DNA from: Methanoculleus chikugoensis
GTDB taxonomy: Archaea > Halobacteriota > Methanomicrobia > Methanomicrobiales > Methanoculleaceae
NCBI RefSeq assembly: GCF_019669965.1
Contig: NZ_AP019781.1
Span: 248,001 to 312,000 of the forward strand
Length of the DNA stretch: 64,000 nucleotides
Direction of reading: 5' to 3'
The notes below the pieces were generated by a model. It was not told the origin of the DNA, did not search any database, and worked only from the letters and a program-made list of their open reading frames with translations. A program made the position numbers and the translations under genes. Numbering within the stretch: the stretch's first letter is position 1; every line of letters starts with the position of its first letter. Below, piece by piece: positions 1 through 64,000 of this stretch.

Positions 1-114
1 GACCGGATGAACCGCGAGGAGGGCAAGACCGTCGTCATGGTCACCCACGACCCCCGCATGACCGAATACGCCGACCGGACGATCCGGCTCGTCGACGGGA
101 GGGTGGAAGAATGA
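1..114 (+). CDS. ABC transporter ATP-binding protein, C-terminal end only
   Basis: The last 37 codons of an ABC ATPase. The end of the D-loop and H-loop region is visible (VVMVTHDP, with the switch histidine), followed by an ADRTIRLVDGRV-type tail typical of the LolD/MacB group of exporter ATPases. The stop codon overlaps the start of the permease gene by 4 nt (ATGA), so the two form a translationally coupled pair. The start lies outside the window. Confidence 0.9.
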   Translation, partial: DRMNREEGKTVVMVTHDPRMTEYADRTIRLVDGRVEE

Positions 115-1256
115 CGTTCTTCGACCTCGCCCGCCGGAACGTCGTCCGCCACTGGCTCCGGTCGTCCCTTGCGGTCATCGGGATCGTCATCGGCGTCATC
201 GCGATCGCCTCCCTCGGGATCATGGGCAACAGCATCGGCCTGATGTTCAACGACATGGTCAGCGACGTCGGCGACACCGTCATCGTCTCCCCGGCGATGG
301 GCGTGGGCGGCGGCAAACTCACCGAGCGGCAGGTCTCCGATATCGCCCGGGCGGTCGGCTCGAACGACGTCATACCGTTCTCGAGCACCGCTGACAGGTT
401 ATCCGTGGGCGATAAGGAGAGCGCCGCGATGATCTACGCGATCCCCGCCGAGGATATCCCCGCTCTGCTCGAAGTGGAGTCGGGGGCCTACCCGAGGGAT
501 ACGGGCGGCGGGTGCCTGATCGGGAGCGAGCTTGCCGCGAACAGCAGGGAGAACGGCCTGAAACTCGGTGCCCGGGTCAGGATCGGCGACGAGACCCTCC
601 GTGTCGTGGGCGTGCTCAAGGAGCGGGGAATGGGGTTCGACATCAACCCCGATTACGCCATCGTCGTCCCTTACACCTGGTATTCGAGTCACTACGACGA
701 AGAAGATTACGACCAGGCGATCGTGAAGGTCAGGGACGTCAACGATATCGACGCGGTCAAGGAGTCGATCGAGCAGCGGATGAACCGCCGGGAGGATACC
801 GTCAACGTCATGGATACGAGAGGGATCCTCGAGAGCGTCTTTGCGGCCACCGAGTCGATCACGGTGTTTCTCGCGGGAATCGGCGCGATATCGCTCCTTG
901 TTGCCGGGGTCTCGATCCTGAACGTGATGCTGATGTCGGTGACCGAGCGGATCAAGGAGATCGGCGTTCTCCGGAGTATCGGCACCCGGCGGGGCGAGGT
1001 GATGCGGATGTTCATCTACGAGGCACTCCTCCTCGGCATTGCGGGCGCTCTCATCGGGGGCGTGCTCAGTTTCTGCACCGGGTATCTGGTGACCGTGGTC
1101 TTCGCCGGAAACGCGGACTATCTCTTCGACCCGGCGAGCCTCCTCTACATCGTCTTCGGGATGGCCTTCGGCGTCATCACGAGCGTGGCATCCGGCCTCT
1201 ACCCGGCCTGGAAGGCGGCGCACCTGAACCCGATCCAGGCGCTGCGCCACGAGTGA
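111..1256 (+). CDS. ABC transporter permease, MacB/FtsX family
   Basis: A 381-residue membrane protein with the MacB/LolC architecture: one N-terminal membrane segment (about residues 20-42), a large extracytoplasmic MacB-type domain (about 45-245), then three membrane segments in the C-terminal FtsX domain. The SVTERIKEIGVLRSIG motif near residues 278-293 is the coupling helix contacting the ATPase. It overlaps the ATPase gene by 4 nt. It probably exports or extrudes a lipid-linked or peptide substrate; the substrate cannot be read from sequence. Confidence 0.93.
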   Translation: MTFFDLARRNVVRHWLRSSLAVIGIVIGVIAIASLGIMGNSIGLMFNDMVSDVGDTVIVSPAMGVGGGKLTERQVSDIARAVGSNDVIPFSSTADRLSVGDKESAAMIYAIPAEDIPALLEVESGAYPRDTGGGCLIGSELAANSRENGLKLGARVRIGDETLRVVGVLKERGMGFDINPDYAIVVPYTWYSSHYDEEDYDQAIVKVRDVNDIDAVKESIEQRMNRREDTVNVMDTRGILESVFAATESITVFLAGIGAISLLVAGVSILNVMLMSVTERIKEIGVLRSIGTRRGEVMRMFIYEALLLGIAGALIGGVLSFCTGYLVTVVFAGNADYLFDPASLLYIVFGMAFGVITSVASGLYPAWKAAHLNPIQALRHE

Positions 1257-1260
1257 CGGC

Positions 1261-1524
1261 CTAACCCGCACATTTCTCTTTTTCCCGCTCGATATCGCCA
1301 CGGAGCGTCTCGAAGAGATCGTCGATCGTTTCAGGCGCACCGGGAAGGAGGGCAAGATACTCACGTTCCCCCTCGACGACGAGGAGCGCAACCGGGGTCA
1401 GGCTGATTGCGGCCGCTTCCCCCATGCAGAGCGTGAACGTCCTGATGATGGGGATGATGTACCGGCCGCCTGCCGTACGGCCGCCGCCGACGACGAGATC
1501 GGTTGCTTTAGGCACCCGCCGCAC
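1261..1524 (-). CDS. conserved hypothetical protein, 87 aa
   Basis: A short protein with a glycine-rich N-terminus (VVGGGRTAGGRY), a hydrophobic middle segment and an acidic C-terminus. It starts within the last 17 nt of the DUF2953-like gene and runs in the same direction, so it is the third gene of a minus-strand set with the GerW-like and DUF2953-like genes. Its end lies 4 nt from the end of the ABC permease gene. I do not recognise the family. Confidence 0.65.
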   Translation of the reverse strand: MRRVPKATDLVVGGGRTAGGRYIIPIIRTFTLCMGEAAAISLTPVALLVVEGEREYLALLPGAPETIDDLFETLRGDIEREKEKCAG

Positions 1525-2185
1525 CTCTTCCCGATACCCGGCGGAGCCGCTCTCTCACCGGTCTGTCCAGAAGAGCCCTTGCGACCGCGATGAGGATCAG
1601 GAGCGGCCGGCGGATCTGCATCCGGAGCGAAAACGTGCCTTCGAAGACCTCGCGGTCGAAGACCGGGGTCACCACGAAGTCGATCGCCTCCGCCGGCCGG
1701 AGTGCGTAACGGATGGCGGTGCAGTAACCGTACACGACGCCGGTGTCGGCGGGGCTCGCGAGGCCGAGGGTGATATCCCCCCGGAGCGATTCAAGGTAGA
1801 GGGACCGGTAGACGGTCTTGAGGATCGTCCGGATATGCGGCCAGAGGTCGCCGGCGGCGTCGAGGTATTCCCGCACCGGCCGGGCCGGCCGCTTCTCCTC
1901 GATCTTCTCCTCTTTCTCCTCCGGTTTTCCCGCCGCCATCTCCCCGAGATCCCGGGCCATGATCCGACGGCCGGCGAGGAGGATCTCGAGCACCTGCACC
2001 TCGTCGGCGACCCGGACCCTCGCCCCCACGATGCCCCAGGCTACGGTTGCCGTCGCCCGGGCGCTCTCCCGGCTGCAACCGGCGATCGTCGAGACGGTCA
2101 CCGGAACCAGGTAGAGGGCCAGCAGAAGAGCGAGGATGAGGACGGCGGCGACGAGCAGGATGGAGAAAAGGATGGTCGCGGCCAT
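1508..2185 (-). CDS. DUF2953-like membrane protein
   Basis: A 225-residue protein with one strong N-terminal membrane segment (about residues 4-28) and a soluble region with a Lys/Glu-rich stretch near residue 95. Length, single N-terminal anchor and position next to a GerW/YtfJ-like gene fit the DUF2953 family, which often neighbours YtfJ in spore formers and some archaea. Its role is unknown. It follows the GerW-like gene by 20 nt. The family assignment is from memory of the pattern. Confidence 0.7.
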   Translation of the reverse strand: MAATILFSILLVAAVLILALLLALYLVPVTVSTIAGCSRESARATATVAWGIVGARVRVADEVQVLEILLAGRRIMARDLGEMAAGKPEEKEEKIEEKRPARPVREYLDAAGDLWPHIRTILKTVYRSLYLESLRGDITLGLASPADTGVVYGYCTAIRYALRPAEAIDFVVTPVFDREVFEGTFSLRMQIRRPLLILIAVARALLDRPVRERLRRVSGRGAAGA

Positions 2186-2205
2186 ACGACGGAGGGGAAG
2201 AGGGC

Positions 2206-2655
2206 CTATGCCTCTCCTTCACCGCCGATCGGGATCTCCCTTCCACCTTCCGGTACCGGGGACGTTCTGCCGCCCTTGCGCTGCTGCATCATCTCGGAGC
2301 CCTTCTCGAGCACCTTCTCGATGTGGGGGCCGACCGCCTCCCCGATCGTCGAGATGACCTCGGCGATCTCGCTCTTCTTCTTCAGCGAGACCACCTGGAT
2401 GCCCTCGGGGCCGGGGACGCCTTTGGTGATGATGATCAGGGCAACGGCCGATATGCCGCCGCCGCCGCCACTCGCGGATCCGGATCCGCCGGCCGGCCGG
2501 CCTTCCCTCTTCTCTCCTGACCCTTCACCGCCGCCGAACCCGAGCCCGAACTCGGCGACCGGTATGATAACCCGCTCGCCGGCCTCGATCGGGGCACCGA
2601 GGACGGCGCTCGCGCAGAGTGTTCGTGCAAGTTGATCGACGGTTATCTGAAGCAT
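2206..2655 (-). CDS. GerW/YtfJ family protein
   Basis: A 149-residue protein. After a short N-terminal helix it has VIIPVAEFGLGFGGGEG, a Gly/Ser-rich linker, and ISAVALIIITKG near residue 80, all typical of the GerW (YtfJ) sporulation-protein family. The archaeal function is unknown, and this organism group does not sporulate. I chose the internal ATG at 2655 because the 14 residues upstream look unlike the family. It is the first of three minus-strand genes. Confidence 0.8.
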   Translation of the reverse strand: MLQITVDQLARTLCASAVLGAPIEAGERVIIPVAEFGLGFGGGEGSGEKREGRPAGGSGSASGGGGGISAVALIIITKGVPGPEGIQVVSLKKKSEIAEVISTIGEAVGPHIEKVLEKGSEMMQQRKGGRTSPVPEGGREIPIGGEGEA

Positions 2656-2748
2656 CGATTCGCCTGTCAAACTGTTCACCACAGGTAATCCACTCACCGG
2701 CCCCGTATATAATGGTTGGGGTTTCCCGGCGGCCGCCTGTCGACGCCC

Positions 2749-3333
2749 TCACGGCAGGAGCCGCCAGCCCACGGCCAGCGCGGCGAGGACGGCGAGGCCG
2801 AGTGCGGCGACGAGCGCCAGCCGCAACGAGGTGTTTGTGAGCCGGGTGAGGGCGGTCGTGAGTTCTCGGCGGTAGATGTAGGCGAACAATCCTGCTATCA
2901 GGAGGAAGAAGAGCCACTCGCTCGGCTGGGCGAGCTCCCGGAGAATCGATTCCCAGAAGTAATCTTCCGGGTAGCCGTGGCTCGGGAGAGGACCGAGGAA
3001 CGGCCAGAACCACTCGATCGGGTGCCGCCACATCGCGTCGAAGAACTGGTGGCTCGCCATCCCGGCGGCGACGGCGAAAAGATCGATCCTCCGGCGGTAG
3101 TAATAGAGGATGAGGCCGGCGATGACGACCAGGAAGAGGATTGTGAGGCCGTGGAAGTAGATTCTGCCGTAGCCCACGGTTCCGGCGAGGAGGATGTGCC
3201 CGAGCGGCTTGTCGATCAGATCGGGGAGCACGGCGCCCAGCACGGCGAGAGCAAGAACCCTCCGGTCGCCGGCGATCGCCGCGAGCACGACGCCTATGAG
3301 GAGACCGACCATGGCGTGGGCGAGGAGGTACAT
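2749..3333 (-). CDS. membrane-bound metal-dependent hydrolase-like protein (YdjM/DUF457 type)
   Basis: A 194-residue protein with about five membrane segments. Conserved polar residues sit at segment ends: His6 in LLAHAMVG, Asp38 in VLPDLIDKP, and HQFFDAMWRHP near residue 94. This His/Asp pattern is characteristic of the YdjM/LexA-regulated putative membrane hydrolase family. The substrate is unknown. It is divergent from the trp operon and separated from it by about 140 nt. Confidence 0.8.
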   Translation of the reverse strand: MYLLAHAMVGLLIGVVLAAIAGDRRVLALAVLGAVLPDLIDKPLGHILLAGTVGYGRIYFHGLTILFLVVIAGLILYYYRRRIDLFAVAAGMASHQFFDAMWRHPIEWFWPFLGPLPSHGYPEDYFWESILRELAQPSEWLFFLLIAGLFAYIYRRELTTALTRLTNTSLRLALVAALGLAVLAALAVGWRLLP

Positions 3334-3442
3334 CGGTATCCCGTGGCGGGGCGTGCATATACTCTTTTTCCCGTGCGGACCGGGTGGGGATTGGATCCGT
3401 GCAGTATCAAAGTGATCTCAATTGATCAATAGTGTTGGATAA

Positions 3443-3466
3443 TGTATATATGTGTTCAGAGTACAC
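3443..3466 (+). promoter_or_regulatory. trp operon promoter with candidate operator
   Basis: A TATA-like box (TGTATATAT, 3443-3451) lies about 27 nt before the trpB2 ATG, which predicts a leaderless or nearly leaderless transcript; no ribosome binding site is visible. An imperfect palindrome with GTGT and ACAC arms (3452-3466) sits between the TATA box and the start, where a repressor would block initiation. Tryptophan-dependent repression (TrpY-like) is known in other methanogens. That it acts here is inference. Confidence 0.5.
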
Positions 3467-3474
3467 CGTGATGC

Positions 3475-4833
3475 ATGCAGACGAAGATCCTCCTTGACGA
3501 GGGAGAGATGCCGAAACGGTGGTACAACATCCAGGCAGACCTCCCGACTCCCATGGACCCGCCCCTTCACCCGGCTACCGGGAAACCGGCGGTCCCCGAC
3601 GATCTCCGCCACATCTTTCCGATGGAACTGATCCGGCAGGAGATGAGCACGGAGCGCTACATCGATATCCCCGAGGAAGTCCGGGATATCCTCACCCTCT
3701 GGAGACCGAGCCCGCTCTACCGGGCAAGAAGGCTCGAGGCGGCCTTGAAGACCCCGGCGAAGATCTACTTCAAGTGGGAGGGCGTGAGCCCGCCGGGTTC
3801 GCACAAGCCCAACACTGCCATTCCGCAGGCCTACTACAACCGCGAAGAGGGGATCGAGCGGCTCGCGACCGAGACCGGGGCGGGGCAGTGGGGGTCGTCG
3901 CTCGCGTTTGCGACGAGCCTCTTCGATATGGAGTGCACCGTCTACATGGTTCGGAGTTCCTACGACCAGAAGCCCTACCGTAAGAGCATGATGCAGGTCT
4001 ACGGCGCCGAGTGCATCCCGAGCCCGTCCGAGAAGACCCGGTCCGGCAAGGCCATCCTCGCCCGCGACCCGGATACGCCGGGCTCCCTCGGGATCGCCAT
4101 ATCCGAGGCGGTCGAGGACGCAGCCGCCCACGAGAACACCAACTACGCCCTCGGTTCCGTCCTCAACCATGTCTGCCTCCACCAGACGATCATCGGCCAG
4201 GAGGCACAGCAGCAGCTTGCGGCTGTGGACGCCTACCCCGATGTGGTGATCGGGTGCGTCGGCGGCGGCACGAACTTCGCCGGCCTCTCGTTCCCGTTTG
4301 CGGGGGCGAAGATAACCGGGAAGCATCCCGAGACCGATATCGTCGCGGTGGAACCCGCCGCCTGCCCGACCCTGACGAAGGGGCTCTATGCCTACGATTT
4401 CGGGGACGTCGCGGGGCTGACGCCGCTTCTTCGGATGTTCACCCTCGGCCACGACTTCGTCCCGCCGGCGATCCATGCCGGAGGGCTCCGTTACCACGGA
4501 GCGTCGCCGCTCGTCTCCCGGCTCGTCCAGGATGGGGTCGTCCGGCCGGTCGCCTACCGGCAGAACGAGGTCTTCGAGGCCGCCGTGCTCTTCGCCCGGA
4601 CGGAAGGGATCGTCGTCGCCCCCGAGGCCGCCCACGCGGTGAAGGCCGCGGTCGACGAGGCGCTCCGGTGCCGGGAGACCGGTGACGCGAAGACGATCCT
4701 CTTCAACAACTCCGGGCACGGCAACTTCGACTTCTCCTCCTACGAGGCCTACTTTGCAGGAAGGCTCGTCGACTACGAGTACCCGGCGGAGCTGATCAAA
4801 GAGTCGCTCGCCCGGCTACCGGTGACGGGGTGA
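3475..4833 (+). CDS. trpB2: tryptophan synthase beta-like protein TrpB2
   Basis: A 452-residue PLP enzyme of the TrpB2 subgroup: long N-terminal extension, the PLP lysine in SHKPNTA (about residue 111), [10 protein letters not shown], and the glycine-rich phosphate loop [11 protein letters not shown]. TrpB2 condenses indole (or indole made elsewhere) with serine or O-phosphoserine; it does not form a standard complex with TrpA. A canonical TrpB1 is encoded later in the same operon. The stop overlaps an ATG by 1 nt, coupling it to the trpE region. Confidence 0.95.
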
Positions 4834-4868
4834 TGCCGGTGGACTGGACTGCGCTCCAAGAGAGCTGA
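4833..4868 (+). other. 11-codon open frame between trpB2 and trpE
   Basis: An ATG overlapping the trpB2 stop opens 11 codons ([11 protein letters not shown]) and stops at TGA 4866-4868. That stop overlaps, as CTGA, the CTG that best fits the trpE start. This may be a coupling peptide allowing termination-reinitiation into trpE, or the original trpE start separated by a frameshift or sequencing error. It contains one Trp codon, too few to argue for classical attenuation. Confidence 0.4.
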
Positions 4869-6343
4869 ACACGACTTCGGGATACGAGGAGGCCGTTGCC
4901 GCGGCGGACGCGAGCGGCCGGCCTCTCGTCGTCCCGGTATATGGAGAGATCCCGCTCCCCGCGACTTCGCCGGCCGACCTCTATGCCTCCCTCCGCGAAG
5001 GGCCCGGGTTCCTGCTCGAGTCGCTTGAGGGGAGCGCGAAGACCGCCCGTTACTCGTTCATCTGCACCGCCCCGTCCGCGACCGTCGCCGTGGCCTCCGA
5101 CGGCACGCTGACGGTCTCCGGCGATCCGCGTATCCGGGAGGTTGCCGCCGGCATCGAGGCCGCCGACCCCCTCGACGCCCTTCGGTCGTTCATGGACGGG
5201 TTCCGGGTCGCTTCCGCGCCGCTTCCCCGCTTCTCCGGGGGGCTTGCCGGTTACTTCTCCTACGACCTCGCCTCGTCCCTCTACCCGGTTCCCCTGCCGG
5301 AGGGGGTCGAAGAACCCGTTGCCCGGTTCATGCTGGCGCGGGACTGCCTCGCCCTCGACCACAAGAGAGAACGGCTTGCGGTCATCGCAAACCTGCTCGT
5401 TGCCGACGGGACCGATGCGGAGGAGGAGCACCATCGGGCCCGAACGGCGATCGTGAAGCGGACCGCCCGGATTCGCGATCTTCCGCCGCCGTCCCCGTGC
5501 GGGCGGTGCAGGTCCGGCGTCCCGGCGTCGTCCTGCACCCCGGACGAGTTCTCGGGCGCGGTCCTCCGGATAAAAGAGCATATCGCTGCGGGCGACGTCT
5601 TCCAGGCCGTCCTCTCCCGGCGGCTCGCCTGCCGCATCGCCGGCGACCCGTTTGCCGTCTACCGGCGGCTCCGGGCGGAGAACCCGAGCCCCTACATGTA
5701 CTACCTGGACTTCGGCGACCGCCAGGTCGCCGGGAGCAGCCCCGAGATGCTCGTCCGGGTGGAGGACGGCCGGGTGACGACCGTCCCGATCGCCGGCACC
5801 CGGCCACGGGGGCGAACCCCGGCGGAGGACGACCTGCTCGCGGCCGAGCTCCTCGCCGACGAGAAGGAGCGGGCGGAGCACGTCATGCTCGTCGACCTTG
5901 CACGAAACGACGTCGGGGCGGTCTCGGCCTATGGGAGCGTCTCGGTGAAGGACTTCATGACCGTCGAGCGGTTCTCCCACGTCCAGCACATCGTCTCGAC
6001 GGTCACGGGGACGCTCCGGGAGGGGTGCGACCGGTTCGACGCCCTCCGCTCCTGTTTCCCGGCGGGAACCGTCTCGGGCGCCCCGAAGGTCCGGGCGATG
6101 CAGATCATCGGCGAGACGGAAGGGTTCCGGCGCGGGATCTACGCCGGGGCCGTCGGCTACGTTGGCTTTTCCGGCACGATGGATCTCGCGATAGCCATCC
6201 GGACGGTTCTGGTGCAGGACGGCGTCGCTTCCGTCCAGGTGGGGGCCGGGATCGTGGCCGACTCCGACCCCGGCCGGGAGTGGACCGAGACCGAGAACAA
6301 AGGGCGGGCGATGCTTGCGGCGCTCGGTGCGGAGGCGGAGTGA
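4865..6343 (+). CDS. trpE: anthranilate synthase component I
   Basis: Makes anthranilate from chorismate with the TrpG glutaminase. The N-terminal domain carries the LLES feedback-inhibition motif. The C-terminal chorismate-binding domain shows the GTRPRG loop, EHVMLVDLARND, FPAGTVSGAPKVRAM and GAGIVADSDP. No ATG, GTG or TTG occurs in frame before 5090, yet clear TrpE sequence extends to about 4865. I therefore place the start at CTG 4865, which overlaps a TGA (CTGA). The resulting 492 residues match the usual family length. The start is uncertain; the gene is not. Confidence 0.9.
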   Translation: MNTTSGYEEAVAAADASGRPLVVPVYGEIPLPATSPADLYASLREGPGFLLESLEGSAKTARYSFICTAPSATVAVASDGTLTVSGDPRIREVAAGIEAADPLDALRSFMDGFRVASAPLPRFSGGLAGYFSYDLASSLYPVPLPEGVEEPVARFMLARDCLALDHKRERLAVIANLLVADGTDAEEEHHRARTAIVKRTARIRDLPPPSPCGRCRSGVPASSCTPDEFSGAVLRIKEHIAAGDVFQAVLSRRLACRIAGDPFAVYRRLRAENPSPYMYYLDFGDRQVAGSSPEMLVRVEDGRVTTVPIAGTRPRGRTPAEDDLLAAELLADEKERAEHVMLVDLARNDVGAVSAYGSVSVKDFMTVERFSHVQHIVSTVTGTLREGCDRFDALRSCFPAGTVSGAPKVRAMQIIGETEGFRRGIYAGAVGYVGFSGTMDLAIAIRTVLVQDGVASVQVGAGIVADSDPGREWTETENKGRAMLAALGAEAE

Positions 6344-6921
6344 TGCGGGTGCTCGTCATCGACAGCTACGACAGTTTCACCTTCAACCTCTGCCAGCAGA
6401 TCGGGGTGCTCGGTGCGGAACCGGTCGTGGTGAAGAGCGATACGCCGTCTGAGCGGCTACGATCCGGATCGTTCGACCGGATCGTCCTCTCGCCCGGCCC
6501 AGGGCATCCCCGGGACTCCGCCCTCTACCGGGAGGTTCTCGGCACGATCAGCCGCACCGTCCCGACGCTCGGGGTCTGTCTCGGCCACCAGGCGATCGGC
6601 CTCGCGTTCGGCGCCCGGATCGTCAGGGCGGACCGGCTGATGCACGGGAAGCGGTCGGTCGTCCGGCACGACGGAGCGGGGATCTACGCGGGCGTGCCCG
6701 ATCCCCTCGTCGCGACCCGCTACCATTCCCTCGTCATCGACCCGGCATCCGTCCCGGACTGCCTCGCGGTGACCGCCACGAGCGACGACGGGGCGATCAT
6801 GGGCGTCCGGCACCGGTCGTTCCCGATCGAGGGGGTGCAGTTCCACCCGGAGAGCATCCTCACCCCCGAAGGGAACCGGCTGGTGGCGAACTTCCTCTCC
6901 GGCACGGGGGGTGCGGGATGA
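6343..6921 (+). CDS. trpG: anthranilate synthase component II (glutamine amidotransferase)
   Basis: A 192-residue class I glutamine amidotransferase supplying ammonia to TrpE. The catalytic triad is visible: Cys in [10 protein letters not shown] (about residue 74), and His and Glu in VQFHPESIL (about 169 and 171). The oxyanion loop SPGPGHP is at about 45-51. The ATG overlaps the trpE stop by 1 nt. Confidence 0.96.
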
Positions 6922-7934
6922 TCCGCGAGGCGATCGCCCGGGTCTCCTCGGGCACGGACCTCTCCCCGGCCGAGGCGGGAGGGGTGATGGAGGAGATCAT
7001 GCACGGTGCGGCGACTCCCGCCCAGATCGGCGGATTCCTCACGGCGCTCCGGATGAAGGGGGAGACCGTTGTAGAGATCGCGGCGTTCGCCCGGGCAATG
7101 CGGGCGGCGGCCGTCCCGGTCTCTCTCCCCTCCCCGGGGGAGCGGGTGGATACATGCGGAACCGGGGGCGACGGCGCGGGGACGTTCAACATCAGCACCG
7201 CAGCCGCCTTCGTCGCGGCCGGTGCGGGCGTCCCGGTCGTGAAGCACGGGAACCGGGGGGTTTCGAGCCGGTGCGGTTCGGCCGACGTCCTCGAGGCGCT
7301 CGGGGTCACCGTCGCGATCCCGCCCGACCGGGTGGCGGATGTTCTTTCGGCTGCCGGGATCGCGTTCCTCTTCGCCCCGGCCTACCACCCGGCGATGCAG
7401 TACGCCCGCACCGCCCGCCAGGAGATTGGGATACGGACGGTCTTCAATCTCCTCGGCCCCCTGACGAACCCGGCGGGCGCGGGAGCCCATCTCCTCGGCG
7501 TCTACGACCCTCGCCTGACCCTTCCGGTCGCCCGGGTGCTCGGCGACCTCGGGGCGGAGCGGGCGATGGTCGTCCACGGTGCGGGACTCGACGAGATCGC
7601 GACGGCCGGCCCGACGACGGTCGCGGAGCTCCGGGGCGGCGAGGTCGTGACGTATACCCTCGACTGCACGGAGTTCGGGATCCCGCGTTCATCCGTCGCG
7701 GCCATCCGGGGCGGGGCGCCGGAGGAGAACGCCGCGACCCTTCTCGCCGTCCTCGCGGGCGAGGAGGGGCCCGCCCGGGATATTGTCCTCCTCAACGCCG
7801 GGGCGGCGATCTACCTCGGCGGGAAGGCCCGCGATATCCCCCGGGGGATTGCCCGTGCCGAGGCGTCGATCGACTCGGGAGCGGCGCTCGACCGGCTCCG
7901 CCGGCTGGTCGGGGCGACCGGAGGCGGGGCATGA
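6918..7934 (+). CDS. trpD: anthranilate phosphoribosyltransferase
   Basis: A 338-residue enzyme transferring phosphoribose from PRPP to anthranilate. It has the PRPP-binding [15 protein letters not shown] motif (about residues 76-90), [16 protein letters not shown], and the [19 protein letters not shown] signature. It starts in a 4-nt ATGA overlap with trpG and ends in an ATGA overlap with trpC. Confidence 0.97.
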
Positions 7935-8683
7935 TCCTTGACGAGATCGTCAGGTCGACCGGCGAGCGCCTCCGGCACCTTGACCAACTGGTCGATCCCG
8001 ATCCCCTGCCCCGCCGGAGCCTCGCAGCGGCGATACGCACCTCTTCCGGGAGACACGCGGTCATCGCCGAGGTGAAGTACGCCTCCCCGTCGCGCGGAAG
8101 GATCCACGAAGGCTGCACCCCCGAAGTGATCGCCCGCGAGTTCGTCGCCGCCGGGGCCGCGGCCCTCTCGGTGCTGACCGAACCCACCTATTTCGGGGGG
8201 AGCACCCGGTACCTCGTCCGGGTGCGGCGTGCGGTCTCTGTCCCGGTCCTCCGCAAAGACTTCATCATCGACGAGCGCCAGCTCGGCGAGACCCGGGCGC
8301 TCGGTGCCGACGCCGTCCTCCTGATCGCCAGGGTTCTCGGGGATCGCCTCCCCGCGTTCGTCGACGGGGCGCTCGCGCTCGGGCTCGAGCCGCTCGTCGA
8401 GGTCCACGACAGGGACGAGATGGAGCGCGCTCTCGCGACGAATGCGACCCTCATCGGGATCAACAACCGCAACCTCGAGACGATGACAATCGATCTCTCG
8501 ACGACCGTCCGTCTCGCGGGGGCGGCCCGCGACGCCAGGAGGATCGTGGTCTCGGAGAGCGGCATCACGTGGCCCTGCGACGTCCGGAGCCTCTCCCGGC
8601 ACTGTGACGCGTTCCTGATCGGGTCCGCCCTGATGTCGGCCCGCGACCGGCGCAAACGACTGGAGGGGTTCGTATTCGCGTGA
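7931..8683 (+). CDS. trpC: indole-3-glycerol-phosphate synthase
   Basis: A 250-residue TIM-barrel enzyme closing the indole ring. Signatures include [11 protein letters not shown] with the catalytic lysine, [13 protein letters not shown], and INNRNLETM. The start was taken at the ATG in the ATGA overlap with trpD; the long open frame before it is a shadow of trpD. Confidence 0.96.
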
Positions 8684-9255
8684 AGATCTGCGGGATGACG
8701 AGCGTTCGCGACGCACTCCTCGCCGTGGCGGCCGGTGCCGACGCGATCGGCGTGGTGCTCGCGAGCCCCTCCCCGCGTTCGGTGACCCCTGAAGCGGCCC
8801 GTGAGATATTCGCGGCGGTTCGGCCGTTCGTGACCACGGTCGCGGTCACCTCGACCGGCCGGCCCGAAGACGTCCCGGCGCTTCTCTTCTCGCGGCCGGA
8901 CGCGGTGCAGGTGCCGGGCGATCTGGAACTGCCCCCCGATACGGGGGTGCGGGTCATCAGGATGCTCTCTCCCGGCGACGCCCTCCGGGACGACTGCGAC
9001 GCGGTGATCGTCGACGGCAGCCACGGCACCGGGCGGGCGTTCGACCCGGGGTATGCCCGGGCATGCGTGGCCGCCTCCCCGGTCCCGGTCATCCTCGCGG
9101 GAGGCCTCACCCCCGGGAACGTCGCCGACGCCATCCTTGCGGTGCGGCCGCATGCGGTCGACGTCTGTTCCGGCGTCGAGGCGACGCCGGGGATCAAGGA
9201 CGAGCGCCTCGTGCGGGCGTTCGTGAAGGTATGCAGGATGATGAACAACCCATGA
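8680..9255 (+). CDS. trpF: phosphoribosylanthranilate isomerase
   Basis: A 191-residue TIM-barrel isomerase. KICGMT at the N-terminus includes the catalytic Cys; later motifs are [21 protein letters not shown] and [14 protein letters not shown]. The start is GTG at 8680, overlapping the trpC stop as GTGA. Slightly shorter than the bacterial norm but complete. Confidence 0.95.
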
Positions 9256-10424
9256 AACCAGGACGATACGGTATATACGGCGGGCAGTACGTGCCCGAGA
9301 CCCTGATGAGCGCGCTGATCGAACTCGAGGAGACCTACGAGCGGGTCCGCGAGGACCCCGGGTTCTCCCGCAGGCTCTCCTGGTACCTCCGCGAGTACGC
9401 CGGGCGGGAGACGCCGCTCACCTACTGCGGGAACCTCTCCCGCGACCTCGGCTGCCGCGTCTACCTGAAACGTGAGGACCTCCTCCACGGCGGTGCCCAC
9501 AAGCTGAACAACACCCTCGGCCAGGCGCTGATGGCGAAGTTCATGGGCAAGCGCCGGCTGATCGCCGAGACCGGTGCCGGGCAGCACGGCGTCGCGACGG
9601 CGATCGCGGGCGCGGCCCTCGGTCTCCCCGTCGAGGTCTACATGGGGGAGGTGGATACCCGGCGCCAGGCGTTGAACGTCTTTCGGATGGAACTCCTCGG
9701 CGCCCGGGTCATCCCGGTCGCCTCCGGGACGCGGACGCTGAAGGACGCCATCAACGCGGCGATGCGCGACTGGGTGGCGAACATCCGGGATACCCACTAC
9801 CTGCTCGGCTCCTGCGTCGGCCCGCACCCCTTCCCCCGGATCGTCCGCGACTTCCAGTCGGTCATCGGCGAGGAGGCGAGAAGGCAGATCCTTGAGAGGG
9901 AAGGGCGTCTCCCCGAGATGGTCGTCGCCTGCGTCGGCGGGGGTTCGAACGCGATCGGCATCTTCTACCCGTTCGTGAACGACGACGTGCGGCTCGTCGG
10001 CGTCGAAGCGGGAGGCGAGGGGCTCGACTCCGGCCGTCACGGGGCTTCGCTCTCGGCCGGCTCGGTCGGGGTCTTTCAGGGGGCGCTCTCCTACCTCCTC
10101 CAGGACGACGACGGCCAGGCGCTCGAGACGCACTCCGTCGCCGCGGGCCTCGACCACCCTTCCGTCGGGCCGGAGCACGCCATGCTGAAGGATTCCGGGC
10201 GGGTCCGCTACGAGGCGGTCACCGACGCCGAGGCGCTCCACGCCTTCCGCCGCCTCTCCCGCACCGAGGGGATCATCCCGGCGCTCGAGTCCGCCCACGC
10301 GGTCGCCTACGCTCTCCGGGCGGCGGACGATCTCGATAAGGACGACATTCTCGTCGTCAACCTCTCGGGGAGGGGGGACAAGGACGTCGCCGACGTCGCG
10401 AACCTTCACGGGGGCGTCGCATGA
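9252..10424 (+). CDS. trpB: tryptophan synthase beta chain (TrpB1)
   Basis: A 390-residue canonical TrpB1 forming the alpha2beta2 complex with TrpA. It starts [18 protein letters not shown], has the PLP lysine in [12 protein letters not shown] (about residue 80), the catalytic Glu in AETGAGQHG, and [16 protein letters not shown] overlaps join it to trpF and trpA. Its coexistence with TrpB2 in one operon is seen in some archaea. Confidence 0.97.
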
Positions 10425-11257
10425 GCCGGATCGAGGCGCTCTTTGCCCGGAAGAACCCGGTCTTCATCGGGTTCACCGTCGCGGGGGACCCCGGCATCGA
10501 GGCGTCGTTTGGGGTGGCGAAGACGATGATCGACGCGGGCGCCGACCTCCTCGAGATCGCCGCCCCCTACTCCGACCCGGTGGCGGACGGCCCCGTGATC
10601 GAGCGGGCGCACGTCCGCGCCCTCCGGGCAGGGACGACCACGGGCGACGTCTTCGCCCTCGTCCGACGGGTCAGGGAGCATGCGCCGGCAACGCCCCTCG
10701 TCCTCTTCACCTACCATAACATCATCCACCGCCGGGGAGCCGACCGGTTCTTTGCGGAGGCCGCGGCCTCCGGCGCGGACGGCGTCCTCATCGTCGACCT
10801 CCCTGCCGAGGAGTCGGACGAGGTCGCGCCCTACGCCGCCCGGCACGGCGTCGACCGGATCGCCCTCATCGCCCCGACGACGTCGCCGGAACGGCAGCGT
10901 ACCATCCTCAAGGACGCCTCAGGGTTCGTCTACCTGATCTCGCTCGAGGGGGTGACCGGCGAGCGCGACCGGCTCCCCCCCGGCCTCGCCGGGCTCGTCG
11001 GCGCGGTGCGGGAGAAGACCGATCTCCCCCTCGCCGTCGGGTTCGGGGTCTCGCGCCCGGAGCACGTCCGAACCGTCGTCGCCGCCGGTGCGAACGGCGT
11101 CATCGTGGGAAGCGCGCTCGTCCGGCTGATCGAGGAGCACGCGGGCGACGAGGCTGCGATGCACGCTGGCCTCCGGACGGCGATCGCCGCGCTCCGGGGC
11201 GGGTTCGCCCTCGACCCCGAACCTGATATGCTCCGGCGCGAAAGGGTAGAAGGATGA
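10421..11257 (+). CDS. trpA: tryptophan synthase alpha chain
   Basis: A 278-residue TIM-barrel lyase releasing indole from indole-3-glycerol phosphate for TrpB1. The catalytic Glu and Asp are in [16 protein letters not shown] (about residues 46-61). The phosphate loop regions [10 protein letters not shown] and [10 protein letters not shown] are present. It ends in an ATGA overlap with the NAD-kinase-like gene. Confidence 0.97.
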
Positions 11258-12354
11258 GACGGATCGGGTTTCTGGTCAACCCCATCGCCGGGATGGGCGG
11301 CGCCGTGGGGCTCGCGGGGACGGACGGGAAGGTGGCCGAAGCCCTCCGGCGCGGCGCCGTCCCGCGCTCCGCCGACCGGGCGGTGCAGGCCCTCTCCACT
11401 CTCCGGGGTGAGGATATCGAGTGGTGCACCTGCTCGGCGCCGATGGGCGAGAATGTCCTCGCGGCGGCCGGGATCGGCCGTTCCACCGTCCTCTATCACC
11501 CGACTGTCCCGACCGGCGCCGCCGACACGAAGGCCGCGTGCCGGGCGTTCCTCGCCGCCGGAGTGGATCTCATCGTCTTCTGCGGCGGAGACGGGACGGC
11601 CCGGGACGTCTTCGACGCCGTCTGCGGGGGTATCCCGATCCTCGGCATCCCCGCCGGGGTGAAGATGTACTCGGCGGTCTTCGCGGTCAATCCGGCGGCG
11701 GCGGCCGACCTCATCCGCCGGGCGGGCGAGATCCCCTGCCGGGACTCCGAGGTGATGGATATCGATGAAGAAGCCTACCGTTCGGGCCGCCTCTCCGCCC
11801 GGCTCTATGGCTATGCCTGCGTTCCCTTCATCCCTGAGCGGACGCAAGGGGGGAAGCAGGTCTTTGAGCAGCAGGACGAGGAGCGGGCGAAGGATGATAT
11901 CGCGGTGTTCATCAACGAGGTCATGCTCCCGGAGACGCTGTATATCATCGGCGCCGGGAGCACGACGGCACGGATCATCGAACGGCTCGGGCTTGCCCCG
12001 ACGCTTCTCGGGGTCGATGCCGTCAGGGACGGAGAGGTCATTGCCCGGAACGCCGATGAACAGACGCTGCTCGCCCTCCTCGACGACTATCCCTGCTCGA
12101 AGATCGTCGTGAGCCCCATCGGCGCTCAGGGGTTCGTCCTCGGGAGAGGGAACCAGCAGATCAGCCCCGCGGTGCTCCGGAGGGTCGGGCTATCGAACCT
12201 GATCGTGGTCGCCACGCCCGCTAAACTCGCCGCAACACCCCTCCTCTACGTTGACTCGGGAGATGCGGCCCTCGACCGGGAGGTCGGGGACTCTCTCCAG
12301 GTCGTCTCCGGCTACCGGATTGCGCAGCGAAAACGGATCGTCCAGGCCGACTGA
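11254..12354 (+). CDS. ATP-NAD kinase family protein (COG3199 type)
   Basis: A 366-residue protein of the NAD/diacylglycerol kinase fold. It starts [15 protein letters not shown] and has the family GGDGTARDVF motif (about residues 110-119), then GIPAGVKMYS. The C-terminal part (ISPAVLRRVG, IVVATPAKL) matches the archaeal COG3199 subgroup rather than canonical NadK. It is coupled by ATGA overlap to trpA, so it is expressed with tryptophan synthesis; the reason is unknown. Its last 165 nt overlap the opposite-strand Na/Pi symporter-like frame. Confidence 0.85.
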   Translation: MRRIGFLVNPIAGMGGAVGLAGTDGKVAEALRRGAVPRSADRAVQALSTLRGEDIEWCTCSAPMGENVLAAAGIGRSTVLYHPTVPTGAADTKAACRAFLAAGVDLIVFCGGDGTARDVFDAVCGGIPILGIPAGVKMYSAVFAVNPAAAADLIRRAGEIPCRDSEVMDIDEEAYRSGRLSARLYGYACVPFIPERTQGGKQVFEQQDEERAKDDIAVFINEVMLPETLYIIGAGSTTARIIERLGLAPTLLGVDAVRDGEVIARNADEQTLLALLDDYPCSKIVVSPIGAQGFVLGRGNQQISPAVLRRVGLSNLIVVATPAKLAATPLLYVDSGDAALDREVGDSLQVVSGYRIAQRKRIVQAD

Positions 12355-13968
12355 CACCGCTTCGGCCTTTTTCTCGCGCGAGTACTGCTCGGCGAGTTTG
12401 CGGAGATCCCGCACCTTGGCGTTCGCCGCCTCGATGATGGAGAGGGCCTCAAGGTAACGGCTATCCCCGGCGTCGCCCTCTGCGCGGAGGCTGATGAGCT
12501 GCTCGCGGTAACGCCTGTTGATGGCGAACTGGAGTTCGACGTCCCGGGCGCGGAGTTCTGCAACGGTGTCATCCTCGATCGCCGGAAAGAGGCGGCCGAG
12601 CCCGACGATGTTCTCATCGAGGATCCGGTAGACGCTCTCGGTCTTCTCTCTGAGAACGTTGAAGGCGCCGTTTCCGTTCCGGGCTGCTATCTGGAAAAAT
12701 TCCCCGAGATCTGCCCCGAGATACCCGAGCCGGCCGATCTCGTTCGACATCCGGACGAGGAAGACTACCTCGGTCGCTTCCCGATCCGTGAGCTGTCGCC
12801 GTGAGATCTCACGGAGAGCCTGCCCGATCCTCCCGTCAAGATGGATATTGAGGTCTTTGAGTCGATCGACCATCTGGTAATCCGACTCTTTCGATGTCGC
12901 AAGGTAGGCCATCGCCGCCCGGAAGAGGTCGAGCGTGACCTCGTGGGCATGCCCGAGCTCCTTTCGGATCAGTCCGAACCCGAGCTCTGTGTCGTCGGGG
13001 ACGCCGTCCTCGAGGTAGCGCGTCCGCATCAGGACCTCGGGCTCATCCCCGGGCACCAGCCACGTAATGAACCGCCCGAACTGGTTGATGAGGAGGAGGA
13101 AGACCGTTGCCGTGAGCAGATTGGAGATGAGGTGGGCGTTTGCCACCATCTGCGCCTCGGTTCCGCCGATCGTCATGATGAGTTCGGTGAATGGCATGAG
13201 GAACGGGAGGATCAGGAGCACTCCCCCGAGGTTTAAGGTGAAGTGGGCCACCGCCGCTCGCCGGGAGTGGAGGTTCATCCGGGAGGAGGCGATGAGGGTT
13301 CCTGTGGTCGAGCCGATGTGTGCGCCGAGGATGAGCGGGATTGCCTGCGGGAGGGTGAGCAATCCCTGCTGGGCGAGGATGACGGCAAGGCCAGTCGTGA
13401 CGGCGCTCGACTGCACCATGGCGGTGAAGAGGAACCCGATCAGGATGGCGAGGGGAAGCGCCGAGTACTCCGCAACGAAGCCGATGATCTCGGGGTTGTT
13501 CTGGAACGGCACGAGCGCCATCGATATGAGGTTTAAACTGAAGAAGACGAGGCCGAAGTAGAAGAGAGGTTTCCCGAGGAACTTGTAGCGCCGCCCGAAT
13601 ATCCCGACGAGGAACCCGATCGGGATCAGCACCTGTCCGAACGCCGTCATCTTGAAGGCGACGAGCTGGGCTGTGATGGTCGTCCCGACGCTTGCGCCGA
13701 TGATGATCCCGAGGCTCTGGATGAACGAGAGCGTCCCGGTGTTGACGAGGCTGACGGTGATGATCGTCGTTGCCATGCTCGACTGGACGAGGGCGGTGAC
13801 GACGGCGCCGAGGATCGCGCCGAGGATCGGCCGCTTGGTCACTCTGCCGAGGATTGCCGCAAAGCTACCCTTCGCGACGGCGAGAATCTCCCGGGAGAAG
13901 TTCTCGATTCCGTAGAAGAAGAGGATCAGGCCGGGTACGACGGCGAATAGTATCTCCCACGGGACCAT
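12190..13968 (-). CDS. Na/phosphate cotransporter family protein with PhoU-like C-terminus
   Basis: A 592-residue protein. Residues 1-310 hold about eight membrane segments with the duplicated NptA/PNaS motifs (GAVVTALVQSSMATT and TAMVQSSAVTTG, the QSS signature of each repeat). Residues about 340-540 form a soluble helical PhoU-like domain. It likely moves phosphate or a similar anion with sodium. The last 54 residues run antisense into the NAD-kinase-like gene and look less conserved, so the C-terminus may be extended by loss of an earlier stop. Confidence 0.9.
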   Translation of the reverse strand: MVPWEILFAVVPGLILFFYGIENFSREILAVAKGSFAAILGRVTKRPILGAILGAVVTALVQSSMATTIITVSLVNTGTLSFIQSLGIIIGASVGTTITAQLVAFKMTAFGQVLIPIGFLVGIFGRRYKFLGKPLFYFGLVFFSLNLISMALVPFQNNPEIIGFVAEYSALPLAILIGFLFTAMVQSSAVTTGLAVILAQQGLLTLPQAIPLILGAHIGSTTGTLIASSRMNLHSRRAAVAHFTLNLGGVLLILPFLMPFTELIMTIGGTEAQMVANAHLISNLLTATVFLLLINQFGRFITWLVPGDEPEVLMRTRYLEDGVPDDTELGFGLIRKELGHAHEVTLDLFRAAMAYLATSKESDYQMVDRLKDLNIHLDGRIGQALREISRRQLTDREATEVVFLVRMSNEIGRLGYLGADLGEFFQIAARNGNGAFNVLREKTESVYRILDENIVGLGRLFPAIEDDTVAELRARDVELQFAINRRYREQLISLRAEGDAGDSRYLEALSIIEAANAKVRDLRKLAEQYSREKKAEAVSVGLDDPFSLRNPVAGDDLERVPDLPVEGRISRVNVEEGCCGEFSGRGDHDQVR

Positions 13969-14111
13969 TATTGTTCTATACCTATAGGCCCTCTGATCTG
14001 AAAATAACTCTCTTCCGTATCTTTGGTGGTTTTCTCCCGGGATAGAATGGCGTATTCCTCCCGGGGTTCGGGACCGCAGGTATAATTCCGGTCGCCGTCC
14101 AACCTCTCCTG

Positions 14112-14777
14112 ATGGCAGCCTTCGACCCCTCGGTCCTCGGGATCTTCATCTTCGGCCTCGTCGCCGGGATCTGCCCGTGCAACAGTGTCCTGTGCCTGGG
14201 CCTGATCGGCTACCTGACGAGTGGGAAGACCGATCTCTCGCTCGCCGGCATCCTCAAACTGACCGTGTCGTTCTCGCTCGGCACCGTCCTCGTCCTCATG
14301 CCGCTCGGGGCGGTCGCGGGGTACGTCGGGGAATACCTCCTCTTCCTGAACGAGGCGGTTGCGTGGGGGATCGGCGGGGTGCTGATGATCCTGATGGGGC
14401 TGCAGCTCCTCCACGTCTACAAGCCGCCGATACGGAGCATCTTCAACCTCTTCCGGGCTCCCGCCTCCTACTCCGTCACGGGGGCGTTCCTGCTCGGGCT
14501 CTCGTTCGGGGCGATCACCGTGGGGCGCGGGGCACCGATGCTCCTCATCGTCCTGACCTACATCGCGCTCTACCAGACGGCCCTCGAGGGGCTGTTTACG
14601 ATCCTCGTCTACGCCGTGGGGCTCGCGCTCCCCCTCATCGTCATCAGCTCGCTCGGCGGCGCGGTCGGGAAGAAGGTCAAAGAGAGGGCGAGGGTGAGCG
14701 GCGAGGTCTTCGACCGGGTCGTCGGCGTCGCAATCGTCCTGATCGGGGCTTATTTCCTCTACCTGGCCTTTTTCTAA
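14112..14777 (+). CDS. CcdA/DsbD-like transmembrane protein
   Basis: A 221-residue protein with six membrane segments. The first carries a CPC motif (GICPCNSVL, about residues 19-24) as in the CcdA/DsbD thiol-disulfide electron carriers. The usual second membrane cysteine is missing (GAITVGRGAPM occupies that position), so thiol transfer may differ. A TATA-like TATAATT at 14081-14087 lies about 28 nt upstream and no ribosome binding site is seen, so the transcript is probably leaderless. Confidence 0.8.
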   Translation: MAAFDPSVLGIFIFGLVAGICPCNSVLCLGLIGYLTSGKTDLSLAGILKLTVSFSLGTVLVLMPLGAVAGYVGEYLLFLNEAVAWGIGGVLMILMGLQLLHVYKPPIRSIFNLFRAPASYSVTGAFLLGLSFGAITVGRGAPMLLIVLTYIALYQTALEGLFTILVYAVGLALPLIVISSLGGAVGKKVKERARVSGEVFDRVVGVAIVLIGAYFLYLAFF

Positions 14778-14783
14778 TTCAGT

Positions 14784-15374
14784 TCATCGGGCCTGCCGGC
14801 TGCACTGAGAGGCGAGCGCGAGGAGCATGATGCCGAGCAGCGGGAGCCCAACGTAGACGTAGGCCGCTCCGGCGAACTCATAGAGCGACGGCGAGTCGAC
14901 CCGGATATTCGCCGGGAGTGATGGGGCGAGGAAGAGGCCGTATGCCCAGGCCATGCCGAAGAGACTGATGATCCCCGCCTCGATCACGGAGAACCACGCG
15001 AACGTCCCCTGCCTGAACGGGAGCGCTCCGAGCAGGAGGACGAGGGCCGTCGGGGCGAGGAGCACGGTCGCGAACAGGCTGATCCCGGAGGACTGCGGCA
15101 CCGGGCCGAAGGCGGCGAGTGCCGCAAGAAGCGCCGCGAGCGGCACCGCCGCCCACCACCTGCCGCCCTCCTGCGCCAGAGCGAACGAGAAGAGCGCCGC
15201 TCCCGCGAGCGAGACGATGCAGAAGAGGAGGAGCACCGGCGAGAGGTCTGCAGCCCCGTATATGGACCTGCCGGGGTAGGCGAACCGGGCATACACCCCG
15301 GTCACGGGCACGGCGATGAAGTATGCCGCGGTGAGGGCGAGGGCGAGCGTTTTTCTCTTCGGGGCCGTATCTAT
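14784..15374 (-). CDS. small multi-pass membrane protein, start codon unclear
   Basis: A hydrophobic protein with five or so membrane segments and no recognised family. The first usable start, GTG at 15311, falls inside the first membrane segment. The frame stays open and coding-like back to an ATA at 15374, which overlaps the upstream gene's stop as ATAG and is preceded by GGAGGG. I therefore suggest an ATA start giving 196 residues. It is the second gene behind the minus-strand promoter at 15990-16037. Confidence 0.65.
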   Translation of the reverse strand: MDTAPKRKTLALALTAAYFIAVPVTGVYARFAYPGRSIYGAADLSPVLLLFCIVSLAGAALFSFALAQEGGRWWAAVPLAALLAALAAFGPVPQSSGISLFATVLLAPTALVLLLGALPFRQGTFAWFSVIEAGIISLFGMAWAYGLFLAPSLPANIRVDSPSLYEFAGAAYVYVGLPLLGIMLLALASQCSRQAR

Positions 15375-15934
15375 CCCTCCTCTTCAGCGTGCCTCTCTTC
15401 CCGAAACCCTGGATCGAAGGCGGCGACCGTCCGGAGAACGATATAGAGGATCGCGGCGATGAGCACGCACTCGAGGTAGAACCCGAAGACCGCGAACCCG
15501 GAGAAGAACAGGCGGTAGGCGAGGGTGTCCACCGCGAGCGGCAGGACGCCCATGATGCCGTCGAAGAGCCACCCGAAGACCGGCACGCTCTCCGCGAGGA
15601 GGGGGGCGGGGCCGCCCGGCCACCGGTCCGGGTTGATCACCAGGGCGGCGACGAACGGGACGGTGGCTGCGATGGCGGCGAGCAGCGCCTGCTGCTCTCT
15701 CCTGACCGGGACGGCGCCCGGGATGAGCGGGAGCGGCGTCGCGGCCCCCGCGGCCGCGAGGATGACGATCACGAGAACAAAGACGGGGAGGACGGACGGT
15801 GGCGCCGCCCCCGGTGCCCCGGAGACGGTTCCGGCGATACCCGCCCAGACTGTGCATGCAACGACCGCGACGAGCGGGGGAATGGCCGGCGAGAACCGGC
15901 TCCGGGGAAGAGAGGCGACGATCTTACGCGACAT
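15371..15934 (-). CDS. membrane protein, unknown function
   Basis: A 187-residue protein with about five membrane segments starting MSRKIVASLPRSR. The C-terminal region (LFDGIMGV, FYLECVLIAAI) resembles the 53250-53552 protein (LFDALAEAI, LYLEVFLGAAV), so these two loci share a membrane-protein family. The internal ATG at 15934 is preferred because the frame upstream runs through the promoter repeat. The stop overlaps the next gene. Confidence 0.7.
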   Translation of the reverse strand: MSRKIVASLPRSRFSPAIPPLVAVVACTVWAGIAGTVSGAPGAAPPSVLPVFVLVIVILAAAGAATPLPLIPGAVPVRREQQALLAAIAATVPFVAALVINPDRWPGGPAPLLAESVPVFGWLFDGIMGVLPLAVDTLAYRLFFSGFAVFGFYLECVLIAAILYIVLRTVAAFDPGFREERHAEEEG

Positions 15935-15989
15935 ATTGCACCGTTCTCGGCATGGTTCGGCTCCCGTGTCCTGTAAACCTGCGGGAAAT

Positions 15990-16037
15990 GTCAACGTTCT
16001 TCTATAAACGATTTCTGTCACAATCGTCTACACGTCG
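15990..16037 (-). promoter_or_regulatory. type-1 envelope promoter element, copy 1
   Basis: Read on the minus strand: CGACGTGTAGA box, a spacer, then CACAGAAATCGTTTATAG-like BRE/TATA sequence and GAAGAACGTTGAC. It lies about 65 nt before the 15934 start. It is one of nine copies in the window (here, 16936, 17116, 22139, 25610, 52555, 53676, 56470, 56693), all before membrane or exported proteins. Confidence 0.85.
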
Positions 16038-16104
16038 GGGCGCTTTGAGCCGTTCTGTTCCCGAAGAGATGCCTTGATGCGGCTCTTCCGCCGCGGCACA
16101 ATGG

Positions 16105-16305
16105 TCAGCCCGGCTGCTTCTTCCGGCACCGTTTGCTCGCAACCTGCACGATGAGGCTGCCAAACAGCAGGATGAAGAACAGGTACCGGGCAAGGGCGCC
16201 GGGCCGGCCGTGCAGGATTATATCCTGGTAGAAGTTGACCGCGAGAACGACTGCGGCGAGGGCGAGGAGCAGTTTCCACAGGAACGAGAGGTGGTTGCAG
16301 TTCAT
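16105..16305 (-). CDS. small membrane protein, 66 aa
   Basis: A small protein with two membrane segments (about residues 8-26 and 40-57) and a basic tail (SKRCRKKQPG). It begins 15 nt after the end of the 16321-16866 gene and is co-oriented, so the two probably form one transcript from the 16936-16981 promoter. No family recognised. Confidence 0.55.
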   Translation of the reverse strand: MNCNHLSFLWKLLLALAAVVLAVNFYQDIILHGRPGALARYLFFILLFGSLIVQVASKRCRKKQPG

Positions 16306-16320
16306 GACCGTCACCGTTTA

Positions 16321-16866
16321 TCAGATTCCCACCGCGCGATGGAGGTAGAACGCGAGGACCACGCCGGTTGCAAGAGCGACGAAGACGGCCCGGTCCTTCG
16401 ACTTCTCGTGGAATATCCGTACGCCGAAGAAGGTCGAGAGGCAGAACCAGGCGAGGAACAGCAGGCCGGCAAACGGGATCTTCAGGAGGACCGCCCAGGA
16501 GAAGAGGATGAGCGGCGAGAGAGCATAGACCGTTGATTTCATCGTCTGCTCGAACTCGCGGTGGACGTCGACGAAGAGCAGGAAGAAGTGCTCGACGAGG
16601 CTGACGGCGAGGAGGGCGACGGCCCCGGTTATCAGGCCCTGCACGAGGACGATCAGGGTGCCGGCTACGAGAAACCAGATCAGGTGCAGCCCGTCAATCT
16701 CCGCCGTCTCTCCCGTAAGGAGGGGTAGCATCATGAAGAGAACCGATGCGACTGCGACGATCGCGAAGTAAAATATGAGATCGTCGCGCAGCGGCTTTTC
16801 GTTGAGTTTCTGAAAGACCCGCCGGGGGCCGGGGAAGGCGCTTTCCGGTGATATCTCTGTCGACAT
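16321..16866 (-). CDS. multi-pass membrane protein, Yip1-like
   Basis: A 181-residue protein with five membrane segments after a short soluble N-terminus (MSTEISPES). Topology and hydrophobic spacing resemble Yip1-domain proteins, but this is only a resemblance. The ATG at 16866 has a good ribosome binding site (GAGAGGAG). A copy of the type-1 promoter lies about 75 nt upstream. Confidence 0.7.
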   Translation of the reverse strand: MSTEISPESAFPGPRRVFQKLNEKPLRDDLIFYFAIVAVASVLFMMLPLLTGETAEIDGLHLIWFLVAGTLIVLVQGLITGAVALLAVSLVEHFFLLFVDVHREFEQTMKSTVYALSPLILFSWAVLLKIPFAGLLFLAWFCLSTFFGVRIFHEKSKDRAVFVALATGVVLAFYLHRAVGI

Positions 16867-16935
16867 GGTTCTCCTCTCCCGGACAGCGGGAATCACCCTT
16901 CCGAGTGCCGGCTCCGGTATCAATCGATGAGAAAT

Positions 16936-16981
16936 CGACGTTTTCCTATAAACGTTCTCTGTCTGAATTGTCTACGCACCG
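16936..16981 (-). promoter_or_regulatory. type-1 envelope promoter element, copy 2 (diverged)
   Basis: Minus-strand version GTGCGTAGACAATTCAGACAG, then AGAACGTTTATAGGAAAACGTCGA. The TATA core and flanks are intact; the upstream box differs at two or three positions. It faces the 16866 gene. The next copy (17116-17162) faces the opposite way, so the 350-nt gap 16867-17218 holds two divergent promoters and no gene I can support. Confidence 0.75.
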
Positions 16982-17115
16982 GGAGCGTTCGATAGACCTC
17001 TCATTCGCAAAAAACTACCATGAGGCCGGTCAGTGCGGCAGGGAATCAACCGGCGCAGAAGACGCCCCTGGTGGGCTGCGGCGAATTTTCCGGAGCAAAA
17101 CGAGTGAATCCGGCT

Positions 17116-17162
17116 CGACGTGTAGAGGATCGTGACAGAAATCGTTTATAGGGGAACGTTGA
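17116..17162 (+). promoter_or_regulatory. type-1 envelope promoter element, copy 3
   Basis: CGACGTGTAGA at 17116-17126, GACAGAAATCGTTTATAG at 17134-17151, and GGGAACGTTGAG after it. It precedes the membrane-anchored protein gene at 17219, which leaves a 5-prime UTR of roughly 45 nt. Confidence 0.85.
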
Positions 17163-17218
17163 GTTCTCATGCATAGATCCCGGAAGACGGGCCCACCCGG
17201 CCGGGAGATGGTGAGGAG

Positions 17219-17890
17219 ATGGACGGACAACGTACCAATACCAAAAAAACCGTACTGAACCTATTGATAGCAGTCACCATCCTTGCCGTGGTGGTCTTCC
17301 TGCTCTTCCTTGGCCCTGCGTTCGTCTCGACGACCATGCCGAACGACTCCTACATGATCGAGATCACCGGTCTCTCCGGTCTTGCCGTGAACGGCACCGC
17401 CACGGTCATGATCCCGGTTCCGGCGAACGCGAAGGGCGAGCTGGTGATCTTCGAGTCGTCCGGCGTTCGCCAGCCCGACGGGTGGTATGCGGCAATCCGG
17501 GAGACGCCGTATGGAAAGATGCTTGCGTTCACGACGACAGAAGGCTACCCGCAGGATATCTTCGTACCGTCCGGTGAGTTCGAGACGAAGGAAGAGCCGC
17601 GACTGCTCGTGCCGGTCCTCGCAACCCCGGACAACGCGAGCGTCGCCGAGTTCACCCGGGGGTCGGGCGGCACCTACACCACGGTCGTCTTCCTTGACGG
17701 TTTCGTCCCGCCGGAGAACGTCACATCGATCTCGTTCGACCTCGAGTACCAGGGCGGCGGCGGTGTGAAACATCTGATCAAGGAGGGGATCTGGACGGCG
17801 ACGGTGCATACGGCTGTTCCGAGCACAACGTCGGGATTCGTTCCGGTTCCGGCAGGATACCATGTTATTGCCGGGGGTATCAATCTATAA
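17219..17890 (+). CDS. membrane-anchored extracytoplasmic protein, unknown
   Basis: A 223-residue protein with a basic start (MDGQRTNTKK), one membrane segment (about residues 11-33) and a large beta-rich exterior domain with several N-glycosylation sequons. No family recognised. It is driven by the type-1 promoter at 17116 and its TAA overlaps the next start by 1 nt (TAATG), so the downstream lipoprotein is co-translated. Confidence 0.75.
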   Translation: MDGQRTNTKKTVLNLLIAVTILAVVVFLLFLGPAFVSTTMPNDSYMIEITGLSGLAVNGTATVMIPVPANAKGELVIFESSGVRQPDGWYAAIRETPYGKMLAFTTTEGYPQDIFVPSGEFETKEEPRLLVPVLATPDNASVAEFTRGSGGTYTTVVFLDGFVPPENVTSISFDLEYQGGGGVKHLIKEGIWTATVHTAVPSTTSGFVPVPAGYHVIAGGINL

Positions 17891-19095
17891 TGACCGACTC
17901 CGGGAGAGAAGATCTCCATCGATTGAAACGTATGCTCGTTGGCGGCAAAACTCATGCAGCCCGTAAAATGGCGATATCTCTTGCTCTTTTATCCCTCATC
18001 GTCTTCACTGCCGTATCGGGATGCCTCTCGATCGACGCTGTCGCCGACCGTCATGCTCTCTCCGTCACCCGAACCGACGCCGCCGGTACCGAGATCTGGC
18101 ACACCGCTTTTGATGGAGGGGGCGACGAATACGGCACCGTCCTTTTGCCGGTTTCGGACGGCGGTCTGCTTGTCGGAGGGTCGGTCAAACAATCTCCGGG
18201 AAGCGACGAGCACGCCCTGCTGCTCAAGATCGCGGAGGACGGCCGGATCGAGTGGAACCGGTCGTTTCCGACACGGTATGGCGTTGAGACAGTCGTCTCC
18301 CACCCTGACGGCAGTTTCACCGCCGGGACGGGTGACGGGTCTCTATTCCGGGTGGCCGGCGACGGGACACCGGTCTGGAGCAACCAGGTTTCGGGGTCCG
18401 TGCTTGGAGTCTCCGGTCTGCCGGATGGAGGTATCGTGGCTGCAGGGAGCAGGCACGAGAGGGATGTCTGGGTGGCGGTCGTGAACGGTACCGGGTCGCC
18501 CCTCCGGGAAGAGACCTACCCGGATCTCGGCCGGGGACGGGCTCTGGGGGTCGCTTCGGCATCGGACGGGGGGTGCATCGTTGCAGGGACGACGGACAGC
18601 CAGCCGCTCTGGGTGATGCGGCTTGATGGAGAGGGCAACGTCATCTGGAGCCGCACCTTCGAGGAAGGGCCCGAGTTTATCGGGGTCATGCTTCACCGTG
18701 TATGTTCGGTGCAAGAGAAGCCGGACGGCAGCGTGGAACTGCTCTATAAGGTCGGCCGGGCCCTGAAAGGAGAGGAAGCCGGAGGATCGGTCACGGTCGA
18801 CCGAACTCTCGCCCGGGACGGTTCGGACATGAGCGTAACGGAGTTCTATATGCCCTGCCCGGTTACCCGGGCCTCCGACGGGGGTTACGCCTGTGCCTCC
18901 CTCGAGAGTTCCGAGGGCGAGGGTTACACCATGGGAAACCATCTCGGGTCGCCGATTCACGTGACGAGATGTGACGATCGCGGTGAGATTGTCCGGGTCA
19001 GTACCGGCACGGAGGCGGAGGTGGAAATCGTCACGGATATCGTGCAGACCCCGGATGGGGGGTTTGCGGTTCTTGGTGGGTCTACGAAGACCTGA
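17890..19095 (+). CDS. beta-propeller-like lipoprotein
   Basis: A 401-residue protein with a lipobox-like SGC at about residues 43-45 after a hydrophobic stretch, then repeats of about 40-50 residues with the pattern DGGxxVxG or SDGGxxxAG and W in DGxxxW. Such repeats occur in PQQ-type and delta-60-type beta-propellers. At least six are visible (for example VSDGGLLVGG, LPDGGIVAAG, ASDGGCIVAG, TPDGGFAVLG). It is probably a cell-surface binding or scaffold protein. The start may instead be a later ATG (17932 or 17968). Confidence 0.8.
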   Translation: MTDSGREDLHRLKRMLVGGKTHAARKMAISLALLSLIVFTAVSGCLSIDAVADRHALSVTRTDAAGTEIWHTAFDGGGDEYGTVLLPVSDGGLLVGGSVKQSPGSDEHALLLKIAEDGRIEWNRSFPTRYGVETVVSHPDGSFTAGTGDGSLFRVAGDGTPVWSNQVSGSVLGVSGLPDGGIVAAGSRHERDVWVAVVNGTGSPLREETYPDLGRGRALGVASASDGGCIVAGTTDSQPLWVMRLDGEGNVIWSRTFEEGPEFIGVMLHRVCSVQEKPDGSVELLYKVGRALKGEEAGGSVTVDRTLARDGSDMSVTEFYMPCPVTRASDGGYACASLESSEGEGYTMGNHLGSPIHVTRCDDRGEIVRVSTGTEAEVEIVTDIVQTPDGGFAVLGGSTKT

Positions 19096-19137
19096 CCCCT
19101 CAAGAGCCCGTATGCTCTCCCGGTGCCGGCCACCACA

Positions 19138-19166
19138 ACCTTTATAGTTAGGTCGACCCAAACTAA
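19138..19166 (+). promoter_or_regulatory. MarR gene promoter with TTAGGT-N7-AACTAA operator
   Basis: TATA box CCTTTATAG (19139-19147) is followed without a gap by TTAGGT (19148-19153), 7 nt, and AACTAA (19161-19166). The same 19-bp arrangement, with the same position against a TATA-like box, recurs before lon at 19621. A protein bound here would cover the region between TATA and transcription start, so repression is expected. Confidence 0.75.
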
Positions 19167-19178
19167 TGGGTATCAACC

Positions 19179-19598
19179 ATGGCGGCGAGACGTGAGCACC
19201 TGTTCGAAGTGTTTGATCGCCTGATCGCCATCAAAAATGAATGTTCCTCCGAGATCATCTCCGAATGCGGGCTTGCCGACGTGACGGCGAAGCAGGTCGC
19301 CTACCTGAAAGTCATCGACGGGCACCGCGACATGACGTTCAGCAGGCTCGCCGAGATCACCCGGAACTCAAAACCCACCGTCACGGAGATGGTCGATCGG
19401 TTCACCCGGATGGAGTGCGCCTACCGCCAGAAGTGCCCCGACGACGGGCGGGTCACCTACATCCGGCTGACCGAGAAGGGGCGGATGCTGGCAAACGCCG
19501 AGCAGAACGCGCTCCACCGGATGATCGAGAGGGTGGTGCGGACGCTCGATGAGAACGAAGTGGATCTCCTGGTGGAGATCCTGAGAAAGGTCGGATGA
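19179..19598 (+). CDS. MarR family transcriptional regulator
   Basis: A 139-residue winged-helix protein. The recognition region FSRLAEITRNSKPTVTEMVD (about residues 51-70) and the wing DDGRVTYIRLTEKGRMLA are standard for MarR. The N- and C-terminal helices suit dimerisation. It lies between two copies of the operator, its own and that of lon, which supports autoregulation and control of the protease. The ligand is unknown. Confidence 0.92.
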   Translation: MAARREHLFEVFDRLIAIKNECSSEIISECGLADVTAKQVAYLKVIDGHRDMTFSRLAEITRNSKPTVTEMVDRFTRMECAYRQKCPDDGRVTYIRLTEKGRMLANAEQNALHRMIERVVRTLDENEVDLLVEILRKVG

Positions 19599-19606
19599 TT
19601 TTTTTT
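19599..19606 (+). terminator. oligo-T terminator after the MarR gene
   Basis: Eight consecutive T residues directly after the MarR stop codon, as in archaeal intrinsic termination. It would separate MarR from lon, which has its own operator. Confidence 0.6.
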
Positions 19607-19620
19607 GGCCGGCCGTATTG

Positions 19621-19639
19621 TTAGGTAAATGCGAACTAA
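19621..19639 (+). promoter_or_regulatory. lon operator, second TTAGGT-N7-AACTAA copy
   Basis: TTAGGT (19621-19626) and AACTAA (19634-19639) with exactly 7 nt between, as before the MarR gene. CCGTATTG directly upstream aligns with the TATA box of the MarR promoter. The lon ATG follows at 19656 with a CGGAG ribosome binding site. Confidence 0.75.
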
Positions 19640-19655
19640 ACAACCCGGAGACATC

Positions 19656-22040
<2,385 letters not shown>

Positions 22041-22085
22041 AGATCCCTTGGGTTCGGGCACCTCCTCTTTTACCCCGCTCCGTGC

Positions 22086-22094
22086 TTTTTTTTT
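22086..22094 (+). terminator. oligo-T terminator after lon
   Basis: Nine T residues about 45 nt after the lon stop. The next gene has its own type-1 promoter at 22139. Confidence 0.6.
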
Positions 22095-22138
22095 GCTCAC
22101 CAGGCCCCGCCCGGGGAGCCGGTTGTCCCGAAGCGGCC

Positions 22139-22190
22139 CGACGTGTAGAGGATCGTGACAGAAATCGTTTATAGAGGTACGTCGACCTCT
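22139..22190 (+). promoter_or_regulatory. type-1 envelope promoter element, copy 4
   Basis: CGACGTGTAGA, then GTGACAGAAATCGTTTATAG, then ACGTCGACCTCTCCCG. It precedes the orphan propeptide gene at 22222. Similarity to the 25610 copy continues past the TATA box into the transcribed region (CGTCGACCTCTCCCGC). Confidence 0.85.
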
Positions 22191-22221
22191 CCCGCATGGA
22201 CGAGCCGGGGGATGAAGCGGG

Positions 22222-22776
22222 ATGAGACGCTCCCTCATCGGGGGCGCCGCTCTTCTGGTCTGCGTGTTCGTCGCAGCAGCGGTCGTGCTGGGTGCAGGCG
22301 CTCAGAATCCCGCCGGCGTCCCGGTTCTGGCCGTCGGCGATTCTACACACGTAATCGTCGCGGGCGCGACATCGGTCTCCGACCTTGCAGCCGCCGGGAT
22401 TCCGGCGCCGGATGAACTCAAGATCCCGAAGGGCGCCGGGCGCTACGATATCGTGACGTTCAACCACGCTGCCCTCTCCCGGGAGATGGAAGGCGGCACG
22501 CTTCTCCTTCGCGTCCGCGGAACGGAATACCTTGCCGAGGTGCATCGGATGAACTTCGAGCAGATCGACGACGACATCGACTCCTACGAGGGGAGGATCG
22601 TCGGTGTCGGCGAAAGCGACGTCCTCCTGACGACCTCGGAGAACGGCCTTATCGGGAGCGTGACGCTCGGCCGCGAGACGTTCCGGATCGAGGGGGTCGA
22701 GCCCCGTGCGCGTGCCGAACGGTCGGCATCCCCCCTGCACATCATATACAGTTCGAGGGGTGCGGGATGGTTCTGA
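22222..22776 (+). CDS. orphan metalloprotease propeptide-like protein
   Basis: A 184-residue exported protein: signal peptide (about 1-27), then a domain collinear with the propeptide of the metzincin at 45182 (GDSTHVIVAGATSVSD, YDIVTFNHAAL, MNFEQIDDDIDSYEG, SPLHIIYSS). It stops right where the protease's catalytic part would begin and ends GAGWF. It may be a truncated duplicate or a free propeptide acting in trans as inhibitor or chaperone. It heads a three-gene set that is duplicated, with the full protease, at 45182-47638. Confidence 0.8.
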   Translation: MRRSLIGGAALLVCVFVAAAVVLGAGAQNPAGVPVLAVGDSTHVIVAGATSVSDLAAAGIPAPDELKIPKGAGRYDIVTFNHAALSREMEGGTLLLRVRGTEYLAEVHRMNFEQIDDDIDSYEGRIVGVGESDVLLTTSENGLIGSVTLGRETFRIEGVEPRARAERSASPLHIIYSSRGAGWF

Positions 22777-22821
22777 GAAGCGGCGGTATGAGCGGGAGCG
22801 CGGGATCCCGGAGGAGGTTGC

Positions 22822-23223
22822 ATGGAGCCTGACAGAAAGCGCCTGATTGCCTTAGGGGTTTTCGCGTTCATCGGCGTCGTCGTCCTCGTCGCGGTGACCG
22901 TGTTCGGAGTTACGACCCTCATTGCCCTGATCACGGGAGTCGACGGGCCTCCGAAGGCGTTGACCGTGGAGGTGGTCGGGGAAGGGAAGTTGCAGAACGC
23001 ATCCGTCATCCACCTGACCGACCGGGACCTGAAGCAGCACCCGGTGCTTGCCGCCGCGATCCGGGAGGCCGGCAACGAGTCCAACGTGGTGAGATCTGCG
23101 TCGGTCCCGATGACAGAGGTCGAGTGCCTCGCACTCACCGAGTCCTTCGGCGTGTATACAGCGAATGCGCCGATCCTCGAGTACGATGGAGTATACTACG
23201 CCACTCGCGTCCTGCTCCACTAG
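22822..23223 (+). CDS. one-TM protein of the YEGxYY family
   Basis: A 133-residue protein with one N-terminal membrane segment (about 10-38) and an exterior domain containing VIHLTDRDLKQHPVLAAAIR and, near the end, LEYDGVYY. These two motifs define a family seen six times in this window (22822, 23247, 25780, 27331, 46715, 47192). The closest copy is 46715-47164, in the same relative position of the duplicated cassette. Function unknown. Confidence 0.75.
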   Translation: MEPDRKRLIALGVFAFIGVVVLVAVTVFGVTTLIALITGVDGPPKALTVEVVGEGKLQNASVIHLTDRDLKQHPVLAAAIREAGNESNVVRSASVPMTEVECLALTESFGVYTANAPILEYDGVYYATRVLLH

Positions 23224-23246
23224 GCTCGCGTCAAAACAGGTGCAGA

Positions 23247-23744
23247 ATGGAAGACGGTAAGAAACCCGGCAACCGGCTCAGAACGGCGGGACTCGTCGCC
23301 GCGTGCGGCCTTATCGGCATCGTCGCCGTCGCACTCGGCTTCATGCTCGCCGACGCTCTCATCATCTACGCGATGGAGGGTTCGGGCGGGCAGCCAATGC
23401 TCTACGTCATGGAGCAGGCGGAGCCGGGAGAGAACGTGGTCGTCCCCCTGACCGAGCGGGACTTTGCCGACCACCCGGCGCTCGATGCGGTCATCCGTGG
23501 CGACGAGCGCAACCCGTCGGCGTGGGAGTGGGGTATGAGCGACCGGCGCTTCATCGGGGGAACCAACGTCTCGTATGCGGAGAGCAAGGCGCTCCAGGAC
23601 ACTTACGGCCCCGACCGGGAGACGTGGGTCTACCCGCACCTGGAGTACGAAGGGGCGTACTACCTGGTGGTGACGACGTGGCCGTGCAGGGGGGTTTTAG
23701 CCGGATGGCGGGTGCGCTCTGGAAGGTCGCAGAGGGTACGTTGA
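23247..23744 (+). CDS. one-TM YEGxYY-family protein with stop-loss extension
   Basis: A 165-residue protein: one membrane segment (about 11-37), the motif VVPLTERDFADHPALDAVIRG, NPSAWEWG, YAESKAL, and LEYEGAYYLVV. It is very similar to 47192-47638, which stops directly after TTWP. Here the stop is replaced by TGC and the protein runs on for 19 basic residues (CRGVLAGWRVRSGRSQRVR). The start ATG at 23247 aligns with that of the paralogue; the longer upstream frame overlaps the previous gene. Confidence 0.75.
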   Translation: MEDGKKPGNRLRTAGLVAACGLIGIVAVALGFMLADALIIYAMEGSGGQPMLYVMEQAEPGENVVVPLTERDFADHPALDAVIRGDERNPSAWEWGMSDRRFIGGTNVSYAESKALQDTYGPDRETWVYPHLEYEGAYYLVVTTWPCRGVLAGWRVRSGRSQRVR

Positions 23745-23800
23745 AATGATGCAGAGTTCGTACCGGCTGAAACTCCCTACTACGAATTAGCGGTGATTGA

Positions 23801-24430
23801 ATGAAAACCAAATGCTCCCTGTTTATTGTTCTCATGATCCTGCTGGCGTCCTGCGGTTGTGTCGATACCCGGGAAGTCGTCGGGGATGATGGCATGCAGA
23901 ACGGCACCACGGAAGGACCGCCGATAAACGACTATTTTACACCCACCTCTGGGGCTACCGGAGGCACGGAGATGCCTGTCGACCTCTCGCAGCTCGAGAT
24001 CAGAGGCGGGCCGGACTTCAGCCCGAATGTCACGTTAATCTCCTCGATTCTCCGGAATGATACGCGTACCGGGCTCCTGATCGAGAATGGGTGGAACATC
24101 ACATCGATCACCGAAAAAAACGATGAAAATGACCGCGCCGGGGGCTCAGCCGCAGTGGAGTTCCAAAAGGACGGGCTGTCGTTCTACATCGGAGTCGATG
24201 AACAGGAGGGGCGTACCGCCGGGGGCTACTGCGATGCCGAGATCTGGATTGCAGAGCCCGTTTCAGGTTCTCGTCCCGAGGGTTATCATCAGGCTAAGGA
24301 TAAGATGGAGGGATGGTGGCACGTCTTCGATGACCGGAACGAGAGGGTCGTTATGATCTATAACAGCACGACGCTCTTCTACCTCTCTCCATCGTACTCG
24401 ATCATCGATACGGAGGGGATACTTGACTGA
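23801..24430 (+). CDS. lipoprotein, related to 24551-25540
   Basis: A 209-residue protein with a signal peptide and lipobox (LLASCGC, Cys at about 18-20). The exterior part contains FYIGVDEQEGRTAGG and VVMIYNSTTLFYLSPSY, which line up with FAVTVDETAGTVLGG and IMTYNGTSLLYLNESY in the next gene. The two are therefore distant paralogues side by side. Function unknown. Confidence 0.7.
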   Translation: MKTKCSLFIVLMILLASCGCVDTREVVGDDGMQNGTTEGPPINDYFTPTSGATGGTEMPVDLSQLEIRGGPDFSPNVTLISSILRNDTRTGLLIENGWNITSITEKNDENDRAGGSAAVEFQKDGLSFYIGVDEQEGRTAGGYCDAEIWIAEPVSGSRPEGYHQAKDKMEGWWHVFDDRNERVVMIYNSTTLFYLSPSYSIIDTEGILD

Positions 24431-24550
24431 TCTCACGTTGAGGTGCCGACGCTCGCAGGCAACGTTGTGGGAGTACATGAACGGAACCGTGTGGTGCGTT
24501 GAAACGCCGCGGGATCTGGGTTGCACACCGGCAGTCAGAGAGGCCGAAAG

Positions 24551-25540
24551 ATGAGGAATACTCCGCTCATCGTTCTTTTGCTGTTTATCTCAGCATGTAT
24601 CGCGGGCTGCTGCACCGACAAAACGGCCGATCCTGCAGGCCCGACGGGCGACACGCAGGGGACACCGGCGCAACAGTACCCCGAGATCAACGTATCGGAG
24701 ATCCCTGTAGCCACCCCAGAGTTGATTCGAACAAACGGCTCATACATCGCCGGGATTGCGCTCGGGGACGAGCGGGCACGGGCCCTCGTCCGGCACGGCG
24801 GCAAACCCGAGTCGGTTGCCGTGCTCTTCCACTCGTGCCCGCAAAACGACCCGTACTGCAACCAGAACCCGAGCCTCGTCATCCGCTACGGGGAGATCCG
24901 GTTTGCCGTCACCGTCGACGAGACGGCCGGAACGGTGCTCGGGGGCTCTGCACTCGTGCCGAACACGCCCTCCCGGGCATATTACAAGACCCGCGACATC
25001 TCGACCGGAACCGATACCGTCTACCTGGGGGATGCCCCGATCATGACCTACAACGGGACGTCGCTCCTGTACCTGAACGAGTCGTACGGTCGTTCTTCCG
25101 GGCCGGCAGAATCTTCCCCCGACCTTGACGGGATCGTGGCGCGGTACCGGGTGGCCCACCCGTCCGGGGATATCGACACCGGCTTCACCCACGAACCCTG
25201 CGAGGCTTACTCGAAGACCGGGGAGTTTGTCGAGGCCGTCGGCGGGCTCTTCGATCTCGTCCGGGAGGATCCCGCCACCGCCCGGCTCCTCTCCGAAGGG
25301 GGCGAGATCGCGGGCGTCGTTGTCGTCTGCCCGCCGTCCGCCGCGTCCGAACCGGGGGGCCCGGGATGCTACCCTGCGGTCCGCGTCAGGTACGGGGAGA
25401 TGACGATCGACTACCTCGTCAACATCGACTGTATGTGCATCGAGAGGGCTTCCGTCGAGGTTCCGTCTGGATATCTCTCCCGTACGGTCGATAATGTGAC
25501 CTATATCATTCACGACGGCGACGTGGTACTCGCCCTCTGA
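24551..25540 (+). CDS. lipoprotein with internal duplication
   Basis: A 329-residue protein starting MRNTPLIVLLLFISACIAGCC (lipobox Cys at about 20). Two halves look homologous: IRYGEIRFAVTVD (about 115-127) and VRYGEMTIDYLVNID (about 280-294), each after a Cys-containing loop. The second half ends VTYIIHDGDVVLAL. It is probably surface-anchored; no enzyme motif is visible. The 120-nt gap before it holds no supported gene. Confidence 0.7.
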   Translation: MRNTPLIVLLLFISACIAGCCTDKTADPAGPTGDTQGTPAQQYPEINVSEIPVATPELIRTNGSYIAGIALGDERARALVRHGGKPESVAVLFHSCPQNDPYCNQNPSLVIRYGEIRFAVTVDETAGTVLGGSALVPNTPSRAYYKTRDISTGTDTVYLGDAPIMTYNGTSLLYLNESYGRSSGPAESSPDLDGIVARYRVAHPSGDIDTGFTHEPCEAYSKTGEFVEAVGGLFDLVREDPATARLLSEGGEIAGVVVVCPPSAASEPGGPGCYPAVRVRYGEMTIDYLVNIDCMCIERASVEVPSGYLSRTVDNVTYIIHDGDVVLAL

Positions 25541-25609
25541 AGGACGGGCGCGCCTCTGGTTCCCGGCCAGCGGCGGCTTTGTTTGGGTTTAAAATCGATC
25601 GGGAAGGCC

Positions 25610-25661
25610 CGACGTGTAGACGATTGTCACAGAAATCGTTTATAGAAGAACGTCGACCTCT
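25610..25661 (+). promoter_or_regulatory. type-1 envelope promoter element, copy 5
   Basis: CGACGTGTAGA, CGATTGTCACAGAAATCG, TTTATAGAAGAACGTCGAC. It is the closest match to the window consensus, and precedes a transcript of three genes beginning at 25780. The 25541-25779 gap holds only this promoter and an untranslated region. Confidence 0.85.
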
Positions 25662-25779
25662 CCCGCGTGGATACCGGTATCCCGAAGCGCGGGTCCGGTC
25701 GTGCGACCCGCCAAAAACCGGGTCGGCACACCGGCGGAGGGTAGATGGAGGAAGATGCAGCCGTTCTTGAGGGGATTCG

Positions 25780-26211
25780 ATGACGCCGTCGCGTCATGAG
25801 AAGGGCACCCGGCTGAAGCGATACCTCATCGCGGTCGTGGTCGCCGGGCTCCTCCTGTTCGGCTGCTACGTCGCTGTTTCCTCCTACATCGCCGCGACCA
25901 TCCCGCCCGACGAACTCCTGCTCTACGAAGTCACGGAGGAGACGGCCCGGGAGGGTATCGTCATTCCCCTCGATGAGGAGATGTTCCGGAACCTGCCCGT
26001 CCTGGACGCGATCCTCCGGGGTGAGGGGCATGAGGACGAAGGGGGCCCGTATATGCCCGGGGACATCCGGTTGGTGGGGAGCGTTGAGTACCCGGAGAAG
26101 ATCCGCCAGGAGACGATTGATGCCTACATCTTCGATAGCGAGACCGGCAAGCGGAAGTACTTCGAGTATGAGGGCCGGTATTACCGGGTCGGGACGATTT
26201 ACCGGGACTGA
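25780..26211 (+). CDS. one-TM protein of the YEGxYY family
   Basis: A 143-residue protein with a basic N-terminus, one membrane segment (about 14-38) and the family motifs in diverged form: IVIPLDEEMFRNLPVLDAILRG and FEYEGRYYRVG. It is first behind the type-1 promoter at 25610. Function unknown. Confidence 0.72.
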   Translation: MTPSRHEKGTRLKRYLIAVVVAGLLLFGCYVAVSSYIAATIPPDELLLYEVTEETAREGIVIPLDEEMFRNLPVLDAILRGEGHEDEGGPYMPGDIRLVGSVEYPEKIRQETIDAYIFDSETGKRKYFEYEGRYYRVGTIYRD

Positions 26212-26228
26212 ACGGTGAGGGATTGAAA

Positions 26229-27329
26229 ATGAACGGAACAACCAGAACATGGACACTCCTCCTCCTCGCGCTGCTGCTCGCGGCCGTCCCGGCGGCGGGC
26301 GCAGATCTCGATCCCAATCACTACGTGATCCCGGAACTGAAAGTGAACGAGTCGATCGAGACGATCGCCATATCCGGGGTGTTGACCCTTCAGCCGGAGT
26401 GGGACGGGAGTGTGACCACCGGGATACCGTTCGGCTCGATCATGGTTCATACTGCCGACGCAAGAACACTGATCTTCGATAGCGACGGGAACCAGCTGCT
26501 CTCCATCAGCGACGAACTCTCTGCAAAAGTCCCCACCCCTGCGGGTGTCGAGAAGCCCTGCACCTGGGTGCACCAGCTCCCGAACGACTCCCGGGTCTAT
26601 CATCACGACAACGCGACCTTCATCTTCGGCAAGGCCGGGGACCTCATCCTGACCGTCATCAACGAGCACCCGCCGCCCGTCGAAGACCCGATCACCATCA
26701 ACATCACCTCCCCGGCCGAGGGCGAGACGGTCTGGATCGACGTCGTTCCGCCCCGCGTCGCCGTCGTCGGGGAGGTCCACGCCCCCACGGGTCTGCACAA
26801 CGTGGTTGTGCGGAGCGGAACCGGGGAGGTCTCGTGCGGGAACCGGCCCGAGTTCGCCTGCTCGGTCCCGGTCTCCACGGGGGAGAACACGATAACCGTC
26901 ACGGCAACGGACAACTATGGGCGCCAGGCCGAGAAGACCGTGAACGTGACCGTCCGTATCGGTCTCCCGCCGCCCCCGGCGATCGCCGTCTCGGGCAGGG
27001 TGACGAATGCCGGTGGCAACCCGGTTCCCGGTGCACTGGTGCGGTTCGAGTCGGTGTTTACGCTCGACGACGAACCCATCGCGGCGACGAACGTGACCGG
27101 AGAGGACGGCGGCTACCTGGTGGAAGGCGTCTTTGGCTACCGGCAGACGGTCACGGTCGAGAAGGAGGGCTACGCCCCCCTCCGGGAGGAGTTCATCTTT
27201 GAAAACCTGACGAACGATCTCGACCTGGAACTGGAGCCCCTCCCCCGGACGGTGCCGGGGTTCGGTTCCACGCTTGCTGTTCTCTCGCTTCTGGGTTTCT
27301 TCCTCCTCATCGGCCGGAAGGGGTGGTGA
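26229..27329 (+). CDS. exported Ig-like / carboxypeptidase-regulatory-like protein with PGF-CTERM tail
   Basis: A 366-residue surface protein: signal peptide (about 1-24), a unique N-terminal domain, an Ig-like domain (about 155-245, NITSPAEGETVWID start), a carboxypeptidase-regulatory-like fold (about 255-335, ISGRVTN-like then PGALVRFES and GGYLVEGV), and a C-terminal PGF motif, hydrophobic segment and basic end (TVPGFGSTLAVLSLLGFF, then RKGW). The last is the PGF-CTERM sorting signal processed by archaeosortase A. The ribosome binding site GTGAGGG supports ATG 26229. Confidence 0.82.
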   Translation: MNGTTRTWTLLLLALLLAAVPAAGADLDPNHYVIPELKVNESIETIAISGVLTLQPEWDGSVTTGIPFGSIMVHTADARTLIFDSDGNQLLSISDELSAKVPTPAGVEKPCTWVHQLPNDSRVYHHDNATFIFGKAGDLILTVINEHPPPVEDPITINITSPAEGETVWIDVVPPRVAVVGEVHAPTGLHNVVVRSGTGEVSCGNRPEFACSVPVSTGENTITVTATDNYGRQAEKTVNVTVRIGLPPPPAIAVSGRVTNAGGNPVPGALVRFESVFTLDDEPIAATNVTGEDGGYLVEGVFGYRQTVTVEKEGYAPLREEFIFENLTNDLDLELEPLPRTVPGFGSTLAVLSLLGFFLLIGRKGW

Positions 27330-27330
27330 G

Positions 27331-28143
27331 ATGACAGAGAAACGTTCGATAATCCCGGCGCTCCTCCTCACCGCCGCAGTCACGGCGCTGGCGGCGGGCT
27401 TTGCGGCTTTCGCGCCCGTCGCAGAGGTCACCGTAACCCCGCATGAGCAGATTGCCCCACAGGATCAGGCCCTGGTCCATATCGACTTCTTCACGGAGAA
27501 GAGGGATGCCCCGGTCGAGGGCGTGGATATCCTCTCCTCGATCCTGCGTTACGAACTCGCGGTCTACGATACAGAGGGTATCCATGATCGCCTGCTTTCC
27601 GGCGAACCGCTGGCGGTGCATATCGCCGGGCAGCCCTGCACGGCGGTTCTCGAGGAGTCGTTGCACGGCACCGGCTCCTTCACCGGCACCCTTTCCGGGG
27701 ACGGCAGGGCGCACCTGACCATCAGCGGCGACGTCCTTCGCGGCTATTTCGAGACCGGCGGCGTCGCATACTGGGTGGAGAGCACCGGGCGGTACGACAC
27801 CGAATCCCCGGGGAAGGTCATCCACTATCTCTTCTCCTCCGCCGACGTGAAAGGGCTGAGCGGCTGCTATCTCACGCTCTACAACATCAGCAACGGGGAT
27901 CTAAAGGATTCCGGGTACCCTGCAGGCTGGACGGAAGCTGACTTCCTGAGTGCCGGCCACGAGATCGTCCCGCTCACCGATGCCGATCTCGTCGACCTCC
28001 CCAGGGTGAACGAGACCCTCCGCACCGGCTTTATGGAGGTTCCGCTCTCCGAGAACGAGACGATGCGCATCGTAGAGGGTTACCGGGGGAAGATCGCGGA
28101 GTATCGCGGGAACTACTACGTGATCGACTTCATAACGGCCTGA
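27331..28143 (+). CDS. exported protein with C-terminal YEGxYY-family domain
   Basis: A 270-residue protein with an N-terminal membrane segment (about 6-28), a middle exterior region unlike its neighbours, and a C-terminal 65-residue part with IVPLTDADLVDLPRVNETLR and AEYRGNYYVIDF, a diverged version of the family domain. It directly follows the PGF-CTERM gene (ATG 1 nt after its stop, in GTGAGATGA) and is likely co-transcribed. Confidence 0.72.
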   Translation: MTEKRSIIPALLLTAAVTALAAGFAAFAPVAEVTVTPHEQIAPQDQALVHIDFFTEKRDAPVEGVDILSSILRYELAVYDTEGIHDRLLSGEPLAVHIAGQPCTAVLEESLHGTGSFTGTLSGDGRAHLTISGDVLRGYFETGGVAYWVESTGRYDTESPGKVIHYLFSSADVKGLSGCYLTLYNISNGDLKDSGYPAGWTEADFLSAGHEIVPLTDADLVDLPRVNETLRTGFMEVPLSENETMRIVEGYRGKIAEYRGNYYVIDFITA

Positions 28144-28153
28144 TCCCCGGCTC

Positions 28154-28639
28154 CTACACCCTCTTTGCAATCGTCTCGATCGCCTCGATCAACGTCTGCT
28201 GCTGCGGTTTGATGATCGCGACCGGACAGTCGGCGATCTTCTCCACGATCGGCGCGAGGATCGGAGCGCAGATGATCCCGAGCGCCCCCTCCTTGTCGGC
28301 CCGGACGGCGGCGATGATGCACTCTTCAAGGGAATCGGCCGCGTAGCCCCGGATGTGGTATTGCTTCCCGCCGATGGGGAGGTCGCGGTTGTCGATCTCG
28401 TCGAGCAGGAACCGGGCCGCGATGACCGCGATGAAACTCTTCTCCCGGGGTTCGAGGACGTTCACGATCCGCCGGACGGTCGAGAGGCGTGGATCCGCCC
28501 TGCCCGACGTGAGTTTGTAGAGGGTTGCGGGCGGGATCCCGGCCCGTTCCGCGAGGTCGCGGATGCTCATATCCTGCCGGGCGAGTTCCTCCTGGAGCGC
28601 GTCGGCAAACTCTACTTCAAAGATCTTTCGCGAGAGCAT
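28154..28639 (-). CDS. XRE-type helix-turn-helix regulator with C-terminal sensor-like domain
   Basis: A 161-residue protein. HTH at about 25-60 (SIRDLAERAGIPPATLYKLTSG). The C-terminal 90 residues include GYAADSLEECIIAA and CPVAIIKPQQQTLIEAIETI, a pattern found in methanogen regulators beside CoM and cofactor genes. It is divergent from the ABC ATPase that heads the coenzyme M cluster and may regulate it. A perfect 12-bp palindrome lies just before its start. Confidence 0.85.
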   Translation of the reverse strand: MLSRKIFEVEFADALQEELARQDMSIRDLAERAGIPPATLYKLTSGRADPRLSTVRRIVNVLEPREKSFIAVIAARFLLDEIDNRDLPIGGKQYHIRGYAADSLEECIIAAVRADKEGALGIICAPILAPIVEKIADCPVAIIKPQQQTLIEAIETIAKRV

Positions 28640-28645
28640 ATTGTT

Positions 28646-28657
28646 CTACTATAGTAG
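28646..28657. promoter_or_regulatory. 12-bp palindrome, candidate operator
   Basis: CTACTATAGTAG is a perfect palindrome 7 nt before the XRE gene's start, in an AT-rich stretch between divergent genes. It is a good candidate site for the XRE protein itself. Confidence 0.5.
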
Positions 28658-28744
28658 TATCATTTAGATAATGTTTTTCCTGGTTTGGTTAAGAATTCTG
28701 CTATTGAGAACAACCCTTATCATCCCGTATGACAATCCTCCTTC

Positions 28745-29524
28745 ATGGACACCTCACCCACCCGGGAGATCACGATCCTACCCGGCCGGAACCGGCGTGG
28801 CGAGCCGGAGCGGTTCGAGGCCATCACCATCCGTCCGGGGGACACAATATCCATAGTCGGCCCCACCGGCTCCGGGAAGAGCGCCCTCATCAACGATATC
28901 GAGGTCTTCGCCCGGAACGACACCGCGACGGGGCGTACGGTCCTCGTCAACGGCGAATTCCCTCCCGAAGAGTTCGTCCGCGACCCGGCCTATAAACCCG
29001 TCGCCCTGATCACCCAGAACACCCGGTGCCTCGCCGATCTTACGGTTGCAGAGTTCCTTGCGATGCACGTCCGGTCCCGCAAGATCGCCGACGACGGGAT
29101 CGTCGAAAGAACGATCGCCCTCGCAAACGAGTTTACGGGTGAAGAGATCCGGGCCGGTGCCCGGATGACCGCGCTCTCCGGGGGGCAGACCCGGTCGCTC
29201 CTCGTGGCGGACGCGGTCCTCATCGCGGCGGCACCGGTCCTCCTCCTCGACGAGGTGGAGAACGCCGGAATCTTCAAGGAGCGGGTGATCGAGGTCCTCC
29301 GGGCCGGGGGGAAGGCGGTCATCTTCGTCACGCACGATCCTCTGGTCTCCCTCCTCTCCGCCCGGCGGATCGTCATGCGGGACGGGGGGGTCGAGCGGGT
29401 GATCGAGCCGCTGGATCGCGAGAACGAGGCTCTCCGGGAGGCTCTCCGCCTCGACGGCATCCTCCACCGGATGCGGGAGGAGATCCGGGCCGGAAACCTG
29501 ATCACGGGACCGGTCGGGGCATGA
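28745..29524 (+). CDS. ABC-type ATPase, uncharacterised, coenzyme M cluster
   Basis: A 259-residue soluble ATPase: Walker A GPTGSGKSA (about 39-47), signature LSGGQTRSL, Walker B PVLLLDEVENAG, and the switch His in VTHDP. There is no adjacent permease; a non-transport role, such as metallocofactor or enzyme maturation, is plausible because it is coupled (ATGA) to a GTPase and an Fe-S protein gene. Confidence 0.85.
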   Translation: MDTSPTREITILPGRNRRGEPERFEAITIRPGDTISIVGPTGSGKSALINDIEVFARNDTATGRTVLVNGEFPPEEFVRDPAYKPVALITQNTRCLADLTVAEFLAMHVRSRKIADDGIVERTIALANEFTGEEIRAGARMTALSGGQTRSLLVADAVLIAAAPVLLLDEVENAGIFKERVIEVLRAGGKAVIFVTHDPLVSLLSARRIVMRDGGVERVIEPLDRENEALREALRLDGILHRMREEIRAGNLITGPVGA

Positions 29525-30228
29525 AGCTCGCCGTCGTTGCCGGTCCGCCGTCCGCCGGGAAGACCGCTGTCGTTCGGCAGACCATCCGCTCTCTCCTGGA
29601 CCGGCACCGGATCGTCTACCTCAAGATCGACGTCGTCCGGGCGTTCGAGGACGAGGAACTCGCGGCCGAGTTCGGCATCCCGGTGCGGAAGGTCTACTCA
29701 GGCGACCTCTGCCCGGACCACGCCGGGGTCATGGTGATGCGGGACGCCATCGCCTGGGCCGAAAGGGAGGGCGCCGACCTCCTCCTGGTCGAGAGCGCCG
29801 GGCTCTGCCTCCGCTGTTCCCCCTACACGACGCAGGGGCTCGGGATCGTTGTCCTCTCCGCGGTCTCCGGCACGAACACGCCCCTGAAGATGGCCGCGAT
29901 GCTTGCGCTCGCCGATATCGCGGTCGTGACCCGGATCGACCTCGTCTCCCAGGCCGAAAAAGAGGTCTTCCGGGAGCGGATCCGGGAGGTGAACCCGGAC
30001 CTCGATATCGTCGAGACGAACGCCGTCCAGGGGACCGGGATGCGCTACCTCCTCAGGGCGATCGAAGAATATCCGCAGATAACCGATCCCGACACAATCG
30101 TCCTCCGGGGGGCGCCGCCGCTCGGGGTCTGCACCGTCTGCATCGGGAAGACCGAGATTGGGTGGCAGCACCACTTCGGGGTCGTCCGGAGGCTCGAGGA
30201 TGCCGATTACCTCTTCCGGGGGGACTAG
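29521..30228 (+). CDS. HypB/UreG/CooC-like GTPase
   Basis: A 235-residue G3E-type P-loop GTPase: Walker A AGPPSAGKTAV (about 7-17), VESAGLCLRCSP, TRIDLVSQAE in place of NKxD, and CTVCIGKTEIGW near the C-terminus. HypB and UreG relatives insert metals into enzymes. Cys pairs CLRC and CTVC could bind metal or a cluster. Overlap with the ATPase gene supports joint function. Confidence 0.85.
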   Translation: MKLAVVAGPPSAGKTAVVRQTIRSLLDRHRIVYLKIDVVRAFEDEELAAEFGIPVRKVYSGDLCPDHAGVMVMRDAIAWAEREGADLLLVESAGLCLRCSPYTTQGLGIVVLSAVSGTNTPLKMAAMLALADIAVVTRIDLVSQAEKEVFRERIREVNPDLDIVETNAVQGTGMRYLLRAIEEYPQITDPDTIVLRGAPPLGVCTVCIGKTEIGWQHHFGVVRRLEDADYLFRGD

Positions 30229-30232
30229 CCCG

Positions 30233-30850
30233 GTGGCATGGCAACCGCCGGGGAGGGACTGCGGGGCCTGCGGCGCCCCGACCTGCGAAGCGTTTCTCGA
30301 ACGGGTCCGGCGGGGGGAGAAGGAACTCGGAGACTGCGTCTTCTACCACGCGGGGACTGCGGCCCCCCGGTTCGACGGCAAGGCCCTCCGTTCCGGCCGG
30401 GACATCCTCGGCGGCGAGTACGACTTCGTCCTCGATCCCCTCCCCGGCGAGGTCTCGGCCCGGAAGATCATCCTCCCCTTCCGCCCGGACCTGGTGGAGA
30501 AGTGGGGGATCGAGGCCGGGGATATCGTCGTCGGGAGGCCGGCCGGTGCGGGCTGCCCGGTCCAGCACGTCCTCTCGGTCCTTCACGCCAGCCTGGTGAG
30601 CGGCCTCCTCACCTGCCAGGTCGTCGGACCGGAAGTATCGCGGGGCGGAGAATTTAAGGACGTTGAGGCGTACCACATCGTCGGTTTCGAGGGGATTGCC
30701 CGGACGGTGCGGCGCGAACCCATCTTCGGGATGCGGCAGCGGTTTCTGCCCGGCTACTGCATGATGAACCTTACGCACACGGGTGTCGTGAATATGATTC
30801 TCGCACAGTCCTCGGGTCTCCATGTGCGGGTGGAGGATATCAGATTATGA
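30233..30850 (+). CDS. Fe-S protein, uncharacterised, coenzyme M cluster
   Basis: About 205 residues. The N-terminus has CGACGAPTC followed 16 residues later by GDC, a 4Fe-4S pattern as in corrinoid and CO-dehydrogenase-related Fe-S domains. The rest contains VGRPAGAGCPVQHVL and GMRQRFLPGYCMMNLTHTG. Start is either GTG 30233 (after a GGGGGG ribosome binding site) or ATG 30200 inside the GTPase gene. The stop overlaps the next start (ATGA). Confidence 0.75.
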   Translation: MAWQPPGRDCGACGAPTCEAFLERVRRGEKELGDCVFYHAGTAAPRFDGKALRSGRDILGGEYDFVLDPLPGEVSARKIILPFRPDLVEKWGIEAGDIVVGRPAGAGCPVQHVLSVLHASLVSGLLTCQVVGPEVSRGGEFKDVEAYHIVGFEGIARTVRREPIFGMRQRFLPGYCMMNLTHTGVVNMILAQSSGLHVRVEDIRL

Positions 30851-32088
30851 AGACGATAAGAGAGATCGACGCAAAGATCCGGAACGGTTCGGCGGTCGTC
30901 TACACGGCCGCGGAGTTCAAGCGCCTCGTCCGCGAGGGTGCGGAGGTCACGGCGGCAGACGTCGACGTGGTCACCACGGGGACCTGCGGGGTGATGTCGG
31001 GGACCGCGGCGATCCTCTCGGTCCCGGTGGCGGCGCCGGGGGAGTTCGAGCGGGCGGAACGGGTCTGGCTGAACGGTGTCCCCTGCATGCCCGGCCCCTG
31101 CCCGAACGAGCGCCTCGGGCTCGTCGACCTGATCGTCTCCGGGACCGCCCACGCCGGGGCGGGCTACGGGGGCGGTCACCTCTTCCGCGACATTGTGGAG
31201 GGCCGCGAGATCGAGGTGCTGGCGGAGGCCGCCGACCGCTCGATCGAGACGCGGGTGACCATCGACGACCTCGCCTACGCCCGGATCTTCACCACCCGGA
31301 GCGCCTACAAAAACTACACCGCCTACCTCAACACCCGGCCGACCCGGGTGACGACGATCTTCTCGGTCACGGGGCTCGAGGGGCCCTGCCGGGAGGTCTC
31401 GGTCAGCGGGTGCGGCGAGATCAATCCGCTCGAGAACGACCCCGCACGGTTTGCGATCCGGGACGGGACCCCGGTTCTCCTGAACGGTTCGGCCGGGTTG
31501 GTGACCGGGGAGGGGACCCGGAGCACTCCTTCGCGGCCGAACCTCACGGTCATCGCCGATATGGCCGGGATGCAGCCCCGCTACATGGGCGGATTCAAGA
31601 CCTCTGCGGGCCCGGAGTGCATCACGAGCCTCGGCGTCGCTATCCCGGTCCTCGACGACCGGCAGGTCGCTGCCCTCCGCGTCCTCGACGAGGAGATCCC
31701 CCTTCCGGTCGCTGACATCAACACCCGCACCGTCCTTGATACGGCGACCTACGCCGATCTCTGGCAGCGGCCCGACAGGGAGCCGACCTACCACCCCGAG
31801 TGGTGCGAGGAGTGCTCGGCCTGTGCCGCGGCCGCGATCTGCCCGACGGGTGCGTTTGACCGCGAGACCGGGATCGACCGCGACCGCTGCCTCGCCTGCA
31901 CCGCCTGCCTTGCCGCCTGCCCGAACGACGCCCTCGAGGCCGGCGAGGGCTCGATCCGGGTCAGGGGACGGAAGGTGCCGATCACGCTGCGCCAGTCCGG
32001 CCGGACGCTCGCCGAAGACCTCTGTCGGGACCTAAAAGAGATGGTCCTTGATTTCCGGTTCACCTTCACCGGAGGCGGGGAGCGGTGA
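30847..32088 (+). CDS. methanogenesis marker 16 metalloprotein (DUF39 plus ferredoxin domain)
   Basis: A 413-residue protein. Residues 1-325 are the DUF39 domain (TTGTCGVMSGTAAILS, NGVPCMPGPCPNE, GAGYGGGHLFRDIV). Residues about 326-370 carry CEECSACAAAAICPTGA and CLACTACLAACPNDA, giving two 4Fe-4S sites. DUF39 relatives take part in sulfur transfer for homocysteine synthesis; the marker-16 form is confined to methanogens. It sits between the Fe-S gene and cysteate synthase, so a role in sulfur or sulfite supply for coenzyme M is reasonable inference. Confidence 0.9.
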   Translation: MKTIREIDAKIRNGSAVVYTAAEFKRLVREGAEVTAADVDVVTTGTCGVMSGTAAILSVPVAAPGEFERAERVWLNGVPCMPGPCPNERLGLVDLIVSGTAHAGAGYGGGHLFRDIVEGREIEVLAEAADRSIETRVTIDDLAYARIFTTRSAYKNYTAYLNTRPTRVTTIFSVTGLEGPCREVSVSGCGEINPLENDPARFAIRDGTPVLLNGSAGLVTGEGTRSTPSRPNLTVIADMAGMQPRYMGGFKTSAGPECITSLGVAIPVLDDRQVAALRVLDEEIPLPVADINTRTVLDTATYADLWQRPDREPTYHPEWCEECSACAAAAICPTGAFDRETGIDRDRCLACTACLAACPNDALEAGEGSIRVRGRKVPITLRQSGRTLAEDLCRDLKEMVLDFRFTFTGGGER

Positions 32089-33377
32089 GGGAGAAGTACC
32101 TCATCCACTGCCCGGGGTGCGGCCGGTCCTTCCCCGACCACTACACCCTCGACTGCCCCTCGGGGTGCGACGCCCTCCTCCGGACCGTGTATGCTGAGCG
32201 CCGCCTCCCCCTCCGGAGCCTCCCGGGGGTCTTCCGCTACAAGGAGTGGCTCCCGGTCGAGGGCCACCTCAGAGTCGATGCCGGCCCGGTCTCCTACGCG
32301 AGTGAGGGGCTCGCCCGGGAACTCGGGCTCTCCCACCTCACCGTCACCTTCTCGGGCTACTGGCCCGAGCGGGGCGGGCGGATGGAGACCTGCTCCTTCA
32401 AGGAGCTCGAAGCGCAGCCGACGGTGCTCCGCCTCCGGGAGAAGGGAGCCGGGGTCATCCAGGTCTCGTCGGCGGGGAACACCGGCCGCGCCTTCTGCCA
32501 GGCATCGGCCCTGACCGGGGCGCCGGTCGTGGTGGTGGTCCCGGCGTCCGCCGCCGACCGGCTCTGGACGACCGTGGAGCCCCCGAACGTCTGCCTCATC
32601 ACGGTGGACGGGGACTACTCGGATTCCATCGCGTTCGGGCGGGAGGTCTGCTCCATCCCGGGGATCGTCCCCGAGGGCGGGGCGAAGAACGTCGCCCGCC
32701 GTGACGGGATGGGGACGGTGGTGCTCGATGGGACGCTCTCTGCCGGGCGGCTCCCCGACTCCTACTTCCAGGCGGTCGGGAGCGGAACCGGGGCGATTGC
32801 CGCGTGGGAAGCGGCGGAGCGGCTCATCGCCGACGGCCGGTTCGGCACCCGCCTCCCGGCTCTCCACCTCTCCCAGAACCTCCCCTTCGTCCCGATGGTC
32901 CGGGCATGGGAGGCGGGACGGCGGGATATCCTCCCGGCCGAGGATATGCCGGACGTCGAAGCCTCGATCTCCCGGGTCTATGCCGACGTCCTGACGAACC
33001 GCCACCCGCCCTGGGGGGTCCGCGGCGGGGTCTACGACGCCCTCGCGGCCTCCGGCGGCCGGGTGTATGCGGTCGGGAACGACGACGCCCGGTCCGCCGG
33101 GAGACTCTTTGCCGAGACCGAAGAGATCGACCTCGACCCGGCGGCGGCTGTCGCGGTCGCCTCGCTCCTCCGGGCGGCGGAGGAGGGGCTCGTCGGCCCG
33201 GATGAGCGCATCCTCCTGAACGTGACCGGCGGGGGGTATGCGCGTGCGGCAGAGGACCTCGACCGCTACCCGGTCGAGCCTTACCTCCGGGTCCGGGCCG
33301 GCGAGGCCTTCGCTGGGGACGTGCGGGATGCCGTCCGGGGATGGCTTTCGGAGCAGGGGGTGGCGGTCCGTGCGTGA
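32085..33377 (+). CDS. cysteate synthase
   Basis: A 430-residue PLP enzyme, fold type II, making L-cysteate from O-phosphoserine and sulfite, the first step of the coenzyme M route used by Methanosarcinales and Methanomicrobiales. An N-terminal CPGCG and CPSGC pair probably binds zinc, the PLP lysine is in TCSFKELEA (about residue 105), and SAGNTGRAF binds substrate, as in threonine synthase, its closest relative. Starts at GTG 32085 in a GTGA overlap. Followed directly by the next enzymes of the pathway. Confidence 0.92.
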   Translation: MREKYLIHCPGCGRSFPDHYTLDCPSGCDALLRTVYAERRLPLRSLPGVFRYKEWLPVEGHLRVDAGPVSYASEGLARELGLSHLTVTFSGYWPERGGRMETCSFKELEAQPTVLRLREKGAGVIQVSSAGNTGRAFCQASALTGAPVVVVVPASAADRLWTTVEPPNVCLITVDGDYSDSIAFGREVCSIPGIVPEGGAKNVARRDGMGTVVLDGTLSAGRLPDSYFQAVGSGTGAIAAWEAAERLIADGRFGTRLPALHLSQNLPFVPMVRAWEAGRRDILPAEDMPDVEASISRVYADVLTNRHPPWGVRGGVYDALAASGGRVYAVGNDDARSAGRLFAETEEIDLDPAAAVAVASLLRAAEEGLVGPDERILLNVTGGGYARAAEDLDRYPVEPYLRVRAGEAFAGDVRDAVRGWLSEQGVAVRA

Positions 33378-34491
33378 AGGATGTGTCCTCGACCGGCTCT
33401 CCGCCCTCGGGGTCGATACCGTGGCGAGCCTCCCCTGCGACCGGACGCAGGAGTTCTGCGCCCTGATCCCGGAGCGGTTCCGTGCGGTGAACCTGACCCG
33501 GGAGGAGGACGGCGTCGGGATCTCGGCCGGGCTCGCGATGGCCGGGGCGCGATCGGTGCTCCACATGCAGAGTTCGGGGCTCGGCAACTCCCTGAATGCC
33601 ATCATGTCCCTCACCGTCACCTTCGGCCTCCCGCTCCCCGTCCTCACGAGCTGGCGGGGCGTCTACCGGGAGGCGATCCCGGCCCAGGTGCCGTTCAACC
33701 GGGCGGTTCCGGAGGTGCTTCGTGCGCTCGGGATCCCCTTCACGATCATCCGCGGTCCCGAGGATGAGGGATTGATCGATGAGGTCGTCCGGGACGCCTA
33801 CGATTCCATGCGCCCGCACGTTGGACTGATCCTCCCCTCGTTCTGGGAAGGGGAAGAGGAGGCCTGCCCGACGGAGCAGGTCTTCCCGCCCCGGGCCCGG
33901 GAGTCGGTGATCGAGTACCGGCGAACCTTTCGGGAACCGGTGATGACCCGGTACGACGCGATAAGGGCTATCGCCGCCGCCCTTGACGACGAGGCGGTCG
34001 TCGCGAACATCGGCGTGCCCTCAAAGGAGCTCTATGCAGCGAGCGACCGGGCCCTGAACTTCTACATGCTCGGGAGTTACACCCAGGCGACCCCGATCGG
34101 GCTCGGGCTTGCGCTCGCCACAGATAAGGACGTCGTCGTCCTCGACGGCGACGGGAGCCTGCTCGGGACCGCCGTCCTCCCGGTGGTGGCGGCGGAATCC
34201 CCGGCGAACCTCACGATCGTCTGCCTGGACAACGGGGCCTTCGGGAGCACGGGAAACCAGCCCACCCCGGCCTCCGGGCTGGTGGACATGGAGCTCCTCG
34301 CCCGTGCCGCCGGGATCCAGAGGACGTGCAAGGTGCAGGACGAGCGGGAACTCAGCGAAGCCTGGGAGAACCGGGGCCGGGGCCCGAATTTCATCCATGT
34401 GGTCTTAAAGCCCGGGAACGCACCGGTCGGAAACATCCCCCTCGCCCCGGTCGAGATCCGGGAGCGGTTTGTGCGGGCGCTTCGGGGGTGA
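33370..34491 (+). CDS. comDE: sulfopyruvate decarboxylase, fused alpha and beta subunits
   Basis: A 373-residue TPP enzyme converting sulfopyruvate to sulfoacetaldehyde in coenzyme M synthesis. Residues about 1-165 correspond to ComD (NLTREEDGVGISAGLAMAG includes the catalytic-type Glu) and 180-373 to ComE (GDGSLLGTAVL to DNGAFGS forms the TPP-binding motif). The subunits are separate in Methanocaldococcus. The GTG at 33370 overlaps the cysteate synthase stop by 8 nt. Confidence 0.93.
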   Translation: MREGCVLDRLSALGVDTVASLPCDRTQEFCALIPERFRAVNLTREEDGVGISAGLAMAGARSVLHMQSSGLGNSLNAIMSLTVTFGLPLPVLTSWRGVYREAIPAQVPFNRAVPEVLRALGIPFTIIRGPEDEGLIDEVVRDAYDSMRPHVGLILPSFWEGEEEACPTEQVFPPRARESVIEYRRTFREPVMTRYDAIRAIAAALDDEAVVANIGVPSKELYAASDRALNFYMLGSYTQATPIGLGLALATDKDVVVLDGDGSLLGTAVLPVVAAESPANLTIVCLDNGAFGSTGNQPTPASGLVDMELLARAAGIQRTCKVQDERELSEAWENRGRGPNFIHVVLKPGNAPVGNIPLAPVEIRERFVRALRG

Positions 34492-34538
34492 GGCGCATCC
34501 CGGTGTGCCTGTTCTCATTGTTCTCTCTTGGATCTGCT

Positions 34539-35009
34539 TTATTCCAAACAATGATGGTAGCCTGCCCGGCATAGCACACTATACTCATCATCACGAATCC
34601 GAACAGGGTGCGTTCTCCTGTCCCGTTCCCAGTCCGCATATTCCTGGCTGAAGAAAAAGGCTTCCGATTCGGGATATTGTTTTGGGATTTGCAGAATCGT
34701 GTTAAGGGTCTTCATCATGTTACTATCAGACCGGTTTTCCTCAATGTAGCAATGCCATCCCGGACCCTGCCATTCGTAATTGTCAAACTGCAATGTCCAT
34801 TCCCCGTTCCGTTTGTCTTTTCGGGGGTAAGCGGAATTGTCCAGGGAGGTGAACGGCTTTATTGATTTTCTCCACGCCTTTGCAAATATTTTGTATCCGG
34901 TATCCTCCTTAGATTCCGGATTGTGCCCTTTAAAGAGGATGACAATCTCGAACATGCAGTTCTGTTGCATATCGTTAAGGGTCAGGGGTTCCCGTTCTCT
35001 TGCGTCCAT
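34539..35009 (-). CDS. hypothetical protein, low GC, unknown
   Basis: A 156-residue soluble protein rich in aromatic and charged residues (YKIFAKAWRKSIKPF, YEWQGPGWHCYIEENRSD). No family recognised. Its base composition is clearly more AT-rich than its neighbours, which suggests acquisition. GCGGAG lies 6 nt before the ATG. The 253-nt gap before the AEC gene (35010-35262) holds nothing I can support. Confidence 0.55.
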   Translation of the reverse strand: MDAREREPLTLNDMQQNCMFEIVILFKGHNPESKEDTGYKIFAKAWRKSIKPFTSLDNSAYPRKDKRNGEWTLQFDNYEWQGPGWHCYIEENRSDSNMMKTLNTILQIPKQYPESEAFFFSQEYADWERDRRTHPVRIRDDEYSVLCRAGYHHCLE

Positions 35010-35262
35010 GATTACTCCGCTATTAACGGGGAAATGAAAAGAGGTTTTGGGACAGTAAGGGCGATGCCAGTCTTGATCCAGCTACACCATACGAACTGGT
35101 CCACTATCCCCGCCGCCGCCCTCCCCCGCCCATGCGCATCATCCGGGCGGCCCTCCTCCTCTGGGAAGGGCTCTCGATCGACCGGGCCACTGGTACCTGC
35201 CTTTCGTCAACACCGGCCTCGAGGGGCCGATCTTTCTTCTCGCGACACTTCGGGCGGCGTAT

Positions 35263-36195
35263 CTAGAGCATCACCGTCGCGATCAGCGGGATGGTGACGA
35301 GCGACCCGATCGTCGAGACGAAGACGATCTGCGACGCGAGCTTCGAGTCCGCGCCGTACTGCTCCGCGAAGATGACGGTGTTTGCCGCGGCGGGCATCGC
35401 GGCCATCGTGATCATGATCCCGTTGATGTAGGGGTCGGCAAAGACCGGGGCGAGGAGATAGCAGTAGGCCGCCGGGATGGCGAGGAGGAGGACGGCGCTC
35501 GCCGCCCAGATCCGCCAGTTCCCGACCATCTCCCGGGCCGGGAACGTCGCGAGCATCGCCCCGACGATGATCATGGCGAGCGGCGTCGTCACCCCCCCGA
35601 GGAGGTCGATCGAGTCGATGAAGGGCGACGGGATCTCCACCGAGCCGAGGAAGAGGGCGAACCCGACGATGGAGGCCGCGATCCCTGGGTTTAAGAGGAG
35701 TTTTGGGTCGAACCCCTTCCCTCTCCCCTCGGTCAGCATCGCGATCCCGACCGAGAAGACCAGGACGTTGAAGATGAGGTTGAAGATCGCGACGTAAAAG
35801 AGCGACTCCTCTCCAAAAAGTGTCAGGGCGACCGGGAACCCCATGAACCCGACGTTGCCGAAGACGATCGCGAACTGGAGCACCCCTTCCTCCGCGGCCG
35901 GGACCCGCATGGCCTTCGAGACCACCCAGGCGAGGGCGAACGAGAAGACGTAGAGCATCCCGGTCGCGAGGACCAGGGTCTCGGCCCCGGCGAGGCGCTC
36001 GGGGGTGAAGGGCACCTGCATCGAGGCGACGATCAGCGCCGGGATGGTGATGTTGACGAGGAGCCCCGAGAGCCCCCGGGTTGCCCGGGGGTCGACGATC
36101 TTCGTCGCGACGGCGACGTAGCCCGCGGCGATCAGGAGGACCAGGATGAAGATCTGGTCTGCAACTATCAGGAAATCCGTGACCGCACCGTTCAT
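35263..36195 (-). CDS. AEC (auxin efflux carrier) family permease
   Basis: A 310-residue protein with ten membrane segments in two five-helix halves. NITIPALIV and TTPLAMIIVG are the conserved kinks of the AEC fold. Substrates in prokaryotes are usually small organic acids or amino acids; this one cannot be told. A degraded copy of the same gene lies at 41436-41800. The upstream gap 36196-36456 has no gene. Confidence 0.9.
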   Translation of the reverse strand: MNGAVTDFLIVADQIFILVLLIAAGYVAVATKIVDPRATRGLSGLLVNITIPALIVASMQVPFTPERLAGAETLVLATGMLYVFSFALAWVVSKAMRVPAAEEGVLQFAIVFGNVGFMGFPVALTLFGEESLFYVAIFNLIFNVLVFSVGIAMLTEGRGKGFDPKLLLNPGIAASIVGFALFLGSVEIPSPFIDSIDLLGGVTTPLAMIIVGAMLATFPAREMVGNWRIWAASAVLLLAIPAAYCYLLAPVFADPYINGIMITMAAMPAAANTVIFAEQYGADSKLASQIVFVSTIGSLVTIPLIATVML

Positions 36196-36456
36196 ATGGG
36201 CACCGCTCCGTCCGGTTCATCAAGGTGAGTGCCGGTACCCCTTTACGGTTCTGCTCGGGGGTGTGGGGTGCAGTGAGCGAGCGGGAGCCTGCCTGGGTTT
36301 TAGAGCGGGGTTTTTCGGGATCGCGGCGTGTTCCTCGCACAGAGGGCGCCTCGCCCGCGTAGAGGAAGGGTGAGGCTGTTCGGGACTGTGAAGTGTCGGC
36401 GGGTCTTGCCTTCAAGGGCCGGGATCATTATCCCACCATAAGAAGGTTTATGATGT

Positions 36457-36495
36457 GTTCGGTTCCAGCCGAACGATGACTGCCGATTTTATATG
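36457..36495 (+). promoter_or_regulatory. type-2 promoter, copy 1: 18-bp palindrome and TATA
   Basis: Palindrome GTTCGGTTCCAGCCGAAC (36457-36474), 12 nt, then TTTTATATG (36487-36495). Just upstream is GGTTTATGATGT and, at 36421-36434, a small inverted repeat GGGATCATTATCCC. Similarity between copies begins near 36382 and runs through the leader into the coding region. Confidence 0.85.
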
Positions 36496-36514
36496 TTATA
36501 ACGACCCAGAATCG

Positions 36515-36679
36515 CGTTGGGTGCCGCGTGCGGTACCCGTTTGTGTGCGGGGGTCTCCCATCCCCGGTTGACGCCCCGGATGACGCGCCCCGCAAGCCCG
36601 GAGGCAAAGGGAACGTAAGCGTTCTGCGTGCTTAAATATGTGCCTTTTCTGCCTCCGGAAAACTACAGGAGGAAAGTAA
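36515..36679 (+). ncRNA. structured leader RNA, copy 1 (candidate riboswitch)
   Basis: Predicted untranslated leader from the TATA position to the ATG. Stems: GGGTGCC/GGTACCC (36519-36525/36532-36538); GCGGGG/CCCCGC (36547-36552/36588-36593); P1 CCGGAGGCA/TGCCTCCGG (36598-36606/36650-36658) enclosing P2 GAACG-TAAG-CGTTC (36611-36624) and a weaker P3 with loop TTAAAT. The CCTCC of P1 can instead pair with the GGAGG ribosome binding site (36669-36673). No matching known riboswitch class is recognised. Copies 2 and 3 carry compensating changes in P2. Confidence 0.75.
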
Positions 36680-37423
36680 ATGAACGGAAAAACCGGATTG
36701 CAGGCATTTCCCATGCTCCTGGCGCTGCTGCTGGTGAGCGTGGTTATGGTGCCCGCAAGCGCATACTATTATTGTTGTGCAGAATGGGTGAACAACTATC
36801 CCCCACCATCCGACTTGGAGCACAATGATGAAAACGCACAGGGGTTTTACTACCAGCTCGGTGGTGACTCATCCTGGTGGGGAGACTTTATCTATGGCGA
36901 TGGTCAGGCCCTGGAAAGACACTGGAAAGATCCCAGTAAGTCCGGAAACGGTATAGACTATATTTACACAGATGATACACATTTTGCGTTCTTTTCGGGC
37001 CATGGTGCCCCAGAAGGATTTGCATTTTCCTCCTCCCAAGACGATACCTTCCTGAGTTACAGTGATGCTCTCTGGGGAAACACGCAGATGGACTGGATTA
37101 CCATTGATGCCTGCACTGTTCTGCGCGAGAATAGCCATACAAATTGGTACAATGCATTTGGCGGCCTACACTCGATGACCGGGTTCCATACTGAATGTCA
37201 CGATGTCTCGGACAGAGGCTCTAACTTCGTACACCGGATGGTCGGTACGTGGACCACCCAACCGATCATCACGGCATGGTTCATTGCAGCGAAGGATACA
37301 GAGCCTTCGACCACGTATGCGGCAGCCCTTGCCCGAGAAGGCTGCTGGTCCGATTATGTCTACGGGCACGGGAGCCAGGGGACACCCGGAACGTCGTTCC
37401 TGTACGGTACGTACCAGTGTTGA
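36680..37423 (+). CDS. secreted caspase-like (clan CD) cysteine peptidase candidate
   Basis: A 247-residue exported protein with a signal peptide (MNGKTGLQAFPMLLALLL, cleavage about 28). It has the clan CD core: a hydrophobic strand ending in His-Gly (FAFFSGHG, His108) and a second strand ending Asp-Ala-Cys (WITIDAC, Cys145), the catalytic dyad order of caspases, gingipains and C25-like families. The remainder is aromatic-rich. Expressed from the type-2 promoter and structured leader. A PepSY-like gene follows after 9 nt. Proteolytic activity is inference. Confidence 0.72.
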   Translation: MNGKTGLQAFPMLLALLLVSVVMVPASAYYYCCAEWVNNYPPPSDLEHNDENAQGFYYQLGGDSSWWGDFIYGDGQALERHWKDPSKSGNGIDYIYTDDTHFAFFSGHGAPEGFAFSSSQDDTFLSYSDALWGNTQMDWITIDACTVLRENSHTNWYNAFGGLHSMTGFHTECHDVSDRGSNFVHRMVGTWTTQPIITAWFIAAKDTEPSTTYAAALAREGCWSDYVYGHGSQGTPGTSFLYGTYQC

Positions 37424-37432
37424 GGTGATCAC

Positions 37433-38395
37433 ATGAACATGAAACTAATTGGAGTTAGTGCCGGTGTCCTGGCGCTTCTTGGAGTCATCTGCGTTGTCAG
37501 CATACCCGTGTTTTTCAGCGACAGTCATACACCTGACTGTGGTCAATCCAACCAGATAGGTGGCGTGAAATCGGCGGGTGCTGCAAACCTCACCTACACC
37601 GCCTCTGTTCCGTTCCCGCCGACGCCTGCGGAGGTTATCCTGTATCGGGTGCTGGAGCCGGAGATCACGACGGAACTTGTCTCATCGATGGCGGAGAAGA
37701 TAGGCCTGAAGGGAACGGTGCGCGAATCGTACGACCAGATGCTGCTCTCCGATGAACCCCACTCGTTGGAGGTTCATATGAAGTCGGGGAGAGTCGCTCT
37801 GATTGATATCCCCCGTTGGATGAACCCGAACGACAAAGACCTGCCGGAAAGCCTTCCTTCGGACGATGAGGCGATCCAGATCGCAACACAGTACCTGGAG
37901 GAGACCGGGCTGATGCCCCCCGATGCAATCCTGTGTGGCGTTGCCCACCCCCAAATCGTTGAGTATAACGAGGATGGTGAGGTGATCGGTATCGCCTTTG
38001 AAGACGTCCAGGTCTCTTACTCCCGCACAATCGACGGTCGGCCGGTTGTGGGTTCGAAATTGACGGCTGAGATCGGCGGCGGCGGGGATATCCTGAATGT
38101 TTACAAACTCTGGAGAGACTATGCCCCGGAGAAGGAGATAGCAGTCATAACGCCACAGGAAGCTTTTGAAGAATTGAAGGCGACTGGGCTGGCGGTCGAC
38201 GGAAAAGGCCCGACCGCGGTTATCACCGGGATCGAACTTGGGTATTATGAAGCACCGGCGATGGATGAGCCTACCTACCTCGTCCCGGTCTACATCTTCA
38301 GGGGCGAGGTGCGGGATGAGACCGGGGGAACCGCATTCGTCAGATACATCCCCGCGTCCCCCGACCTTGGGGAGGGTATCCCGGCGGTAAAGTGA
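37433..38395 (+). CDS. PepSY/YcdB-like exported protein
   Basis: A 320-residue protein with one N-terminal membrane segment (about 5-28), then an exterior region of PepSY-like repeats: DDEAIQIATQYLEETGLMP (about 143-161) and TPQEAFEELKATGLA (about 241-255), each a helix followed by strands. Such domains occur as protease propeptides or inhibitors. The perfect ribosome binding site AGGTGATC links it to the caspase-like gene. Paralogue of 49244-50185. Confidence 0.72.
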   Translation: MNMKLIGVSAGVLALLGVICVVSIPVFFSDSHTPDCGQSNQIGGVKSAGAANLTYTASVPFPPTPAEVILYRVLEPEITTELVSSMAEKIGLKGTVRESYDQMLLSDEPHSLEVHMKSGRVALIDIPRWMNPNDKDLPESLPSDDEAIQIATQYLEETGLMPPDAILCGVAHPQIVEYNEDGEVIGIAFEDVQVSYSRTIDGRPVVGSKLTAEIGGGGDILNVYKLWRDYAPEKEIAVITPQEAFEELKATGLAVDGKGPTAVITGIELGYYEAPAMDEPTYLVPVYIFRGEVRDETGGTAFVRYIPASPDLGEGIPAVK

Positions 38396-38433
38396 CCGCC
38401 CCAGGTTCCTCTTCTTTTTCGGAGCGAAATTCT

Positions 38434-39009
38434 ATGAAGAAGATTCTGTACCTCGTCATCACCTGTGCCGCCGCGGGCATGCTGGTCCTGGTTGGAATAC
38501 ATATACTCCCGAACCCGGATCTGCAAGGGCCGGGTGAGATACCGACGGAGGTTCCGGAGAACCGAACACCCCGCCCGACAGGCGTTCCCCGGGAGAATAC
38601 ATCGTTTATCGAGATTCATCATGCAGGAGACCCGGGCGTTATCCTCTATCCAGGAGATCCCGGGTATCCTGCCATCGAAGCAGAGTGCCGCGAGCAGATC
38701 CGGAGCACCTGTGGTCAGTATAAGATGGGGTTCTCGCGGGTTGAGCTGGACGCCATGAAACAAAACGACACCTATGTCGCGATGCATCTCCCTGCTCCCA
38801 CGAGATTCGAGACGGGTTATATCGTCGATGGGTCGCCGAAGGAGATCCTTGCAGACGAAGCGGTCTTCTTTCTGGATTTCGAGGACTGGCCGGAGAACAT
38901 AATCATCATGCGACTGGGAGATGTTTGCGGGGTCTGGGACGCTTCGCGCGACCGGGAAAAACTTCGGGTTCTGGCTGATCCGTTTTTGGTCGGTCGGGCC
39001 GCGTCCTGA
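38434..39009 (+). CDS. membrane-anchored exterior protein, unknown
   Basis: A 191-residue protein with one N-terminal membrane segment (MKKILYLVITCAAAGMLVL) and an exterior domain with YVAMHLPAPTRFETGYIVDG and GDVCGVWDASRDREKL. The C-terminal half recurs as a frameshifted fragment at 50808-51077. I recognise no family. The ATG at 38434 is preferred over an upstream in-frame ATG because the signal anchor starts there. Confidence 0.68.
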   Translation: MKKILYLVITCAAAGMLVLVGIHILPNPDLQGPGEIPTEVPENRTPRPTGVPRENTSFIEIHHAGDPGVILYPGDPGYPAIEAECREQIRSTCGQYKMGFSRVELDAMKQNDTYVAMHLPAPTRFETGYIVDGSPKEILADEAVFFLDFEDWPENIIIMRLGDVCGVWDASRDREKLRVLADPFLVGRAAS

Positions 39010-39029
39010 CAGGCGTAGACGGTCAGTGG

Positions 39030-39062
39030 TATATATTTGCATTTCGTCTGTTCAAAACAGAC
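39030..39062 (+). promoter_or_regulatory. TATA box with perfect 7-bp-arm palindrome
   Basis: TATATAT (39030-39036) is followed by GTCTGTT-CAA-AACAGAC (39046-39062), a perfect inverted repeat at the expected start region. No gene begins here. The decayed equivalent at 51099-51130 lies directly before the ATG of the transglutaminase-like fragment, suggesting the gene once following this site was lost. It could also act as a stem-loop ending the 38434 transcript. Confidence 0.45.
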
Positions 39063-39288
39063 CCGTCCAATCGGCAGAATACGATCAACGCCTCCGCGCC
39101 GGCAACCGGGATGTATGAGGGGAATAGTTTTCGGCGGTCTTTGCCGGGAACAACTGCGACGGTGCCCGGTTCCGTGGGGGGAGGTTCGACGAGCGTGGCA
39201 GGGCCGTGACCATTATCCCGGCGCCCGACGGCGGGTCCTGTCTCCAGGGGCAGGAATTATTGTCCTGCCATAAGAAGGTTTATGATGT

Positions 39289-39327
39289 GTTCGGTTCCAG
39301 CCGAACGATGACTGCTGATTTTATATG
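39289..39327 (+). promoter_or_regulatory. type-2 promoter, copy 2
   Basis: Palindrome GTTCGGTTCCAGCCGAAC (39289-39306), 12 nt, TTTTATATG (39319-39327). The inverted repeat upstream is CAGGA-N7-TCCTG (39251-39267), with arms different in sequence from copy 1 but still complementary. The 39063-39288 stretch holds no gene. Confidence 0.85.
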
Positions 39328-39346
39328 TTCTAACGACCCAGAATCG

Positions 39347-39511
39347 CATCGAGTGCCGCATGCGGTACCCGCTTGTGTGCGGGGGCACCCATCCCCGGTT
39401 GACGCCCCGAATGACACGCCCCGCAAGCCCGGAGGCAATGGAAGTGTATGCACTTCCTGCACTTGAAGGTATGCTCTTCCCGCCTCCGGGGAAAAACCGG
39501 AGGAAAAACAG
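39347..39511 (+). ncRNA. structured leader RNA, copy 2 (candidate riboswitch)
   Basis: P1 CCGGAGGC/GCCTCCGG (39429-39436/39482-39489); P2 GGAAGTG-TATG-CACTTCC (39440-39457), seven perfect pairs with sequence different from copies 1 and 3. Alternative pairing CCTCCGG (39483-39489) with CCGGAGG (39497-39503) would bury the ribosome binding site completely; this is the strongest switch-like arrangement of the set. The hairpin near 39351-39370 keeps its GCRTGC loop. Confidence 0.75.
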
Positions 39512-40516
39512 ATGAACGGAAAAATTGGACTGCGGGCATTCTCCACACTCCTGGCGATAATGCTGGTGAGTGTGGTGATGGTGCCGGCGATGGCAATGGA
39601 TGCCGGGGCACTCGATATTGAGAAGCTGGACATCGTGGATCCTGCAACACTTCAGGAACGATCTCCCTCGTTCATCAGCGAACTCCGAAGCAAAGGATGT
39701 TCCGAAGAAGAGATTGCCGAGGCAATCCGTAGCCTGCCGCGAGTTTCATACCTTGACGGATGGACAGAGGCTGATGACGAACGGGTATCGCCCCTTTTGC
39801 AACAGGCAAGGGATGAGGTGAACTATTCGATGTACGGCGAGATAGATCCTCTGACAGAGGATGGCGTTTCGGCAGTAAAGATGTGTTCTTCAGGCATCTG
39901 GCTGTTTGACACAGTTTTTCAGGGTGTTAATGGATGGGTACATCCCGGACTGATGGAATGCTCCTCGGATGGCACCAGACGCCAGTTTCTTACGACCCAT
40001 CTTGGAAAAAAGATCGGTACGACCGCTAACTGGATCGAGATAGGTATAGAGTCAGTCTGCGATGATCCGAATCCGGCTCGCTACCATGTTTTCACCTATG
40101 ATAACAACAACATATCACGACCGATGGTTGTGCATAGTAACCTTACCAACGGCGACAGGGATTACAATTTCGAGATCTACGTAAGTGACGTGCAGTACCC
40201 GGAGGGCTATCCCTATATGATCTTATGGGAAGGACAGGTCGTCCGGGTCGGTCACGTTCCGTTTGCGGAAGGCGATCTGAACGAGGTACACGAATACGTC
40301 AGAAACGATCCCGGATCATTCTCCGATGTATCAACCTCCTATGTGTGTGATTCCTACGTCTATTACGACGGATATGGTGTATGGTGGAACGAGCAGCTGG
40401 ATGCACAGTTAGCACACCCGACACAGCTCCATGCAGATACGCAGGAAGGTGTTTATGGCGATTTCTACAGACCATGGTGGTCGAATGCATACAGAATCGA
40501 CACGTGGATCGCGTGA
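39512..40516 (+). CDS. secreted protein, unknown, with shared signal peptide cassette
   Basis: A 334-residue exported protein. The signal peptide (MNGKIGLRAFSTLLAIMLVS, cleavage about 29) is nearly that of the caspase-like and metzincin proteins, but the mature part is unrelated: a helical region (about 30-105), then a beta-rich domain with GWVHPGLMECSSDGTRRQF and YPYMILWEGQVVRVGHVPF. The beta domain may be a lectin- or neprosin-like jelly roll; I cannot confirm it. Driven by type-2 promoter copy 2. Confidence 0.7.
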   Translation: MNGKIGLRAFSTLLAIMLVSVVMVPAMAMDAGALDIEKLDIVDPATLQERSPSFISELRSKGCSEEEIAEAIRSLPRVSYLDGWTEADDERVSPLLQQARDEVNYSMYGEIDPLTEDGVSAVKMCSSGIWLFDTVFQGVNGWVHPGLMECSSDGTRRQFLTTHLGKKIGTTANWIEIGIESVCDDPNPARYHVFTYDNNNISRPMVVHSNLTNGDRDYNFEIYVSDVQYPEGYPYMILWEGQVVRVGHVPFAEGDLNEVHEYVRNDPGSFSDVSTSYVCDSYVYYDGYGVWWNEQLDAQLAHPTQLHADTQEGVYGDFYRPWWSNAYRIDTWIA

Positions 40517-40910
40517 ACAAAGAAGAATAGGGTTGATGGTAATCATCTCAGTCCTCCTTTTTTGTTGTACGGGTTGCGTTGAAGAGCAACCGGTGAATCA
40601 ATCGAAATATATCAATATTTCACTTACAGAACCCATCTCTCAAGCAGATGCGGTCATCGTTGCCCTTTCCTATCCGGGAGTTGCTAAAACAATTGAGAAT
40701 GATTCGTTCCGGATCACCGTCGGAAAGCTCACCGTCTCTGACGTACGTGAGGGAAGGCTTAAAGAACACCATATGGTCTACATCGATCGCTTCAATAGCA
40801 CTACGCACGAACCGCTCGAAGGTTTACAGGTTATTGTGACCTACGACGGGGACGTTTACAAAATCTGGCGGTCGTTCCCTCCAGTTAATTCTTCAATTGC
40901 TGCAGAGTGA
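40488..40910 (+). CDS. lipoprotein, unknown
   Basis: About 140 residues. The hydrophobic segment MVIISVLLFCCTGCVEE ends in a lipobox (Cys in TGC). The exterior part has a helix-strand pattern (ISQADAVIVALSYPGVAKTI then GLQVIVTYDGDVYKIW) resembling one PepSY unit. Start uncertain: ATG 40488 keeps two Arg before the hydrophobic stretch, ATG 40536 does not overlap the previous gene. Confidence 0.6.
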   Translation, partial: HTESTRGSREQRRIGLMVIISVLLFCCTGCVEEQPVNQSKYINISLTEPISQADAVIVALSYPGVAKTIENDSFRITVGKLTVSDVREGRLKEHHMVYIDRFNSTTHEPLEGLQVIVTYDGDVYKIWRSFPPVNSSIAAE

Positions 40911-40935
40911 ACAGCCTCTGCAGGACCTGGTATAG

Positions 40936-41276
40936 ATGCCAGCCCCGGAGCCCACCCCGGCAAAAGAGCCCGGGCGGGCCGGGAACCTGACTGTCATCCG
41001 GGCAACCGGGGATTCGAAACCCCCGCAGGCCGTCCCGATCCTCTCGTCGTGGAGGGATATCGGACCGGAGATATGTGAGCCGACCGAAGAAGATTGGGCT
41101 TTTGTCAAAGATGCCGCAACGGATCTGTCGGAAGAAGAGAAGACCCGGTTTGTTACAGAGGTCAGAAAGATACCTGCGGGGAATCGACACTGCCCCCGGA
41201 GGAGCAGGTCGATCTGGAGAGGGGACTTGGGTACTACCTGATTAAGGCAACCGAGGGAGTAGAGACAGCCCTTTAA
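40936..41276 (+). pseudogene. frameshifted remnant of an exported protein
   Basis: The first frame reads PAPEPTPAKEPGRAGNLTV to about EVRKIP near 41177. The natural ending (PPEEQVDLERGLGYYLIKA, then stop at 41276) lies in a different frame after about 41180. There is no signal peptide, although a Pro/Glu-rich linker suggests one was present. This is probably the C-terminal remains of a surface protein. Confidence 0.55.
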
Positions 41277-41435
41277 CTGCTGAACGATCCAGCCGTATCT
41301 GTAGTATTACTATGCCGGCGATCAGGTCCTGGCGTACCGATCGGCAGATCCCCCTTCCTGTGTGTTCCCGGGGTTATCGAGTTCTTCGTAGTTAAACCAG
41401 GGATGGTCGGTGATCGGGTTGCGTCCCCTCCTGCC

Positions 41436-41800
41436 CTACAGTAGCACCGTCGTCATCAGCGGAACCGTAACAGACGACCCGTTCGTCGAGACAAAGACGA
41501 TCTGAGAGGTATGCCGGGCGTCGGCAAAGACCCGGGTGAGGAGGGGGGCGACACTTGCCGCGCAGATCCGCCAGTTGTCGACCATCTCCCACGCCAGGAA
41601 TGTTACGTGCATCGTCCCGACGATGATCATCGCAAATGGTGTGGTTACCCGGCTGAGGGGGTCGACCGCATCGATGGATGGGGCTCGTGCTCTCCACCGA
41701 GCCGACGGAGGCGCGATCCCGATCGAAAAACGGGGAGGTTGAAGGTGGCGACGTAGAAGGGGAAGTCGTCGCCGAAGAGCGGCTGTGCGGACAGGAAAGA
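41436..41800 (-). pseudogene. degraded AEC permease copy
   Basis: Segments match the intact AEC gene at 35263-36195: LFGDDFPFYVATFNLPVF (other frame, about 41740-41800), TTPFAMIIVGTMHVTF, MVDNWRICAAS, and SQIVFVSTNGSSVTVP to the stop. An internal part of about 44 codons is missing and at least one frameshift is present. The gap 41277-41435 has no supported gene. Confidence 0.75.
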
Positions 41801-41802
41801 AA

Positions 41803-42276
41803 CTACGCCGGTATAGGGGCGGTTCTCCGCCGGCACCGCAACGCGATGTACCAGAGCACAAATGTCACGCCGAGGAGCGCCTCGCCCGCGTAGAGGAGGA
41901 GGGGTTCCCTGACGACGCTCCCCCCCTGGACGACAAAACCGCGGAGATACGAGGTCACGCAGAGCACCCCGGCAGTCATGGCAACCAGGGATGTGCCGAG
42001 GAGGAAGATGATCCGGTGGTCTCTCCCGGGATGAAGGATCCGCCGCCCCTTCTCCGTCAGGGTGTAGTCCCGCCATTTCCGGGCGTTCTCGTGGGCCACG
42101 AGATCCGCATCGGCCAGAACGGCAAGGTGTTCGTGGACAGTCGACTTTGCAAGACCGAGCCCGTCGGCGAGCTCGCTCATCGCCATGGGCCGGATATCGA
42201 GCGCTTTGAGGATAGCGACCCGGACGTCGGAGGATAGCGCAGCGATATCGCCCCGGTCGAGCGTGACTTCTTCCAT
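41803..42276 (-). CDS. membrane-linked winged-helix regulator (ArsR-like)
   Basis: A 157-residue protein. The N-terminal winged helix (about 8-80) has VRVAILKALDIRPMAMSELADG and LAKSTVHEHLAVLADADLV. Two C-terminal membrane segments (about 94-115 and 125-148) anchor it. Such fused regulators may respond to membrane or envelope state. The ATG at 42276 is preferred to the one at 42315. Co-oriented with the exported-protein gene at 42396-43211. Confidence 0.8.
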   Translation of the reverse strand: MEEVTLDRGDIAALSSDVRVAILKALDIRPMAMSELADGLGLAKSTVHEHLAVLADADLVAHENARKWRDYTLTEKGRRILHPGRDHRIIFLLGTSLVAMTAGVLCVTSYLRGFVVQGGSVVREPLLLYAGEALLGVTFVLWYIALRCRRRTAPIPA

Positions 42277-42395
42277 GATTTGAAATCTCTCCGATATGGG
42301 TCTGGTCCGAAACAATCAGGTACTCCCCTGCCGGGAGAGAAAAGCGTTCCGGAACTGTCCCGGTACTGCCGAAAAAGAGGATGCGCCGATCTCCG

Positions 42396-43211
42396 TCATT
42401 CCGCCCGGAGGGTCGGGGGTGGGACCGGTTCCGGTGCACCTATCCCTACTACGACGAACGTTGCCGATCCCCCCGGGAGGCGGTCCCTGTTGAGGTTGGG
42501 GTCCGGGGTAGAGCCGGGGTCGATCTCTTCTTTCCAGGGGGTGTTGGAACCCGGTATGGTGACGGTCGCCCGCCGGAAGTCGAAGTCGATCGGTGTGCCG
42601 TTCGGGGTCGTGAGGGTGTACGGGGCGGCAAGACCGATCGTCAGGGAGAGGACCTCCTCCGGGCCGGGCTGCGGGAGGTCCGCCATCACCCGCACCTCGC
42701 GCCACTCCCCGGCGGCGAGGTCGTCGACGGGCAGCGAGGTCGAGGCGCCGGGGAGGACATCCCCCTCCGGCGACCCGGTGGTGGTGTTCAGGCTCGCGGT
42801 TTCCGTCGTCACGGCAAGATCGGCCCGGGCGCAGTCTTCGCCCGCGAGGTTCCGGATGAAGAAGTCGAGGCTGATCCTGTCGCTCTCGATTGCGATATCG
42901 GGAGTGTACCGGATATCCTCCGGGCGGGCCGGGTCGAGGCTGTAGCGATCCCCGAGGGAGATTGTCCGGTTCCAGGCGGTGGCGTTCTCGAGATGCCAGG
43001 TCTCGTTATCGGCGTCGTAGGTGATGATCGGGCTCTCACAGGGATCGGGATACTCGAACCCCGGCCCGAACGGCAGTATCCAGTTCACCCGCTTGAGCGG
43101 TTCCTGCACATGCTGCTGTCCCGGGGGAAAGGCGGCGAGTATGGCGAGGTTTACCGCAGCAAGGATGAGAACGGCGCCGATACCGAGCCATATCCATGTC
43201 TTCGAGTGCAT
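42396..43211 (-). CDS. membrane-anchored exterior protein, unknown
   Basis: A 271-residue protein with one N-terminal membrane segment (about 8-28) and a beta-rich exterior domain with several N-glycosylation sequons (NETW, NATAW, NRTISL). The middle (RISLDFFIRNLAGEDC to LPQPGPEEVLSL) looks like an immunoglobulin-like sandwich. No family recognised. It follows the PepSY gene by 26 nt. Confidence 0.65.
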   Translation of the reverse strand: MHSKTWIWLGIGAVLILAAVNLAILAAFPPGQQHVQEPLKRVNWILPFGPGFEYPDPCESPIITYDADNETWHLENATAWNRTISLGDRYSLDPARPEDIRYTPDIAIESDRISLDFFIRNLAGEDCARADLAVTTETASLNTTTGSPEGDVLPGASTSLPVDDLAAGEWREVRVMADLPQPGPEEVLSLTIGLAAPYTLTTPNGTPIDFDFRRATVTIPGSNTPWKEEIDPGSTPDPNLNRDRLPGGSATFVVVGIGAPEPVPPPTLRAE

Positions 43212-43237
43212 TGTATCACATTAGGAAAAGAGGTGAT

Positions 43238-44014
43238 TTAGAGGTATGGACTCACCATCAGCACTTCTCCGGTCTGCGCGTCGATAACGACAAGCCCTCC
43301 CTGGAGAACGTGGTCCTCTGGCTCGCCTCTCATCGTAATCACCCATGTCAGCGTCTGTACGTCCGGTCGGGTGTACTCGACGGAGAGGTCGGCCGTTGCA
43401 CCGGTCACCCGGATTCCCGGGAACTGCCCGGCTGCGATCTTCAGCGCCTCGTCCCGGGAAAGTTTCGGCTCAAGCGAACATTTGATCTCCCGCTGGATCC
43501 CGATGTACGAGACGATCTCGCCGGTGCTCGGGTTAAGGTTCACGACGACCGTGTTCGGCGTGAGGACATCGCTGATCTCTTCTCTCCAGATGTACGAGTA
43601 CTCGCTGCCCGCATCACCGTGAGAAACCAGGTCCGATCTGGTAAGCTGCATACTCTTCTTCGCAAAGCCGCTGTACTTCTCTTCGGCGTAGGCCCTTGCC
43701 GTTACTTCGGCTGCGGCCCGATCCAGCCGGACATCGCGGCAATCCTTCCGTGCGGAATCGAACGTGGCACGTTCGATCACCCCGGTCCGGGCGTTGACGT
43801 AAACCTGTCCCTCTCCGGTGCCAAAGACATAGTACTCTCCAAGATTCAGGCGTTCGGTCTTCTGGTACTCGACGGTTGCATCGGGTGCGTTAAGAAAGTC
43901 CTGTGCTTTTCCTTTCGCGGTATCCACCCCGATCGGAGCGTTGGCACCAGTCGCTGACACGACCGAGACCGCGACGACGAGGCATATGATTGCAGTAATT
44001 GGTATCCATTTCAT
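43238..44014 (-). CDS. secreted PepSY-domain protein
   Basis: A 258-residue exported protein: signal peptide (about 1-24), then three PepSY-like units, each a helix with conserved Ala followed by GEI or GEV strand turns (QVYVNARTGVIERA, VNLNPSTGEIVSYIG, VIDAQTGEVLMVS). PepSY domains are known in peptidase propeptides and inhibitors. It begins 15 nt after the caspase-like gene and must be co-transcribed with it. Confidence 0.82.
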   Translation of the reverse strand: MKWIPITAIICLVVAVSVVSATGANAPIGVDTAKGKAQDFLNAPDATVEYQKTERLNLGEYYVFGTGEGQVYVNARTGVIERATFDSARKDCRDVRLDRAAAEVTARAYAEEKYSGFAKKSMQLTRSDLVSHGDAGSEYSYIWREEISDVLTPNTVVVNLNPSTGEIVSYIGIQREIKCSLEPKLSRDEALKIAAGQFPGIRVTGATADLSVEYTRPDVQTLTWVITMRGEPEDHVLQGGLVVIDAQTGEVLMVSPYL

Positions 44015-44029
44015 GATTGAATCATCCCA

Positions 44030-44722
44030 TTAATAGACCCCATAGCGAGCGGGAGTGAGACAACTGTTGTAACTGCCGGAGATCTCGTAGGTGTCCACTC
44101 CATGGTAACCGAACGGCCAGTGCAAGTAGCAGTCGTCCTTTGCATTGCTTGCGGCGCTTGCAACGGTCTCCCCGTTTCGCAACCGGTCCCAGAAGCTCCC
44201 GGACCAGCACTTTCCGTTTTCGACCTCGACCTCGCCGTCGAACCCCAGGCAGATGTCTGCGCCTTTGTTCATGGTCTGCTGGAGAAGATCTCCGTTGTAA
44301 GGGTTGTAGTGGGACGTATGGCAGGCGAGGTAGACCGCGAGCAGGACATCCCTGATGTCGGTCCCGTAATCAGTTATGTAGTACCGGTCGTTTCCCGGGT
44401 AGTGGCCGTCGGTGTCGGCAAGTATCCAGGATTCCGAGGAGAACTTTATCCCACCGCCTTTATGCGAGTCGTCGTAGTAGAGGCCGTGGCCGTTGAAGAA
44501 GAACACCGCATCCGACCTGAACTGACCGTAAGCCGTCGATGCGTGTGCATTCGTGGACGACGAGCTGGAGTAGTACATCGCTGCCTGATCCACCCGTGCG
44601 TCGTAGGCCGTCGGCGTCGTATCCGAACAGTCATAGTTGTGCGCGGGTGGTGCGGCGCTGGCGACAGCAGGCAGAGCCGCGAGCAGGAAGAGTGCTGCCA
44701 GCATGTAGATCCATGGTTTCAT
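44030..44722 (-). CDS. secreted caspase-like (clan CD) cysteine peptidase candidate
   Basis: A 230-residue exported protein: signal peptide (MKPWIYMLAALFLLAALPAV, cleavage about 24), His-Gly motif in VFFFNGHG (His79) and Ala-Cys motif in AVYLACHTS (Cys134). It shares the dyad order, exported nature and aromatic-rich composition with 36680-37423 but little other sequence. The signal peptide is not the MNGK type and no structured leader is present. GAGGGAT is the ribosome binding site. Confidence 0.7.
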   Translation of the reverse strand: MKPWIYMLAALFLLAALPAVASAAPPAHNYDCSDTTPTAYDARVDQAAMYYSSSSSTNAHASTAYGQFRSDAVFFFNGHGLYYDDSHKGGGIKFSSESWILADTDGHYPGNDRYYITDYGTDIRDVLLAVYLACHTSHYNPYNGDLLQQTMNKGADICLGFDGEVEVENGKCWSGSFWDRLRNGETVASAASNAKDDCYLHWPFGYHGVDTYEISGSYNSCLTPARYGVY

Positions 44723-44790
44723 AAGTATCCCTCAAGGAGCGCCCGGGCGTTCCTGCACCCGGAACTAAACCCGAATTCGAGGGGGAATCT

Positions 44791-44827
44791 TATAAAGCCC
44801 GCTGTCGTCGTTCGGTTCTGGCCGAAC
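44791..44827 (-). promoter_or_regulatory. type-2 promoter without leader, minus strand
   Basis: Palindrome with GTTCGG and CCGAAC arms (44810-44827), 13 nt, then TTTATA on the minus strand (44791-44796). Arms and spacing match the forward copies; the middle six bases differ. It serves the caspase-like/PepSY pair. The gap to the next promoter (44828-44956) holds no gene. Confidence 0.8.
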
Positions 44828-44956
44828 AAATCTTAAACTTTGCGATCTGCTGCGTGGCGGATGGGTAAATGTGCGGGTGTCCGGGACTGTGGGTGTCGGC
44901 GGGTCCTGTCTCCAGGGGCGGGGATTATTGTCCTGCCATAAGAAGGTTTATGATGT

Positions 44957-44995
44957 GTTCGGTTCCAGCCGAACGATGCCTGCTGATTTTATATG
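44957..44995 (+). promoter_or_regulatory. type-2 promoter, copy 3
   Basis: Palindrome GTTCGGTTCCAGCCGAAC (44957-44974), 12 nt, TTTTATATG (44987-44995). Similarity to copy 1 begins about 75 nt further upstream. It is divergent from the minus-strand promoter 130 nt away. Confidence 0.85.
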
Positions 44996-45014
44996 TTTTA
45001 ATGACCTCAAAATG

Positions 45015-45181
45015 CGTAAGGTGCCGCATGCGGTACCCGTTTGTGTGCGGGGGTCGCCCATCCCCGGTTGACGCCCCGGATGACGCGCCCCGCAAGCCCG
45101 GAGGCAACAGGATGTACACATTCTGCGCACTTAAACGTGTGCTTCTCCTGCCTCCGTGGACAGAAACTGGAGGAAAACGAA
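45015..45181 (+). ncRNA. structured leader RNA, copy 3 (candidate riboswitch)
   Basis: P1 CGGAGGCA/TGCCTCCG (45099-45106/45149-45156); P2 GGATG-TACA-CATTC (45110-45123, one G-U pair); P3 GCGCAC-TTAAAC-GTGTGC (45125-45142). CCTCC (45151-45155) can alternatively pair with the GGAGG ribosome binding site at 45169-45173. This copy shows the three-way junction most clearly. Confidence 0.75.
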
Positions 45182-46543
45182 ATGAACGGAAAAACTGGAA
45201 TGCGGGTATTCTCCTTGCTCACGGCGCTGCTGCTGGTGGGCGTGGGGGTTGTGTCTGCGGTGAGCGCCCAGGATGTCACAGGGACCCTTCCCGCAGATAG
45301 CAGCGAGCCGGTCCTGGTCATCGGGGATTCTATGGATGTACTCATCACGGGTACTACATCGGTATCCGATATGCGAGCATCCGGAATCAACGCTCCAGAA
45401 GAGCTGAACATCCCGAAGGGCATTACCCGGTACGATCTCGTGACGTTCGATCATGCTGCACTGAACAAGCAGATACGGGGCGTACTCCCCCTCCAGATCC
45501 ATGGCAAGGAGTACCAGGCCGAACTGCACAGGATGGATTTTGAGCAGATCGACGACGGCATCGACTCGTACGAGGGGGTGATCGTCGGCGTTGGCGGGAG
45601 CGATGTTCTCCTGACGACCGGGGAAAACGCCCTTGTCGGGAGTGTAACCTTCGGTAACGAAACATTCTGGATCACCCCGGTCGAGTCGCGAGCGCGCGCA
45701 AAGGGAGAAGCATCGCCTCTGCATGTCATCTACAGCTCTCAGGATATTGAAAATCCTGAAAAATGGAGTCTTATCGACTACGGGACGCTCACGCCCCCGG
45801 AAGGATACACTCCGATCGAAGTTCCCGAGAATCTGGAATCTTCCATGAGAGAACTCCAGGACCAGTATGCCACGGTCAATCTGCTGGTGGTTACCGATAA
45901 CCAGTTCTACCAGGATCAGGACAACTGGAAAACAGTCGCTCAGGATATCGTAGCCGAAGCGAACCGGCAGTTTGACCGGGACGATATTAGGGTGACGCTC
46001 TGTGTAATGGCGTATACCGATTCAAAGCGGGTTCAACTCTCAAACCATTCTAACATCACGAGCAACCCCGTTGTTGCGGTCCAAGCGATCTATCCGAACA
46101 CCGACCTTGATCTCTGGGCCGCAGATATTGCACTGTATGTTGGTGGTTACGATGCAGACGGTTCTGCACAGGGGGCTACTTACGGCTACTACCCATATCA
46201 TCATCGGCATGCCTGGGCTCAGATGGTCCCTGACGACATCTTGTACCTGGGTACCACACACGGCCGCAGGTGCGTGAGCATCCATGAACTGGGGCACCTC
46301 TTTGATGCTGGTCACCAGGAGCTGGATGAAAACCGGACGATCCCGTCTTACCGTAGGGCCTACCAGTGGTATCAACCGTTTTCTCCTCCCCTCAACCTCA
46401 AGAATACCGTGACATACAGTTACTTCAATGAGTTGATGAGTACCACTGAATTTTCATCGGACGACTACCACGGGGATGCCGATCACGACAACGCAAGGAG
46501 AATCCGGGAGACGAAATGGACAGTTGCGAACTATCACTCCTGA
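45182..46543 (+). CDS. secreted metzincin-type zinc metalloprotease
   Basis: A 453-residue protein: signal peptide (about 1-29, same MNGK type as 36680 and 39512), propeptide (about 35-190), catalytic domain (about 228-453). The zinc site HELGHLFDAGH gives His368, Glu369, His372 and His378, and the Met-turn is in NELMSTTEF (Met419). This is the metzincin pattern, close to M12B/reprolysin-like archaeal proteins. The propeptide matches the stand-alone protein 22222-22776. Two small YEGxYY-family genes follow, as there. Confidence 0.88.
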   Translation: MNGKTGMRVFSLLTALLLVGVGVVSAVSAQDVTGTLPADSSEPVLVIGDSMDVLITGTTSVSDMRASGINAPEELNIPKGITRYDLVTFDHAALNKQIRGVLPLQIHGKEYQAELHRMDFEQIDDGIDSYEGVIVGVGGSDVLLTTGENALVGSVTFGNETFWITPVESRARAKGEASPLHVIYSSQDIENPEKWSLIDYGTLTPPEGYTPIEVPENLESSMRELQDQYATVNLLVVTDNQFYQDQDNWKTVAQDIVAEANRQFDRDDIRVTLCVMAYTDSKRVQLSNHSNITSNPVVAVQAIYPNTDLDLWAADIALYVGGYDADGSAQGATYGYYPYHHRHAWAQMVPDDILYLGTTHGRRCVSIHELGHLFDAGHQELDENRTIPSYRRAYQWYQPFSPPLNLKNTVTYSYFNELMSTTEFSSDDYHGDADHDNARRIRETKWTVANYHS

Positions 46544-46714
46544 TGGGAGCCGATGCGAGTCTCACCCCTACCACCTTTTTAAATTGTTACCGGGTGGTTT
46601 GGTGGTACAGAAACCCCGGGCAGCATGTGTCAGAAAAGAAGAATGGGGGCCGCCGGAAGGATCCGGGGCGTTCTCTTTCTGGCAGGATCGGGCGAAAGAG
46701 ATAAAAGAGGTCAC

Positions 46715-47164
46715 ATGAAATCGAAACATGACAGACGTTTGGTTATCGAGGGGGTTCTGGCGTTCATCGGCGTCATCCTCCTCGTTGCGATGGTTGTGCT
46801 CATGTGCACCGCCCTCTTCAACTGGCTCGAAGCAAGCGGTGGATCCCCGAGATTGGACGTCTGGGAGATCAGGGGCGAACTGCCGCCGGAAAATGCATCG
46901 ATCATCCACCTGACCGAGAAAGACTTCGAGCAGCACCCGGCGCTCGACTCCGCAATCCGGGGCGACAACCGGGGTCCCGGACCCTGGTATTCGGGAGACA
47001 CACCGTACGGTGTCCTCGACGAGCGAACGATTGGGAGCGCTCCGGTGACATACCTAGAACGGGAAGTACTTATCGAGTCGTTTGGTCCCGATGTCGAGGC
47101 GAGAAACCAGCCGTACATCGAATACGAGGGTGCGTATTACTACTTTCTCATCCTGATCCCCTAA
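46715..47164 (+). CDS. one-TM protein of the YEGxYY family
   Basis: A 149-residue protein: basic start, one membrane segment (about 11-37), IIHLTEKDFEQHPALDSAIRG (about 62-82) and IEYEGAYYYF near the end. Paralogue of 22822-23223 in the duplicated three-gene cassette. The ATG at 46715 follows an AAGAGGT ribosome binding site; the longer upstream frame is not supported. Confidence 0.75.
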   Translation: MKSKHDRRLVIEGVLAFIGVILLVAMVVLMCTALFNWLEASGGSPRLDVWEIRGELPPENASIIHLTEKDFEQHPALDSAIRGDNRGPGPWYSGDTPYGVLDERTIGSAPVTYLEREVLIESFGPDVEARNQPYIEYEGAYYYFLILIP

Positions 47165-47191
47165 AATCGGGTCAAAACAGGTGCTATTGGA

Positions 47192-47638
47192 ATGGAAGAA
47201 GATAAAAATCCGAAATCAAGAAACCGGCTCAAAACGGCGGCCCTCGTCGTCGCCTGTGGTCTTGCCGGCGTCATCGCCATCGCGCTCGGCCTCATGCTCG
47301 CCGACGCCCTCATCATTTACGCTCACGAGAGTTCTGGGGAACAGCCGATGTTCTACGTTATGGAGAGAGCGGAGCCGGGGGGGAGCGTGATCGTTCCCCT
47401 GACTGAGCAGGACTTCGAACAGCACCCCGAACTCGCCGCAGTCATCCGGGGTGAGGAGCGGAACCCCTCGGCGTGGGAGTGGGGCTACCGGGATCAACGT
47501 GTCATCGGGGGAACTAAGGTCTCGTACACGGAGAGCAAGGCGCTCCATGATGCCTACGGTCCCCGAGAGGGGAGGGGGCTGTACCCGCTCATGGAGTACG
47601 AGGGTGCGTATTACGTGGTCCTGACGACATGGCCCTGA
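47192..47638 (+). CDS. one-TM protein of the YEGxYY family
   Basis: A 148-residue protein nearly collinear with 23247-23744 (membrane segment, VIVPLTEQDFEQHPELAAVIRG, NPSAWEWG, YTESKAL, MEYEGAYYVV) and ending TTWP. It is the intact form of the pair, and shows where the 23247 copy lost its stop. Function unknown. Confidence 0.77.
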   Translation: MEEDKNPKSRNRLKTAALVVACGLAGVIAIALGLMLADALIIYAHESSGEQPMFYVMERAEPGGSVIVPLTEQDFEQHPELAAVIRGEERNPSAWEWGYRDQRVIGGTKVSYTESKALHDAYGPREGRGLYPLMEYEGAYYVVLTTWP

Positions 47639-47956
47639 AGGGGAGTCCCCGTCGCCCGTGCTCGATATGCATCGCCTCTTTCCACGGGGGAGGCAAGTCG
47701 GAGGAAGTGAACTGAACCACAACATCAGTCTGGGCGTCACCGCCTGGCCTCGGGCCACCCTATCCCGCTATTATCCGGCCTTAGAGGCCGACTGGGGGAA
47801 AATCTCGGGAGGTACCATTCTCCCCCCTCAGCGAAGAAAAGGTTTGGGTTTTTCTGTTCCGAACCGGTTCTCCAGAGATCGGGTGAGTGCATCCTTTCGG
47901 GCACACCCCCTGGCGGGGACGGGGGCACACTGCCGTGCGATCGCCCCACAATGAGA

Positions 47957-48009
47957 GGGTTTAAGATGAATTCGGAAAAAAAACGGACGATGGCTGCCGG
48001 TTTTATATG
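47957..48009 (+). promoter_or_regulatory. type-2 promoter, copy 4, decayed
   Basis: GGGTTTAAGATG and TTCGG remain, but the palindrome's right arm is reduced to CGGAC after a run of A. TTTTATATG (48001-48009) is intact. The gap 47639-47956 shows no convincing gene; a 98-codon frame there lacks family resemblance and a ribosome binding site. Confidence 0.7.
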
Positions 48010-48028
48010 GTCTCATGACACAGAATCG

Positions 48029-48166
48029 GATTGGGTGCCGCGTGCGGTACCCATTTGTGTGCGGGGGTCGCCCATCCCCAGGTCTGACGCCCCGGATGAC
48101 GCACCCCCCATGCCCGGAGGCAATGGGCACGTAGGCGTTCTGTGCACTTAAATGTGTGATTCTTCA
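48029..48166 (+). ncRNA. truncated leader RNA, copy 4
   Basis: The 5-prime hairpin (GGGTGCC/GGTACCC), the 5-prime strand of P1 (CCGGAGGCA, 48114-48122) and a weakened P2 (GCACG/CGTTC, one mismatch) are present. The 3-prime strand of P1, the ribosome binding site and the MNGK signal peptide are missing. A deletion joined the leader to the middle of a broken gene. Confidence 0.65.
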
Positions 48167-48428
48167 ATGGATTCAAGCGACGATGCCTGGATGACGTTTG
48201 ATGAGGTAAAGAGCGAGGTGGGTGCACAGAGGCCTTTTGTTCAGCCTGTGGGGCGGCGGCATGCCTATAGGAGGAGATAGGCCTTATGGTGATCACAGCG
48301 TTGCCTGTGTAGGTTATCACGACTATACGGAGGGCTGGGTGTCCATACATGACACATGGGATACTCAGATCCATAACGTAGTCTATGGTAACTGGTGGGG
48401 TGCCATGGCGACCTGGGTGAGGCCCTGA
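48167..48428 (+). pseudogene. C39-like cysteine peptidase remnant
   Basis: The first frame gives WMTFDEVKSEVGAQRPF. After a frameshift near 48240 a second frame continues GGGMPIGGDRPYGDHSVACVGYHD and then VSIHDTWD to the stop at 48428. YGDHSVACVGY and HDTW are the catalytic His and Asp/Asn regions of C39/papain-fold bacteriocin-type peptidases. The Cys-bearing N-terminal half and the signal peptide are gone. Confidence 0.65.
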
Positions 48429-48453
48429 CCCCTCTTTATGGTGGTAGATCCAG

Positions 48454-49242
48454 ATGAAATCCCTGAAAACCGACAGAACCAGCAAATTCGCATTCATTCT
48501 CCTCCTGATCGCTATCGGTGCTTTCGGTATCCTCCTGCTCATTGACCTCCTCGCCATCGGTCCTGGGTATCCTCCCCCTGAGGCCCTGCAGAAATGGTAT
48601 ATCCCGCAGCCCCGGTACGAGTATGCGGAGAACGGCTCTGTCGCCGTAAATAGAACGATCGATGGGAATGTTGTCCTGCTCGGCGATATCGAAGACGGGT
48701 GTCCATCCTTATTCCCGGTCCTCTCACGGCACTGCAGCTATGCAATGTATGTCGACACCGTGTCGGGTGATCGGTATCTGGTCGTCAACTGGTACTTCGA
48801 TGACAAGGCAGACCTCTTACAGGCTGAGATGGTCCTCTGCAGCCACCTCCGAGCATCTGGGAATGTCTCTTCCGCTGAGCTGTTCCTCTCCAAAGAACCT
48901 GATTTATCACAGGGGGAACCGATCTTTAGTCCCGTTGCCGTAACAAAATTCGATAATGAAACGTCTTTTGGTTATTTCACCGTTGTTGAGAAGCCGCTGT
49001 CCCCGGAACACGACGATTACTTCGTTGTTTACTATGGGGTGGTCGGGCCGGCCATTCTCCCTGATCACACTGCTACCTTGGAGAATCTTATGCTCCGGAG
49101 TTATTCGCTTCATGGTGCAAGGCCGCTCGCACCCTGCTCGGCACAGGAAGCGGCAACAGGGTCTACGCATTCCGTGTGCGAAGGCACGCCCCTCCCGCCC
49201 CGGGCAGCGGAATCTCCCGGGATAGTACATAGAAGGTCTTAA
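48454..49242 (+). CDS. membrane-anchored exterior protein, unknown
   Basis: A 262-residue protein with one N-terminal membrane segment (about 11-35) and an exterior domain containing SYAMYVDTVSGDRYLVVNWYFDD. The last 40 residues look low in structure (Pro/Ala/Ser/Arg) and may be a read-through tail. No family recognised. It lies between the C39-like remnant and the PepSY-like gene. Confidence 0.6.
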   Translation: MKSLKTDRTSKFAFILLLIAIGAFGILLLIDLLAIGPGYPPPEALQKWYIPQPRYEYAENGSVAVNRTIDGNVVLLGDIEDGCPSLFPVLSRHCSYAMYVDTVSGDRYLVVNWYFDDKADLLQAEMVLCSHLRASGNVSSAELFLSKEPDLSQGEPIFSPVAVTKFDNETSFGYFTVVEKPLSPEHDDYFVVYYGVVGPAILPDHTATLENLMLRSYSLHGARPLAPCSAQEAATGSTHSVCEGTPLPPRAAESPGIVHRRS

Positions 49243-49243
49243 A

Positions 49244-50185
49244 ATGCCACGAAAGATCGGTGCACTCGTCTGTCTCGCTCTCGCGATCATAGTCGGGTGC
49301 GTATGGGTTCTTGGTCCGGGCCAGGTCCCGGAAAGCCCTCTTCCCGCCAGGGCGGGCGCAGGTGAAGACAGATACTCCCTCAACGCTGAGTTCCCGGAGG
49401 TGCGGGACTCGTACACGCTCTACCGGGCAGTCCCTGTCACCGTCACGGAAGAGCAGGTCCGGGAGGTTGCGGAGCGGTTCGGGCTTGCGGGGGAACCGGG
49501 GACGATGAACAAAAAGACCGGGGAGTTCCTCCTCATCGATGCCTCGAAGGACCCGGAGGAGCAGGTATCGGTGTATGCACATTCCGGCGCCGTGGCCTAC
49601 CACATCCCTGATCTGGAACTGCCGACCGAAGTGACCCGGCAGCCGGACCTTCCCTCGGATGCGGAGGCAGAGAAGATTGCGCTTGCGTTCCTGGAGAAGA
49701 CCGGCATGCAGTCGCCGGATGCCCGGGTCGTGAAGACCGAGGTGAACCAGAAGCAGGAGGCCTGGGAAGCAGGTGCCACCGAGCCGAAGGTGTCGTACGA
49801 CATCACCAAGGCAGTCAGGTTCGGCCGGTCACTCGACGGACTGCCGGTCTATGGCGACGAATTCGCGGCGATCCTGGGTGACGGCGGCAAGGTCGTCGGG
49901 CTCGTGAAAATCTGGCGTGAGGTGACGCCGGACGGGAATGTCAGCCTCCGATCCCCCGGGGAGGCGTATGAGGATCTTCGTGCAGCACGGACTGTCCGCC
50001 CTCACACGGGACAAGAGTACGATCAGATCACGATCGAGCATATCGCGATTGGTTACTGGATGGAGCCAAGGGGCTTTGTGCAGGACCTCGTTCGGCCGGT
50101 TTATGCGTTTTCCGGAACCGCGCTCCGGGACGGCGTTGAGGAACCGTATGTCGAATATGTCTTTGCCGATGAGGGGAAGCAGTGA
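49244..50185 (+). CDS. PepSY/YcdB-like exported protein
   Basis: A 313-residue paralogue of 37433-38395 with the same order: N-terminal membrane segment (about 5-25), YTLYRAVPVTVTEEQVREVA, SDAEAEKIALAFLEKTGMQSP, RSLDGLPVYGDEFAAILGDG and a final strand region. The upstream peptidase gene is broken here, so this partner may be left without its enzyme. The ATG directly follows the end of 48454-49242. Confidence 0.72.
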   Translation: MPRKIGALVCLALAIIVGCVWVLGPGQVPESPLPARAGAGEDRYSLNAEFPEVRDSYTLYRAVPVTVTEEQVREVAERFGLAGEPGTMNKKTGEFLLIDASKDPEEQVSVYAHSGAVAYHIPDLELPTEVTRQPDLPSDAEAEKIALAFLEKTGMQSPDARVVKTEVNQKQEAWEAGATEPKVSYDITKAVRFGRSLDGLPVYGDEFAAILGDGGKVVGLVKIWREVTPDGNVSLRSPGEAYEDLRAARTVRPHTGQEYDQITIEHIAIGYWMEPRGFVQDLVRPVYAFSGTALRDGVEEPYVEYVFADEGKQ

Positions 50186-50261
50186 GATCTACCCTTCTTC
50201 CCCGGTTTTTGGATATCCGTAGGAGAAATCTGCCCGCGGATACGCCCTCCGGAGTACCGGC

Positions 50262-50816
50262 ATGACTGAATTCGGCTTTACTCAGGTGGTTCTTGTGACT
50301 CTGGAGACCGTAGTTTCCCTGGGTCGGGTCTATCTCTTCCTCCTCGGCACATTTGCCGTTGTTCTCTTTCTCTGGTACGCCTGGCCCCGCCTCACCGGCC
50401 GGGACCGGGGGCGGATCACGACAAAGGAGTATATCCTGATCGCCTTCAGTACCGTTCTCCTCTCCATGGCGATCCTGCTCCGCTGGCTCAGCCTCTCCCT
50501 GTGGGTGATCTCTACCCTTGCGGCCCTCTTCACCGCTGCTCTCTTCGTCTGGTTCTTTCGACCGTCCTTCACCGGGGGAAACATCCCGGTGCGGGAGTCT
50601 GCCTGGCTCGCTGTGGTCGTCTTCTGCCTGCCGCTACTGATCCTTTCCTGGTTCGGCATCGTCTCTTTTGTTCTGCTCCAGGTGCACGGTTCGTTCTTCC
50701 CGGCTATCGAGGTCTGGGTGTATCTGCTCGGGCTCGACGTCCTACTCCCGGTCCTCGGGATTCTCGTTCCACTCCGGCAGATTGGAAGCGCCCGAAAGCG
50801 GCGGCAGGGTGCTTGA
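50262..50816 (+). CDS. multi-pass membrane protein, unknown
   Basis: A 184-residue protein with five or six membrane segments separated by short basic loops (GRDRGRITTKEY). No conserved polar motif suggests a mechanism. It follows the PepSY-like gene after 76 nt; the corresponding place in the 37433 locus has no such gene, so it was inserted or lost. Confidence 0.65.
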   Translation: MTEFGFTQVVLVTLETVVSLGRVYLFLLGTFAVVLFLWYAWPRLTGRDRGRITTKEYILIAFSTVLLSMAILLRWLSLSLWVISTLAALFTAALFVWFFRPSFTGGNIPVRESAWLAVVVFCLPLLILSWFGIVSFVLLQVHGSFFPAIEVWVYLLGLDVLLPVLGILVPLRQIGSARKRRQGA

Positions 50817-51077
50817 CGATCTCTCGGCCTGGAACGGCACCTGTGTCGCGATGCATTTCCCGGTTCCAACGACATTCGAGACGAGTTATATCATCGATGG
50901 GTCCCACGGGAGATCCCTATAGACGAAGCGATCTCCTTTCTGCATCTCGAGGACCAGCCGGAGAACATGATCATCACGCGGCTGGGGGATGGTTGCGGGG
51001 CCTGGGGCGCTTCACGTGGCCGCGACGAACTCCGGGACCTGGTCGACCCGTATCTGCCCGATCCGGCGGCTTCCTGA
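50808..51077 (+). pseudogene. fragment of the 38434-39009 gene
   Basis: Frame one encodes CVAMHFPVPTTFETSYIIDG and then stops near 50920. A second frame continues IDEAISFLHLEDQPEN and IITRLGDGCGAWGASRGRD to the stop at 51077. Both pieces align in order with the C-terminal half of 38434-39009. The 5-prime half is missing and one frameshift is present. Confidence 0.78.
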
Positions 51078-51130
51078 CAACGTGGGCAATCCAACGGCAT
51101 ATAACGCATTTCCTTCTGCTCAAAATAGAC

Positions 51131-51541
51131 ATGTCCGACCTGTACACTATGGATCACCCATCCCCCATAGACGGGAAGTACGTGGGAGTCTGCGATGAGT
51201 ATGGGACTCTGTACACCGCTTCCACCCGGGCGCTGGGCATCCCGACGCGGTTCCTGTCGTTCACCATGCAAGAAGTGTCTACTGGTAATGTATCAGGGCA
51301 TGCCATCGCAGAATCGTGGAATGGAAATGCCTGGATACACTCGGATCCGACGTGGAACTCGTTTGATAACCCGCAAGTTTATAAGACAGCAGGAAACACT
51401 CACATCAACATCACTGTCTACGGTGACGCCGATGACTCCTATTACACCCTGGATCCGAACGACCCGACCGGCGACGGCATTCTTAGGTATGAAGACTTCA
51501 GAACACAGATTCTCCTCGGAGAGGTTCCGAGGTACAATTAA
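51131..51541 (+). CDS. transglutaminase-like domain protein, N-terminally shortened
   Basis: A 136-residue protein with a complete transglutaminase-type triad order: Cys in YVGVCDEYGTL (about residue 20), His in SGHAIAESW (about 56), Asp in WIHSDPTW (about 70). The usual 60-80 residues before the Cys, and any signal peptide, are absent. A TATA-like CATATAAC at 51099-51106 is about 27 nt before the ATG, so it could be a leaderless transcript, or the gene is a remnant captured by a promoter remnant. Confidence 0.6.
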   Translation: MSDLYTMDHPSPIDGKYVGVCDEYGTLYTASTRALGIPTRFLSFTMQEVSTGNVSGHAIAESWNGNAWIHSDPTWNSFDNPQVYKTAGNTHINITVYGDADDSYYTLDPNDPTGDGILRYEDFRTQILLGEVPRYN

Positions 51542-51550
51542 CCCTTTTTT

Positions 51551-52408
51551 ATGAAGAAAGATATTGTCCTTCTGGCACTCGGGCTCGTCATTGCGGTACT
51601 CGCTTGCAGCGCCTCTGCAGGTGCAGTAGTGACGCCCCTTCCCGGACAGGGAAACCAGACCCAGATCCTGTACGGGGTCCACCCGAACGCGAAGACCAAC
51701 GAGACGATTACCGCGTTCATAGCCGAACACGGAGAGATCTGGTGGCATGAGGGTGTGTACAATCACACCCACAAGTACGTGTACGTCGTGCCGGCGAACG
51801 CCTGCGAAGAACAGCTCGTCTACTTTAACCGGATAGCCGATGAACACGGCGGCGAACAGTCTATTGAACGCATCTGGATTATCGGCTGCGACGAGGCGAT
51901 GCCCCTGGCCGCAGAGCTCCGGTTCCCGGAGATCTTTGCGAAGTACCCGGCGCTCAGCAACGATGCAGAGCTGCGGTCGTACATTGAGAGTCAATCCCCA
52001 AACCGCTATGAGGAGGTTACGGCCAGGCCTTCGCGTGCGCAGGTCTATTTCATCAACGATACCGGCGTGTTCACGGAGTACATCGTCCTCCTCTCAGGAG
52101 GAGAGATTGTCTCTACAACATACGTCTCGGAGGAGAACCTCACGGTCGGGAGAGCCGAAGCGGAGGCGCAGGCCCTCTCCGGACAGCCCCCGGGCGCCAG
52201 CGTCGAGAACATCGTGCTGAAAGTCTACGGCGGCGACCGGATTGTCTGGGAGATTACCGTTCGAGCCGATCAGAAGACCGATGTTGTGCAGGTCCCTTCG
52301 GATCTGGCGTCCGGGCAGTTGATCCAGACAACGACGCCGGGGTTTGGGGCGGTCTTCGCGGTTCTTGGTGCCGGGGTGGGTTTTGTCCTGTACCGGAGGC
52401 GGAGATAG
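51551..52408 (+). CDS. exported protein with PGF-CTERM sorting signal
   Basis: A 285-residue protein: signal peptide (about 1-24), a mature region with several N-glycosylation sequons and no recognised domain, and a C-terminal TTPGFGAVFAVLGAGVGF, ending RRRR. The PGF, hydrophobic stretch and basic end form the archaeosortase A substrate signature. A T6 run lies directly before the ATG with no visible ribosome binding site. Confidence 0.8.
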   Translation: MKKDIVLLALGLVIAVLACSASAGAVVTPLPGQGNQTQILYGVHPNAKTNETITAFIAEHGEIWWHEGVYNHTHKYVYVVPANACEEQLVYFNRIADEHGGEQSIERIWIIGCDEAMPLAAELRFPEIFAKYPALSNDAELRSYIESQSPNRYEEVTARPSRAQVYFINDTGVFTEYIVLLSGGEIVSTTYVSEENLTVGRAEAEAQALSGQPPGASVENIVLKVYGGDRIVWEITVRADQKTDVVQVPSDLASGQLIQTTTPGFGAVFAVLGAGVGFVLYRRRR

Positions 52409-52428
52409 GGCCAGAATTACGGATGCCC

Positions 52429-52434
52429 TTTTTT
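52429..52434 (+). terminator. short oligo-T after 52408
   Basis: Six T residues 20 nt after the stop of the PGF-CTERM gene; a weak archaeal terminator. The remaining gap up to 52554 holds nothing I can support. Confidence 0.4.
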
Positions 52435-52554
52435 GTTGTTCAACAACCCGGTTACCTGCTCTCGCCGCCGTGTAAGCCTTTCCGTCGTCCGGAGCGGCAC
52501 TCTTTTCTGGCCCCCTTGCGGTCGCATTTGGGGTCGAAGGCAATCTGGTGAACC

Positions 52555-52612
52555 CAATGTGTAGATGCGCGGCACAGAAAGGGTTTATAGAAGAGCGTTG
52601 ACTTTTCCGTCA
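52555..52612 (+). promoter_or_regulatory. type-1 envelope promoter element, copy 6
   Basis: CAATGTGTAGA, GGCACAGAAAGGGTTTATAG, AAGAGCGTTGACTTTTCCG. It has AGG in place of the usual TCG before the TATA box, a variant shared with the 56693 copy, with which similarity continues past the start of the genes. Confidence 0.8.
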
Positions 52613-52658
52613 TGAATACCGGGTTCGGTGTCCCGGGACGCGACAGAAGGTGAAATCG

Positions 52659-52967
52659 ATGGAAGAAAGGCGATTCATAAGCGGTATCGGTCGGAGGGGG
52701 TTGATCTCTGTCGCCCTGCTGCTCTTCATCCTGGCCGGCAGCGGCATAGCGTGCGCATCTCCGGGTGGAGAACCTCCGGCCGATGCGGGGGAGGGCCGGG
52801 AGGCCGTGCTGGCGGAGCCCGTAGATACGACGACGTATCAGGGATCCGGGAGTGCGTTCAGCGTCTTCTACAACCCCGTGCACCTCGCGTGCGCTCTCGG
52901 GGCCGTGATCGTGCTCGCGGTGGGGTACGTCCTTATCCGGAGGTCCCGCGGGAAGGACGCGCCGTGA
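52659..52967 (+). CDS. small exported two-TM protein
   Basis: A 102-residue protein: signal-like segment (about 12-31), an acidic exterior loop (ADAGEGREAVL), and a C-terminal membrane segment with a basic end (IRRSRGKDAP). A near-identical copy is at 56797-57105. AGGTGA lies 6 nt before the ATG at 52659; the second copy has GTG at this place, so the upstream GTG is not needed. The stop overlaps the next start. Confidence 0.72.
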   Translation: MEERRFISGIGRRGLISVALLLFILAGSGIACASPGGEPPADAGEGREAVLAEPVDTTTYQGSGSAFSVFYNPVHLACALGAVIVLAVGYVLIRRSRGKDAP

Positions 52968-53314
52968 GTCTGCTCTTCTTTCCGGCCGTCGCCTTCGTCC
53001 TCGCGTGGCCGTTCGCTCTCATAACCCTGGTCGGGAAGCTGGGACAGGAAAAGCGGCGCCCGGCGGTCTCGCTCGGGATAGGAATCGTGGCGGTGGCGTC
53101 CGGCACGATCGCCACGGCTTACGCGGGCGCTCCCGCCACCCCGCTGGTATCCGGGATAATCCTGCTCTCGATGGTTACGGTCTCGGCATCTGCCGTGGCG
53201 ACGGCGTATTTTCTGTTCGGGAACGTTGCTATGAACGGCAGAAGACTATGTGCTGCAGCCGGGTCGCTGCTCCAGCTGCCGTTCCTGGTTGCCCAGTTCG
53301 TGGGTCCCCGATAA
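52964..53314 (+). CDS. small multi-pass membrane protein
   Basis: A 116-residue protein with four membrane segments, starting at GTG 52964 in a GTGA overlap. The same gene begins after the duplicate at 57102 but breaks after 14 codons. No family recognised. Confidence 0.65.
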   Translation: MSLLFFPAVAFVLAWPFALITLVGKLGQEKRRPAVSLGIGIVAVASGTIATAYAGAPATPLVSGIILLSMVTVSASAVATAYFLFGNVAMNGRRLCAAAGSLLQLPFLVAQFVGPR

Positions 53315-53552
53315 ATTACCCGGCGCCGCCCCGCCGGTCTTCGCGGAAAAACTGTCCCTCCTGGGTATACTCTTCGATGCTCTTGCAGAGGCAATCGGAA
53401 CCGCCGGGGAGCCCGGGTATCGCGGTTTCTTCTCGCTTGGTCTGCTGACCGGGCTGTACCTGGAGGTATTCCTCGGTGCAGCGGTTGTCTGCCTGGCTGT
53501 GGGCATCGTGATGCGCAGCCTGGACGGACAGGAAACGGAGGATCGGAGATAA
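53250..53552 (+). CDS. membrane protein resembling 15371-15934, start unclear
   Basis: Residues after about 25 (FAEKLSLLGILFDALAEAIG, YLEVFLGAAVVCLAVG) resemble the C-terminal part of the 15371-15934 protein. The only start in frame is GTG 53250, inside the previous gene, giving an unlikely N-terminus. The gene may be an N-terminally lost fragment, or use a non-standard start near 53300. Confidence 0.5.
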   Translation: MLQPGRCSSCRSWLPSSWVPDKLPGAAPPVFAEKLSLLGILFDALAEAIGTAGEPGYRGFFSLGLLTGLYLEVFLGAAVVCLAVGIVMRSLDGQETEDRR

Positions 53553-53675
53553 ACCCGGGTAGATGGCGGCGGCCTGATGAATTAATCCTCATCGTTCTCG
53601 CACTTGCTCTCCTGCCGCCCGGTCTGTCCCCTGCATATGGCTGCCGCTCTCCGGCATGAGGCCGTCCGGAAGTCC

Positions 53676-53722
53676 CGACGTGTAGACGCGCGCCACAGAA
53701 ATCGTTTATAGAAGAATGCCGA
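53676..53722 (+). promoter_or_regulatory. type-1 envelope promoter element, copy 7
   Basis: CGACGTGTAGA, CGCGCGCCACAGAAATCG, TTTATAGAAGAATGCCGAG. It precedes the propeptide-like gene at 53753. The gap 53553-53752 contains nothing else. Confidence 0.85.
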
Positions 53723-53752
53723 GATCCCTCTCAACCAATGAGGTGACCGGGT

Positions 53753-54640
53753 ATGCGGGTAATCAAAATACTCCTGATATTGGCGCTCATCCTCCCGGCG
53801 GGCTCCGCCGCCGCTCCGGCGCCCTCCACCGGGGGCACCACGAACTGGCTCGATACCTTCGACGAGTGGGCCGGGCCGCGGGATATGTCGATGTACAATC
53901 CGGTCATTGAAACCCCGCAGAGGGTTCCGATCACTGAGGAGATCGCACGGCAGCACCCCGGCCTGATCCTGCTCGATGAGAACGTGACGTTCCCCGACGC
54001 CGGATACGTGGTGGCGCCGGGGCTGCCGTCCGGCCCTACGGTTGGTGTTGTCATGACCGATCCTGCGTACTTCAGTCCGGTTCCGACGGCCGGCGGGGCG
54101 AACCTCACAAGCCTTCCGCCCCTCCGGGAGTACGACCTCGTGATCGCCGATCCGGTGTCGTTCGTCGCCGACGCGGGTTCGGGCAGCCCGGTGGCGCTTC
54201 ACCTCCCCGGCCGGAAGTTCGTGCTCGACCTCGAACCGGTGCCGGGCCCCGTTGCCGGAAACGCCCGTGCGTTCGTCAAGAACGAGTCGGGCACGTTTGA
54301 AGTCGCTCCTCTGCGGATCTGGTTCTTCGAGGGGATCGTCGCCGGCGAGCCCGGGAGTTCCGCCTCGTTCATGGTCGGCGACGGCGTGATCCTCGGGACG
54401 ATCCGGTGCGGCGCGACGTCGCTCGCCATCGGCCAGGCCGGGACGGTCGAGGTCGGCGGGGAGCAGAAGGTCGTGCACATCATTTACGACGAACGGGACG
54501 TCATCCCGAAATTCTGGCCCCTGGCTACCGACGTCTGCGTGACGCCGTCCGGGACCGGGGGCTCTCCGGAAGCTACCGGGGCCCGGGTTGCAAGCCTCGC
54601 AAAGAGCCTGATCGACGCTATGGGGCCGGGAAGAGCCTGA
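53753..54640 (+). CDS. exported M12B-propeptide-like protein
   Basis: A 295-residue exported protein: signal peptide (about 1-20), an N-terminal part without parallels, then about 120-250 with REYDLVIADPVSF, RKFVLDLEPVPG, WFFEGIVAGEPGSSASF and ILGTIRCGATSLAIG, ending near VVHIIYDERDV. The order matches the propeptides of 22222 and 45182, but no zinc site follows. It may be a protease inhibitor, a propeptide in trans, or a binding protein using the same fold. Confidence 0.68.
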   Translation: MRVIKILLILALILPAGSAAAPAPSTGGTTNWLDTFDEWAGPRDMSMYNPVIETPQRVPITEEIARQHPGLILLDENVTFPDAGYVVAPGLPSGPTVGVVMTDPAYFSPVPTAGGANLTSLPPLREYDLVIADPVSFVADAGSGSPVALHLPGRKFVLDLEPVPGPVAGNARAFVKNESGTFEVAPLRIWFFEGIVAGEPGSSASFMVGDGVILGTIRCGATSLAIGQAGTVEVGGEQKVVHIIYDERDVIPKFWPLATDVCVTPSGTGGSPEATGARVASLAKSLIDAMGPGRA

Positions 54641-54692
54641 TGACTGAGGGGTCGCTGCTGCAGGGGTACCGGCCGGCCCCCGGGTAGCCGGA

Positions 54693-56423
54693 TCAGCTGA
54701 GGACGAGGCTTCCGGTCTCCGCGCCACCTCTGTCCCCCTCGCTACAGGAGATGGTCCACTGATAGACCCCGGGCCCCTCCGGCTCCAGCCAGAACCCGAT
54801 CTCCTGTCGTTGGGAGTCGTTGAGGACCGGCAGATCAAAGAACTTCCGAACGCTATTCATGCCACCATCACCATCCACCCGGAACTCCGCCGCCCGCAGG
54901 AACGCATCCGCGGTGTCCCGGTAGTCGCACCCCACCACGATACGGTAGCGCTCGCCGGGAGTGTAGGTGCGGGTGTAGGTCCGGGCCGATGCCGAGCAGG
55001 TTGCCCCGCCGGTCTCATCGACCTGCAAAATTCCCCCGTCGAGGTCGACCATCCCGTAGCTCGAGATGGAGAAGTCGGCCCGGTCGGCCCCAAGGACCGC
55101 ATCGTCCGGTCCGTAGGCCACGACCGTGAAGGAGTGCGGCCCCGGGACCGGGCTGACCGCCTGGCCGTCCTCAAGATCCCGGATCAATATCCCGTCCAGG
55201 TAGCCGTCGACCCGAACGACCACTTCTGGCCGTTCGAGGCGGTAAGAGAGCGGGACGGCCGCAAAGGTGAATAGGACTGGAGGGCCTTCGTCCGGTCCGG
55301 CTTCGTCCCCCCAGGGGATGGTGACGACGCTCCCGGATACCGCCGGCGGCACGATCTCTACCCCCTCCCCCATGACCGTCGCGACCGCTTTCGCCCCGGT
55401 AGGGCCGTAGGTGGCCGCCTGCACAACGTGGGACCCTCCCGGGAGGGTGACCGATCCGGACGGGAGCACCCCGAGGCTGGTGCCGTCGACGAGCACCTCG
55501 ACCGGCGCGTCGTCCGGGGTTCTGAAGGTGACCGTTCCGTCCTCGACCGAGAGATCGATCTCCGGCGTGTCATCGGCCGTGTCAATCCCCACAATCGTCC
55601 CGGCGACGACCCGTGCGCATTCCGCGGCAAGGGTGTAGTTGAGCTTCTCAGGCCGGTCGTCGGGCGTATGGATGATCGCATAACTGTCGCGCTCGTAGAG
55701 CCGGAGCGCCGGTATCCCCGCGGCACGGAAGGCATGTTCGTCCCCCCGTGCAGCGTCGAGCAGCCGCGCCGGCGTCTCCTCGATACACGCCGACGGCGGG
55801 AGCAGATCGAGGGTCCACCGGTGCTGAGGGAGCGTCGTCGCGAGCAGCCGGTCTCCGGAGGCGATGCAGTCGAGGTTTATCGCGGCGACGATCCGGTCGT
55901 GGAGGTCCGGGTTGTCGGCGAGCCACCGTGTGCTCCCCTCAAGCCCGGTCTCCTCGCCGCCGAAGGCGATGAAGTAGACCGTCCGGTTCAGGGGAGTGGC
56001 GTTGAAGATCCTGGCGACCTCGAGCATCGTTGCGACGCCCGCGGCGTTGTCGTCGGCGCCGGGGGTCTCCGGCCCGGCGGTGTCATAGTGTGCGGAGACG
56101 ACGACGATATGGTCGCTCGTCCCCTCCCTGACACCGATGATGTTCGAGGAGAGGGCCAGCGGCGGGTCGAAGTAGCAGTTGCTGTACGAAAACCTCCCGG
56201 TGCCGACCGAGAGCCCGCGCTCCTCCATCGCGGTGGCGATGTAGGTCGCCGCTGCAGTCCGCTCTTTTGACCCCAGCGCCCGCTCGAATGTGCAGAGGTC
56301 ATACGTCATCTCCTCGATCCGTGCAGGATCGGCCGTGAGATTGTCGAGGGCGGCCGCAGGCGCGATCCCGGCGAGCACCACCAGGAGCACGGCGGCGCCC
56401 CTCAGTATTAATGATTGTCTCAT
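54693..56423 (-). CDS. secreted M28 family zinc aminopeptidase
   Basis: A 576-residue exported protein: signal peptide (about 1-25), M28 domain (about 30-280) with zinc ligands and catalytic residues in SAHYDTAG (His), PGADDNAAG (Asp), FGGEETGLEG (Glu pair), INLDCIASGD (Asp) and IIHTPDD (His), then about 300 residues of beta-rich C-terminal domains (PEGA-like DGTSLGVLPSG and a final sandwich). It removes N-terminal residues from peptides outside the cell. Type-1-like promoter at 56470-56508. Confidence 0.92.
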   Translation of the reverse strand: MRQSLILRGAAVLLVVLAGIAPAAALDNLTADPARIEEMTYDLCTFERALGSKERTAAATYIATAMEERGLSVGTGRFSYSNCYFDPPLALSSNIIGVREGTSDHIVVVSAHYDTAGPETPGADDNAAGVATMLEVARIFNATPLNRTVYFIAFGGEETGLEGSTRWLADNPDLHDRIVAAINLDCIASGDRLLATTLPQHRWTLDLLPPSACIEETPARLLDAARGDEHAFRAAGIPALRLYERDSYAIIHTPDDRPEKLNYTLAAECARVVAGTIVGIDTADDTPEIDLSVEDGTVTFRTPDDAPVEVLVDGTSLGVLPSGSVTLPGGSHVVQAATYGPTGAKAVATVMGEGVEIVPPAVSGSVVTIPWGDEAGPDEGPPVLFTFAAVPLSYRLERPEVVVRVDGYLDGILIRDLEDGQAVSPVPGPHSFTVVAYGPDDAVLGADRADFSISSYGMVDLDGGILQVDETGGATCSASARTYTRTYTPGERYRIVVGCDYRDTADAFLRAAEFRVDGDGGMNSVRKFFDLPVLNDSQRQEIGFWLEPEGPGVYQWTISCSEGDRGGAETGSLVLS

Positions 56424-56469
56424 GGTTCCCTCTCGTTATAGGCGGGCCCCCTCCTGATCGAAGAGCTTG

Positions 56470-56508
56470 TTGTCGCGCTATAAGTGATTTCTGTGCCAGG
56501 AGTCAACT
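56470..56508 (-). promoter_or_regulatory. type-1 promoter, copy 8 (partial)
   Basis: On the minus strand GGCACAGAAATCACTTATAG matches the BRE/TATA core, but the upstream CGACGTGTAGA box is replaced by TTGACTCCT. It drives the M28 aminopeptidase. Loss of the box may mean different control from the other copies. The 56509-56692 stretch has no supported gene. Confidence 0.65.
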
Positions 56509-56692
56509 CTTCGGGCTGCCGGGGATGCGGGCGCCGGCAGATTCCTTTCTGATACTTCCGCGTGACTGGAGAACCCCCGGCAGACGAAATAACGTAGGCC
56601 GTCTCATCGGTCGCCGGGGTGGAGCGCTATTCCTGTCCCCGGTTCCCGGCCCGTTGCGGCCTGTTTTTGGTGTGAAACCGATTGGAAAGACC

Positions 56693-56750
56693 CGATGTGT
56701 AGATGCGTGTCACAGAAAAGGTTTATAGAAGGGCGTTGACTTTTCCGTCA
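56693..56750 (+). promoter_or_regulatory. type-1 envelope promoter element, copy 9
   Basis: CGATGTGTAGA, GTCACAGAAAAGGTTTATAG, AAGGGCGTTGACTTTTCCG. Nearly the same as the 52555 copy, from which it differs at a few positions. Confidence 0.82.
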
Positions 56751-56796
56751 TGAATACCGGGATCGGTCTCCCGGGACGCGCCGGCAGGTGAAATCG

Positions 56797-57105
56797 GTGG
56801 AAGAAAAGCAATTCATGAACGGCACCGGCCGGAAAGGGCTGATCTGCATCGCCCTACTGGCCTTCATCCTGGCCGGTAGTGGCATAGCGTGCGCATCTCC
56901 GGGTGGAGCACCGCCGGCCGATGCGGGGGAGGGCCGGGAGGCCGTGCTCGAGCAACCCGCAGATACGGCGGTGTATCACGGTTCCGAAAGTGCGTTCAGC
57001 ATCTTCTACAGCCCCGTGCTTCTCGGGTGCGGCCTGGGAGCCGTGATCGTCCTCGCGGTGGGCTACTTCCTCATCCGGAGGTCCCGCGGGAAGGATGCAC
57101 CGTGA
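56797..57105 (+). CDS. small exported two-TM protein, duplicate
   Basis: A 102-residue paralogue of 52659-52967 with the same layout (hydrophobic segment, GGAPPADAGEGREAVL loop, final membrane segment, IRRSRGKDAP). Start is GTG 56797 after AGGTGA. The next gene of the set is broken. Confidence 0.7.
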   Translation: MEEKQFMNGTGRKGLICIALLAFILAGSGIACASPGGAPPADAGEGREAVLEQPADTAVYHGSESAFSIFYSPVLLGCGLGAVIVLAVGYFLIRRSRGKDAP

Positions 57106-57180
57106 GTGTGCTCTTCTATCCGGCCGTCGCCTTCGTCCTTGGATAGCGTTCGTTCTCATAGCCCCGATGGGTCATCCGGG
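57102..57180 (+). pseudogene. broken copy of the 52964 gene
   Basis: Starts GTG 57102 and reads VSVLFYPAVAFVLG before TAG at 57144-57146. A one-base loss compared with 52964-53314 causes the early stop; recognisable sequence (IAFVLIAP in the next frame) fades by about 57180. The remaining gap to 57307 has no gene. Confidence 0.75.
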
Positions 57181-57307
57181 AAGAGGGATCTCCGGCGAGA
57201 GCGACTTCCTCTCAGCCACTCGGACAGCATGAGTTACCGCTCTGCCCTTCCCCCCCGCGCGCCGAACAACAACCCTTAAGAGCAACCCTACGAGAGTTAC
57301 TATTCGA

Positions 57308-58210
57308 ATGCTCGATCAGTTCAAGGGCTGCCTCCTCGGGGCCGCCATCGGGGACGCGCTCGGCATGGCGCGGGAGAGCACGCCGCCCGACTTCCAGCGC
57401 CTCCACGAGGGCTACCGCCGTGCCTGGCGGGGGCACCCGAACGCCGGGCTGAAACCCGGGCAGTTCACTGACGACACCCAGATGATGCTCCTCGTCGCCG
57501 GGATGCTCGCCGACGGCACCTACTCGGAGCAGGCATACGCGGCAGCCCTTGCCCGGATGTACATGCACGAGGAGCTCCGGTTCCCCGACGGCGCCGTGGA
57601 CGCCGCGTGCCGCCACCTCCTCCTCTCCGGCAAACCGGGGGGTGTCGCCTCCAACACCGCAGGCTGCACCGGGATCGCCGTCCCGTTCGGCCTCCTCTAC
57701 GGCGACCCCATCGACGTCACCGAGCGGGTGGTCCAGGCCTGCAGCGTCACCCACACCCACCCTGCGGCGCACGCGGGAGCGGTCACCGTCGCGATGCTCG
57801 TCCACCACGCCGTCCGCGGCCGCCCGGACGCCCTCGCTCTTGCCGGGAAGCACGCCACCCTCGAAGACGTCGCCCTCGGCAACAAGATCCGGGACGCCGT
57901 CCGCCTCGCAAACGAGGGGATCAGCCTCGAAAGCGCGCTCTCGGTGATCGGCAACGACGTCACCGTCTACCAGACCGTCCCGCTCGCATTCTTCCTGATC
58001 AGCCGGATCAAAGACGTCACGGTTCTCCTCACCACCGCGGCGCACGTCGGGGGGAACACCGACACCATCGCGCTCATCTGCGGGGCATACGCGGGCGCTG
58101 TCTACGGGAGATCCGCCCTCCCGCAGGATCTCCTCGATGGACTCGAGGGAAGAGACGAGATCGAGTCCGTGGCCGCCCGCCTCTACGAACGCTGCACCAC
58201 AAAGCCGTGA
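57308..58210 (+). CDS. ADP-ribosylglycohydrolase (DraG/ARH3) family protein
   Basis: A 300-residue all-helical hydrolase. GCLLGAAIGDALGM, QFTDDTQMML (metal-binding TDDT near residue 56), HPAAHAGA and AAHVGGNTDTIALICGAYAGA (second metal site Gly-Gly-Asn-Thr-Asp-Thr) are the DraG signatures. It removes ADP-ribose from proteins or related compounds. The stop codon lies inside the insertion element's end, so its last residues may differ from the original protein. Confidence 0.92.
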   Translation: MLDQFKGCLLGAAIGDALGMARESTPPDFQRLHEGYRRAWRGHPNAGLKPGQFTDDTQMMLLVAGMLADGTYSEQAYAAALARMYMHEELRFPDGAVDAACRHLLLSGKPGGVASNTAGCTGIAVPFGLLYGDPIDVTERVVQACSVTHTHPAAHAGAVTVAMLVHHAVRGRPDALALAGKHATLEDVALGNKIRDAVRLANEGISLESALSVIGNDVTVYQTVPLAFFLISRIKDVTVLLTTAAHVGGNTDTIALICGAYAGAVYGRSALPQDLLDGLEGRDEIESVAARLYERCTTKP

Positions 58211-58330
58211 ACTACCCAGCGCTCTCGGGCGGGGCTTCCTGCTTCATGGACAACACTTGCATCACAGAGATGTGATGTAGCGGTATTGGCTCCCCAGGCT
58301 CAAAGGGCTGTTCCATCCCCACGCGGTGGA
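58187..58330 (-). ncRNA. candidate omega RNA region at the TnpB element's right end
   Basis: In TnpB elements the guide RNA covers the 3-prime end of tnpB and runs past the element into flanking DNA. The terminal TTCAC (minus strand, 58207-58211) and an imperfect GC-rich stem before it fit this. The guide would then read the last codons of the DraG gene. Position by analogy only. Confidence 0.35.
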
Positions 58331-59515
58331 TATTCACCGCCGCATTGTAATCTCTATCGGCAACAAACCCACAATATGGGCAATCGTGGACTCTCACAGA
58401 GAGATCCTTTTTCACGATACTTCCGCAGTTTGAACACATCTGCGTTGTATTCCGGGGATCGATTTGAATGAAGTTCGTACCGGCACTTTCAGCCTTGTAC
58501 GAGAGGTAAGAATAGAATCGTCCCCATGACGCACTGTGGATACTTCTCCGAAGCCCGCACGATTTGCCGTTCTCTTTCAGTTCCTTGATATTCAGGTCTT
58601 CGACGCAGATCGCTACGTAGGCGTCAACATACTGGCGGGAGAGTTTGTGCAGGAAATCGTTCTTCTGGTTCGTGATATGCTCATACACCTCCTCCAGTTT
58701 TCTTTTTGTCTTCTCCCAATTTTTCGAGAACCGTTGTTTCCGGGCAATACTCTGCTGTAATTTCCTGATCCGGTCGAGCGAGTGCTCATAGAACCGAGGG
58801 TTCTCAATTACCGCGCCGTCGCTATCGACCGCAAATGCGTTCAGACCAACATCGATCCCGACAGACCGCCCTTCACGCTTTGATTCAGAAGCCCCCCGCT
58901 CTGCCTGGATGATCACGTACCATCTATCACCAGAACGGGTGATCAGGATGCCCTTCACCTCCCCCGAGTATGGTCGGTGCATCTTGAATGGGACTGTCCC
59001 GACCTTCGAGAACGTGATCGAACGATGTCCACGGTCGATCTTGAACCCGGACTGGTTGTAGTTGAGTGTGCGGTACCGGGATGCACTCTTGAACCGGAGT
59101 TTGCCGATCGTGCGTCCTCTCTTCTTTGTCTGCGACAGAGCACGGATGTTACTCCAGAGAGTGTAGTTCACCATCTGAAGCACTTTGGAGTACACGTCCT
59201 TTAGAAATGGGTTCTCCTCTTTCAACGTGACGATCCGCGCCTGCATTCCTCGCATCGCCGGAGTGATCCCGGCCTCTCGTGCGGTAGTGCACTCTTCGAG
59301 GAGTTTGTTGTAGAGCCACCGACAGGTATCGAGTGCGGTATTCAATCGCGCCTCAGCGGTTGCATCTGGATACGCTCGATACTTGTAGGAAATAAGCATA
59401 GACAACGAGAGAGTTTATCCGAAAGAAGATATACGTGATCCGTGCAGGGCGAAAGTGGAAGATGGATGGCTCCGCTTTCATCCCCGGCCTAAAGGCCGGG
59501 AACTTCCCGCTTCGC
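58207..59515 (-). mobile_element. solo IS200/IS605-family (IS1341-type) element
   Basis: The right end ends TTCAC on the minus strand (58207-58211) just after the tnpB stop. The left end carries a perfect hairpin CCCGGCCTAAAGGCCGGG (59483-59500); its exact limit is uncertain. Only tnpB is present; no tnpA transposase, so movement would need help in trans. Confidence 0.75.
58212..59399 (-). CDS. tnpB: TnpB RNA-guided nuclease, IS605 OrfB family
   Basis: A 395-residue protein: N-terminal helical part with LISYKYRAYPDA, RuvC Asp in VGIDVGLNA (about 190), Glu in ICVEDLNIKEL (about 268), zinc ribbon CSNCG and CPYCG, and final Asp in DRDYNAAVNI. All catalytic residues are present, so it may be active. 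The ATG at 59399 is used; an earlier TTG is less likely. Confidence 0.93.
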   Translation of the reverse strand: MLISYKYRAYPDATAEARLNTALDTCRWLYNKLLEECTTAREAGITPAMRGMQARIVTLKEENPFLKDVYSKVLQMVNYTLWSNIRALSQTKKRGRTIGKLRFKSASRYRTLNYNQSGFKIDRGHRSITFSKVGTVPFKMHRPYSGEVKGILITRSGDRWYVIIQAERGASESKREGRSVGIDVGLNAFAVDSDGAVIENPRFYEHSLDRIRKLQQSIARKQRFSKNWEKTKRKLEEVYEHITNQKNDFLHKLSRQYVDAYVAICVEDLNIKELKENGKSCGLRRSIHSASWGRFYSYLSYKAESAGTNFIQIDPRNTTQMCSNCGSIVKKDLSVRVHDCPYCGFVADRDYNAAVNIHRVGMEQPFEPGEPIPLHHISVMQVLSMKQEAPPESAG

Positions 59516-59540
59516 CCCTTCAGCCCCAAAGCCTTAAGAT

Positions 59541-59550
59541 TCTATAAAAG
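59541..59550 (+). promoter_or_regulatory. argC TATA box
   Basis: TCTATAAAAG about 19 nt before the argC ATG, with CTTAAG just upstream. This predicts a leaderless transcript. The insertion element's left end lies only about 30 nt further upstream and could affect it. Confidence 0.5.
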
Positions 59551-59563
59551 ACACCTCTCTCTT

Positions 59564-60550
59564 ATGGAAATTGCGATCATCGGTGCATCCGGATACACCG
59601 GCGGCGAGTTGATGCGGCTCCTGCTGCAGCACCCGTCCGCAGACGTCGTCGCGGCGACGTCCCGGAAGCTGGACGGCACCCCCGTCGCCTCGGTACACCC
59701 CCATCTCCGGGGACTGACCGATCTCGTCTTCCGGAACACCGAGGCCGGCGATATCGACGCCGACTTCGCCTTCCTCGCCGTACCGCACACGGCGGCGATG
59801 AAGGTTGCCGGGACGCTTGCGGAGCGGGGGATAAAGACCGTCGACCTCTCGGCCGACTACCGGCTCGCGAAGGATATCTACGAGAAGACCTACGGCGTAT
59901 CCCATACGGCCTACTTCGAGGCGCCCTACGGCATCCCCGAACTCCACCGGGACGAGGTCAGGGGTGCCGCTTTCGTCGCGAACCCCGGCTGCTTCCCGAC
60001 GGGAGCGACGCTTGCGGCGGCACCGCTCGCGAAGTTCGCTCACACCATCATCTACGACTCGAAGACCGGGGTCTCGGGCGCGGGGAACACCCCCTCCGCG
60101 ACCACCCACTACGGAAACGTCGGCGACAACTTCAGCGCCTACAAGTGGACGACCCACCGGCACCTCGCGGAGATGAAGCAGGAGGTCGCCCGGCTCGGCT
60201 CGACCGCCCGGTGCTACTTCACGCCCCATCTCCTCCCGGTGAACCGGGGCATCCTGACGACGGCCCACATCCTCCTCAACGAACCGATGGAGCAGGACGA
60301 GGTCGAGGCGCTGTATCAGAAGTTCTACGCCGACGAGTTCTTCGTCCGCTACCAGAGACCGACCCTCGCGGCCGTCCGCGGGACGAACTTCTGCGACGTC
60401 GCCGTCGAGAGCGAGGGCGACCGGGTCGTCGCGGTCTCGGCTATCGACAACCTGGTCAAGGGCGCGAGCGGCCAGGCGATCCAGAACATGAACCTGATGT
60501 GCGGGTTTGCGGAAGACGCCGGGCTCCGCAGCGCCGGGATGCTCCCCTGA
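59564..60550 (+). CDS. argC: N-acetyl-gamma-glutamyl-phosphate reductase
   Basis: A 328-residue enzyme, third step of arginine synthesis. N-terminal NADP fold [16 protein letters not shown], catalytic Cys in [11 protein letters not shown] (about 145), and HRHLAEM histidine region. The ATG at 59564 gives the family-typical [13 protein letters not shown] start. It heads an argC-CBS-argJ-argB operon. Confidence 0.97.
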
Positions 60551-60554
60551 GGTG

Positions 60555-61046
60555 ATGAAGGTGGTGCAGGTCAGGAATGTCATGACCCCGGACCCGGTGA
60601 CCGTCCGGGTCGACTCGCCGGTCAGCGAGGCGGCGGGACTGCTCAGGAAGTACCATATCGGCGGGCTTCCCGTGATGGACGGTGACCGGGTGGCGGGTAT
60701 CGTCACCGAGACGGACATCCTCTCGCTCCTCGATGTTGGGGATATCTCCGACGACCTCTGGCTTCCGTCGCCGCTCGAGGTGATCGAGGTCCCGGTCAGG
60801 GAGTTCATCAACTGGGAGAAGACGAAGCGGGCGCTCACTGAAATCGGGAACGTGGAGGTGCGACGGGTGATGAGCAGCCCGGTCGTCGCCATCGACGAGG
60901 ATGCCGATATCGCCGATGCGGCAGCCCAGATGCTCCACGAGGGGATCGCCCGCCTCCCGGTCCTCCGCGACGGGCGGCTGGTCGGGATCGTCACCCGGGC
61001 GGATATCGTCCGGGGTATCGGGATGTCTTCGGAGGAAGGGTCGTGA
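60555..61046 (+). CDS. CBS-domain pair protein
   Basis: A 163-residue protein of two CBS motifs: VRNVMTPDPVTVRVDSPVSEA to GIVTETDILSLL (about 6-59) and VRRVMSSPVVAIDED to GIVTRADIVRGIG (about 100-156). CBS pairs bind adenosyl ligands and often regulate. Its place between argC and argJ suggests a link to arginine synthesis or energy state. TGAGGTG before the ATG is a good ribosome binding site. Confidence 0.92.
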   Translation: MKVVQVRNVMTPDPVTVRVDSPVSEAAGLLRKYHIGGLPVMDGDRVAGIVTETDILSLLDVGDISDDLWLPSPLEVIEVPVREFINWEKTKRALTEIGNVEVRRVMSSPVVAIDEDADIADAAAQMLHEGIARLPVLRDGRLVGIVTRADIVRGIGMSSEEGS

Positions 61047-62182
61047 AGAGTATCTGCGGAGTCGAAGGCGTCAGTGCCTGGGGAATCAAGGAAGGAAAGT
61101 TCGGGCTCGCCCTGATCCGGGCAAGCGGAACCTCGGCCGGGGTCTTCACGTCGAACAGGATGCGGGCGGCCCCGGTCGAGGTGATGATGGAGCGGATGCG
61201 CCGGGGGACCCTCGATGCCGTCGTCGTCAACAGCGGGTGCGCGAACGCCTACACCGGCGAGCGGGGCTACCGCGACGCCGTCCGGATGTGCGAGATCGCG
61301 GGCGGAGCCCTCGGCCTTGCAACGGAGTCGATCGGCGTCGCGAGCACCGGGGTGATCGGGCGCTACCTCGATCTCCCACTCATAACGGATCAGTGCGGGC
61401 GGGTCGCACCGCTCCTTGCCCGGAGCGGTGAGGCCGAGGACGCGGCGGCGAAGGCGATCATGACGACCGACACCTTCCCGAAGCACGCCCTCGTCCGGAC
61501 GGAGTCGTTCTCCGTCGGCGGGATCACCAAGGGGAGCGGGATGATCGCCCCGAACATGGGGACGATGCTCGCGTTCATCTACACGGATGCCCAGGTCGAG
61601 GCTCCCGTTCTGCAGGACATCCTCCGCGAGGCAACCCGGCGGTCGTTCAACCGGGTGGTGGTCGACGGCGACACCAGCACGAACGACGTCGCGTTCTGCA
61701 CCGCGACCGGCGCCGCGGGGCGGGTTGACCGCGACGAGCTTGCACGGGCCGTCGAGGCCGTCTGCCGCGACCTTGCCGTTCAGATCGCCCGCGACGGCGA
61801 AGGGGCGACGAAACTCCTCGAAGTGACCGTCCGCGGCGCCCCCGACGAGGACGCCGCCGCCGCCGTGGCGCGGACGGTCGTCGCCTCCCCGCTCGTCAAG
61901 ACCGCCATCTACGGTGAAGACCCGAACTGGGGCCGGGTGGTCGCGGCGGCGGGGAGGGCCGGCGTGGAGTTCGACCCCTACGCCGTCTCGCTCTCGGTCG
62001 GGGACACGCCGCTCGTCCGCCGCGGCGAGATCGTCGCCGACCTCGGGGCGGCAAAGGCCGCGATGCGGGGGAAGACCGTCGCGTTCGACCTCGACCTTGC
62101 CGCAGGCGACGGGAAGGCGACGGCGTGGGGGTGCGACCTCACCGAGAAGTACGTAGAGATCAACGGGAAGTATACGACATGA
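61043..62182 (+). CDS. argJ: ornithine acetyltransferase / N-acetylglutamate synthase
   Basis: A 379-residue Ntn-hydrolase making the cyclic arginine route. Self-cleavage occurs at the Thr of [16 protein letters not shown] (about 175-190). [11 protein letters not shown] and [10 protein letters not shown] are further signatures. Starts at GTG 61043 in overlap with the CBS gene. Confidence 0.96.
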
Positions 62183-63048
62183 AACGAGAAGACGTGCTGA
62201 TGGAGGCACTCCCTTACATCCAGAAGTTTTACGGCAAGACGATCGTGATCAAACTCGGCGGCCACGCGATGGTCGACCAGGGCATCCTCGAGACGGTGAT
62301 CCGGGACGCCGTTCTTCTCCGCTACGTCGGGATGAAGGTCGTCCTGGTCCACGGCGGGGGCCCGGAGATCACCGCGAAGATGCAGGCGATGGGAAAAGAA
62401 CCCAAATTCGTCGGGGGGCTCCGGATCACCGACGCCGAGACGCTCGAGATCGCCCAGATGGTCCTTGTGGGCAAGATCAACGACGGCATAGTCTCCCTCA
62501 TCGCGAACTGCGGCACCCGTTCCGTCGGGATTTCCGGCAACGACGGCAACCTCCTCATCGCCCGGAAGATGGAGCCCCAGCGGGTGAAGGTCGGGGAGGT
62601 CATCGAGGAGGTGGATCTCGGCCAGGTTGGGGAGATCGAGGAGGTCGACCCCGAGGTGCTCCACTGTCTCCTCGCCCAGAACTACATCCCGGTCGTGGCC
62701 CCGATCGCCATCGACCGGCAGGGGCGGAGCCTGAACATCAACGCCGACACGGCGGCCGCCGAGATCGCGATCGCTCTTGGCGCATTCAAACTGGTCAACC
62801 TCACCGACGTCGACGGCGTGATGGACGCCGACCGGACGACGGTCTACCACCGGCTCTCCCTTACCGAAGCGGAGACGATGATCAGCAACGGAATCATCGC
62901 CGGCGGGATGATCCCGAAGCTCGACGGGTGCATGAAGGCGGTCCGGAGCGGGGTTACGAGCGCCCACGTCGTGAACGGCAACAAGGAGCACAACCTGCTC
63001 CTCGAACTCTTCACCAACCAGGGCGTCGGGACGATGCTCACCCTCTAA
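62179..63048 (+). CDS. argB: acetylglutamate kinase
   Basis: A 289-residue amino-acid kinase. VIKLGGHAM near residue 23 and [10 protein letters not shown] near 56 bind ATP and substrate; [13 protein letters not shown] and [11 protein letters not shown] are typical. The ATG at 62179 overlaps the argJ stop as ATGA. Second step of arginine synthesis, completing the argC-J-B set. Confidence 0.97.
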
Positions 63049-63068
63049 CCCCTTTCCTACATTTTCAG

Positions 63069-63191
63069 CTCACGCGAAGACGCGAAAGCCGCGAAGATGG
63101 GGGGAGCGTTTATCACGGCCTTTGCGTTCTTCGCGGCTCGCACCCAGCCGTGCTCAAGCTCCTGCCCTGCGGCAGTCGCACTTCGCGTGAG
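63069..63191. repeat. nested inverted repeat, REP-like
   Basis: CTCACGCGAAG (63069-63079) pairs perfectly with CTTCGCGTGAG (63181-63191); inside, GCCGCGAAG (63088-63096) pairs with CTTCGCGGC (63129-63137). The unit lies between convergent genes argB and chorismate mutase. It looks like a dispersed palindromic repeat or a two-way terminator. Confidence 0.55.
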
Positions 63192-63247
63192 ACCGTATCG
63201 CAGGACTGGGGCTTGTCTTTGGACCCCGGAAATCCGTACCTTTCCTC

Positions 63248-63532
63248 TCACGGCAGGTTGCCGTCGCCGCTGCACTCCCGCTGTCGCTCCTCGCTCATAC
63301 CGACCAGGATCTCAAAGACGCTCCTGACGGCGACCGGGTCGATCCGGCTCTCGACGGCGTAGGTGAAGACCCGGTCGAGGACAACCTTTCGCTGCGCCGG
63401 ATCGTGGATGGAAAGACCCTCCTCCTGCTTGATCCGGGCGATCCTCGCCGCAAGTCTCTGCCGTTCCGCAACCAGATCGATGATTCTCTCGTCGATCTCA
63501 CGGATCTCGTTCCTGACGGCATCTAGAGTCAT
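63248..63532 (-). CDS. chorismate mutase, AroQ type
   Basis: A 94-residue all-helical enzyme turning chorismate into prephenate. AVRNEIREIDERIIDLVAER (about 5-24) and RLAARIARIKQEEGLSIHD carry the expected Arg, Lys and Asp positions. A free-standing short form. The ATG at 63532 gives the family-typical start; the upstream frame is non-coding. Confidence 0.88.
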   Translation of the reverse strand: MTLDAVRNEIREIDERIIDLVAERQRLAARIARIKQEEGLSIHDPAQRKVVLDRVFTYAVESRIDPVAVRSVFEILVGMSEERQRECSGDGNLP

Positions 63533-63625
63533 ACTACATGATTGACCGCGGCCGGGGAATAAACCTGACGGGTCGCGCCCGGTGAGGCGAAGGATATTAT
63601 CGTGCCGGGACAAACCTGATACCGG

Positions 63626-64000
63626 ATGCTGGAACGAATACCGCTACGCGAACGCCGGGACCTCCTGATCGCGTGGCTTGCCATCTCGATTGCCTTCACC
63701 CTGATCTACATCCGGGGCGGCGTGGACCCTATCGGGCTCGTCTTCTTCTTCGTGATGTCGCTCGTCACGGTGGGCGTCGCCTTCGTCCTGCACGAGCTGG
63801 CGCACAAGTTCGCCGCGATGCGCTACGGATACTGGGCCGAATTTCAGAAGGACAACCAGATGCTCCTCGTCGCCGTGGTGATGGCGGCGCTCGTCGGGGT
63901 CGTCTTTGCGGCGCCGGGAGCGACCTACGTCTACGGGAACGCGACACGGACGGAGAACGGGCGGATATCGGCTGCGGGCCCGATCACGAACCTCCTCCTC
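63626..64000 (+). CDS. M50 site-2 protease family protein, 5-prime part
   Basis: The first 125 residues of a membrane metalloprotease. Membrane segments at about 12-30 and 36-60, then the zinc motif HELAHKFAA (about 57-65) at the end of the second, and FAAPGATYVYG later, as in the archaeal S2P-like proteins of this class. It cleaves within membranes. The gene runs past the end of the window. Confidence 0.88.
   Translation, partial: MLERIPLRERRDLLIAWLAISIAFTLIYIRGGVDPIGLVFFFVMSLVTVGVAFVLHELAHKFAAMRYGYWAEFQKDNQMLLVAVVMAALVGVVFAAPGATYVYGNATRTENGRISAAGPITNLLL

Follow-up and report, generated by a model that had tools for sequence, protein, structure and literature searches.

Two gene sets in the genome of the archaeon Methanoculleus chikugoensis, each made up of a prodomain-bearing gene followed by two genes for small membrane proteins, raise the question of what a protease prodomain is doing as a gene of its own. 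We examined this question in a window of 64,000 nucleotides (G000:C1:248001-312000) of a genome that comprises one contig of 2.62 Mb. Cassette 1 (22222-23744, on the Lon side) consists of P0005, S1a and S2a, and cassette 2 (45182-47638) of P0004, S1b and S2b. These parts probably restrain or partner secreted proteases, because relatives without such a protease also keep the prodomain and the small membrane proteins.

Two paralogous cassettes in one window

The original prediction held that the two sets match gene for gene, and this was borne out: they are true paralogues in the same order, with DNA matches between them at E 2e-103 (76%) and 6e-55 (71%) and a weaker remainder. S2a and S2b are 70% identical, S1b and S2b 38%, and P0005 and P0004 57%. 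The proposed reduction of the cassette-1 protease to its propeptide was likewise upheld, as was the common origin, with the gene carrying the prodomain alone. The description of two YEGxYY proteins in cassette 1 is correct for the 165-aa protein, but the motif of the 133-aa protein reads YDGVYY.

Five clear members of the small-protein family were found in the whole genome, every one within this window (Table 1). Because S3 lies nearby and the order prodomain-S1-S2-S3 is seen in two relatives (with the prodomain adjoining S1 in G019 and one gene apart in G030), the cassette-1 set probably once comprised four genes and was later split by two lipoprotein genes.

Table 1. Positions of the genes and control elements in the window.
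Feature	Position	Strand	Description
Type-1 control motif	22168..22189	+	TTTATA box plus ACGTCGACCTC; before cassette 1; 0 mismatches
PRO-only (P0005)	22222..22776	+	184 aa; stand-alone adamalysin-type prodomain, N-terminal signal/TM segment, without catalytic domain
S1a	22822..23223	+	133 aa; one-TM YxGxYY-family protein
S2a	23247..23744	+	165 aa; one-TM YEGxYY protein, C-terminal extension past its homologues
Second type-1 control motif	25639..25660	+	before S3
S3	25780..26211	+	fifth member of the small-protein family
Fusion protein	27331..28143	+	N-terminal TM, prodomain-like domain and C-terminal YxGxYY domain
Type-2 leader motif	36545, 45045, 48059		motif matches in the window
Promoter-leader-signal-peptide unit, repeated	36480-36743, 39312-39575, 44980-45245, 47994-48262
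Type-2 promoter region and ~165-nt leader	44988..45181	+	part of a repeated unit extending into the signal peptide
P0004	45182..46543	+	453 aa; complete zymogen of a secreted metzincin, made up of a signal peptide, a prodomain and a catalytic domain that bears HELGHLFDAGH
S1b	46715..47164	+	149 aa; one-TM YEGxYY protein
S2b	47192..47638	+	148 aa; one-TM YEGxYY protein; model pLDDT 84
Prodomain-like protein without catalytic domain	53753..54640	+	295 aa; contains a prodomain-like stretch; its longer counterpart in G007 has a PepSY-like C-terminus

The metzincin, its prodomain and the small membrane proteins

P0004 is probably an archaeal adamalysin-type (M12B) zymogen, a classification made because its prodomain matches that of human ADAM17 in both sequence and fold. 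A profile of P0004 and its relatives aligned with human ADAM17 at E 2e-8, a match that takes in the prodomain and reaches into the beginning of the catalytic part, and Foldseek with the prodomain model returned four ADAM17 entries (E 1.1e-4 to 8e-4). With VIA, the top match of the same model was 6o38_H (Z 9.1; 3.2 A, 109 residues), and ADAM17 was matched at Z 8.6 (3.8 A, 114 residues). An ADAM-type prodomain ahead of the catalytic domain was present by profile, Foldseek and VIA. In the model, fair confidence was reached only in the prodomain, with blocks at about 50-80 pLDDT, and the catalytic part came out poorly. Compared with HEXXHXXGXXH, the zinc motif has the three His and the Glu, with D for G. 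The curated M12B domain model gave P0004 21.9 bits against a cut-off of 27 bits, which the homologues L114 (33.5) and L210 (35.9) pass. A cysteine switch in the prodomain is typical of many M12B members and is not required in the wider family; there is no Cys in residues 30-200 of P0004.

The C-terminal loop of the ADAM17 prodomain fills the substrate groove (PMC11248996). P0005 ends at the prodomain core, and the segment next to it, the one that fills the active-site groove in ADAM17, is absent; several PRO-only proteins stop soon past this core, and some orthologues keep about 20 residues more. Because that loop has no counterpart in P0005, the free prodomain may dock on the protease without fully blocking it, which weakens a model of pure inhibition.

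The S proteins appear to form a new one-TM family of Methanomicrobiales. Within this order 64 of 199 genomes carry it, as do 13 of 38 genera, with the named relatives falling in Methanoculleus or Methanomicrobiales bins. Their topology was judged from sequence and model to place the N-terminus inside and the domain outside. An ordinary known small-protein family was considered and rejected, with no Pfam or NCBIfam match over the cut-off and no PDB sequence match; the PepSY and FTP models of Pfam gave no hit either. The fold of the S domain gave no convincing match (best Foldseek E 0.32, to 4pwu, MzrA; VIA Z about 3.3 for the soluble domain) and so lends no support to an inhibitor fold, and a literature search found no paper on these archaeal genes.

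Control elements, exchange and selection

The prediction that the cassettes stand behind two different control elements was confirmed. When up to three mismatches were allowed, each motif was found three times in the whole genome, every copy inside the window, where about 0.01-0.02 matches would be expected by chance. In the genomes read, the cassette-1 operon has the type-1 motif upstream of it, with or without the prodomain gene, and the motif likewise stands before S3 and detached prodomain genes; the exception is G002, with a degraded cassette-1 set and a nearest type-1 match of four mismatches. Elsewhere in the window, a type-1-like motif (3 mismatches) precedes a membrane protein gene at 15371-16008 (-). 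It was also noted that in G007 and G012 (L078:8744-9478, L107, L076) a ~245-aa extracytoplasmic protein with a similar N-terminus (MNQTHIG) replaces the prodomain after the type-1 motif, and that a relative of this protein sits between the prodomain and S1 in G030.

The type-2 motif precedes P0004-type proteases (G000, G005, G006, G008, G009, G033). It also stands before S3-linked proteases in G019 and G027 and before further metzincins in G007, G012 and G027; in G017 and G032, the leader is recognisable in its 3' part only. Matches to 336 bases of the type-2 unit are more widespread, with seven places in G000, and the unit continues into a common signal peptide (MNGKxGxxAFSxLLAxxLVSV) on different secreted proteins. 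Among the loci read, 87 distinct copies of the unit were counted, family-wide, and its leader forms one hairpin that carries paired changes across 83 distinct copies. The leader had no match in Rfam and is a candidate cis-regulatory RNA.

To place the cassettes in time, trees were built from 52 stretches around relatives of P0004 and P0003, which were found in 28 and 29, respectively, of the 40 genomes of the taxonomic family that were searched. The S1 and S2 trees each part into a cassette-1 and a cassette-2 group common to many species, save for a handful of intermediate copies, and orthologues of each cassette's genes are present across Methanoculleus. Judging from these trees, both lineages are older than the sampled species and neither set was recently copied from the other. 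A recent local duplication is thereby rejected, and the proposal that one set was recently duplicated and then came under new control finds no support: the type-1 element accompanies the lineage of cassette 1, and the block that holds cassette 2 was exchanged recently.

Over 16.4 kb, that block (36597-53027) shares 99.3% identity with G006, against ~92% in the backbone and flanks. Large parts of it are 98-99% identical in G007, G008, G009 and G033, its GC content drops, and the P0004 protein is identical in G000, G006, G008 and G009. Because the block is so nearly identical in another species compared with its flanks, cassette 2 was evidently exchanged recently between Methanoculleus species rather than duplicated in place. 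A search of viral contigs and PLSDB plasmids for viral or plasmid carriage found no relative.

Several other genes were recorded in the block and its surroundings. At 36680-38395, the first gene (36680-37423) encodes a secreted protein assigned to DUF6345 (Pfam E 1.3e-50) that has SGHG and DAC motifs and looks clan-CD-like by eye, and the product of the next gene matches FTP weakly. At 43238-44722 (-), a secreted protein (44030-44722; NGHG and ACHT motifs, also clan-CD-like by eye) is succeeded, after a gap of 16 bases, by a PepSY protein (E 2.7e-13). A secreted-protein remnant (48161-48428, C39-like by eye) lies behind a type-2 leader. A 500-aa protein at L079:17048-18547 joins a prodomain-like domain to a PepSY-like C-terminus, of which the window copy at 53753-54640 has 295 aa only.

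The PRO-only genes, found in 11 genomes, form one clade in the careful tree (support 95/98), and the truncation of the protease to its prodomain was a single, ancient event. FastTree placed these genes nearest the S3-linked proteases; the careful tree gave no settled placing of the PRO-only genes, the cassette-2 proteases and the S3-linked proteases relative to one another. Purifying selection was seen in all gene classes, with median dN/dS of 0.37 for PRO-only, 0.44 for S1a and 0.29 for S2a; a pseudogene status for cassette 1 is rejected on these values and on conservation. For S2b the median was 0.15 in orphan copies and 0.21 in copies with a protease, and the constraint on the small genes was not relaxed by loss of the neighbouring protease.

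Association with proteases and proposed function

It had been predicted from the conserved order that the small proteins work with the metzincin. A link between them is supported by adjacency in four families and by a fusion beside a second metzincin, but the protease is not needed in cis. Among 40 S1-S2 pairs, an intact protease gene lies within 600 bp upstream in eight and a prodomain gene in five; one pair follows a frame-shifted protease, one has a prodomain one gene away, and 25 have neither protease nor prodomain. The original prediction named small genes regularly lacking the protease as a refutation of the partnership, and taken literally this is what was found, in these 25 pairs and in several near-complete genomes with no detected metzincin. 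PRO-only genes are kept in four genomes with no Reprolysin_5 match (G002, G030, G035, G029) and small proteins in six (G010, G011, G018, G004, G015, G026), and a P0004 search of these genomes found no full-length protease. PF13688 is a weak probe for the P0004 subfamily, and a divergent protease could be missed because the model finds P0004 itself at E 7.6e-4 only. The 25 solitary pairs, together with the genomes in which no metzincin was detected, indicate that the small proteins need no protease in cis. S1b of G018 is joined directly to a type-2-like leader and signal peptide upstream of it; this reads as a protease deletion, so that the orphan state would be at least partly due to loss.

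The gene immediately after a full metzincin is a YxGxYY gene in G036 and in G019/G027 (S3 type), and the same holds outside the family for G100 (L207) and G067 (L210); YxGxYY genes come after catalytic fragments in G039, G067 (L209) and G104 (L195). This adjacency spans families f1, f2, f4 and f6, and chance is a very unlikely cause since each tested genome has only 0-2 detected Reprolysin_5 proteins. In addition, a fusion of 285-306 residues (N-terminal TM, prodomain and C-terminal YxGxYY domain; HHalign 94%, E 1e-7) follows a second metzincin, as at L079:11627-12544 after the metzincin at 10232-11572, where the TM was judged by eye; the fusion in the window has no metzincin beside it. Away from the metzincin loci, part of the S family is found behind genes for another secreted family, of ~460 residues and with a similar signal peptide, and other S homologues follow unrelated or cytoplasmic genes. 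The ~460-aa family (DYCIGQITP motif, no Pfam match over cut-off) precedes YxGxYY genes at L200, L205 and L206, and partially at L203 and L208, in other families of the order.

Our preferred reading, held with about even confidence, is that these proteins are extracytoplasmic regulators of secreted proteases (inhibitors, chaperones or immunity factors) and that cassette 1 is a protease-free regulatory set. It draws on the homology of the prodomain to that of ADAM17, the single PRO-only clade, the adjacency across families, the fusion, and the upkeep of PRO-only and S genes by selection where no metzincin was detected. Homology, gene order, the fusion, purifying selection and protease loss are what the sequences show; binding, inhibition and protection are inferred from them. 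Cassette 2 would supply a secreted M12B metzincin zymogen and two small proteins, each anchored by one N-terminal helix with a ~95-residue domain outside the cell, and cassette 1 would supply the same regulatory parts, a free prodomain and small proteins, without the protease. The prodomain would fold onto the catalytic domain and block it, as in ADAM17, a free copy would block it in trans, and the small proteins would tether or reinforce the block at the cell surface. The cell would in this way limit damage by its own protease or, where it encodes none, by that of a neighbour. When supplied in trans, the ADAM17 prodomain remains attached to the protease and acts as an inhibitor (PMC11248996), ADAM12 can be inhibited by its own recombinant prodomain (PMC4609913), and CpaB, which is membrane-bound and encoded beside an adamalysin-like protease, blocks the active site with its tail (PMC7542363).

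A dedicated chaperone set, with the prodomain and S proteins helping the metzincin to fold, tethering it and delivering it for secretion in the manner of CpaB and CpaA, and not primarily inhibiting it, seems rather unlikely to us. In its favour, a short chain from the CpaA-CpaB complex is the top VIA match of the prodomain model, CpaA depends on CpaB for its secretion (PMC4713064), and the fusion, whose gene comes after that of a metzincin, begins with a TM segment. However, loss of the client should remove a chaperone, yet purifying selection maintains PRO-only and S genes without a detected metzincin, and P0004 already has its own prodomain. Such retention speaks against a purely dedicated chaperone and is expected of immunity or of a new role alike. 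That S1/S2 and PRO-only were recruited from protease modules as envelope proteins for another surface task (sensing, the S-layer or a different secreted enzyme) would suit the 25 solitary pairs, the S homologues behind the ~460-aa family and the presence across genomes of cassette 1's own control element. We nonetheless regard it as quite unlikely, as P0005 is still zymogen-prodomain-like at its 57% identity to P0004 and the metzincin linkage recurs across families. Orphan S genes may, against our preferred reading, have acquired other roles. That cassette 1 is a mere decaying remnant of a protease cassette is highly improbable: the catalytic domain is gone and truncated or frame-shifted family members occur in a few genomes (G002 S1a, G022, G027), but one old truncation is kept in 11 genomes with dN/dS of 0.14-0.62, which largely contradicts decay, and the type-1 motif is conserved.

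A wider form of the regulator reading is rather unlikely. One promoter-leader-signal-peptide unit would be joined to different secreted hydrolases (metzincins, DUF6345 and others), each followed by an anchored or secreted regulator (YxGxYY, prodomain, PepSY), in a modular archaeal system of conflict or self-protection where cassettes that lack a protease, cassette 1 among them, would make their carriers immune to the enzymes of relatives. This is suggested because the DUF6345 and 44030-44722 (-) proteins of the block precede FTP-/PepSY-type proteins and S genes follow the ~460-residue secreted family. The locus offers a natural case of an ADAM-type prodomain as its own gene, kept by selection even without a detected protease, and an uncharacterised small membrane protein family of methanogens tied to secreted proteases. 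Archaeal trans-acting prodomains and their membrane-bound partners can now be tested as inhibitors or immunity factors.

Among known systems, the set resembles the M12B zymogen ADAM17 in the sequence and fold of its prodomain, in the HEXXHxxxxxH catalytic domain that follows and in the precedent for trans inhibition. It differs in being archaeal, in lacking a disintegrin or TM part and a prodomain Cys, in having D rather than G at motif position 8, and in its stand-alone prodomain genes. With CpaA-CpaB of Acinetobacter it shares an adamalysin-like secreted protease and a neighbouring membrane-anchored partner, and the best VIA match of the P0004 prodomain is the 118-residue chain H of 6o38, which by its length we take to be CpaB. 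The entry 6o38 is the CpaA-CpaB complex (PMC7542363). The fusion at L079:11627-12544 adjoins a metzincin gene, which may parallel CpaB; P0005 has no protease beside it, and the fold match comes from the prodomain of P0004. In the archaeal set the protease carries a prodomain itself and is accompanied by additional YxGxYY proteins, and no dependence on a type II secretion system is known for the archaeal set. Peptidase/PepSY-type regulator pairs, two of which lie in the same block (43238-44722 and 36680-38395), likewise place non-catalytic prodomain-like proteins beside secreted proteins, although the YxGxYY proteins match no PepSY/FTP Pfam model. Unlike polymorphic toxin/immunity systems, the set has no known trafficking domain; at the level of genes alone it resembles them in a common N-terminal module on which the enzymes are swapped, in a block of recent exchange and in orphan partner genes (PRO-only and S) that are kept without the enzyme.
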